A stretch of DNA of 34,074 bases. It comes from Actinophytocola xinjiangensis (lineage in GTDB: Bacteria; Actinomycetota; Actinomycetes; Mycobacteriales; Pseudonocardiaceae). Positions 1-34,074 of the stretch are shown piece after piece (positions within the stretch are counted from its first letter, which is position 1; each line of letters begins with the position of its first letter). Position numbers and translations under genes: made by a program. The notes below the pieces were generated by a model. That model had not been told where the DNA came from. It searched no databases and saw nothing but the letters and a program-made list of their open reading frames with translations. The stretch covers positions 1 through 34,074 of the forward strand of contig NZ_MSIF01000045.1 in assembly GCF_001921215.1 (NCBI RefSeq), written 5' to 3'.

Positions 1-273
1 GGACATCAGCAATCACATGATCAACGAGACCGTGCCCGCCCCATCAACTGGGTGATCGACTTTGCCGACCCCCTGCCACCCTCTCCGGGGGCACCCCTCA
101 GGCCCATTCTACTCGGGAAACAGGTTGTGAAGCCTTCTCCGGGCGCCGCCTGTGGACAACTCGAAGCACCCCACAACCCCACCGAACCACCCGGACCCGG
201 AACCACCAAAAAACCCCATCACCAGCGCTGATAGTTTTGCCTCGAACACAGGTAACGCGCAGCGGAGGGGTTC
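1..273. other. Non-coding region upstream of lysK
   Basis: I find no convincing gene here; the short open frame on the minus strand has no recognisable protein. A possible -10 element, TAGTTT (232-237), lies about 37 bases before the GTG start of lysK and would give a leader of roughly 30 bases carrying the ribosome site. No matching -35 was found, so the promoter is only a candidate. I saw no strong terminator hairpin. Confidence 0.35.
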
Positions 274-1941
274 GTGGTCGAGTCAGGGTTGAGCTGGGTC
301 CAACGTGCGGCGGACGCGGCGATCGAACACGCCACCCGCCGGGGCGACGGCCGGACCATCGTCTGCGCCTCCGGCGTCTCCCCGTCGGGTCCGATTCACC
401 TGGGCAACCTGCGCGAGGTGATGACCGCCCATTTCGTGGCCGAGGAGATCCGTTCGCGGGGCCGCGACGCGGTCCACCTGCACTCCTGGGACGACTACGA
501 CCGCTTCCGCAAGGTCCCGGCCGGCCTGGACGAGAGCCTGGCCGAGTACGTCGGCCGCCCGCTGGCGGCGGTGCCGGACCCGGACGGTGTGCACGACTCC
601 TACGCGTCCCGGTTCATCGCCGAGTTCAGTGCCTCGCTGGACCGGCTTGGGGTGCGGATGCGGGAGGTCCGCCAGTCCGAGCAGTACCCGGCGGGTGTCT
701 ACAACGCCGCGATCCGCCAGGCCATGGACCGGCGCGGTGACGTGTTCGACATTCTCGCGTCCTTCCAGACCGAGGGTCGCCACGACCAGCCGGTGGAGCA
801 GCGGCGCGCGGCCTACTACCCGTTCAAGCCGTACTGCCAGGTCTGCGGCAAGGACTTCACCACGGTCACCGGCTACGCCGGCACGGTGGTGGAGTACCGC
901 TGCCGCTTCGGGCACACCGGGAGCATGTCGCTGGCCGACGGCGAGCGGATCTCCGGGAAGCTGGTGTGGAAGGTCGACTGGCCGATGCGCTGGGTCCACG
1001 AGGGTGTGGACTTCGAGTCGGCCGGTGAGGACCACCACGCGCCGTCGAGCAGCGTCGCCTCGGGCACGGTGTTGATCAGGGAGATCTACGGCGGGACGGT
1101 GCCGCACTCGTTCCCGTACTCGTTCGTCGGGCTCGCCGGCGGTTCGAGCAAGATGTCCGGTTCGGCCGGTGGTGCGGCGATCCCCGCGACCGCGCTCGAC
1201 GTGCTCGAACCGGCGATCGTGCGCTGGCTCTACGTGCGCCGGCTGCCGTCCCAGTCGTTCACGATCGACCTGTCGCCGCGGGCGGTGCAGCGTCTGTACG
1301 ACGAGTGGGACCAGTTCGGTGAGCGCGCGGCGGTGGGGGAGTCGGGGGTGGACGCGCACCTGCACGAGGTGTGTGTGCGGACCTCGGCGGGTGAGATCGA
1401 GCACGCCCGGCTGCCGGTCTCGTTCCGCCTGCTGTCCTCGGCGGCCGACCTGACCCAGGCCAACACCGACCAGATCGAGCGCCTGGTGCGGCTGCACCTG
1501 GACAAGCCGGACGCCGCGCCGGGCCACGACGCGCTGCTCGCCGACCTCGAACCCCGCCTGACCTGCGCGATCAACTACGCGACGAAGCTGCTCACGCCGC
1601 AGGAGCGCACCACGGTGCGCACCGAGTTCAACCAGGACGCCTGGAACGACCTCGACGAGCAGACCCGGGCCGGTGTCCACCTGCTCGACCAGCACCTGGC
1701 CGACGACTGGACCCTCGACGGCCTGACGACTCTGGTCTACGGCGTGCCCAAGCAACTGCGGGGCCTGCCGCTGGACACCCCGCCGACCCCGGAGCTGAAG
1801 AAGGCCCAGCGCTCGTTCTTCGCCGCGCTCTACCGCCTGCTCTGTTCACGCGACACCGGCCCCCGCCTGCCGACGCTGCTGCTCTCGATCGGCCAGCAAC
1901 GGGTCCACACCCTGCTCGGCGGTGCCCCCACCACCGGGTGA
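274..1941 (+). CDS. lysK: Class I lysyl-tRNA synthetase
   Basis: Charges tRNA-Lys with lysine in the cytoplasm, using the class I (Rossmann) fold rather than the class II fold of LysS. The 555-residue length fits the family. The HIGH-type motif is read as IHLGN at about residues 41-45 and the KMSKS-type loop as KMSGSAG from K293; replacement of the second lysine is usual in class I LysRS. A Cys-rich insert begins at C188 (CxxC) with further Cys/His near residue 207, probably a zinc site. The GTG start at 274 follows a strong GGAGGGG ribosome site (263-270), which decides the start. It stands alone, 85 bases before the regulator downstream. Actinobacteria often carry this enzyme beside a class II LysS, so it is probably housekeeping; nothing ties it to the peptide cluster 12 kb away. 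Confidence 0.95.
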   Translation: MVESGLSWVQRAADAAIEHATRRGDGRTIVCASGVSPSGPIHLGNLREVMTAHFVAEEIRSRGRDAVHLHSWDDYDRFRKVPAGLDESLAEYVGRPLAAVPDPDGVHDSYASRFIAEFSASLDRLGVRMREVRQSEQYPAGVYNAAIRQAMDRRGDVFDILASFQTEGRHDQPVEQRRAAYYPFKPYCQVCGKDFTTVTGYAGTVVEYRCRFGHTGSMSLADGERISGKLVWKVDWPMRWVHEGVDFESAGEDHHAPSSSVASGTVLIREIYGGTVPHSFPYSFVGLAGGSSKMSGSAGGAAIPATALDVLEPAIVRWLYVRRLPSQSFTIDLSPRAVQRLYDEWDQFGERAAVGESGVDAHLHEVCVRTSAGEIEHARLPVSFRLLSSAADLTQANTDQIERLVRLHLDKPDAAPGHDALLADLEPRLTCAINYATKLLTPQERTTVRTEFNQDAWNDLDEQTRAGVHLLDQHLADDWTLDGLTTLVYGVPKQLRGLPLDTPPTPELKKAQRSFFAALYRLLCSRDTGPRLPTLLLSIGQQRVHTLLGGAPTTG

Positions 1942-2026
1942 GCGTGTGATGTAAGCGCCAGGAAAGTGGCGGAGGAGATCATGCTGATGGATCCCGCACC
2001 GTCGCGAGCACGAGGCAACGAAGCAC

Positions 2027-3547
2027 ATGTCATCAGCACAATTACGCCCTACCCACCTGGAGTTCCGGCTGCTCGGGGCGCTGGAACTGTCCATCGGGGG
2101 CGAACGGCACCCACTGGGCGGTTCGCGCCAGGAGAAGGTGCTCACCCTGCTGCTGCTCAACGGCAACCGGGTGGTGGCGACGACCACGATGGTCGACGCG
2201 CTCTGGGACGATCCGCCGGTGACCGGGCGGCGCCAGGTGCACAACGCGGTCGCGCGGATCCGCCAGATCCTCGGTGACCGGCGCGAGGTCATCACCACCG
2301 ACGGCCCCGGCTACCGCCTGCGGGTGGCCGACGACTACCGGTTCAGCAACGCGGTGGTCAGCGCCCGCCGGGAGGCGGCCGGCGGCTCGTGGCGGGCGGC
2401 GGCGCGGGCGGTCGCTGCCGGCCTGGAGCTGTGGCGGGGGCCGGCGCTCAACGGCGTGTCCGGGGCGATGTTCCTGGCCGCGGCGGCCAGGCTCGACGAG
2501 GAACGGATCGCCGCGCGGGAGCTGCTCACGGCGTGCCGCCTGGAAATGGGTGAGGCCGCGAGCCTGGTCCCCGAACTGACCGAGCTCATCGCCGAGCACC
2601 CGCTGCGGGAGAACCTGCGCCGCCAGCTGATGCTCGCGCTGTACCGCTCGGGCCGGCAGGCGGGGGCGCTGGAGCTCTACGAGCAGACCAGGGCGCTGTT
2701 GGCCGACGAACTGGGCCTGGTGCCCAGCCCCGACCTCGACCTGCTGCACCAGCGGGTGCTGCGCAACGACCCCGCGCTCGACCTGCCGGTCACCCGGTCG
2801 CCCGGCCCGGTGACCTCGGTGTTCGCCACCAGACCCAACTCGCTGCCGCGTGAGGCCGCCGACTTCGTCGGCCGGGCGGCGGAGCTGAAGCAGCTCCGGG
2901 CGGCGATGCCGGCCGCGATCGTGACCCTGGACGGCATGGCCGGGATCGGGAAGACCGCCCTCGCCGTGCGGCTGGCCCACCTGGTCGCCGGCCACTACCC
3001 CGACGGCCTGCTGTTCGTCGACCTCCACGGCTACACCGACGGGCGGGCACCGCTGAGCCCGGCGACCGCCCTGGACGTCCTGCTGCGCGGGCTCGGTGTG
3101 CCGGCGGACCAGGTGCCGGCCGATCTGACGGCGCGCGCCGACCGCTGGCGCTCACAGGTGGCCACCCGGCGGATACTGGTCGTGGTGGACAACGCCCGCG
3201 ACGCCGACCAGGTCCGCCCGCTGCTGCCGGGCGCGCCGGGCGCCGGGGTGATCGTCACCAGCCGCCGCAGGCTGGCCGCCTTCAACGTCTCCTACCGCCA
3301 GCTGAGCAGCCGCCAGCGCGCGTTGTGTGCCGAGGATCGCCGAGCCACACCGGTGCGACGAGGTGTCCTGGCATCCGAGGCACCGGCTGCCGGCCACCGT
3401 GCTGCCCTACCTGCCGGCGGTGCTGGCCGACCTGCCGCCGCCCGGCCGGCTCACCGTGATCGGCTGGTGAGCCCGGTCAGGCCGGCTGGTCGACCGGCGC
3501 GGCGGCCGGCTCGTCGGTCAGGTCGCGCAGCCGGCGCACCGCGCTGA
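2027..3547 (+). CDS. Truncated SARP/AfsR-family regulator with scrambled C-terminus
   Basis: Streptomyces antibiotic regulatory protein type. Residues about 8-95 form an OmpR-like winged helix (begins LEFRLLGALEL), residues about 100-250 a bacterial transcriptional activator domain (ends LLHQRVL), and from about 280 an NB-ARC ATPase starts with P-loop GMAGIGKT (K309). Family-like sequence stops near residue 420, just after VIVTSRRRLAA. The remaining about 85 residues are Arg/Pro/Ala-rich, out-of-frame sequence running over a NUDIX gene remnant and into the 3' end of the convergent MFS gene. AfsR-type proteins are normally 900-1000 residues and end in TPR repeats, all missing here. The DNA-binding and BTAD halves are intact, so it may still work as a short SARP, or be a decaying gene. 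Start: ATG 2027, with GAGG about 12 bases upstream. It could regulate the peptide cluster, but no binding sites were identified. Confidence 0.8.
   Translation: MSSAQLRPTHLEFRLLGALELSIGGERHPLGGSRQEKVLTLLLLNGNRVVATTTMVDALWDDPPVTGRRQVHNAVARIRQILGDRREVITTDGPGYRLRVADDYRFSNAVVSARREAAGGSWRAAARAVAAGLELWRGPALNGVSGAMFLAAAARLDEERIAARELLTACRLEMGEAASLVPELTELIAEHPLRENLRRQLMLALYRSGRQAGALELYEQTRALLADELGLVPSPDLDLLHQRVLRNDPALDLPVTRSPGPVTSVFATRPNSLPREAADFVGRAAELKQLRAAMPAAIVTLDGMAGIGKTALAVRLAHLVAGHYPDGLLFVDLHGYTDGRAPLSPATALDVLLRGLGVPADQVPADLTARADRWRSQVATRRILVVVDNARDADQVRPLLPGAPGAGVIVTSRRRLAAFNVSYRQLSSRQRALCAEDRRATPVRRGVLASEAPAAGHRAALPAGGAGRPAAARPAHRDRLVSPVRPAGRPARRPARRSGRAAGAPR
3306..3470 (+). pseudogene. C-terminal remnant of a NUDIX hydrolase
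   Basis: In the frame one base ahead of the SARP frame, translation after the stop at 3303-3305 gives a tail containing VPRIAEPHRCDEVSWHP, then LPATVLPYLPAVL, ending LTVIGW with TGA at 3468-3470. This pattern (EPHxC, a W-h-P segment, a helix, then a terminal GW) is the C-terminal end of many actinobacterial NUDIX hydrolases. The NUDIX box itself is absent, so only about 45 residues survive. The stop lies six bases from the stop of the convergent MFS gene, as an ordinary tail-to-tail pair would. I infer that a deletion joined the front of a SARP gene to the back of a NUDIX gene. Family assignment is by memory of the motif. Confidence 0.6.
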
Positions 3548-4703
3548 ACTGGAGCAGCGCGGGCGCGGCGAGCACGAGGACGCAGCACACCCACAGCGCG
3601 GTCCGGGTACCGAACGCGGTCCCCAACGCGCCGGCGGTCAGCGCGCCGAACGGGATCGCGCCCCAGGACACGAACCGGACGGTCGCCATCACCCTGGACA
3701 GCAGCTCCGGCGGGCTGGCGACCTGCCGGTGGGTCCTGGCGGCGATGGAGAACACCGCGACCCCGGCCCCGAACCCGATGTTGGCCAGCGCGAACACGAC
3801 CATCCCCGGCGCACCCGTGCCCACCGGCATGAACAGCGCGCACACCCCGCCGCCGGCGGTGGCCACCCGGCACGCGCGGGCGCTGCCCAGCCGGGTGATC
3901 ATCCTGGTCGCGACGGCCGCGCCGAGCAGGCTGCCGGCGCCGTCCGCGGCGATCAGCACACCGACCAGCGCCGGACCGGCCAGCAGGTCGCGCACCAGGA
4001 ACACCGGGATGAGCGCGAGCAGCGCGCCGGAGGCGAAGTTGACGGCGGTGGCGGTGAACAGACACGGCCGCATGACCGGGTGGCGCACCACGAACCGCCA
4101 GCCCTCGCGGATCTGCTCGGCCATCCTCGGCCGGTTCCCGGCGGCGGGCTGCTCGCCCCGGGGCAGTCCCCGCAGCAGCACCGCCGAGACGAGGAAGCTG
4201 ACCGCGTCGAGCAGCAGGGTCGGCACCGCGCCGAGCAGTTGGACCAGCAGGCCGCCAAGGCCGGGTCCGCCGAGCTGGGTCGTCGAGTGGGTCCCGGAGA
4301 CCAGGCTGTTGCGCGCGGTCAGTTCCTCGCGGCTGACGATCGAGGGCAGGAAGGTCGAGTTCCCGACGTCGAACACCACGTTGGCCAGGCTGATCAGCAG
4401 CGCCGCGACGACCAGGTGGGCGATGGTGAGCCGGTCGAACCACCAGGCGAGCGGGATCGACCCGATGGCCACCGCGCGGACCACGTCCATCACCACCTGG
4501 GTGGCGCGCAGCGGCAGCCGCAGCACGATCACCCCGGCCGGCAGGCCGATCAGCACCCACGCGAGGTAGGAGGCGGCGGTGATCAGGCTGATCTCGAACG
4601 CCGAGGCGTTCAGGGTGCTGACCGCCACCAGCGGCAGCGCCACCGCGGTGACCGAGGTGCCGAGGTTGCTGACCGTCATGGCCGTCCAGTAACGCCAGAA
4701 CAT
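3477..4703 (-). CDS. MFS transporter (MFS_3 / EntS-like exporter type)
   Basis: A 408-residue integral membrane protein with about 10-12 hydrophobic segments. It opens MFWRYWTAMTVSNLGTSVTA, the beginning typical of the MFS_3 group that includes enterobactin and macrolide exporters. The mid-protein loop (about residues 190-215) is Arg-rich. It probably exports a small hydrophobic compound or drug by proton antiport; the substrate is unknown. The ATG at 4703 follows a GGGGGGAG ribosome site on the minus strand. It is transcribed divergently from the HxlR-peroxiredoxin fusion, with a shared 72-base control region holding an inverted repeat, so the HxlR protein is the likely regulator. Its end converges on the broken SARP/NUDIX locus. 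It might serve the peptide cluster but sits 9 kb outside it. Confidence 0.88.
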   Translation of the reverse strand: MFWRYWTAMTVSNLGTSVTAVALPLVAVSTLNASAFEISLITAASYLAWVLIGLPAGVIVLRLPLRATQVVMDVVRAVAIGSIPLAWWFDRLTIAHLVVAALLISLANVVFDVGNSTFLPSIVSREELTARNSLVSGTHSTTQLGGPGLGGLLVQLLGAVPTLLLDAVSFLVSAVLLRGLPRGEQPAAGNRPRMAEQIREGWRFVVRHPVMRPCLFTATAVNFASGALLALIPVFLVRDLLAGPALVGVLIAADGAGSLLGAAVATRMITRLGSARACRVATAGGGVCALFMPVGTGAPGMVVFALANIGFGAGVAVFSIAARTHRQVASPPELLSRVMATVRFVSWGAIPFGALTAGALGTAFGTRTALWVCCVLVLAAPALLQFSAVRRLRDLTDEPAAAPVDQPA

Positions 4704-4724
4704 TCGGCTCTCCCCCCAGTAGGC

Positions 4725-4751
4725 GAGTTAGTTTACAATCGGAACTCACTC
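4725..4751. promoter_or_regulatory. Inverted repeat, candidate HxlR operator
   Basis: GAGTTAGTTT (4725-4734) and GAACTCACTC (4742-4751) are inverted copies matching at 8 of 10 positions, separated by 7 bases. The repeat lies between the divergent MFS and HxlR-fusion genes and overlaps putative -10 elements in both directions. HxlR proteins bind as dimers to such dyads, usually next to their own genes. Direct evidence is only the symmetry and position. Confidence 0.55.
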
Positions 4752-4760
4752 GTTGGTCAA
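4732..4760 (-). promoter_or_regulatory. Candidate promoter of the MFS gene
   Basis: On the minus strand a -35-like TTGACC (4760-4755) is followed 17 bases later by TGTAAA (4737-4732). A start about 7 bases on would leave a short leader with the GGGGGGAG ribosome site before ATG 4703. The element overlaps the inverted repeat at 4725-4751, so a repressor bound there would block it. On the plus strand the same stretch contains TACAAT (4734-4739), a good -10 for the divergent hxlR-type gene, although no -35 stands out. Confidence 0.45.
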
Positions 4761-4775
4761 GGTTTCGGGGACGGC

Positions 4776-5648
4776 ATGAGGCATCGCGAGCTGGCCGAGG
4801 CGGACTGTGCGATCGCCCAGGCCCTCGGCGTGGTGGGCGACTGGTGGACGCTGCTGATCGTGCGGGACATCGCCGGCGGCACCACCCGCTTCGACGCCCT
4901 GCGCGACGAACTGGACATCAGCCGCAAGACCCTGGCCGAACGGCTCAAGGCGCTCACGGCGGCGGGCGTGCTCACCCGGGTCGCCTACTCGCGGCACCCG
5001 CCGCGCCACGAGTACCACCTGACCGACAGCGGCCGGGGCCTGCTGCCGGTCCTGGTCGCCCTCCAGGACTGGGGAACCCGGTTCGTGGGCGGCGACGGGT
5101 CGCTGACCGGGTCCAGTGCCCCGACCTCGACCGAGACACGGCGGGTGCACGCGCTGGTCGGCCGGACCCTCCCGGAGATCGCCCTGCGGTCGGACACCGG
5201 CACCCCGGTCGACCCCGCGCCGGGATCCTGGACGGTGCTCTACGCGTTCCCCGGTGCCTTCGCCCCGGGCACCAACCCGTTCCCGCCCGACTGGAGCGAC
5301 ATCCCCGGCGCGACCGGCTGCACCCTGGAGTCGACGACCTACCGCGACCGGCACGCCGAGTTCGACCGGCTGGGGGTGGCGGTGCACGGGCTGAGCACCC
5401 AGCGGCCCGACCAACTGCGGGCCTTCTCCGAGCACGCGTCCCTGCCCTTCCCGCTGCTCTCCGACGAGGACCTGAGGCTGACCGCCGCGCTGCGGCTGCC
5501 CACGTTCCGGGCGGGTGGCGTCGACCGGATCAAGCGGCTGACCCTGGTCCTCGACCCGGCCAGGACCGTTCGGGCCGTCCAGTTCCCGGTCCCCGACCCC
5601 GCCGGCTCGGTCGAGGACTCGCTGGCCACCGTCGCGTCCCTGAGCTGA
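4776..5648 (+). CDS. HxlR-family regulator fused to a peroxiredoxin-like domain
   Basis: A 290-residue two-domain protein. Residues 1-105 are an HxlR winged helix (core CAIAQALGVVGDWWTLLIVR, then FDALRDELDISRKTLAERL). Residues about 125-290 are an AhpC/TSA thioredoxin-fold domain: LVGRTLPEIALRSD, the strand WTVLYAFPG, then IPGATGCT with the presumed peroxidatic Cys at C182, followed by HGLSTQ and FPLLSDEDL. The related stand-alone peroxiredoxins I recall carry a second Cys five or so residues after the first; here that stretch reads TLEST, so a 1-Cys mechanism or pure sensing is likely. I chose ATG 4776; the frame stays open far upstream, but that part overlaps the opposing MFS gene. It probably represses itself and the MFS gene through the repeat at 4725-4751, with peroxide or electrophile state read by the fused domain (inference). 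Confidence 0.85.
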   Translation: MRHRELAEADCAIAQALGVVGDWWTLLIVRDIAGGTTRFDALRDELDISRKTLAERLKALTAAGVLTRVAYSRHPPRHEYHLTDSGRGLLPVLVALQDWGTRFVGGDGSLTGSSAPTSTETRRVHALVGRTLPEIALRSDTGTPVDPAPGSWTVLYAFPGAFAPGTNPFPPDWSDIPGATGCTLESTTYRDRHAEFDRLGVAVHGLSTQRPDQLRAFSEHASLPFPLLSDEDLRLTAALRLPTFRAGGVDRIKRLTLVLDPARTVRAVQFPVPDPAGSVEDSLATVASLS

Positions 5649-5650
5649 CC

Positions 5651-5687
5651 CGCCGGTGAGCGAAATGCCCGGTTACCCTCACCGGCG
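5651..5687. promoter_or_regulatory. Perfect 10-bp inverted repeat at the padR start
   Basis: CGCCGGTGAG (5651-5660) and CTCACCGGCG (5678-5687) are exact reverse complements with 17 bases between. The right arm ends on the first base of the PadR start codon and overlaps a -10-like TACCCT (5674-5679). It is therefore a good candidate autoregulatory operator. The left arm begins two bases after the stop of the upstream gene, so the structure could also act as a hairpin terminator for that gene, though no T-run follows. Confidence 0.6.
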
Positions 5688-6193
5688 TGGAGTGGTCGTT
5701 GCCGGAGTGGACGGTGCTGGGCGTGGTGCGGGAGCGCCCGGCGCACGGGTTCGCCATCGCGGCGTTGACCGCCAGGGGCGGGGAACTGGGCCAGGTCTGG
5801 CAGATGCCCCGGCCGGTCGTCTACCGGGCACTGTCCCGCCTGGCCGAGGCGGGCCTGGTCGAACCGGCCGAGGTCGAGTCCGAGGGCGGCCCGCCCCGCA
5901 CCGTCTACGCGATCACCCCCACCGGCCGCGCGGCGGTCGACGAGTGGCTGGCCACCCCGGTGGCCCACGTCCGTGAGCTGCGCTCGCACCTGCTGATGAA
6001 GCTGGCCCTGCTGGACCGGCGGGGCCTGCCGGTCGAACCGCTGGTCACCGTTCAGCGAGCGGCCCTGGAACCGGTCCTGGCCGCACTGGCCGACGAACGG
6101 GAACACGCCGAGGGCTTCCCCTCGGTCCTGCTGACCTGGCGACACGGCAACGTCGCCGCCGCCCTCCACTTCCTTGACGGCCTGCTCGGCTGA
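5687..6193 (+). CDS. PadR-family transcriptional regulator
   Basis: A 168-residue protein. Its N-terminal PadR winged helix runs from about residue 5 to 85 (WTVLGVVRERPAHGFAIA, then RPVVYRALSRLAEAGLVE, and the wing RTVYAITPTGRAAVDEWL). The rest is a helical C-terminal domain (about residues 95-165) of the kind used for dimerisation. PadR proteins usually repress a transporter or detoxification gene next door; no such partner is adjacent here, the closest being the HxlR-peroxiredoxin gene 38 bases upstream and the molybdate genes downstream. The GTG at 5687 has no ribosome site, but a -10-like TACCCT ends 8 bases before it, so the mRNA is probably leaderless. The inverted repeat at 5651-5687 suggests autoregulation. 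The inducing ligand is unknown. Confidence 0.88.
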   Translation: MEWSLPEWTVLGVVRERPAHGFAIAALTARGGELGQVWQMPRPVVYRALSRLAEAGLVEPAEVESEGGPPRTVYAITPTGRAAVDEWLATPVAHVRELRSHLLMKLALLDRRGLPVEPLVTVQRAALEPVLAALADEREHAEGFPSVLLTWRHGNVAAALHFLDGLLG

Positions 6194-6217
6194 GTCCGGC
6201 TCGCCCACCACAGTCGC

Positions 6218-6266
6218 GTTCGCGGCATCACAGACCGGTTGAAGTCCGTGTTCGCGGGGTTAGACT
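6218..6266 (+). promoter_or_regulatory. Promoter and direct repeats upstream of the mop gene
   Basis: A -35-like TTGAAG (6239-6244) and a -10-like TAGACT (6261-6266) are 16 bases apart, and the ATG of the next gene begins 8 bases after the -10, which implies a leaderless transcript. Two exact copies of GTTCGCGG (6218-6225 and 6250-6257) lie 32 bases apart, about three helical turns. One copy is upstream of the -35 and one between -35 and -10, as expected for a regulator that binds both and blocks the promoter. Confidence 0.45.
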
Positions 6267-6273
6267 CCCAGGC

Positions 6274-6672
6274 ATGCCGAAAGTGCGGATCAGTGAGGCG
6301 GCCGACCTGTTGGGGGTCAGCGACGACACCGTGCGTCGCTGGGTCGACCAGGGCCGCCTCCCGGTGGTGCAGGGGGACAACAACCGCAAGGCCATCGAGG
6401 GCCACGAGCTGGCCGCGTTCCTGATCCGCCAGGCGGAGGCGCCGGACCCGGGCGTGACCGTCGCCCGGTCCGCGCGCAACCAGATGAAGGGGATCGTCAC
6501 CCGAGTGGTGAAGGACGGGGTGATGGCGCAGGTTGAGATGCAGGCCGGGGCCTTCCGGATCGTCTCGCTGATGAGCCGGGAGGCCGCGGACGAGCTCGGC
6601 CTGGAGGTCGGCAGCATCGCCGTCGCCTCGATCAAGTCCACCCACGTCGTCGTCGAGATCCCGGAGGGCTGA
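6274..6672 (+). CDS. Molybdate-responsive regulator: HTH plus Mop/TOBE domain
   Basis: A 132-residue protein. The first about 55 residues form a MerR/excisionase-type helix-turn-helix (ISEAADLLGVSDDTVRRWVD). Residues about 64-130 form a Mop/TOBE molybdate-binding domain (SARNQMKGIVTRVVKDGVMA, then LGLEVGSIAVASIKSTHVVV). Mop domains bind molybdate or tungstate as oligomers. The fusion suggests a metal-sensing DNA-binding protein controlling the modABC genes that follow: modA starts one base after its stop. In actinobacteria this arrangement takes the place of the longer ModE of proteobacteria. The start codon follows a leaderless-type promoter. DNA binding at the GTTCGCGG repeats is an inference. 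Confidence 0.88.
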   Translation: MPKVRISEAADLLGVSDDTVRRWVDQGRLPVVQGDNNRKAIEGHELAAFLIRQAEAPDPGVTVARSARNQMKGIVTRVVKDGVMAQVEMQAGAFRIVSLMSREAADELGLEVGSIAVASIKSTHVVVEIPEG

Positions 6673-6673
6673 G

Positions 6674-7474
6674 ATGTCGCGTTTCGTCCCTGTCCTCGCG
6701 GTGGTCGCCGCGCTGGCCGTCGCCGGCTGCAGCTCCAGCGACCCCGGCGCGTCCGACGGCGAGAGCACCGGCACGTCCGGGCCGGCGGCGCCGGAGGTCA
6801 CCGGTGACCTCACCGTGTTCGCCGCCGCGTCACTGACCGAGACGTTCACCGAGCTGGGCGAGAACTTCGAGGCCGCCAACCCGGAGGTGAGCGTCACCTT
6901 CAACTTCGCCGGCAGCTCCGCGCTCGCCAAGCAGATCAACGAGGGCGCGCCGGCCGACGTGTTCGCCTCCGCCGCGCCGAGGAACATGACCGAGACGACC
7001 GACACCGGCGCCGTCACCGCCGACCCGGTCACCTTCGTGACCAACACGCTGGAGATCGCCGTCCCGGCCGGCAACCCGGCGGGCGTCACGGGCCTGGCCG
7101 ACTTCGGCAAGGAGGACCTGAAGATCGGCCTGTGCGCCGAGCAGGTCCCCTGCGGCGCCGCGTCGAAGAAGGTCTTCGAGGCCGCCGGTGTCACCCCGGC
7201 GCCGGACACCCTCGAACAGGACGTCAAGGCCGTGCTGACGAAGGTCTCGCTCGGCGAGGTCGACGCCGCCCTGGTCTACCGGACCGACGTGAAGGCCGCC
7301 GGCGACAAGGTCGAGGGCATCGAGTTCCCCGAGTCGGCCGACGCCGTCAACGACTACCCGATCGCGCCGTGCGCGCAGGCTCCCAACCCGCAGGCCGCGC
7401 AGGCGTTCATCGACTACGTGCTCTCCCAGGAGGGGCAGGCCGTGCTGACCGAGGCGGGCTTCGGGACTCCATGA
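6674..7474 (+). CDS. modA: Molybdate ABC transporter, substrate-binding lipoprotein
   Basis: Captures molybdate (or tungstate) outside the membrane and delivers it to ModBC. The 266-residue precursor starts with a lipoprotein signal peptide (MSRFVPVLAVVAALAVAGC) with the lipidated Cys at residue 19, then a Ser/Gly/Asp-rich linker. The ModA fold follows from DLTVFAAASLTETFTELG, with FNFAGSSALAKQINEGAPAD carrying Ser residues typical of the oxyanion site, and the late motif LVYRTDVKAAGDKVEGIEFP. Length is normal. The ATG lies one base after the stop of the Mop regulator, with GGAGGG just before it, and the end overlaps modB by four bases (ATGA), so the four genes form one operon. Confidence 0.95.
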   Translation: MSRFVPVLAVVAALAVAGCSSSDPGASDGESTGTSGPAAPEVTGDLTVFAAASLTETFTELGENFEAANPEVSVTFNFAGSSALAKQINEGAPADVFASAAPRNMTETTDTGAVTADPVTFVTNTLEIAVPAGNPAGVTGLADFGKEDLKIGLCAEQVPCGAASKKVFEAAGVTPAPDTLEQDVKAVLTKVSLGEVDAALVYRTDVKAAGDKVEGIEFPESADAVNDYPIAPCAQAPNPQAAQAFIDYVLSQEGQAVLTEAGFGTP

Positions 7475-8280
7475 CAGGTCGGGCCCGCGCTGCCCGGCGG
7501 GGACGGCTTCCGGTCGTCCTCGCCGTTCCGGCGCTGATCGGCCTCGCGTTCCTCATCGTCCCGCTCGCCGGGCTGCTGGTCCGCGCGCCGTGGACCTCGC
7601 TGGGCGAGCAGCTGTTCAGCGAGGCCGTCGGCCAGGCGCTGCTGCTGTCGGTGGTCTGTGCCAGCCTCGCCACCCTGGTGTGCCTGGTGCTGGGCGTTCC
7701 GCTGGCCTGGCTGCTGGCCCGCGCGAACCTGCCGGGCCGGGGCGTGCTGCGCGCGCTGGTCACCGTGCCGCTGGTGCTGCCGCCGGTCGTCGGCGGGGTC
7801 GCGCTGCTGCTGGTGCTGGGCCGGCGCGGCATCATCGGCGAGCACCTCGACGCGTGGTTCGGCATCTCGCTGCCGTTCACCACGGCCGGCGTGGTGATCG
7901 CCGAGGCGTTCGTGGCCATGCCGTTCCTGGTGATCTCGGTGGAGGGCGCGCTGCGCGGCGCCGACCCCCGGTTCGAGGAGGCGGCGGCGACGCTGGGCGC
8001 GTCCCGCTGGTACACCTTCCGTCGGGTCACGTTGCCCTCGATCGCGCCGGGGCTGGTGGCCGGCACGGTGCTGTGCTGGGCGCGGGCGCTGGGCGAGTTC
8101 GGCGCCACCATCACCTTCGCCGGGAACTTCCCGGGAAAGACCACCACGATGCCGCTGGCGGTCTACCTCGCGCTGGAGACCGACCCGGGAGCGGCGATCG
8201 TGCTGTCCATCGTGTTGCTGCTGTTGTCGGTCGTGGTCCTGGTGAGCCTGCGGGACCGTTGGATCTCCACGCCGTCATGA
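7471..8280 (+). CDS. modB: Molybdate ABC transporter permease
   Basis: Membrane channel subunit of the molybdate importer, 269 residues. It shows about five to six hydrophobic helices and the cytoplasmic EAA loop (EEAAATLGASRWYTFRRVTL) that docks to the ATPase. LVLPPVVGGVALLLVLGRRG and the later ALGEFGATITFAGNFPG are typical of ModB. I start it at ATG 7471, overlapping the modA stop as ATGA. The frame is open farther upstream, but that stretch lies inside modA and has no membrane segment. The stop overlaps the modC start in the same way, so translation of the three transporter genes is coupled. Confidence 0.94.
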   Translation: MTGRARAARRGRLPVVLAVPALIGLAFLIVPLAGLLVRAPWTSLGEQLFSEAVGQALLLSVVCASLATLVCLVLGVPLAWLLARANLPGRGVLRALVTVPLVLPPVVGGVALLLVLGRRGIIGEHLDAWFGISLPFTTAGVVIAEAFVAMPFLVISVEGALRGADPRFEEAAATLGASRWYTFRRVTLPSIAPGLVAGTVLCWARALGEFGATITFAGNFPGKTTTMPLAVYLALETDPGAAIVLSIVLLLLSVVVLVSLRDRWISTPS

Positions 8281-9326
8281 CCCTGCGCGCCGAGCTGACC
8301 GTCACCCGCCGCTCCGGTTTCCGGCTGGAGCTGGACCTGCCGATCGCGCCGGGACAGGTGGTGGCGCTGCTGGGGCCCAACGGCGCCGGCAAGACCACCG
8401 CCCTGCGCACGCTGGCCGGACTGCTGCCGGTCACCGAGGGGTCGATCAGCCTGGACGACCAGGTGTGGGACCGGCCGCCGTCGGTGTTCGTGGCGCCCGA
8501 GGACCGGCCGGTGGGCGTGGTGTTCCAGGACTACCTGCTGTTCAACCACCTCAGCGCGGTGGAGAACGTGGCGTTCGGGCTGCGCGCGCGGGGCACGCCC
8601 CGGCACGAGGCGCGCGAGCGGGCGCGGACGTGGCTGGACACGGTCGGCCTGCGTGAGCACCACGACACCCGGCCGCGCCGGCTGTCCGGCGGCCAGGCCC
8701 AGCGGGTGGCGCTGGCCAGGGCGTTGGCCACCGACCCCGGGCTGCTGCTGCTCGACGAGCCGCTGGCCGCGCTGGACGCGAGTACCCGGATGAGCGTCCG
8801 GGCGGAGCTGGGCCGTCACCTGGCCGCCTATCCCGGCCACACCCTGCTGGTCACCCACGACCCGCTGGACGCGATGGTCCTGGCCGACACCCTGGTGATC
8901 ATCGAGGGCGGCCGGATCGTCCAGCAGGGGCCGCCGGCGCTGGTGGCCCGCCAGCCGCGCACCGACTACGTCGCCCACCTCGTCGGCCTGAACCTGTACC
9001 GGGGCAGCGCCGAGGGCACGGTGGTGACGTTGGACAGCGGGACGCTCACCGTCGCCGAGCCGGTCACCGGGCCGGTGCACGTGGCGTTCCCGCCGGCGGC
9101 GGTGAGCCTGCATCCCGAGCCGCCGCACGGCAGCCCGCGCAACAGCTGGCCGGTGACCGTGGCCGGCATCGAGCAGCACGCGCACACCGTGCGGGTCCGT
9201 CTCGACGGCGCGCCGCCGGTGCTCGCCGACGTCACCCCGGCGACCGTCGCGGACCTGCACCTGGCGCCGGGCCTTCGGCTGTGCGCCACGGTGAAGGCAA
9301 CCGAGATCACTACCTATCCCAGCTGA
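8277..9326 (+). CDS. modC: Molybdate ABC transporter ATP-binding protein
   Basis: Energises molybdate import. In 349 residues it has Walker A GPNGAGKTT (K39), the ABC signature LSGGQ (136-140), Walker B LLLLDEP (D160, E161 catalytic), and the switch His in LLVTHDP. From about residue 235 the C-terminus forms a regulatory TOBE-type domain (VAFPPAAVSLHPE, VRVRLDGAPPVLADV), which in some ModC proteins binds molybdate to inhibit transport when the metal is plentiful. ATG 8277 overlaps the modB stop. The open frame upstream of it is an out-of-frame reading of modB and was dropped. Confidence 0.95.
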   Translation: MTLRAELTVTRRSGFRLELDLPIAPGQVVALLGPNGAGKTTALRTLAGLLPVTEGSISLDDQVWDRPPSVFVAPEDRPVGVVFQDYLLFNHLSAVENVAFGLRARGTPRHEARERARTWLDTVGLREHHDTRPRRLSGGQAQRVALARALATDPGLLLLDEPLAALDASTRMSVRAELGRHLAAYPGHTLLVTHDPLDAMVLADTLVIIEGGRIVQQGPPALVARQPRTDYVAHLVGLNLYRGSAEGTVVTLDSGTLTVAEPVTGPVHVAFPPAAVSLHPEPPHGSPRNSWPVTVAGIEQHAHTVRVRLDGAPPVLADVTPATVADLHLAPGLRLCATVKATEITTYPS

Positions 9327-9331
9327 ACTCG

Positions 9332-9352
9332 ACTAGTCTCACTGTTACTAGT
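9332..9352. promoter_or_regulatory. ACTAGT dyad upstream of a small PadR-like gene
   Basis: The self-complementary hexamer ACTAGT occurs twice (9332-9337 and 9347-9352) with 9 bases between, making a 21-bp dyad six bases after the modC stop. TAGTCT (9334-9339) inside it resembles a -10. The position immediately upstream of a winged-helix gene suggests an autoregulatory operator. The regulator and any effect on modC are unproven. Confidence 0.45.
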
Positions 9353-9368
9353 GGGACGGGGGCGGGTC

Positions 9369-9644
9369 ATGGTCACGGAACCGGAGCTGGACGTGCTGGA
9401 GGTGCTGCGGGCAGCCGCCGACCGGGGCGAACGCATGCACGGCTGGGAGGTCGTCGAGACGGTCCGACGCTCGGGCGCCACCGTCCACCGCGTCCTCGAC
9501 CAACTCGAACACGCCGGCCGCCTGGTCGCCGAGTGGGACGCCGCCGCGTCCGGCCGCGACCGCCGCCGCTGGTACACCCTCACCCCCGACGGCCTGGCGT
9601 GGGCCGTCGAGGTGCTGACCAGGTTCCGCACGGCCGGACTGTAG
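9369..9644 (+). CDS. Small PadR-like winged-helix regulator
   Basis: A 91-residue protein consisting of little more than a winged helix: LDVLEVLRAAADRGERMHGW, then a recognition-helix stretch ATVHRVLDQLEHAGRLVAEW and a wing DRRRWYTLTPDGLAWAVEVL. This matches the compact PadR type that lacks a long C-terminal dimerisation domain. I favour ATG 9369, which has a G-rich GGGGGCGGG ribosome site. An in-frame GTG at 9351 would add six residues but falls inside the ACTAGT dyad. It lies 42 bases after modC and 32 before the amidohydrolase, so it may regulate itself or the hydrolase. The ligand is unknown. Confidence 0.75.
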   Translation: MVTEPELDVLEVLRAAADRGERMHGWEVVETVRRSGATVHRVLDQLEHAGRLVAEWDAAASGRDRRRWYTLTPDGLAWAVEVLTRFRTAGL

Positions 9645-9676
9645 GTTCGGGGGAGCCGGCCCCGAGGAGAGTGTCC

Positions 9677-10864
9677 ATGAGCAGTCTGTCGATCACCAAC
9701 GTCGCCGTGTTCGACGGTGAGTCCGCCGAACTCGTCGAGGGGCCGGTGCACGTCGAGGACGGTCGGATCGTCGACATCGGTGGGACCTTCACCGCCGAGC
9801 GGGTGATCGACGGTCGCGGTGGGACAGTCCTTCCCGGACTGATCGACGCGCACTTCCACGCCTACGGCATCTCGCTGGACATGCTGGTGATCGAGGGCCG
9901 GCCACTGAGCTACGTCGCCCTGGTGGCGGCGCGGCGGCTGTCGGCGGCGCTGCGCCGGGGCTTCACCACCGTGCGCGACGTCGCCGGTGGGGACGCCGGC
10001 CTGGCGCTGGCCATCGAGGAGGGCCTCACGCCCGCGCCGAGGTACCTGTTCACCGGCGCCGCGCTGAGCCAGACCGGCGGGCACGGCGACCCGCGCGGCA
10101 CCGAGACCGACGTGTGCGGCTGCGGGGCGCACATGACCGAGGTCGTCGACGGCGTCGAGGCCGTGCGGCTCGCGGTCCGCGACCGGTTCCGGCGCGGGGC
10201 GCACGCCATCAAGATCATGACCTCCGGCGGGGTCATGTCGCCATCGGACCCGATCCGGATCCCGCAGTACTCGGCCGAGGAGATCCGCGCGGCCACCGAC
10301 GAGGCCGCGCGCCGGGGAAGCTACGTCGCCGCGCACGCCTACTCGCCGGAGGCCATCCGGCACTCGGTGACCAACGGCGTGCGGTCCATCGAGCACGGCA
10401 ACCTGATGGACACCGAGACCGCCGCGCTGATGGCCGAGTACGGCGCGTACCTGGTGCCGACCCTGGCCACCTACGACGCGCTCAACCGGCGCAGCGCCGA
10501 GGTCGGGCTGGCGCCGGTGTCGGTCGCCAAGAACAGCGAGGTGCTCGACGCCGGCGCCAAGGCCGTGGGGCTGGCCCGCGCGGCCGGCGTGCCGGTCGGG
10601 TTCGGCACCGACCTGATGGGCGCCCTGCAGAACGAACAACTCCAGGGACTGCGCCTGCAGGTCGAGATCGACGGCCCGGTCACCGCGCTGCGTTCGGCCA
10701 CCTCGGTCAACGCCGACCTGATCGGGCGGGCCGACCTCGGCCGTGTCCAGGTCGGCTGTGCCGCCGACCTGCTGCTGCTGCCCGGCGACCCGCTCGCCGA
10801 CCCCGCCCTGCTGTGGGACGAGCCGCACCGCACGGTCGTGCAGGGCGGCGAACCCGTTTCCTGA
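9677..10864 (+). CDS. Metal-dependent amidohydrolase (imidazolonepropionase/prolidase-like)
   Basis: A 395-residue TIM-barrel hydrolase of the amidohydrolase superfamily. The metal ligands can be read in order: HxH as H59 and H61 (LIDAHFHAYG), a probable carboxylated lysine K179 (IKIMTSGG), H220 (AAHAYS), H240 (IEHGN) and D312 (GFGTDLMG). N- and C-terminal strands (SSLSITNVAVFDGE; GCAADLLLLPGDP) make the usual small beta-sandwich. The closest groups I recognise are imidazolonepropionase-like enzymes and Xaa-Pro or Xaa-Arg dipeptidases; the real substrate is unknown. ATG 9677 follows GAGGAGA (9664-9670) and is preferred over a GTG two codons upstream. The frame is open back into modC, but that part is not protein-like. 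Confidence 0.87.
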   Translation: MSSLSITNVAVFDGESAELVEGPVHVEDGRIVDIGGTFTAERVIDGRGGTVLPGLIDAHFHAYGISLDMLVIEGRPLSYVALVAARRLSAALRRGFTTVRDVAGGDAGLALAIEEGLTPAPRYLFTGAALSQTGGHGDPRGTETDVCGCGAHMTEVVDGVEAVRLAVRDRFRRGAHAIKIMTSGGVMSPSDPIRIPQYSAEEIRAATDEAARRGSYVAAHAYSPEAIRHSVTNGVRSIEHGNLMDTETAALMAEYGAYLVPTLATYDALNRRSAEVGLAPVSVAKNSEVLDAGAKAVGLARAAGVPVGFGTDLMGALQNEQLQGLRLQVEIDGPVTALRSATSVNADLIGRADLGRVQVGCAADLLLLPGDPLADPALLWDEPHRTVVQGGEPVS

Positions 10865-10889
10865 CCGGGCGCGACCTCCCCACTGCGGC

Positions 10890-10906
10890 TAGTTTCACAG
10901 GGAAAC
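10890..10906. promoter_or_regulatory. Possible promoter/operator of the stress-protein gene
   Basis: TAGTTT (10890-10895) is a -10-like hexamer overlapping a short dyad, GTTTC (10892-10896) and GAAAC (10902-10906), 23 bases before the GTG of the universal stress protein. No good -35 is visible, and the dyad arms are only five bases long, so this is a weak call. Confidence 0.25.
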
Positions 10907-10928
10907 CAGACGGGGAGGAGCGACGGTC

Positions 10929-11798
10929 GTGGCGAACAATCACCCGGTCGTGGTCGGGGTGGACGGGTCGGAACCGGCGACGCAGGCCGTGCGCTGGGCG
11001 GCCGGGGAGGCCGCCCGGCGCGGCCGGACGCTGCGGCTCGTGCACGCCGGCCGGGCGACGCTGCCCCGGCCGCTGCCCGCCGAGGACCTGGCGGCGCTGC
11101 GCGAGCAGGTGGACCGCTGGCTCACCGAGGGGCGGGCCGCCGCCGTGGCCGTCGAACCGGACCTTCCACTTGAGACGTCCTCGGTGGACGCCGCGCCGGT
11201 CGACGGGCTGCTGAGGGCGGCGTCCTCGGCGGCGCTGCTGGTGGTCGGCAACCGCGGTCGCGGCGGGTTCACCGGGTTGCTGCTCGGGTCCACCTCGGTC
11301 GCGCTCGCCGGCCGGGCGCCGTGCCCGGTGGTCGTCGTGCGGGGCGAGGAAACCCCCGGCGGGTCGGTGGTCGTCGGCGTCGACGGGACGCCGATGGGGG
11401 AGGCGGCGGTCGAGTTCGCCTTCGAGGAAGCCGCGACACGCGGCGCCGACCTGGTCGCCGTGCACTGCTGGGCCGACCCGGCGGTGTCGGCCGGCGTCGC
11501 CACCGGGGTGTTCTCCATCGACTACGACCTCTACGAACGCGAGGCCGGCCAGGTGCTGGCCGGGCGCCTGGCCGGCTGGCAGGAGAAGTACCCCGACGTG
11601 CGGGTCACCCGCGCGGTCGTCCGCGACCACCCCACCCAGGCGCTGCTGCACTTCGCGTTGACCGCGCGGCTGGTGGTCGTCGGCAGCCGGGGGCGCGGCG
11701 GGTTCGCCGGTCTGGTGCTCGGCTCCACCTCCCAGTACCTGCTCCAGCACGCCCCCTGCCCGGTCGCGGTGGTGCGCGTCGACCACCAGTCGGACTGA
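10929..11798 (+). CDS. Tandem-domain universal stress protein
   Basis: A 289-residue protein with two Usp domains in a row (about residues 1-140 and 148-289). Each begins with a VVVGVDGS/T strand carrying the Asp that contacts ATP and ends with the nucleotide-binding signature: NRGRGGFTGLLLGSTS in the first, SRGRGGFAGLVLGSTS in the second. Both match GxxGx(9)G(S/T), so ATP binding is expected in both halves. Tandem Usp proteins in actinobacteria respond to hypoxia, stasis or other stress, and the exact role is rarely known. GTG 10929 follows a GGGGAGGAG ribosome site. Its stop is six bases from the stop of the convergent PP2C gene. Confidence 0.93.
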   Translation: MANNHPVVVGVDGSEPATQAVRWAAGEAARRGRTLRLVHAGRATLPRPLPAEDLAALREQVDRWLTEGRAAAVAVEPDLPLETSSVDAAPVDGLLRAASSAALLVVGNRGRGGFTGLLLGSTSVALAGRAPCPVVVVRGEETPGGSVVVGVDGTPMGEAAVEFAFEEAATRGADLVAVHCWADPAVSAGVATGVFSIDYDLYEREAGQVLAGRLAGWQEKYPDVRVTRAVVRDHPTQALLHFALTARLVVVGSRGRGGFAGLVLGSTSQYLLQHAPCPVAVVRVDHQSD

Positions 11799-11804
11799 CC
11801 GGCC

Positions 11805-12626
11805 TCACCAGCCCGTCCCGGCGAACCACACGACGGTGATCACCGCGACCAGCACGACCAGGGCCACCACCGTGCGGCGCCGCGTCCCGGGCACGGGCGC
11901 CCCGTTGACCAGGTCGGCGACGATGACCGTCACGTTGTCCGGACCGCCGTTGCGCAGGGCCAGCTCGATGAGCCGGTCGGCGCAGGTGCCGGGGTCGGCG
12001 ATGTCCAGCAGGCGTTCCAGCGCCGGCTCGCCGACCACACCGGTCAGGCCGTCGGAGCACAGCAGGATGCGGTCACCGACCCGCGCCTCACGGAGGGTCA
12101 GCGTCGGCTCGACCCGCTCGCCGGTGAGCGCGCGTTCCAGGTAGGCGCGGTGCGGGTGGGTCGCGGCCTCGGACTCGGTGATCTGACCGGCGTCGATCAG
12201 CGACTGCACGTAGGTGTCGTCGCGGGTGATCCTGGCCAGGCGCCGGTCACGGCGCAGGTAGGCGCGGGAGTCGCCGATGTGCATCAGCGTCAGGCGGGGG
12301 CCGTCGACCAGCACGGCGGTCAGTGTGGTGCCCATGCCGGTGAGGTCGGTCTTGGCGCGCACCAGCTCGGCGATCGCGTTGTTGCCGGCCAGCACCGCCG
12401 CGCGGCACGCGGTCAGCGGGTCGGCGTCCGGCTCGCCGTCGTCGAGGTGGGCCAGCGCGCCGATCACCAGCCGGCTGGCGACCTCACCGGCGGCGTGGCC
12501 GCCCATGCCGTCGGCGACCGCCAGCAGCCGCGCCCCGGCGTAGACCGAGTCCTGGTTGTCGGAGCGGACGAGGCCGCGGTCGGTGCGGGCGGCGTGCCGC
12601 AGGGAAAGGGTGACCGTGGTGTTCAT
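11805..12626 (-). CDS. Membrane-anchored PP2C-type Ser/Thr phosphatase
   Basis: Removes phosphate from Ser/Thr in proteins using two metal ions. All PPM motifs are present: RSDNQDSVY, VADGMGGHAAGE (D39 and the following Gly bind metal), MHIGDSRAYL, LLCSDGLTGVV, and GGPDNVTVIVADL near the end. The catalytic domain covers about residues 8-235; a short basic linker (TRRR) leads to one hydrophobic helix (VVALVVLVAVITVVWFAG) at the extreme C-terminus, with no extracytoplasmic domain, unlike the longer mycobacterial PstP. The ATG shares its first base with the P450 stop (TGATG) and uses a GGAGG ribosome site inside the P450 gene, so it is translated with the P450 and NRPS. An upstream GTG would add 12 residues but has no better ribosome site. 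No partner kinase is in the window. Confidence 0.9.
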   Translation of the reverse strand: MNTTVTLSLRHAARTDRGLVRSDNQDSVYAGARLLAVADGMGGHAAGEVASRLVIGALAHLDDGEPDADPLTACRAAVLAGNNAIAELVRAKTDLTGMGTTLTAVLVDGPRLTLMHIGDSRAYLRRDRRLARITRDDTYVQSLIDAGQITESEAATHPHRAYLERALTGERVEPTLTLREARVGDRILLCSDGLTGVVGEPALERLLDIADPGTCADRLIELALRNGGPDNVTVIVADLVNGAPVPGTRRRTVVALVVLVAVITVVWFAGTGW

Positions 12627-13819
12627 CAGCTCAGCGCCACCTCCGCCTTCTCGTAGCCCCACACCAGGTTCGACCGCAACCGGCGCACCTCACCGGCGAC
12701 GGCCGGCGCGCGGACGCGGGCGGTCAGCTCGGTGAACAGCACCCGCAACTCGGTGGTGGCGAGGGTCGCGCCGACACACCGGTGGTTGCCGTGGGCGAAG
12801 GTGAGGTGACGGTTGGGGGTGCGGCCGACGTCGAAGGTGTCCGGCGCGGCGAAGACCGTCTCGTCGCGGTTGGCCGAGGGCAGCCAGACCGCCACCCGCT
12901 CCCCGGCGCGCAGCGGCTGCCCGGCCAGCTCCACGTCGCGGGCGACGGTGCGCAGCGCGTGCATCGCGGGGCTGGTCCAGCGCAGGATCTCCGGGACGGC
13001 GGTGTCCAGCAGCGACGGGTCGGCGCGTAACCGCCGCCACTGGTCGGGGTTGTCGGCCAGCGCCAGCAGGCCGCCGACCGAGGCGTGCCGGGTGGTTTCG
13101 TTGCCGCCGGAGACCAGGCCGTCGCAGTTGAGCAGGATCTCCTCGTCGGACAGCGGCCGGCCGTCGACCTCGGCCATGGCCAGCGCGCTGATCATGTCCT
13201 CGGCCGGCCGCGCGCGGCGCCGCGCCAGCAGATCCTCGTAGTACAGCAGCAGATCCGTGTGCGCCTCGACCCGGCGGTCGGTCTCGTCGGGGTCGTGCGA
13301 GGTGGAGCCCCACGCGGTGCGGGTGCGGTCGAGCATGAAGTGCCAGTCCTCGCGGGGCACGCCGATCAGGTCGCACACCACCGACACCGGCAGCGCGGCG
13401 GCGATCTCGGTGAGGTCGCACACCGGCTCGGCCAGCGCCCGGTCGACCATGTCGCGGACGGTCACCCGCATGTTCTCCTCAAGGCGGCGCACCATCCTCG
13501 GCGTGAACGCCGACCCGATGACCCGGCGCACCGAGGTGTGCACCGGCGGGTCGGTGACGATCAGCATCCGGCGGGCGACGGCGGCCGCCACGGCCTCGGG
13601 GTTGGAGTCCAGCCGCATGCCCCTGCCGGACACGAACGTCCCCGGGTCGCGCAGGACCTCGGTCGCCACCCCGTGGCCCAGCGCCGCCCAGAACGGCCCG
13701 GTCTCGCCCAACTCGTTGCGGTACAACGGGTGCGCCGCGCGCAGTCGGGCCCATAACGGGGTCGGGTCGGTGTCGCGGTAGAGCGTGGGGTCGGACAGGT
13801 CGGTGAGCGTCGCGGTCAT
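12626..13819 (-). CDS. Cytochrome P450
   Basis: A soluble bacterial P450 of 397 residues. The I-helix oxygen-activation motif is GGNETT (238-243), the K-helix ExxR is EILR, and the haem loop reads FAHGNHRCVG with the axial thiolate at C348. The second residue of the loop is Ala where Gly is commoner. Its ATG overlaps the stop of the upstream NRPS gene by four bases (ATGA), and its own stop overlaps the PP2C gene. Such tight coupling suggests action on the peptide or on an aminoacyl group held by the NRPS carrier domains, as known for P450s that beta-hydroxylate carrier-bound amino acids. Whether it hydroxylates, cross-links or acts after release cannot be told from sequence. Ferredoxin and reductase genes are not nearby. 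Confidence 0.93.
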   Translation of the reverse strand: MTATLTDLSDPTLYRDTDPTPLWARLRAAHPLYRNELGETGPFWAALGHGVATEVLRDPGTFVSGRGMRLDSNPEAVAAAVARRMLIVTDPPVHTSVRRVIGSAFTPRMVRRLEENMRVTVRDMVDRALAEPVCDLTEIAAALPVSVVCDLIGVPREDWHFMLDRTRTAWGSTSHDPDETDRRVEAHTDLLLYYEDLLARRRARPAEDMISALAMAEVDGRPLSDEEILLNCDGLVSGGNETTRHASVGGLLALADNPDQWRRLRADPSLLDTAVPEILRWTSPAMHALRTVARDVELAGQPLRAGERVAVWLPSANRDETVFAAPDTFDVGRTPNRHLTFAHGNHRCVGATLATTELRVLFTELTARVRAPAVAGEVRRLRSNLVWGYEKAEVALS

Positions 13820-16800
13820 CGGGCACTCTCCTGGGCGACGAGGCCGGCGATCCGCTCGTGCTGGTCGGGAGTCAGGGCCGTGGTGATCGCGGCGGCGAGC
13901 GCGTCGAGCGTGCGGTGGTCGAACAGCGCCCGCACCGGCAGGGCGACGCTGAGCACGCCCCGGATGCGCGAGAGGACCTTCGCGGCCAGCAGCGAGTGGC
14001 CGCCGATCTCGAAGAAGTCCGCCGTGGCGCTGACCTCCGTGCGGTCAAGGACCTCGCACCAGATCGCCGACAGCACGTGCTCGACCGGGGTGGCCGGCTC
14101 GACGTGCTCGTCGACCCGCCGGGCGGCCGAGGCGGTCAGCGCCGCGCGGTCGACCTTCCCGTTGGGGGTGAGCGGCAGGTCGTCGAGCACCACGAACGCC
14201 GAGGGCACCAGGTGGCGGGGGAGGGTGCGTTCCAGGTGGGCGCGCAGCGCGGCGGCGGTGACACCGGTGGCGGCGACGTAGCCGACGAGCCGCTCGTCGG
14301 TGTGCAGCACGACGGCGTCGCGCACCGACGGGTGCGCGGCCAGCGCGGCCGCCACCTCGCCGGGCTCCACCCGGTGACCGAGCACCTTGACCTGGCCGTC
14401 GTCGCGGCCGACGAACCGCAGGGTGCCGTCGGCGGCGCGGCGCACCAGGTCGCCGGTGCGGTAGAGCCGCCCGCCGGTGCCGAACGGGTCGGGTACGAAC
14501 CGCGCGGCGGTGGCCGCCGGCTGGTCGAGGTAGCCCCTGGCCAGCGCCGCCCCGCCGACGTGCAGTTCGCCGACGACGCCGTCGGGCACCGGGCGGTGGT
14601 GGCGGTCCAGGACGTGGGCGGTCACGTTGGCGATCGGCGTGCCGATCGGCACGGTCAGCGCGCAGTCCCGTTCCCAGTCCTGGCCCGCCCGGTAGACCGA
14701 GGTGGTGATGGTCGCCTCGGTGGGGCCGTAGACGTTGCACCAGGTGACCGTCTCGCCGACGTGGTCCTTCCACGCCCGCAGGTGTCCCGGGTGCGCCTGT
14801 TCGCCGGCGGCCAGTACGAACCGCAGCCCGGAGCCGGCCAGCGCGCGCAGCCCGTCGCCGGTGTCGGCCCAGCGCGCCCAGAACGCGGTCGGCAGGCTGA
14901 CCACCGTCAGCCGGTGTGCCAGCACCAGGTCGGTGAACTCCTCGGCGCCGCGTTCCAGCGCCTCGCGGCCGATGACCAGGGTCGCGCCGTGGGTCAGTGC
15001 CGGGAAGATCTCCTCGGCGGCGGCGTCGAAGCTCAGCGAGCGGCACTGCAGGACGCGGTCGCCCGGCGTCAGGGCGAAGTGCCGGTCGACGGCCAGGCTG
15101 TGGTTGACCAGCGAGCGGTGGCTGACCACGACGCCCTTGGGGGTCCCGGTCGAGCCGGAGGTGTAACAGACGTAGGCGGCGTCGTCCGGGCCGGGTCGGG
15201 CGACCGGGCCGGGCCGGACGCGGTCATGACCGCCGGTCACCCGCAGGCCGGCGGTGATGACGGCGGCGGTGGCGCGCAGCATGGTCGCCCGGCGGACCTC
15301 GGGGTAGAGCGGGTCGACCGGGACGTAGGCGGCGCCGGTGCGCAGCACGGCCAGGATCGCGGTCACGGCGTCGGCCGAGCGCGGCAGGACGAGTCCGATG
15401 AGGACGTCCGGGCCGGCGCCGAGCGCCCGCAACTCCCCGGCGAGGTCGGTCGCGGCGGCGTCGAGTTCGGCGTAGGTCAGCCGGGTGTCGCCGTCCTCGA
15501 CGGCGATCGCGTTCGGGGTGCGGGCGACCTGCGCGGCGACCAGGTCGTCGATCCGGGCGGTGGCCGGGAGTTCCAGCGACTCGACGTCCACTGTGGACGG
15601 TGGGCTGACCGGGAGGGCGGCCAGCCGGGTGTCCGGCGCGGCGCACGCCCGGTCGAGCAGCAGCCGCCAGCTGGTGAGCACCGACTCCACCGTGGACCGG
15701 TCGAACAGCTCGGTCTTGTACCAGACCGTGCCCTCCAACCCGTCCTCGGTGACCGCGATGGACACGCTCAGGTCGAACTGGGACACCGAGCTGTCGTAGG
15801 GCATCCACTCCAGGCGAAGGCCAGGCAGGTCGGCCGACTCCTGCGGGGTGTCCTGCAACACCAGCAACACCTGGAACAGCGGGTGGTGGCCCATACTGCG
15901 CTCCGGCGCCAGCTGCTCGACCAGCTTCTCGAACGGCAGGTCCTGGTGGGCGTAGGCGTCCAGGGCGACCTCACGCACCCGGTGCAGCACCGCGCGGAAC
16001 GACGGGTCGCCCGACAGGTCGGTGCGCAGCGCCAGCGTGTTGGCGAAGAACCCGGGCATCCGCTCCAGCTCGACCCGCGTCCGGTTCGCGATCGGCGAGC
16101 CGACCACGATGTCGTCCTGGCCGGTGTGGCGCGCCAGCGTCGCCTGGAACGAGCCGAGCAGCGCCATGAACAGCGTGACGCCCTCGGCCTGGCACAACGC
16201 CCGCAACCGTCCGGTCAGCCGGCCGGGCAGGGGGAAGACGAAACTGTCGCCGAAGTGGCTGGAGACCGCCGGACGCGGCCGGTCCAGCGGCAGGTCCAGC
16301 ACCGCCGGCGCGCCGGCCATCTGCCCGCGCCAGTACTCCAGCTGCTCGGCCAGCACCTCGCCGCGCAGCCATTCCCGTTGCCACGCCGCGAAATCCGCGT
16401 ACCGCAGGGTGACCTCGGGCAGGTCCGGCGAGGTGCCGGTGACCTCGGCGGTGTAGGCGGCCGACAGCTCGTCGAACAGGATCGCCGCCGACCAGCCGTC
16501 GGTGACGATGTGGTGCAGGTTGAGCAGCAGCACATGGTCGTCGGCGGCCAGGCGCACCACCGAGGTCCGCAGCAGTGGCCCGGTCGCCAGGTCGAACGGT
16601 GCCCGCTCGTCCTGGTGCACCAGCCTGGTCAGCTCGGCGCCGCGCCGGGGTTCGGGCAGCGCGGACAGGTCGGTGACCGCGAGGTCGCGGGCGACCGGGT
16701 CCAGCACCACCAGCCGGGGCATCCCGTCGACCTGGGCGAACACCGTGCGCAGCACGTCGTGGCGGGCGAGGACCGTGTCGATCGCCCTGGCCAGCGCGGG

Positions 16801-19800
16801 CAGCACCAGCTCGCCGGTCAGCCGCAGCACGGTCAGCGAGTTGTAGGCAGGGTCGTCGGGCGCGAGCTGGTTGAGGAACCACATGCGCTGCTGGGCGTAG
16901 GACGGCTCGGCCAGCTCCGCCGGCGGCCGGGCGGTGATCGGTGGCGGGCCGGCGGTGTCGGCCACGCCGGTGGCCAGCCGACGGGCCAGCTCGGCGATCG
17001 TGGGCAGCCCGTAGATCTCCCGCAGCGGCACCTCGACCCGCAGCGAGGCCCGGATCCGGGAGGCGACCTGGGTCAACATCAACGAGGAACCGCCCAGGCC
17101 GAAGAAATTGTCGTGCACGCCGACCGTCGCCAGCTCCAGCACCTCGCACCAGATGCCGGCCAGGATCTCCTCGACCGGGGTGCGCGGCGCGACGTGCCCG
17201 GTGGCGTCGAACAGCTCGGCGTCCGGCGCCGGCAGCGCACGGCGGTCGATCTTCCCGTTGGCGTTGAGCGGCATCCGCGCCAACCGCACCACCACCGAGG
17301 GCACCATGTAGCCGGGGAGCCTGGCCTGCAGGTGGACCCGCAGCTCGTCGTCGGTGACCGGCGACGCCGGATCGTGCTGGGTGACGTAACCGACCAGCCG
17401 GCGGTCGCCGGAACCGGTCTCCCTGGCCAGCACGACCGACCGGTCGATCGTCGGGTGCTGGCGCAGCGCGTCCTCGATCTCGCCGAGCTCGATGCGGAAC
17501 CCGCCGACCTTCACCTGGTTGTCGACCCGGCCGAGGATCTCGATCACGCCGTCCGGGCGGTAGCGGGTCAGGTCACCGGTGCGGTAGAGCCGCGCGTTGG
17601 GCTCGGCGGCGAACGGGTCGGGCACGTACCGCTGCGCGGTGAGGCCCGGCCGGCGCAGGTAGCCCCGGCCGACGCCGGCGCCGCCGATGTACAGCTCGCC
17701 GGCGATCCCGGCCGGCACCGGCCGCATCCGCTCGTTGAGCACGTAGAGGCGGGTGTTGAGTGCCGGGCGGCCGACCGCGACGATGCCCTCGGCGTCGTCG
17801 GGCACCTCGGTGTCGACCAGCGTCGAGTTGTCGATGGAGGTCTCGCTGGTGCCGTAGGCGGCGACGATGCGGGTCGTGGGCCGGCACAGCCGCCGGGCGC
17901 GCAGGTAGTCGCGGGCGTACCAGATGTCGCTGCCGGCGACCAGCAGGTCCATGAACGCCAGGTCCTGCCCGGTCCGTTCCAGGTGGTCGACCAGCGCGGC
18001 CAGGATCGGCGTGATGAACTCCGCGCTGTTGACCCGTTCGGCGAGCATCAGCGCGTACAGCCGCTCGGGTGACATCACCACCTCGCGCGGCGCGATCACC
18101 AGCGTGGCGCCGGAGAACAGCGCGCGGGTGGCGTCGGCGACGAAGATGTCGAACGCGAAACTGGTCATCTGCAGGTGGACCCGCATGACCTGGGAGACGT
18201 GGTAGGTCGTCTCCCAGAAGTGCACGTAGTTCGCGTAGTTGAGGTGGGTCAGCATCGCGCACTTGGGCGTACCGCTGGAACCGGACGTGTAGAACACACA
18301 GGACAGGTTCTCCGGGCGGACCAGGGTCCGCGGCGGGGTCACCGGCAGTCGGTCCAGCTCGGCGCGGCCGGCGTCGAGCACGATCCTCGGCACGTCGCCC
18401 AGCGGCAGCGTCGCGGCCACCCCGGAGTCGACGACCAGCAGCTGCGCCCGCGCGTCGGCGATCATGAACGCCAGCCGCTCGGCCGGGTAGTCCGGGTCCA
18501 GTGGCGTGAACACGCCACCGGACTTCAGCACGCCGAGAAACGCGACGATCGTGTCGATCGACCGCTCCAGGCACACGCCGACGCTGACCTCCGGCCCGAC
18601 ACCACGCGCCACCAGCGCGTGCGCGAGCTGGTTGGCCCGCTCGTCGAGCTCGCGGTAGCTGATCCGGGAGTCGCCGCACACCACGGCGGTGGCGTCCGGC
18701 ACGCGCCGGGCCTCGCGCTCGAACAGGTGGTGCATCAGGTGCGGCGCCGGCACGTCGGCGGCGGTGTCGTTCCAGCCGACGACCGACTGGTCCCACTCGG
18801 CGCCGGTGAGGATCGGGTAGTCGGCGATCGGCCGGTCCGGGTCGGCGGTGACCTCGGTCAGCAGGCGCAGCCAGTGCCCGGCGGTGCGCCGCACGGTCGC
18901 CTCGTCGAACAGGTCGGTGTTGTACTCGATCTCGCCGGTCAGCCCGGCCCCGGTCGACAGCAGGTCCAGGCTCAGGTCGAACTTCGCGGTGACCCGCTCG
19001 ACCTCCAGGGTCTCCACGTCCAGGCCAGCCAGCTCCGGGCGGCCGGCGACCTGTTCGGTCACCATGCCGAAACTGACCTGCACCAGCGGCGAGTAGCTGG
19101 TGTCCCGGTCGGGCACGACCGCGCGCACCACGTCGTCGAACGGGACGTCCAGGTGCTCGAAGGCGTCCAGCGCCTCGGCCGACACGTGCTCCAGCGCGTC
19201 CAGGAAGGTGATCCCGCCCGGCAGGTCGGCGCGGATTGTCACGGTGTTGACGAAACACCCGATCAACTCGTCGAGCGCGGCGGTCGGCCGGTTGAACACC
19301 GGGACACCGACAGCGATATCCCGCTGGGCGGTGTACCGGGCGAGAAGGACGTGGAACGCGGTGAGGAACGTCAGGAAAACAGTGGTGCCCGCCCGCTCGC
19401 TCAGCGCGGCGACCCGCTCGGCGATTTCGGCCGGCACCGCGAAGCGCGCACAGGCGCCCCGGTAGGACTGAACCGGCGGCCGGGGGCGGTCGGTGGTGAG
19501 CTGCAAGGGCGGCGGGACGGTCGCCAGTTTCCCGCGCCAGAAGGCGAGTTGCCCATCGAGGTCGGCGGTGGCCTGCCAGCGGGCGAAGTCGGCGTAGCTG
19601 GCCGGCGGCGGGGGAGCGGCCGGTGGCCGGCCGGCCCGCGCCGCCGAATAGAACTCGTTGAGTTCGCGCAGCAGAATGCCCAGCGAGGCGCCGTCGAAGA
19701 CGGTGTGGTGGGCGACGATGATCAGAATATGGTCGAACTCGCCCAAACGAATGAGACGCAGCCGGAACAGCGGTCCGCGACCGAGTTCGAACGGAGCGTG

Positions 19801-20178
19801 CGCGATCGCGTTTGTCCGCGCGCGGACAACTGTCTCTTTGTCCGGTTCGGGGACGTTCTCATAATCTTCTTCAGGTATTGAAACGACAATATCGGTGACG
19901 CGTTGTTCGGGAACGCCGGACACGTCGGGCAGCTGGGTGCGCAACGCGTCATGGCGGTCGACAATCGTTTGGAATGCGATTCTCAATGCCGCTTTGTCCA
20001 GTGTTCCACGTAGTCGCAGGGCGACCGGGATGGTGTACAGCGAACTGTCCGGCTGTAGTCGGTCGAGGAACCACATCTGCTGCTGGGCGGCCGACAGCGG
20101 CACCAGCGATGGTGCCGATGTGCCTGCTCTGACCTGCGACGACGGTGCTTCGGTGAGCAGTGACTCGCCTAGTTGCAT
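13816..20178 (-). CDS. Two-module NRPS (C-A-PCP-C-A-PCP)
   Basis: A 2120-residue synthetase. C1 has HHTVFDG at 157-163; A1 has YTSGSSGTPKC near 629 and YGTSETS; PCP1 carries its phosphopantetheine Ser at S1032 (GGSSL). C2 has HHIVTDG at 1222-1228; A2 has [11 protein letters not shown] near 1671; PCP2 has S2062 (GGHSL). Both C motifs are complete. There is no epimerase or thioesterase. By-eye specificity residues (positions 235 to 331) are D-I-A-E-L-A-A-I-D for A1, close to a bacitracin ornithine code (DVGEIGSIDK), and D-A-E-S-L-A-V-I-T for A2, loosely like a lysine code (DAESIGSVCK). A pair of basic residues is therefore plausible, the second with low confidence. The A1 nucleotide loop has Cys where Gly is usual (PKC). 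It is first in the minus-strand operon, and the P450 and PP2C genes follow with overlaps. Confidence 0.95.
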   Translation of the reverse strand: MQLGESLLTEAPSSQVRAGTSAPSLVPLSAAQQQMWFLDRLQPDSSLYTIPVALRLRGTLDKAALRIAFQTIVDRHDALRTQLPDVSGVPEQRVTDIVVSIPEEDYENVPEPDKETVVRARTNAIAHAPFELGRGPLFRLRLIRLGEFDHILIIVAHHTVFDGASLGILLRELNEFYSAARAGRPPAAPPPPASYADFARWQATADLDGQLAFWRGKLATVPPPLQLTTDRPRPPVQSYRGACARFAVPAEIAERVAALSERAGTTVFLTFLTAFHVLLARYTAQRDIAVGVPVFNRPTAALDELIGCFVNTVTIRADLPGGITFLDALEHVSAEALDAFEHLDVPFDDVVRAVVPDRDTSYSPLVQVSFGMVTEQVAGRPELAGLDVETLEVERVTAKFDLSLDLLSTGAGLTGEIEYNTDLFDEATVRRTAGHWLRLLTEVTADPDRPIADYPILTGAEWDQSVVGWNDTAADVPAPHLMHHLFEREARRVPDATAVVCGDSRISYRELDERANQLAHALVARGVGPEVSVGVCLERSIDTIVAFLGVLKSGGVFTPLDPDYPAERLAFMIADARAQLLVVDSGVAATLPLGDVPRIVLDAGRAELDRLPVTPPRTLVRPENLSCVFYTSGSSGTPKCAMLTHLNYANYVHFWETTYHVSQVMRVHLQMTSFAFDIFVADATRALFSGATLVIAPREVVMSPERLYALMLAERVNSAEFITPILAALVDHLERTGQDLAFMDLLVAGSDIWYARDYLRARRLCRPTTRIVAAYGTSETSIDNSTLVDTEVPDDAEGIVAVGRPALNTRLYVLNERMRPVPAGIAGELYIGGAGVGRGYLRRPGLTAQRYVPDPFAAEPNARLYRTGDLTRYRPDGVIEILGRVDNQVKVGGFRIELGEIEDALRQHPTIDRSVVLARETGSGDRRLVGYVTQHDPASPVTDDELRVHLQARLPGYMVPSVVVRLARMPLNANGKIDRRALPAPDAELFDATGHVAPRTPVEEILAGIWCEVLELATVGVHDNFFGLGGSSLMLTQVASRIRASLRVEVPLREIYGLPTIAELARRLATGVADTAGPPPITARPPAELAEPSYAQQRMWFLNQLAPDDPAYNSLTVLRLTGELVLPALARAIDTVLARHDVLRTVFAQVDGMPRLVVLDPVARDLAVTDLSALPEPRRGAELTRLVHQDERAPFDLATGPLLRTSVVRLAADDHVLLLNLHHIVTDGWSAAILFDELSAAYTAEVTGTSPDLPEVTLRYADFAAWQREWLRGEVLAEQLEYWRGQMAGAPAVLDLPLDRPRPAVSSHFGDSFVFPLPGRLTGRLRALCQAEGVTLFMALLGSFQATLARHTGQDDIVVGSPIANRTRVELERMPGFFANTLALRTDLSGDPSFRAVLHRVREVALDAYAHQDLPFEKLVEQLAPERSMGHHPLFQVLLVLQDTPQESADLPGLRLEWMPYDSSVSQFDLSVSIAVTEDGLEGTVWYKTELFDRSTVESVLTSWRLLLDRACAAPDTRLAALPVSPPSTVDVESLELPATARIDDLVAAQVARTPNAIAVEDGDTRLTYAELDAAATDLAGELRALGAGPDVLIGLVLPRSADAVTAILAVLRTGAAYVPVDPLYPEVRRATMLRATAAVITAGLRVTGGHDRVRPGPVARPGPDDAAYVCYTSGSTGTPKGVVVSHRSLVNHSLAVDRHFALTPGDRVLQCRSLSFDAAAEEIFPALTHGATLVIGREALERGAEEFTDLVLAHRLTVVSLPTAFWARWADTGDGLRALAGSGLRFVLAAGEQAHPGHLRAWKDHVGETVTWCNVYGPTEATITTSVYRAGQDWERDCALTVPIGTPIANVTAHVLDRHHRPVPDGVVGELHVGGAALARGYLDQPAATAARFVPDPFGTGGRLYRTGDLVRRAADGTLRFVGRDDGQVKVLGHRVEPGEVAAALAAHPSVRDAVVLHTDERLVGYVAATGVTAAALRAHLERTLPRHLVPSAFVVLDDLPLTPNGKVDRAALTASAARRVDEHVEPATPVEHVLSAIWCEVLDRTEVSATADFFEIGGHSLLAAKVLSRIRGVLSVALPVRALFDHRTLDALAAAITTALTPDQHERIAGLVAQESAR

Positions 20179-20581
20179 GCGTATCCACCCCGGGTTCGTC
20201 CGTTATGAATTCGTGCGTGTCCGCCGCCTTCGTCCAGTGGAAATGGCGCAGGCGTGATCGGTGATCTGCTGATCGAGTTCAGTGCTACGGAAGCGTTGAC
20301 CTTGGCGAAGGTATCGCTGGGAACGGAAGTATGATCACGTATTACTCCCCCCGGTGTCCCGGAGTCTCCTCAGGACACACCGAGGACGCTACCGGAGGGG
20401 GTGGAGGACCGTCAAGACAGGACCGGAGTAACTCGTTCGGGGGAGTTCGGCTCTCGTTCCCGTGAAATTCGGAAGATGGTTGAACGACGCCGTCGGCCGT
20501 GGTTATGGTGGGATCGCGGAGTCGCAATCTGACAGGGCGGGGCCCTTCGCGATCATCCCGGCGATCAATGTGCTTGGGGGC
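20179..20581. other. Divergent control region of the NRPS cluster
   Basis: 403 bases between the minus-strand NRPS and the plus-strand NRPS, less GC-rich than the genes. I see no gene. It contains three TGATC copies spaced 7 and 8 bases (starts 20255, 20262, 20270), a TATGAT -10-like element (20330-20335), a hairpin with arms GTGTCC (20354-20359) and GGACAC (20373-20378), and a plus-strand promoter candidate at 20480-20509. For the minus-strand NRPS only a weak CATAAC (20207-20202) was found. Both operons are probably controlled here, by a regulator not identified. Confidence 0.6.
20480..20509 (+). promoter_or_regulatory. Candidate promoter of the plus-strand NRPS operon
   Basis: TTGAAC (20480-20485) and TATGGT (20504-20509) are 18 bases apart. 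Transcription would start near 20516 and leave a leader of about 65 bases if translation begins at 20582. Each hexamer matches the consensus at four of six positions, so this is a reasonable but unproven call. Confidence 0.35.
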
Positions 20582-23500
20582 ATGTTGCATTTTTCTGCTG
20601 CCACGAGTATGTCCAGGTCCACCACGAGTGACCACCACGGCTGTGTCCACGAACTGGTCAACGCGCGCATCGGCCGCGCCACCGACGAGATCGCGTTTCG
20701 CGCCGGCGGGACCGATGTCGGCTACCGGGAACTCGGTGAGCGTGCCAACCGGCTGGCGCACCTGCTGCGCCGCCGGGGAGTGTCGACCGGCGACCGGGTC
20801 GGGGTGTGCCTGCACCGGGGCCCGGACCTGGTGGTCGCCCTGCTGGCCGTGCTCAACGCCGGCGGGTGCTACGTGCCGCTGGACCCCACCTACCCGCCGG
20901 ACCGGGTCGCGTTCATGGCCAAGGACTCCGGCGCGTCGCTGGTACTGACCGACACCGACGGGCACTTCGGCGGCGCGCAACCGGTACGGCTGGACGACCT
21001 GGACACCTCCGGCGAGCCGGTCCACCCGCCGCCGGTGCGGGTGTCGCCGCGCGACCTCGCGTACCTGATCTACACCTCCGGCTCCACCGGCCGCCCCAAG
21101 GGCGTGGCGATCGAGCACCGCTCGGCGGTGGCCAGGCTGCGCTGGGCCGGGGACACCTTCTCGGCGCGGGAGCTGGGCGGGATGCTGGCCTCGACGTCGG
21201 TCTGCTTCGACCTGTCGGTCTTCGAGATCTTCGCGCCGCTGGCCTGGGGCGGGCGGTTCGTGCTGGTCCGCGACGTGCTCGAACTGGCGACGCTGCCGCC
21301 CGGCGCGGGCGTGCGGCTGGTGAACACCGTGCCATCGGCGATGACCGAACTGCTGGCCGCCGACGCCGTCCCAGATGGCGTCGAGACCGTGTGCCTGGCG
21401 GGCGAGCCGGTCCCGCCGGCACTGGCCGAACGGCTGTGGCGCCGCCCGGGGATCGCCAGGGTGCTCAACCTGTACGGGCCGTCGGAGGACACCACGTACT
21501 CCACCGTCGCCGAGCTGACCAGGCACGACACCGGCCCGCCGCCGATCGGGCGGCCGTTGCCGGGCACCACCGCGCACGTCCTGGACGACGCGTGGCGCCC
21601 GGCCGGCACCGGCGAGCTGTACCTGGCCGGCGAGGGCCTGGCCCGGGGCTACTTCGCCTGGCCGGCCGAGACCGCCGCCCGTTTCCTGCCCGACCCGTTC
21701 GGCCGCCCCGGGACGCGGCTCTACCGCACCGGGGACCGGGTGCGCCGCCGCGCCGACGGCCGGCTGGAGTACCTGGGCCGTACCGACGACCAGGTCAAGA
21801 TCCGTGGCCACCGGGTGGAGCTGGGCGAGGTGGCCGCCGCGCTGGCGACCGTCGCCGGAGTCCACCACGCCAGCGCCAGGGCCGTACGCGGCCCGGCCGG
21901 CGACCTGCGCCTTGCCGGCTACGTCGTCGCCGACGGCACCCGGCCCGACACCGCGCGGGTCTTGGCCGACCTGCGGGAACGGGTGCCGGCGCCGCTCGTG
22001 CCGAGTACGCTGGTGTGGCTGGACCGGTTGCCGCGCACGCCCAACGGCAAGGTCGACCGCCGTGCCCTGCCCGACCCGGTGTGGGACCGCCCCAACGGCG
22101 GCGTGAACAGCGACACGGACACCGTCGCCGCGGTGTGGCAGGAGGTTCTCGGGGTCCGCCCGGAACCCGGCGACGACTTCTTCGCCTCGGGCGGCGACTC
22201 GCTGCTGGCCACCAGGGTCGTCGCCCGGCTGCGGGCGGCGCTGGGTGTGTCGCTGCCGCTGACCGCGCTGTTCGACCGGCCGACGGCCGCCGGCCTGAGC
22301 GCGCTGGTGCGGGCCGCGTCGGCCACGCGACCGCCGCCGGCGGTGTCCGCCGGGTCGCCGGTCTCCCACGCCCAGCAGCGCCTGTGGTTCCTCGACCAGC
22401 TGACCCCCGACGACCCGGCGTACCTGGTCAACGCGGTGATCTGGACCCGGTTCGCCGCCGACCCCGACCACCTGACCGGCGCGCTGCGCGACGTCGTCGC
22501 CCGGCACGACGCGCTGCGCACCAGCTTCGGTGAGAACGCCGAGGGCGACCTCACCCACCACGTGCACCCCGCCGTCGACGTCCCGGTCGAGCGGGTCGCG
22601 CTGGCCGCCGACGAGGACCCGCACCGCCTCGCCGCCCGGGCGCGGCCGCTGGACCTGACCACGGCGCCGCTGGCCCGGTTCCACCTGCTGACCAGGGACG
22701 GGCGGGTCGCCGGGGTCCTGCTGACCGTGCACCACATCGTCTTCGACACCTGGTCGCTCGACGTCCTGGTCGGCGACCTCGGCCGCTGCTACGACGCCCG
22801 CGCCCACGGCACCGCGCCGCCGCCGGCCACCGGCGACGCCCGGGGTTTCGGTGCCCGGCAACGAACCTGGCTGTCCGGTGTGGACGGGCAGGCGGCGCTG
22901 GCGCGGCTGGCCGGCTCGCTGCGCGGCGTGCCGGACACCCTGGACCTGCCGACCGACCGGCCGCGTCCGGCCGAACAGGGCTCGGCCGGCGCGCACCTGG
23001 TGGCGCCGGTCCCGGGCGCCGCCGCGTTGACCGACCACGCCCGCCGGCACGCCACCACCCGCTACCTGGTCGGGCTCACCGCGTTCGCCAGGCTGCTCAC
23101 CGAGTGGACCGGCCGCCGCGACCTGGTCGTCGGCACCGCGTTCGCCGGGCGCACCAGCGCCGAGACCCAGGACGCCGTCGGGTGCTTCGTCAACCTCGTC
23201 CCGCTGGTCATCCGCACCCCACCGGAGCGGGCCGGCCTGGCCGCCGAGGTCCGCCGGGCCGCGCTGTTCGCCGCCGGCCACCAGGACGTCCCGTTCGAGT
23301 GTGTCGTGGAACGCGTGCGCCCGCCCCGCCGGCTGGACCGCCCACCGCTGGTCCAGGTCGCGTTCGGGGTGCACACCGCGACCCGGTCGGGCTACCGGGG
23401 CGAGCCCGCCCGGCTGTGGGGCCAGGAGCTGGAGCCGGCGCACGCGCGGCTGGACCTGACGCTGTGGCTGCGGGAGCGGCCCGACGGCCTGGACGCCCTG

Positions 23501-23608
23501 TGGACCTACCGCACCGCACTGTTCGTGCCGGCCACGATCGCCGCGCTGCACGAGCGGTACACCGCCCTGCTCGCCGAACTGACCGAGCCAGCAGCGAAGG
23601 AGTCGTGA
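20582..23608 (+). CDS. NRPS module A-PCP-C, predicted alanine starter
   Basis: About 1008 residues. It begins directly with an adenylation domain (about 20-520; A3 YTSGSTGRPKG near 163, A10 PNGKVDRRAL), so it can start a chain. A PCP follows with S540 (GGDSL), then a condensation domain (about 595-1000). Specificity residues read D-L-F-N-C-A-L-T-Y, near the known Ala code DLFNNALTYK. The C domain has HHIVFDT (717-723): the catalytic second His and the Asp are kept, but the final Gly is Thr. The start is uncertain: ATG 20582 has a G-run only one base away, ATG 20609 has no ribosome site, and GTG 20570 and GTG 20462 are also in frame. The end overlaps the next gene (TGATG). The C-terminal C domain probably joins Ala to the residue carried by the synthetase at 25626. 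Confidence 0.92.
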   Translation: MLHFSAATSMSRSTTSDHHGCVHELVNARIGRATDEIAFRAGGTDVGYRELGERANRLAHLLRRRGVSTGDRVGVCLHRGPDLVVALLAVLNAGGCYVPLDPTYPPDRVAFMAKDSGASLVLTDTDGHFGGAQPVRLDDLDTSGEPVHPPPVRVSPRDLAYLIYTSGSTGRPKGVAIEHRSAVARLRWAGDTFSARELGGMLASTSVCFDLSVFEIFAPLAWGGRFVLVRDVLELATLPPGAGVRLVNTVPSAMTELLAADAVPDGVETVCLAGEPVPPALAERLWRRPGIARVLNLYGPSEDTTYSTVAELTRHDTGPPPIGRPLPGTTAHVLDDAWRPAGTGELYLAGEGLARGYFAWPAETAARFLPDPFGRPGTRLYRTGDRVRRRADGRLEYLGRTDDQVKIRGHRVELGEVAAALATVAGVHHASARAVRGPAGDLRLAGYVVADGTRPDTARVLADLRERVPAPLVPSTLVWLDRLPRTPNGKVDRRALPDPVWDRPNGGVNSDTDTVAAVWQEVLGVRPEPGDDFFASGGDSLLATRVVARLRAALGVSLPLTALFDRPTAAGLSALVRAASATRPPPAVSAGSPVSHAQQRLWFLDQLTPDDPAYLVNAVIWTRFAADPDHLTGALRDVVARHDALRTSFGENAEGDLTHHVHPAVDVPVERVALAADEDPHRLAARARPLDLTTAPLARFHLLTRDGRVAGVLLTVHHIVFDTWSLDVLVGDLGRCYDARAHGTAPPPATGDARGFGARQRTWLSGVDGQAALARLAGSLRGVPDTLDLPTDRPRPAEQGSAGAHLVAPVPGAAALTDHARRHATTRYLVGLTAFARLLTEWTGRRDLVVGTAFAGRTSAETQDAVGCFVNLVPLVIRTPPERAGLAAEVRRAALFAAGHQDVPFECVVERVRPPRRLDRPPLVQVAFGVHTATRSGYRGEPARLWGQELEPAHARLDLTLWLRERPDGLDALWTYRTALFVPATIAALHERYTALLAELTEPAAKES

Positions 23609-24615
23609 TGGCGCAGCCGTTGATCCGCCGCCGGGAGGCCGACCGCACCGGGGTCCTCGTCCAGCGGGACTGGCAGGACCGGACGCTGCCCGCGCTGGTC
23701 CGCGCGCAGACCCCCGGTCTGGACGCCGCGGCGTGGGTGCGGGCCAACCGGGACACCGTCGACCGGCTCAGCCGCACCGCCGGGGCGGTGCTGCTGCGGG
23801 ACTTCGCGGTCGCCGGCGCCGACGCCTTTCGCGAGGTGATGGCGGCGCTGTCCGACGACGTCCTTGGCTACGGCGAGCGGTCCTCGCCGAGGACCGAGGT
23901 GCGCTCCGGGGTGTACACCTCCACCGAGCACCCGCCCGACCAGCCGATCGTGTTGCACAACGAGCAGTCCTACACCCTCGACTGGCCACTGCGGATCGTG
24001 TTCTTCTGCGACGTCGCGCCGGCCGAGGGCGGGCGCACCCCGCTGGCCGACAGCCGGGCGGTGCTCGCCAGGCTGTCTCCGGCGGTGGTGGACCGGTTCG
24101 AACGCCACGGTGTGCGCTACGTGCGCAACTACCTGCCGGGCATCAGCCTGCCGTGGCGTGAGGCGTTCCAGACCGACTCCCGCGAGGAGGTCGAACGCTA
24201 CTGCCGCGCCACCGGCATCCACTGCGAGTGGCTCGGCGAGGACCAGCTGCGCACCCACCAGGTGCGTCCGGCGGTGCACCGCCACCCGCACACCGGCGAG
24301 CGGACCTGGTTCAACCACGCGCTGTTCTTCCACGTGACGTCGCTGCCGCCGGAGGTCAGCGCCGGGCTGCTGGCCGCGCTCGACGAGCGCGACCTGCCCT
24401 ACCAGACCTACTACGGCGACGGCCGGTCCATCGAGGACGACGTGGTCGACGAACTACGCGCCGCCTACGAGGCGCAGACCGTGGCGTTCGACTGGAAGCG
24501 GGGCGACGTGCTGGTGGTGGAGAACATGATCGTGGCCCACGCCAGGGAACCGTTCCGGGGGCCCCGGCGCATCCTGGCCGCGATGGCCGACCCGCGTTCG
24601 GCGGTGACGGCGTGA
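23608..24615 (+). CDS. SyrP/KtzO-like Fe(II)/2-oxoglutarate aminoacyl beta-hydroxylase (first copy)
   Basis: A 335-residue TauD-fold oxygenase. The iron ligands are H117 and E119 (LHNEQSY) and H311 (VAHAREPF); the Arg pair after it (PRRI) can bind 2-oxoglutarate. Family landmarks are SSPRTEV, VYTSTEHPPD, GGRTPLADSRAVL, HGVRYVRNY, TWFNHALFFH and YYGDG. They match SyrP and kutzneride KtzO/KtzP, which beta-hydroxylate Asp or Glu while it is bound to a carrier protein. One difference is HAR at the distal His, where the second copy has HGR. ATG 23608 shares a base with the NRPS stop and has a GAAGGAG ribosome site. It lies directly before a second hydroxylase and a synthetase whose A domain reads as Glu-selective, so beta-hydroxyglutamate is the likely product. 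Stereochemistry cannot be read from sequence. Confidence 0.9.
   Translation: MAQPLIRRREADRTGVLVQRDWQDRTLPALVRAQTPGLDAAAWVRANRDTVDRLSRTAGAVLLRDFAVAGADAFREVMAALSDDVLGYGERSSPRTEVRSGVYTSTEHPPDQPIVLHNEQSYTLDWPLRIVFFCDVAPAEGGRTPLADSRAVLARLSPAVVDRFERHGVRYVRNYLPGISLPWREAFQTDSREEVERYCRATGIHCEWLGEDQLRTHQVRPAVHRHPHTGERTWFNHALFFHVTSLPPEVSAGLLAALDERDLPYQTYYGDGRSIEDDVVDELRAAYEAQTVAFDWKRGDVLVVENMIVAHAREPFRGPRRILAAMADPRSAVTA
24095..24132. repeat. 38-bp near-identical repeat shared with 25105-25142
   Basis: The stretch coding for RFERHGVRYVRNY in the first hydroxylase recurs at 25105-25142 in the second with two mismatches, exactly 1010 bases apart in the same orientation. It marks the tandem duplication and could be a site of recombination that would fuse the two genes. 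Confidence 0.8.
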
Positions 24616-25625
24616 GCGCCCCGGCCGGACCGCGTCGGCGCCGCGCGAGCGCCCCGGCCGAGCTGACCCGCCGGAGTTTCCTGACCGACGAGCCGTTCGG
24701 GCTGTGCGTCGAGGCGACGATGCCGGGGCTGGACCTGCGGGTGTGGCTGACCGAGTCGCGGGCCGGGATCCGCGCGGACCTCGACCGCTACGGCGCGGTC
24801 CTGTTCCGGGGGTTCGCCGTCGACGGCGCCGCCGGCTTCGGTGACTGTGCCAGGGCGATCGACCCGGAGCTGCTGGGCTACCTGGAGCGCGCCGCGCCCC
24901 GGACCGAGGTGGCGGACAAGGTGTTCACCTCCACCGAGTTCACCTCCGACGAGTGGATCCCGCTGCACCACGAGATGTCCTACTCGCACAACTGGCCCAG
25001 CCTGCTGTACTTCTACTGCGACCTGGCCGCCGAGTCCGGCGGCGGCACCCCGCTGGCCAGCGAGCGCGAGGTGTTCCCGCTGATCCCGGCGCAGATCCGG
25101 GAACGGTTCGAGCGCCACGGCGTGCGCTACGTGCGCAACTACGGCCCCGACCTGGACCTGCCGTGGCAGGTGGTGTTCCAGACCGGTGACCGGGCCGAGG
25201 TGGAGGCCTACTGCCGGGACTCGGGCACCGAGTTCGTCTGGACCGGCGCGGACGGCCTGCGCACCACGGCCGTGCGCCAGGCCGTCGCCACGCACCCGAG
25301 GACCGGCGAGACCGTGTGGTTCAACCACGCGCACCTGTTCCACGTGTCCACCACGCCGCCGGAGGTCCGCGCCGCGCTGGTCGCCGAGTTCGGGCTGGAC
25401 GGCCTGCCGCGCAACGCCTTCTACGGCGACGGCCAGCCGATCGAGGACGAGGTCGTCGGCCTGGTCGGCGACACCTACCGCGCCGCCGCGCGCTCGTTCC
25501 CGTGGCGCGCGGGCGACGTGCTCGTGGTCGACAACTTCCTGGCCACCCACGGCCGCGAGCCGTTCACCGGCGCGCGCCGGGTGCTGGTCGCGATGTCGGA
25601 CCTCTACGTGAATCGAGGCTGCTGA
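24612..25625 (+). CDS. SyrP/KtzP-like Fe(II)/2-oxoglutarate aminoacyl beta-hydroxylase (second copy)
   Basis: A 337-residue paralogue of the preceding gene. The first about 17 residues are an Arg/Ala/Pro-rich tail, then the same fold follows. Iron ligands are H119 and E121 (LHHEMSY) and H313 (ATHGREPF), with ARRVLVAM supplying the 2-oxoglutarate Arg. Shared landmarks are AAPRTEV, VFTSTEFTSD, GGGTPLASEREVF, HGVRYVRNYG, VWFNHAHLFHV and FYGDGQPIEDE. GTG 24612 overlaps the previous stop (GTGA), and its own stop is followed at once by the GTG of the next synthetase, so the three are made together. As with KtzO and KtzP, the two copies may give opposite hydroxyl stereochemistry or act on different carrier domains; alternatively one may be inactive or redundant. 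Confidence 0.9.
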   Translation: MSAPAGPRRRRASAPAELTRRSFLTDEPFGLCVEATMPGLDLRVWLTESRAGIRADLDRYGAVLFRGFAVDGAAGFGDCARAIDPELLGYLERAAPRTEVADKVFTSTEFTSDEWIPLHHEMSYSHNWPSLLYFYCDLAAESGGGTPLASEREVFPLIPAQIRERFERHGVRYVRNYGPDLDLPWQVVFQTGDRAEVEAYCRDSGTEFVWTGADGLRTTAVRQAVATHPRTGETVWFNHAHLFHVSTTPPEVRAALVAEFGLDGLPRNAFYGDGQPIEDEVVGLVGDTYRAAARSFPWRAGDVLVVDNFLATHGREPFTGARRVLVAMSDLYVNRGC

Positions 25626-28600
25626 GTGAGGACGTTCGAGGGGTACCGGCTCTCCCCGGTCCAGCGCGCGGTGTGGAACGCCGGCCGGGGCGGGGTGCTG
25701 CGCGCGCGGGTCACCGTCGAGGGGGTCGACCGGCAGCGGCTGGCCTACGCGCTGCGCGTGGTGACCGCCCGGCACGAGGCGCTGCGCCTGCGGATCGCCG
25801 AGCACCCGGGGCTGCGGGTGCCGGCGCAGGCGCCGCGTGAGGAGGTGTCGGTGTTCGTCGCCGACCACGACGCCTCCGCCCACCAGGTCGAGCCGCTGCG
25901 GCTCACGCTGTCCGGCTCGACGCTGCTGCTCACCGCGTTGCCGACCGCGCTGGACCAGGCCAGTCTGGGGATCCTGCTGGGTGAGCTGGCCACGGTCTAC
26001 GCCGGCGGCCGGCTGCCCGACGACCCGGAGCGCACCCAGTTCCTCGACGTGTCCGAGTGGCTGGCCGAGAACTTCGCCGACGAGCGCCCACCCGCCCCGG
26101 CGGGCCCGGTGGTGCGCGCGGTCGACGTGGCCCCGCTGCCCGGCTCCGACCCCGGTCCCCGCACGGTCGCCGACGCCACCGAGACCGAGGTGTTCGCCGC
26201 GTGGGCGCTGGCCGTGGCCCGGCACGCCGAGGGCACCGGCACCCTGGCGCTGGCCCGCTACGAGCCGGGCCGGGGCGTGGAGGGCACCGGCGAGGTCGTC
26301 GGCCCGCTCGGCGCGTTCGTCGAGGTGGCGGTGCCACTACCGCTGCCACTGCCGCTGCCGGCGACCCGCGAGGACCTGGTGGCGGCCGTGACCCCGGATC
26401 CCGGGCCCGGCGTGGTGATCCACCCGCTGGAGCGGCCGGACGTGGCCGCCGGGTTCGCCATGACCACCCTGCCCGACCTGGCCGGGCTGGCCGCGTTCGG
26501 CGCGACCGAGGTCGACGTCGACCCGCCGGAGCTGCCCGGGGTGCCGATGCTGACGGCGGTGCGTGCCGGTGACCGGCTCACGCTGTCGGTGAGCGGACCG
26601 GCCGGTCCCCGCCTGCTGGACACCGTGTGCGCGATCCTCGACGCGCTGCGCGCCGGTGGGTCCCCGGTGGTGCTGGGGCGGGCCGAGACCGAGCGGCTCG
26701 TCGAGTTCGCCGGGACCCGCGCGGGCACCCCGGGAGTGCTGGTCGACCTGCTCGACAGCGGGATCGCCGCCGATCCTGGCGCCGAGGCGGTGGTCGCGCC
26801 GGACGGCACGCTGACCTTCGCCGAGCTGGACGCGGCGGCGACCGACCTGGCGAACCGACTGGTCGAGGCCGGTGCCGGCGCGGAGGATCCGGTGCTGGTG
26901 GTGGCGGCGCGGTCCTGGCGCACGGTGGCCGCGTTCGTCGGGGTGCTGCGCGCCGGGGCGGTGTACGTGCCGGTCGACCCGGCCGAGCCGCCCGCGCGGC
27001 GCGACCGGCTCGCCGGGCTGGTCGGCGCGCGGCTGACGGTCGGCGGGGACGGCCCGCTGGAGGTCCGGCGGGTGGCCGACGCCGTCCCGGGACCCCGGCC
27101 GGTGATCACCGGGGAGCGGGCCGCCTACGTCATGTTCACCTCCGGGTCCACCGGCACGCCGCGTCCGGTCGTGGTGGAGCACGCGGCGGCGGCGAACCTG
27201 TACCACGGGCTGGCCGGCACGGTGTACGACCGGCCACGCCTGCGGATCGGGCTCAACGCGCCGTTCACCTTCGACTCGTCGGTCAAGCAGCTCGTCCAGC
27301 TGGCCGGCGGGCACACGCTGTGCCTGCTGGGCGAGGAGCTGCGCCGCGACCCGCCCGCGCTGCTCGACCACCTGGCCGCGCACCGGGTCGACGTCCTGGA
27401 CTGCACGCCGACGCACCTGCGCGCGATCCTCGACGACCGGGCCGGCCGGGTACTGCCCCCGACCCTGCTGCTCGGCGGTGAGGCGCTCGACCCGGCGCTG
27501 TGGGACGAGCTGGCGGCACTGGACGTGCGGGCGGTCAACCTCTACGGCCCCACCGAGTCCACTGTGGACGTCACGGTCGCGGTCGTCACCGCCGGCACCC
27601 GGCCCACCATCGGCCGTCCGCTGCCGGGGGTGCGGACCTGGGTGTGCGACGAGCGTCTCGCGCCGGTGCCGCTGGGCGTCGCCGGGGAGCTGTGCGTGAG
27701 CGGGGCGCAGCTGGCCAGGGGCTACCTCGGCGACCAGACGGCCACCGCCGCCCGGTTCGTCACCGTCACCCTGCCCGACGGCACCCGCGACCGCGTCTAC
27801 CGCACCGGCGACCTGGTGCGCCACCGGCCCGACGGCGACCTGGAGTTCCTCGGCCGCACCGACGACCAGGTCAAGGTCAACGGACGCCGCGTCGAGCCGG
27901 GGGAGATCGAGGTGACGCTGACCGGTCACCCGGCGATCACCCGCGCGGCCGTGGTGCACGACGGCACCGCGCTGCGCGCCTACGCCGTCCCCGGCCGGGG
28001 CATCGGCCTGGACCTGGACCGGGTCGAGGGCCTCAACCCGCACGAGACCCGATACCTGCACGAGGAGATCTTCGTGCGGCAGGCCTACCTGCGCGGCGGG
28101 ATCACCCTGCCCGAGGACGCCGTGGTGTTCGACGTCGGCGCCAACATCGGCATGTTCTCGCTGTTCGCCCACGCGGTCTGCCCGACCGTGCGGCTGCACG
28201 CGTTCGAGCCGCTGACCGAGGCGTGCGCGGCACTGCGGGCCAACCTCGCCAACCACGGGGTGGCGGCGCGGGTGTACCCCTACGGCCTGGGTGCGGCCGA
28301 GGGGGTGGAGGCGTTCACCTACTACCCCGGCTACTCGATGATGTCCGGCCTGGCCGGCTACGCCGACGCGGCCGCCGAGATCGGTGTGGTGAAACGGTTC
28401 CTGGCCAACGAACGGTCCCAGGAGCTGTTGGCCAACGCCGACGAGCTGCTGGCCGACCGGTTCCGTGGCGTCGAGCGGACCGTGCGGCTGCGCCGGCTGG
28501 GCGACGTGCTCGACGAGACCGGTGTCGACCGGGTCGACCTGCTCAAGGTCGACGTGCAGCGCGCCGAGGTGGACGTGCTGCGCGGGTTGGCCGACCGGCA

Positions 28601-30794
28601 CTGGCCGATGATCCGCCAGGTCACCCTGGAGGTGCACGACGCGCCGGGCACGGCCACCGCCGGGCGGGTCGCCGAGGTCGTCGACCTGTTGGAACACCAC
28701 GGTTTCCGGGTCGTGGCCGAGCAGGAGGAGGCGCTGGTCGGCACCGACCGGCACACCGTGCACGCCGTCCGTCCCGCCGCCGTGCGCCCCGCCGTGCCCG
28801 CGCGGCCGGCGCCGGTCGGCGTCGACGGCGAGACCCTGCGCGGCTGGCTGGCCGAGCGGCTGCCCGAGCACCTCGTCCCGGCGACCGTGACCGTCGTCGC
28901 GGCGTTGCCGCTGACCGCCAACGGCAAGCTGGACCGGGCGGCGCTGCCTGCCCCGGCCACCGCCTCGACCGTCGCCGAACCGGACGGGCCGGTGGAGGCG
29001 ATTCTGCTTGAGGTGTGGCAGGAAGTGTTGGGGCGCCAGGACTTCGGTGTGGAGGACGTGTTCTTCCGGTTCGGCGGTGACTCGATCCGTGGCATCCGGG
29101 TCCGGGCCGCCGCGCAGCGCCGGGGCGTCACGTTCCCGCTGCGGCACGTCTTCAAGTACCCGACGATCCGCCAGCTCGCCACCGAGGGCGGCGCCACGCT
29201 GGCCGGCGCTGAGCCCGCCGCCCCGGCCGAGGCGTTCCGGCTGCTGCACGCCGAGGACCGCGCCGCCCTGGGCCCCGACATCGAGGACGCCTACCCGATC
29301 TCGGCCCTGCAACTGGGGATGCTCTACCACAGCGAGCTGACCAGCGACCGGGGTACGTACCACGTGGTGACCGTGCACGGCGTCCACGGCCGGCTCGACG
29401 CCGACGCGCTGCGTGCCGCACTGGACCGGACGGTCGCGGCGAACCCGGTGCTGCGCACCGGGTTCGACCTCGGGCACTACCGCGAGCCGTTGCAGCTGGT
29501 GCACCGGGACGTGCGGGTGCCGTTCACCGCCGAGGACCTGCGCTCGGCCGACGAGCGGCAGCGGGTGCGGCGGCTGGCCGAGGTCGTCGCCGAGGAACGC
29601 GCGCTGCCCTTCGCCTGGGCCCGACCGCCGCTGCTGCGGCTGCGCGCGCTGTGGACCGCCGACGACGAGTTCACCCTGGTGGTCACCAACTACCACGGCG
29701 TGATCGACGGCTGGAGCCTGCACCTGTTCCTTGAGGAGCTGCTGACCAGGTACGACGACCCGGACGCGGTGGTGGCGCCGGCCCAGCCCTACCACCGGTT
29801 CGTCGAGCTGGAACGGCAGGCGCGCGAGAGCGAGGAGTCGCTGGCGTTCTGGCGCGCGACGCTGGGTGGGGTGGCGCCACTGCACCTGGCCAGCGGACGC
29901 GGCCACGACCAGGCCGCTGTCCCGCACATCGACACCCTGCACGTCGAACCGCTGCCCCCGGGCGTCGGCGCCCGCCTGGCCGAGGTCGCCGACCGGCACG
30001 ACGTGCCGGTGAAGTCGCTGCTGCTGGCCGTGCACCTGCGGGCACTGGGCGAGGCGACCCGCCGCGACGAGGTGGTCACCGGGCTGGTGGTCAGCGGGCG
30101 CGCCGGCGAGCACGGCGACGACCGCACGATCGGCCTGTTCCTCAACACCGTCCCGGTGCGTGCCCGCCTGAGCACCCGCTCGCCGGCCGACCTGGCCGCC
30201 GGCCTGTGGCGCGCGGAACGGGACCTGATGGGCCACCACGTCGTGCCGCTGCCGGACATCGAACGCGCCGTCCACTCCGGACCGCTGTTCGACGTGTTCG
30301 TCAACTACACCCGGTTCCACCGGCTCGGTGAGCGGCCCGGCGGGACCAGGGTGCTGACCAACGACCTGGGCGGCCCGGTGGACGTGGCGTTCAGCCTCGC
30401 CGTCGACTTCGAGGTCGACGCGGCGACCGGCGAGCCCCGGCTGAGCCTGCAGTACGACGGCCGGCGGCTGTCCGCGCACCGGATCGGTGCGCTGGCCGCC
30501 CGCTACCGCGAACTGGTCGTGGCGACCGTCGACGCGCCGGACGCGGCGCTGCCGCCGGTGAGCACCGACACCGACCCGGTGGCCAGGGCCGCCGAGGTGT
30601 GGCGGGAGCTGACCGGCGTCGCGCCGACCGACGACACCGGGTTCTTCCAGGTCGGCGGGACCTCGCTGCTGGCGCTGCGGCTGGTGTCGGTACTGCGCGA
30701 CCGGCACGGCATCGCCGTGGGCCTCGACGAGTTCAACCGGGACGGCACGTTCGGCGCCATCCGGCGGCTCGCGCTGGAAGGCGGTGCGTCCTGA
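25626..30794 (+). CDS. NRPS: degenerate C - A(methyltransferase) - PCP - C-like - PCP, predicted Glu module
   Basis: 1722 residues. Residues 1-345 resemble a C domain (LSPVQRAVW) but the HHxxxDG site reads LPTALDQ (105-111), so it cannot condense. The A domain (about 375-1110; A3 [11 protein letters not shown] near 504) is interrupted after A8 ([20 protein letters not shown]) by an FkbM-type methyltransferase, about 790-1055, with SAM motif [11 protein letters not shown] (835-845) and [11 protein letters not shown] (972 on); it resumes to A10 ([10 protein letters not shown]1101). PCP1 has S1153 (GGDSI). A second C-like domain carries NYHGVIDG (Y1356 replaces the first His, H1357 kept). A final PCP has S1680 (GGTSL) but no A domain of its own. 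Specificity residues D-S-K-D-L-G-L-V-D match the Glu code DAKDLGVVDK. GTG 25626 abuts the hydroxylase stop. No thioesterase. Prediction: Glu, hydroxylated in trans and O-methylated in cis. Confidence 0.92.
26333..26360 (+). repeat. CCRCTG hexanucleotide run coding a Pro-Leu tract
   Basis: Consecutive CCACTA/CCGCTG/CCACTG units inside the degenerate C domain of the synthetase encode alternating Pro-Leu ([14 protein letters not shown]). Such a run can gain or lose units in frame by slippage. It lies between two halves of the domain and probably forms a surface linker. Confidence 0.75.
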
Positions 30795-30802
30795 ACGGAC
30801 AG

Positions 30803-31681
30803 TCAGCCCGCCGGCGAGACCGTGGTCCGCGCGACCAGCGTCGTGCCGTCGTCGGACAGGTCGAGCGTGACGGCCACCGCGCCCAGCCGGCCGGTGCTGG
30901 TCACGTGCGTGCCGCCGCAGGCGACCCTGACCTCGCCCTGGCCGAGCGCGCAGCACCACGAGCGGCGGTCGGTCAGGCCGGGTTCGGGCGCGTCGACCCA
31001 CACCCGGGCGTCCTCGGCGACCCAGCCGGTCAGCCGCGCGGTGACCGCCGCGGCGGCCTCCGGCAACGCGGCGGCCAGCCCGTCGGTGCCGAAACCCTTC
31101 TTGCGCAACGACTTCCCGAGCCGGTAGGTGTCCACACTGCCGCCGGGGACGATCGCCGAGGTGGTGATCGCCTGGCCGTCGAAGTCGGGGTTGCCGAGCA
31201 CGTCCACCGGCACCTCCTTGCGCCAGCGGCCGGCGAACGCCTCGTTGATCGCCAGCGTGACCAGTTCGCAGCCGGTGTGCCCGGCCGAGAGCGCGGCCCG
31301 GCGCCGCCCGTCGACCACCAGGTCGGCCCCGGCGCCGTCGCGGTGCGGGAACGGGCCGTCGACCAGGTGCACCACCAGCCAGTGCCAGCCCGCCGCGCCG
31401 CGCCGCACGGGGATGTCCCGGCCGAGCAGCACGGTGTCCGTGCCGTCCTCGACGGCGCCGATGACGCAGTCCACGATCTCGTGGCGGCGCCCGTCGACGG
31501 TGACGGTGCCGTGGTCGGCCGGGTGGTCGGGCCAGGTGTGGTCCACCGGGTGGAACGGCGTCACGTCGGTGACGACGCCGGTGCGCGTGCCGGCCGGGAA
31601 GGCGGCGACGACCGTCGAGGACCCCCGTGACGTGCCGTCGGGGAAGGTCACGGTGGTGCCGCGCTCGATGTCCTGGATCAC
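30803..31681 (-). CDS. AlaX-like alanyl-tRNA editing / metal-dependent hydrolase
   Basis: A 292-residue protein related to the editing domain of alanyl-tRNA synthetase. It has an N-terminal beta-barrel-like part (about 1-110, VTDVTPFHPVDHTWPDHP), then the metal-binding half: HTGCE (H135, E139), where HxxxH is usual, and CGGTHV (C255, H259), the conserved CxxxH. AlaX proteins hydrolyse Ser or Gly wrongly attached to tRNA-Ala. Here it sits inside the NRPS cluster, antisense, with its stop 8 bases from that of one synthetase and its start 36 bases from the next. Possible roles are protection against mischarging by an unusual amino acid made for the peptide, or hydrolysis of an ester intermediate; neither is shown. 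The start is GTG 31681, with ACAAT about 8 bases upstream suggesting a leaderless message. Confidence 0.8.
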   Translation of the reverse strand: MIQDIERGTTVTFPDGTSRGSSTVVAAFPAGTRTGVVTDVTPFHPVDHTWPDHPADHGTVTVDGRRHEIVDCVIGAVEDGTDTVLLGRDIPVRRGAAGWHWLVVHLVDGPFPHRDGAGADLVVDGRRRAALSAGHTGCELVTLAINEAFAGRWRKEVPVDVLGNPDFDGQAITTSAIVPGGSVDTYRLGKSLRKKGFGTDGLAAALPEAAAAVTARLTGWVAEDARVWVDAPEPGLTDRRSWCCALGQGEVRVACGGTHVTSTGRLGAVAVTLDLSDDGTTLVARTTVSPAG

Positions 31682-31717
31682 GCCGGAATTGTGCCAGAGG
31701 GCTGGGGGTGTGTTGGT

Positions 31718-34074
31718 ATGACGGGGATGCCGTCACCGGTTCGGGAACCGGTGGCCGACGCGGTCGCTGACCTGGTCGGTGACCGGTTCACCGCCCAGGT
31801 GGCCGCGCGCCCGGACGCGGTGGCCCTGGTGCACGACGGCCGGTCGCTGACCTACCGGGAGCTGCACGCGGCCGCGTCGGCGGTCGCCGGTGGCCTGGCG
31901 GCGCTGGGCGTCGGCCGGGAGACCGTCGTCGGTGTCGCGTATGGACGGTCGGTCGAGTCGGTGGTGGCGACCCTGGGCGTGGTGCTCGCCGGCGGTGCCT
32001 ACGTGCCGGTCAACCCGCAGTACCCGCCCCGGCGGATCGCCCAGGTGGTCGCGCTGTCCGGCGCGCGGGTGGTGATCGCCGCGCCGTCGACCAGGGCCGC
32101 CGTGGCCGGCGCCGTCGGCGGCGGGGTGATCGTGCTCGGGGTCGCCGACCTCGACGGGCCGGCGCCGGCGACCCCGCCGGTGTGCGCCGACCGCTCGCCG
32201 CTGTGCTGTGTCATGTACACCTCCGGCAGCACCGGCCGGCCCAAGGGCGTGATGATCGAGCACCGGGGCGTGCTGCGCCTGGTGACCGGCCAGGACTACC
32301 TCGACTTCGGCCGCCACCACACGTTCCTGCACGCCGCCGCGCCGGAGTTCGACGCCGCGCTGTTCGAGGTGTGGGGCGCGCTGCTGCACGGCGCCACCCT
32401 GTGCGTGGCCGACCAGGAGACCGCCGTCGTGCCGTGGCGCTACGCGCGGGCGTTGCGGGACAACGGGATCAGCGTCGCGTGGCTGACCGCGCCGCTGTTC
32501 GCGCGGATGGCCGACGAGGACCCCGGCATGTTCGCCGGGTTGCGGGTGCTGCTCACCGGCGGCGACGTCGTCTCGCCCCGGCACGTCGCGGCGGTCGCCC
32601 GGCACTGCCCGGACCTGCTGGTGTGCAACGGGTACGGCCCGACCGAGAACACCACGTTCACCTCGGTGTACCCGGTGCCGCGCGGCCACACCGGTCCGCT
32701 GCCCGTCGGCCGGCCGATCGCCGGCACCACCGTGCTGGTCCGCGACGAGCGGGGCGCCCCGGTGCGGCCGGGGACCACCGGCGAACTGCTCGTCGGCGGC
32801 GCGGGCCTGGCCAGGGGCTACCTGGGCCAGCCGGCGCTGACCCGGGACCGGTTCGTGTACGTCGATGGCCGGCGCTACTACCGCACCGGCGACCGCGTGC
32901 ACCAGGACTCCGGTGGCGTGCTGCACTTCCACGGCCGCTGGGACGACCAGGTGAAGGTCAACGGCAACCTGGTGGAGCTCAAGGAGATCGTCGCCGCGCT
33001 GCGCGGGCTGCCGGGGGTGCGTGACGCGTTCTGCCGGGTGGCCGGCGCGCCGGGTCGGGACCGGTACGTCGCCGCCTACGCGGTCGCCCCCGGCCACACC
33101 GGCCGCGCGCTGCGGGCCGCGCTCGCCGCCGCCCTGCCCGGCTACCTGGTGCCGGCCTCGGTCGTCGTGCTGGACCGGTTCCCGTTGCTGGACAACGGAA
33201 AGGTCGACGCCGCGGCGCTGCCAGAGCCGGTCGCCGCCCCGGCCGCCCCGCTCACCGACCGGCACCGGGTGCTGGCGCGGCTGTGGGCCGAGGTGCTGGA
33301 CGTGCCGGCCACCGCGATCGGACCGGACTCCGACTTCGCCGAACTCGGCGGCAACTCGCTGCGCCTGGGCGTGCTGCTGGGCCGGATCCACCGGGAGACC
33401 GGCGTGCGGGTCCCGCTGCGCACGGCCGCCGCCGCCCGCACGCTCGACCAGCTGGCCGGCGCGGTCGCGCGGGGCCGGACCGCGCCGCCGCCGGCCATCC
33501 CGGCCGTGTCCGGCGCGGCCGACCTGCATCCCCAGCAGCGCGGCCTGTACGCCATCTGGCACGCCGACCCGTCCTCACTGGCCTACAACGTCCCGGTCCG
33601 GATCGGCCTGCCGGCCGGGGTGGACCGCGACCGGCTGCGCTCGGCGTTCCTTTCGACCGTGGCCCGGCACGACGCGTTGCGGATGCGGTTCGAGGTGAGC
33701 GGCGGCGTGGTGCGCCAGCGCCCGGTGACCGGTGTCGAGCCGGAGTTCGGTGTGGACGGTCCGGTCGCCGCGTTCGTGCGGCCGTTCGACCCGGCCGAGC
33801 CGGTGCTGCCCCGCGCGCTGCTCACCGCCGGCGCGCTGTACCTCGACGTGCACCACGTCGTGTTCGACGGCGTCTCCCTTGACGTGGTCGTGCGCGACCT
33901 GTTCGGCCGCCAGGACGGCCCGGCACCGCGCTACGCCGACGCCGCCCAGTGGTGCCACGACCAGGGCGTACGCGCCGAGGACGTGCGCTACTGGCGGCGC
34001 CGGCTGGCCGGCGCGCCCCCGCTGGCCCTGCCGACCGACCGCCCGCGGCCGGCCTTCTCCAGCCGCCGCCGCGC
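31718..34074 (+). CDS. NRPS, A-PCP-C..., predicted valine module, cut by the window edge
   Basis: The frame is open from ATG 31718 to the last base, 785 codons without a stop. It starts directly with an adenylation domain (about 15-510; A3 YTSGSTGRPKG near 167, A10 LDNGKVDAAAL), followed by a PCP with S547 (GGNSL) and a condensation domain starting about 600 with intact HHVVFDG (712-718); the C domain is cut off after LPTDRPRPAF. Specificity residues read D-A-F-W-L-G-G-T-F, nearly the known Val code DAFWIGGTFK. A GGGGG ribosome site (31704-31708) lies 9 bases before the ATG; ATG 31727 is an alternative. Like the synthetase at 20582 it lacks an N-terminal C domain, so Val must be joined by a C domain on another protein or start a chain. 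Further modules and any thioesterase must lie to the right. Confidence 0.93.
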   Translation, partial: MTGMPSPVREPVADAVADLVGDRFTAQVAARPDAVALVHDGRSLTYRELHAAASAVAGGLAALGVGRETVVGVAYGRSVESVVATLGVVLAGGAYVPVNPQYPPRRIAQVVALSGARVVIAAPSTRAAVAGAVGGGVIVLGVADLDGPAPATPPVCADRSPLCCVMYTSGSTGRPKGVMIEHRGVLRLVTGQDYLDFGRHHTFLHAAAPEFDAALFEVWGALLHGATLCVADQETAVVPWRYARALRDNGISVAWLTAPLFARMADEDPGMFAGLRVLLTGGDVVSPRHVAAVARHCPDLLVCNGYGPTENTTFTSVYPVPRGHTGPLPVGRPIAGTTVLVRDERGAPVRPGTTGELLVGGAGLARGYLGQPALTRDRFVYVDGRRYYRTGDRVHQDSGGVLHFHGRWDDQVKVNGNLVELKEIVAALRGLPGVRDAFCRVAGAPGRDRYVAAYAVAPGHTGRALRAALAAALPGYLVPASVVVLDRFPLLDNGKVDAAALPEPVAAPAAPLTDRHRVLARLWAEVLDVPATAIGPDSDFAELGGNSLRLGVLLGRIHRETGVRVPLRTAAAARTLDQLAGAVARGRTAPPPAIPAVSGAADLHPQQRGLYAIWHADPSSLAYNVPVRIGLPAGVDRDRLRSAFLSTVARHDALRMRFEVSGGVVRQRPVTGVEPEFGVDGPVAAFVRPFDPAEPVLPRALLTAGALYLDVHHVVFDGVSLDVVVRDLFGRQDGPAPRYADAAQWCHDQGVRAEDVRYWRRRLAGAPPLALPTDRPRPAFSSRRR

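Follow-up and report, generated by a model that had tools for sequence, protein, structure and literature searches.

Methoxyvinylglycine (AMB) is an antimetabolite that inhibits PLP enzymes. In Pseudomonas aeruginosa, AmbE is described as a characterised synthetase that pairs a Glu-activating adenylation (A) domain with a methyltransferase (MT) (PMC4357302; PMC10880069); AmbB is reported to load Ala and T1 of AmbE to load Glu, and when AmbC and AmbD are present the tripeptide Ala-AMB-Ala is reported on T2 (PMC4357302). The reconstituted AMB pathway is reported to place the methyl group on the 4-OH of 3,4-dihydroxy-Glu, followed by dehydration and decarboxylation. In vitro AMB biosynthesis is reportedly the subject of work by Patteson in 2018. 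Another MT-interrupted synthetase, KtzH of kutzneride biosynthesis, is described as acting on Ser (PMC11355689). For the beta-methoxy-Asn of cystobactamid, CysJ is reported to hydroxylate carrier-bound Asn and CysQ to O-methylate it (PMC7966384). TioS (5wmm) has an A domain interrupted by a backbone N-methyltransferase. A catalogue of interrupted A domains by Lundy (2020) is said to exist and may list FkbM-type insertions.

Here we analysed a 34,074-nucleotide stretch of Actinophytocola xinjiangensis DNA (the window), in which one protein, nrpsC, carries such an interrupted A domain. The host is in the same family group as Kutzneria viridogrisea (contig G019 / L108). The following features were observed in nrpsC.

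25626..30794, + strand: nrpsC, an AmbE-like synthetase of 1722 aa, C*-A(Glu)-FkbM-T1-C2-T2, without a thioesterase (TE)
25626..26675, + strand: C*, N-terminal condensation-like domain (PF00668, E 5.6e-6, below cut-off)
26766..27935, + strand: A domain core, code DSKDLGLVD for Glu (PF00501 and code)
27846..27911, + strand: A8 motif (residues 741-762)
28032..28775, + strand: FkbM methyltransferase, inserted between A8 and A9 (PF05050, TIGR01444, tree)
28860..28934, + strand: A9 (LPEHLVP) and A10 (by sequence)
29004..29183, + strand: T1 carrier domain (residues 1127-1186; PF00550)
29283..30548, + strand: C2, an AmbE-C2-like condensation domain, probably dehydrating (7r9x match, residue comparison)
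30561..30791, + strand: T2 carrier domain, the last of nrpsC (second PF00550 stretch; matches T2 of relatives)

The presence of an A domain with the code DSKDLGLVD and an FkbM insertion between A8 and A9 is confirmed. The first-pass annotation had described an FkbM-type MT splitting a Glu-selective A domain, and we indeed found PF05050 (residues 836-1029, 28131-28712; E 1.5e-16, 61.4 bits against a cut-off of 22.7) and TIGR01444 (101.9 bits against 37.7) both above cut-off, and re-read the nine-residue code identically from the alignment. Its placement of the break after A8 was also correct, but the A domain resumes at A9 rather than at A10: LPEHLVP (residues 1079-1085), which we take to be motif A9, is followed by A10 at residues 1094-1103 (28905-28934). 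A9 and A10 are thus retained after the MT, and A8-A9 is the usual insertion site of interrupted A domains. Motif A3 reads TPRPV instead of TPKGV. Glu-type relatives made up 36 of the 80 named loci, 33 of them with D(A/S)KD(L/V)G(L/V)V(D/N) and the other three with DTKDLGLVD. That no characterised interrupted A domain shows this pairing, as had been stated, does not hold, because AmbE carries it.

The family of the insert bears on the nature of its methyl acceptor. The structure model had 5wmm as its best fold match, in keeping with the interrupted architecture shared with TioS, although the A domain and the common insertion site may by themselves account for this. By sequence, however, the insert is FkbM (PF05050, TIGR01444) and had no PDB sequence match at E <=0.01, TioS included. 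A TioS-like N-methyltransferase was already disfavoured; we rejected it because of the sequence family, and it has next to no chance of being right. Oxygen, not nitrogen, is the likely acceptor, in line with the earlier suggestion. A kutzneride-like reading, with KtzO/KtzP hydroxylases and KtzH, was considered first. Like KtzH, nrpsC has its MT between A8 and A9 and would O-methylate a side chain, but its code is Glu-type, not Ser, and a branch with SH-aLRT 100 separated the Ser-, Thr- and Asx-coded FkbM insertions from the Glu-type ones in a tree without KtzH. We rejected this reading; an A-T-C partner, C2 and the code pattern fit AmbB-E instead.

The genes around nrpsC are arranged as follows.

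12626..13819, - strand: cytochrome P450 gene, overlapping the end of nrpsA (PF00067, E 2.8e-26)
13816..20178, - strand: nrpsA, a C-A-T-C-A-T synthetase (Pfam; co-clustered)
20462..23608, + strand: nrpsB, an AmbB-like A-T-C synthetase, A code DLFNCALTY (Pfam A, T, C)
23608..24615, + strand: TauD1, an AmbC/AmbD-like Fe(II)/alpha-ketoglutarate oxygenase (PF02668, E 2.5e-46)
about 24612..25625, + strand: TauD2, a second Fe(II)/alpha-ketoglutarate oxygenase (PF02668, E 9.4e-43; start codon picked by eye)
30803..31681, - strand: AlaX-like gene, tRNA_SAD domain below the Pfam cut-off
31691..34072, + strand: nrpsD, an A-T-C synthetase, code DAFWLGGTF, cut by the contig end (Pfam)

We take DLFNCALTY to be an Ala-like and DAFWLGGTF to be a Val-like code. 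The two TauD genes overlap or abut nrpsC, so that the reported coupling of hydroxylase genes to the synthetase was borne out. Not described in the first reading were the A-T-C partner gene, the additional C and T domains of nrpsC, its lack of a TE and, at its N terminus, the degenerate condensation-like domain. The gene set resembles AmbB-C-D-E in its Ala-like A-T-C partner, two TauD oxygenases, Glu A domain with MT, and T1-C2-T2. It differs from the AMB pathway in the extra nrpsA, nrpsD and P450 genes and in its actinomycete host. AmbE ends in a TE, whereas nrpsC ends at T2, and none of the 34 TE matches of the genome lies on the window contig. Likewise, the AMB pathway has the LysE exporter AmbA, whereas none of the five LysE matches of the genome is on the window contig, which ends 3.3 kb past nrpsC. 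The C part of nrpsB matched the AmbB T-C structure 7x0e at E 4.2e-52, although many ordinary NRPS chains score above it over the whole protein.

In these comparisons P. aeruginosa AmbE was represented by its solved C2 alone. The best PDB match of nrpsC C2 was AmbE C2 (7r9x, E 3.8e-63), which outscored McyA and ordinary C domains, with about 41% identity (167/411 aligned positions). Alanine substitution of H1497, R1605, D1726, D1734 or Q1747 in AmbE is reported to lead to loss of product (PMC10880069), and in nrpsC C2 these positions are H, K, D, D and Q; at 1605, Lys is described as more frequent than Arg in C domains of this class (PMC11342130). Of these five residues, C1 and C2 of nrpsA and C of nrpsB share no more than the general catalytic His, plus one Asp in the case of nrpsA C1. 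Three further AmbE positions differ in C2 of nrpsC, with Tyr in place of H1496, Ala in place of D1728 and Ser in place of H1632. Changing H1632 in AmbE reportedly reduces activity (PMC11342130), and among the C2 domains of 11 relatives only that of the Pseudomonas locus L133 keeps it. Each C domain of the class is described as having at least one of R1679/R1680, with no significant effect of changing either Arg in AmbE (PMC11342130); these are His and Val in nrpsC C2, and six of the 11 relatives likewise lack both. This replacement slightly lowers our confidence in an AMB-type reading and in the TE-less line proposed below. With some AmbE functional residues kept and others replaced, C2 of nrpsC is a candidate dehydrating domain. 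A C2 that only condenses would leave an intact 3-hydroxy-4-methoxy-Glu in the peptide; the replacement of H1496, H1632, R1679 and R1680, together with four Myxococcota loci (L115, L125, L129, L134) that have the A-MT cassette without C2, speaks for it. We regard it as unlikely, given the retention of the five positions, with Lys for Arg at 1605, and the ranking of AmbE C2 above McyA and ordinary C domains.

The N-terminal C* is predicted to be a condensation fold without catalytic histidines. Residues 105-111 read LPTALDQ in place of HHxxxDG, and neither catalytic His was kept in the aligned sequences (0/23). The structure prediction (pLDDT 82.8) had its best matches in the condensation superfamily. 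In position, C* resembles the N-terminal domain of AmbE, which has no assigned role and is called 'Q, unknown function' in print. C* perhaps serves as a dock for the oxygenases, for which work by Reitz (2019) on interface domains is said to offer a precedent. The prediction thus suggests, in a form open to test, what the N-terminal domain in AmbE-type synthetases may be.

To compare the cassette with its relatives, we counted 28 clade-I Glu-type interrupted A domains, each with at least 9.8 kb upstream. A TauD gene was upstream in 28/28, two or more in 27/28 and an Ala-coded A domain in 17/28, the last being absent in the three Streptomyces. The order of a TauD pair and then a C*-A-FkbM protein is found again in loci of Micromonospora, Streptomyces, Bradyrhizobium and Myxococcota; Pseudomonas shows it too, but for the C* match, so the arrangement is not due to chance. 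The counterparts in G127, which is of the same family, are 49% (nrpsC), 56% (nrpsB), 69% (TauD1) and 68% (TauD2) identical. A whole-protein search with nrpsC of 72,556 plasmid records gave five matches at E <=1e-100 (35-37% identity), none covering 80% of the query. The amb-like L133 has a LysE gene, A-T-C, two TauD genes and A(Glu)-FkbM-T-C2-T2 with a terminal TE; its FkbM insertion likewise lies between A8 and A9/A10, and it matched AmbE with its C2 (543.7 bits) and AmbB with its T-C (494.6 bits). L133 joins the window cassette with the AMB pathway. The MT alone is no pointer to AMB, because the four Myxococcota loci have A-MT without C2.

A single hydroxylation, with the residue kept as beta-methoxy-Glu, would follow the CysJ/CysQ precedent, in which SyrP-like hydroxylation likewise precedes O-methylation on a carrier-bound amino acid; the free-standing clade-I MTs of L116, L121 and L130, directly beside a TauD gene, also suit it. 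Cystobactamid, however, is described with Asn, a single hydroxylase and a separate cysQ gene (PMC7966384), and both the multiple oxygenases in all but one of the 28 loci and the AmbE residues kept in C2 make this outcome very improbable. The first-pass prediction of beta-methoxy-Glu or a Glu methyl ester as the final residue is unlikely, as the AMB pathway methylates the 4-OH and then dehydrates and decarboxylates.

By analogy with the chemistry published for AmbB-E, we consider it quite likely that nrpsC is a synthetase of the AmbE type, that it belongs to an amb-type cassette and that this cassette converts Glu to an AMB residue. The A domain would activate L-Glu and load T1; the two TauD-family oxygenases, probably docked on C*, would place hydroxyls on C3 and C4 of the Glu carried by T1. 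Because the cassette is amb-type and C2 keeps most of the needed AmbE positions, the FkbM domain most likely methylates the 4-OH of the carrier-bound 3,4-dihydroxy-Glu before C2 dehydrates the residue toward AMB; the C domain of nrpsB would add Ala, and loss of the side-chain carboxylate would give the 4-methoxyvinylglycine residue. Since nrpsC has no TE, the chain would either go on to further synthetase modules or be released by a thioesterase in trans. As a sub-case of this AMB-type reading, the cluster may make AMB or Ala-AMB with a thioesterase encoded elsewhere, as the separate thioesterase and AzlC-type transporter genes after the G127 cassette would allow. We hold this to be doubtful: neither a TE nor an AzlC gene is on the window contig, and relatives of nrpsA (49-53%) and nrpsD (its top three hits from a search of ten genomes; 50, 53 and 58%) adjoin the core in three other actinomycetes. 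A 53% relative of the AlaX-like gene lies about 13 kb past nrpsC in M. pattaloongensis. The SbnB-like gene of that cluster, tried as a lead to the rest of ours, matched three places, all on other contigs, the best two well inside long contigs with no evident continuation. A second FkbM gene of the genome (L002) was judged by eye to encode a glycosyltransferase-like protein rather than an NRPS.

Tentatively, we propose that a TE-less actinomycete line of amb-type cassettes sets methoxyvinylglycine, an enol ether, inside a longer nonribosomal peptide, with C* docking two successive oxygenases. What seems new is the lack of a TE in nrpsC, the extra NRPS genes with the core in three other actinomycetes, the predicted condensation fold of C* without catalytic histidines, and free-standing relatives with A-domain relics. 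The guess of beta-methoxy-Glu gives way to a defined chemistry that predicts a PLP-enzyme-inhibiting residue, possibly masked in a longer peptide. Because the core was found in Actinomycetota, Pseudomonadota, Myxococcota and Acidobacteriota records, AMB-type chemistry may reach far beyond P. aeruginosa.

The nrpsC product (25626-30794, + strand; 1722 residues) contains, by Pfam, one adenylation (A), one FkbM methyltransferase (MT), two carrier (T1 and T2) and one condensation (C2) domain. The MT occupies residues 836-1029 (E 1.5e-16), an assignment backed by TIGR01444 (101.9 bits), and interrupts the A domain, whose motifs are placed as follows.

A8 motif of nrpsC: residues 741-762
A9 motif of nrpsC: LPEHLVP, between the insert and A10
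A10 motif of nrpsC: residues 1094-1103

Because A9 was found downstream of the insert, the FkbM insertion site is the A8-A9 interval. Alignment gave the Glu-type specificity code DSKDLGLVD. The insert matched no PDB sequence at E <= 0.01, and the only other PF05050 match in the window's genome is a glycosyltransferase-like protein.

Upstream of nrpsC, on the same strand and in overlapping or abutting genes, lie nrpsB (an A-T-C synthetase, code DLFNCALTY) and two TauD-family oxygenases. Judged from sequence, we consider this gene set to be that of methoxyvinylglycine (AMB) biosynthesis. In the Pseudomonas aeruginosa pathway, according to PMC4357302, AmbB (A-T-C) loads Ala, AmbC and AmbD are Fe/alpha-ketoglutarate oxygenases, and AmbE has the order N-terminal stretch, A, MT, T1, C, T2 and thioesterase (TE), with Glu loaded onto T1; AmbB, AmbC, AmbD and AmbE together gave an Ala-AMB-Ala tripeptide detected on T2. 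In a later scheme (PMC10880069 and PMC8968710), Glu is hydroxylated at C3 and C4 by AmbC/AmbD, the 4-OH is methylated by the AmbE MT, the AmbE C domain performs the dehydration, and decarboxylation leads to Ala-AMB, not the tripeptide. A Pseudomonas sp. locus, L133, bridges the window cassette and this pathway. It encodes LysE, A-T-C, two TauD proteins and A(Glu)-FkbM-T-C2-T2 with a terminal TE; its MT is of the FkbM type and, like the window's, aligns at an insertion site flanked by A8 and A9/A10. The L133 C2 scored 543.7 bits against AmbE C2 (7r9x), and the L133 T-C part scored 494.6 bits against AmbB (7x0e).

The best match of the window C2 was also AmbE C2 (E 3.8e-63). AmbE numbering was anchored by HHxxxDG at 1496, and the remaining published residue letters then fit the alignment. 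AmbE H1497, R1605, D1726, D1734 and Q1747 aligned with H, K, D, D and Q of the window C2, and H1496, D1728, H1632, R1679 and R1680 with Y, A, S, H and V. The general catalytic His excepted, the former set is absent from nrpsB C, nrpsA C1 and nrpsA C2 (separate alignment), save that nrpsA C1 additionally carries D at position 1734. Among the C2 domains of 11 relatives, H1497, Lys/Arg at 1605, D1726 and Q1747 are kept in all 11, D1734 in nine (His in two Streptomyces), H1632 in L133 only, and R1679 and/or R1680 in five (L092, L097, L110, L113 and L133); the other six, as well as the window C2, have neither arginine. PMC11342130 reports that mutation of H1632 lowers AmbE C2 activity, that a single change of R1679 or R1680 has no significant effect, and that every member of this C-domain class has at least one of these two arginines. 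Given this mixed retention, dehydration by the window C2 is favoured without being proven.

The N-terminal domain of nrpsC, C* (residues 1-379), matched the condensation Pfam at E 5.6e-6, below the family cut-off. For the first 461 residues of AmbE, PMC4357302 reports no known domain, and PMC10880069 names this region Q, of unknown function. A structure model of C* from 23 aligned sequences (pLDDT 82.8, pTM 0.84) gave 763 PDB matches at E <= 10; judging by their titles, the best 50 all belong to the condensation superfamily or are NRPS chains that include such a domain. The teicoplanin X-domain ranked third alone and 12th with the oxygenase OxyB, and was no nearer to the model than ordinary C domains. 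The motif Asp is kept in 23 of the 23 aligned sequences and neither catalytic His in any. By analogy, we infer that C* may be an oxygenase-docking platform. Of the 36 named relatives with a Glu code, 10 lack a match for the window C*, several of them being incomplete there; L133 is one of the 10, so the tie to the Pseudomonas AmbE N-terminus is by position only.

A survey of 200 genomes of the window's family found MT matches at E <= 1e-8 in 54, the window's own included. The MT adjoins the A8 and/or A10 motif in 8 of 38 family places examined (both motifs in five). Among these eight, only G127 has a Glu code; apart from L064, whose code was unreadable, the rest have Ser, Thr or Asx codes. G127 carries nrpsB, TauD1, TauD2 and nrpsC in conserved order (identity 56, 69, 68 and 49%), with DLFNCALTY in nrpsB, as in the window, and DAKDLGLVD in nrpsC. 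Unlike the window, it encodes AzlC and a stand-alone thioesterase, and its predicted gene content is a minimal amb-like set. Scanning GTDB with six related MTs gave at least 584 stretches, at least 337 of them encoding relatives, from which the best 80 by similarity to the window MT were taken as named loci. A Glu-coded interrupted A domain is present in 36 of these best 80 of at least 337 (L094, with a broken reading frame, was counted by hand from a code read separately). Every one of the 28 Glu-coded clade-I loci with at least 9.8 kb upstream has an upstream TauD gene, and 27 have at least two (Pfam confirmed both genes in L127 and the lone one in L128). In 17 of the 28 the upstream DNA also encodes an A domain with an Ala code (DLYNNALTY in L133, otherwise DLFNCALTY); the remaining 11, including the three Streptomyces, have none. 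Five clade-I loci with little upstream sequence (L122, L135, L136, L138, L140) fall outside this set, as do the three Xanthobacter loci, whose MTs sit in the other clade. Among Ser-, Thr- or Asx-coded loci of the best 80, 1 of 11 has a TauD gene (4.6-10 kb of upstream DNA available).

The MT tree (quick method without bootstrap, midpoint root) comprised 100 rows, namely the window, 23 of the 38 family places and 76 of the 80 named loci, after removal of 4 duplicates and of the 15 weaker rows from the family. A branch supported by an SH-aLRT value of 100 separates two sides. One side has 55 rows, 35 of them Glu-coded insertions and the other 20 free-standing or other actinobacterial MTs; the opposite side has 45, with 17 Ser/Thr/Asx insertions, three Xanthobacter Glu insertions and 25 others. 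Free-standing MTs are nested among the Glu-type insertions, and one group carries, N-terminal to the MT, a relic of the A-domain C-terminal subdomain.

L107:9794-10936: relic-bearing free-standing FkbM MT
L035, L036, L111, L114, L117, L120, L126, L131, L132, L139: relic-bearing free-standing FkbM MTs

All 12 rows of this group, 11 of them distinct, matched the relic profile, with E values from 5e-10 to 0.008; the five weakest are near the noise of the shuffled control (2 of 1050 matching at E <= 0.01). A comparison set of 11 further free-standing clade-I loci gave one match (L104, E 5.8e-6). This suggests that relic-bearing MTs may be embedded MTs excised from an A domain. The L107 MT has ketosynthase genes (PF08541/PF08545 and PF00109) in its vicinity. 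The Xanthobacter loci L154, L161 and L164 have Glu-coded (DTKDLGLVD) interrupted A domains with the MT in the Ser/Thr/Asx clade, and the 10 kb upstream of them contain no TauD gene; they appear to be a second, separate Glu-FkbM pairing. At L045:2376-3128 an FkbM domain precedes the A3 motif, i.e. the A2-A3 rather than the A8-A9 position. L167:10001-10720, on a Candidatus Burkholderia crenata plasmid, has a Thr-coded A domain with an FkbM insertion; we presume that it may be the FR900359 synthetase, with O-methyl-threonine.

Between nrpsC and nrpsD, on the opposite strand (30803-31681), an AlaX-like protein (tRNA_SAD, below the Pfam cut-off) is encoded, with a 53% relative in the Micromonospora pattaloongensis cluster; it may act in self-protection or editing. 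A Class I lysyl-tRNA synthetase (274-1941; PF01921, E 8.2e-100) lies ~18 kb from nrpsB and may serve either housekeeping or resistance. Elsewhere in the same genome, a further cluster, L184 (G000:C2:160001-180000), combines NRPS domains with genes resembling SbnB, SbnA and TauD, assignments that rest on BLAST against M. pattaloongensis proteins. The literature searched had no report of AMB together with Micromonospora, methoxyglutamate went unmentioned in the papers listed for it, and co-mentions of AmbE and FkbM were unrelated, judging by titles. Since most subscription journals lie outside this search, the actinobacterial variant is provisionally new.

The last domain of nrpsC is T2, and TE, LysE and AzlC had no match on the window contig, which stops at 34074. 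Relatives of nrpsA (49-53%) and of nrpsD (50-58%, A-T part) adjoin the TauD-pair/nrpsC core in M. pattaloongensis, Streptomyces fuscichromogenes and Streptomyces sp. DvalAA-43. In all three the nrpsA relative lies downstream on the nrpsC strand, unlike the divergent nrpsA of the window. The two Streptomyces lack the upstream Ala-coded A domain, and T2 was not found in their nrpsC; with a same-strand nrpsA relative following, this layout would fit chain transfer rather than TE release. The nrpsC relatives of L102 and L103 have a long tail after T2 (C-terminal 461 residues) that looks, on visual comparison, like a protein encoded separately in the S. fuscichromogenes cluster; neither that protein nor the L102 tail matched a Pfam family at E <= 0.001. 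In Myxococcus L115, nrpsC ends after T1 and the A-T-C partner has a DIP2-like A domain, which we take to be fatty-acyl-AMP-ligase-like; the A-MT cassette thus has more than one setting.
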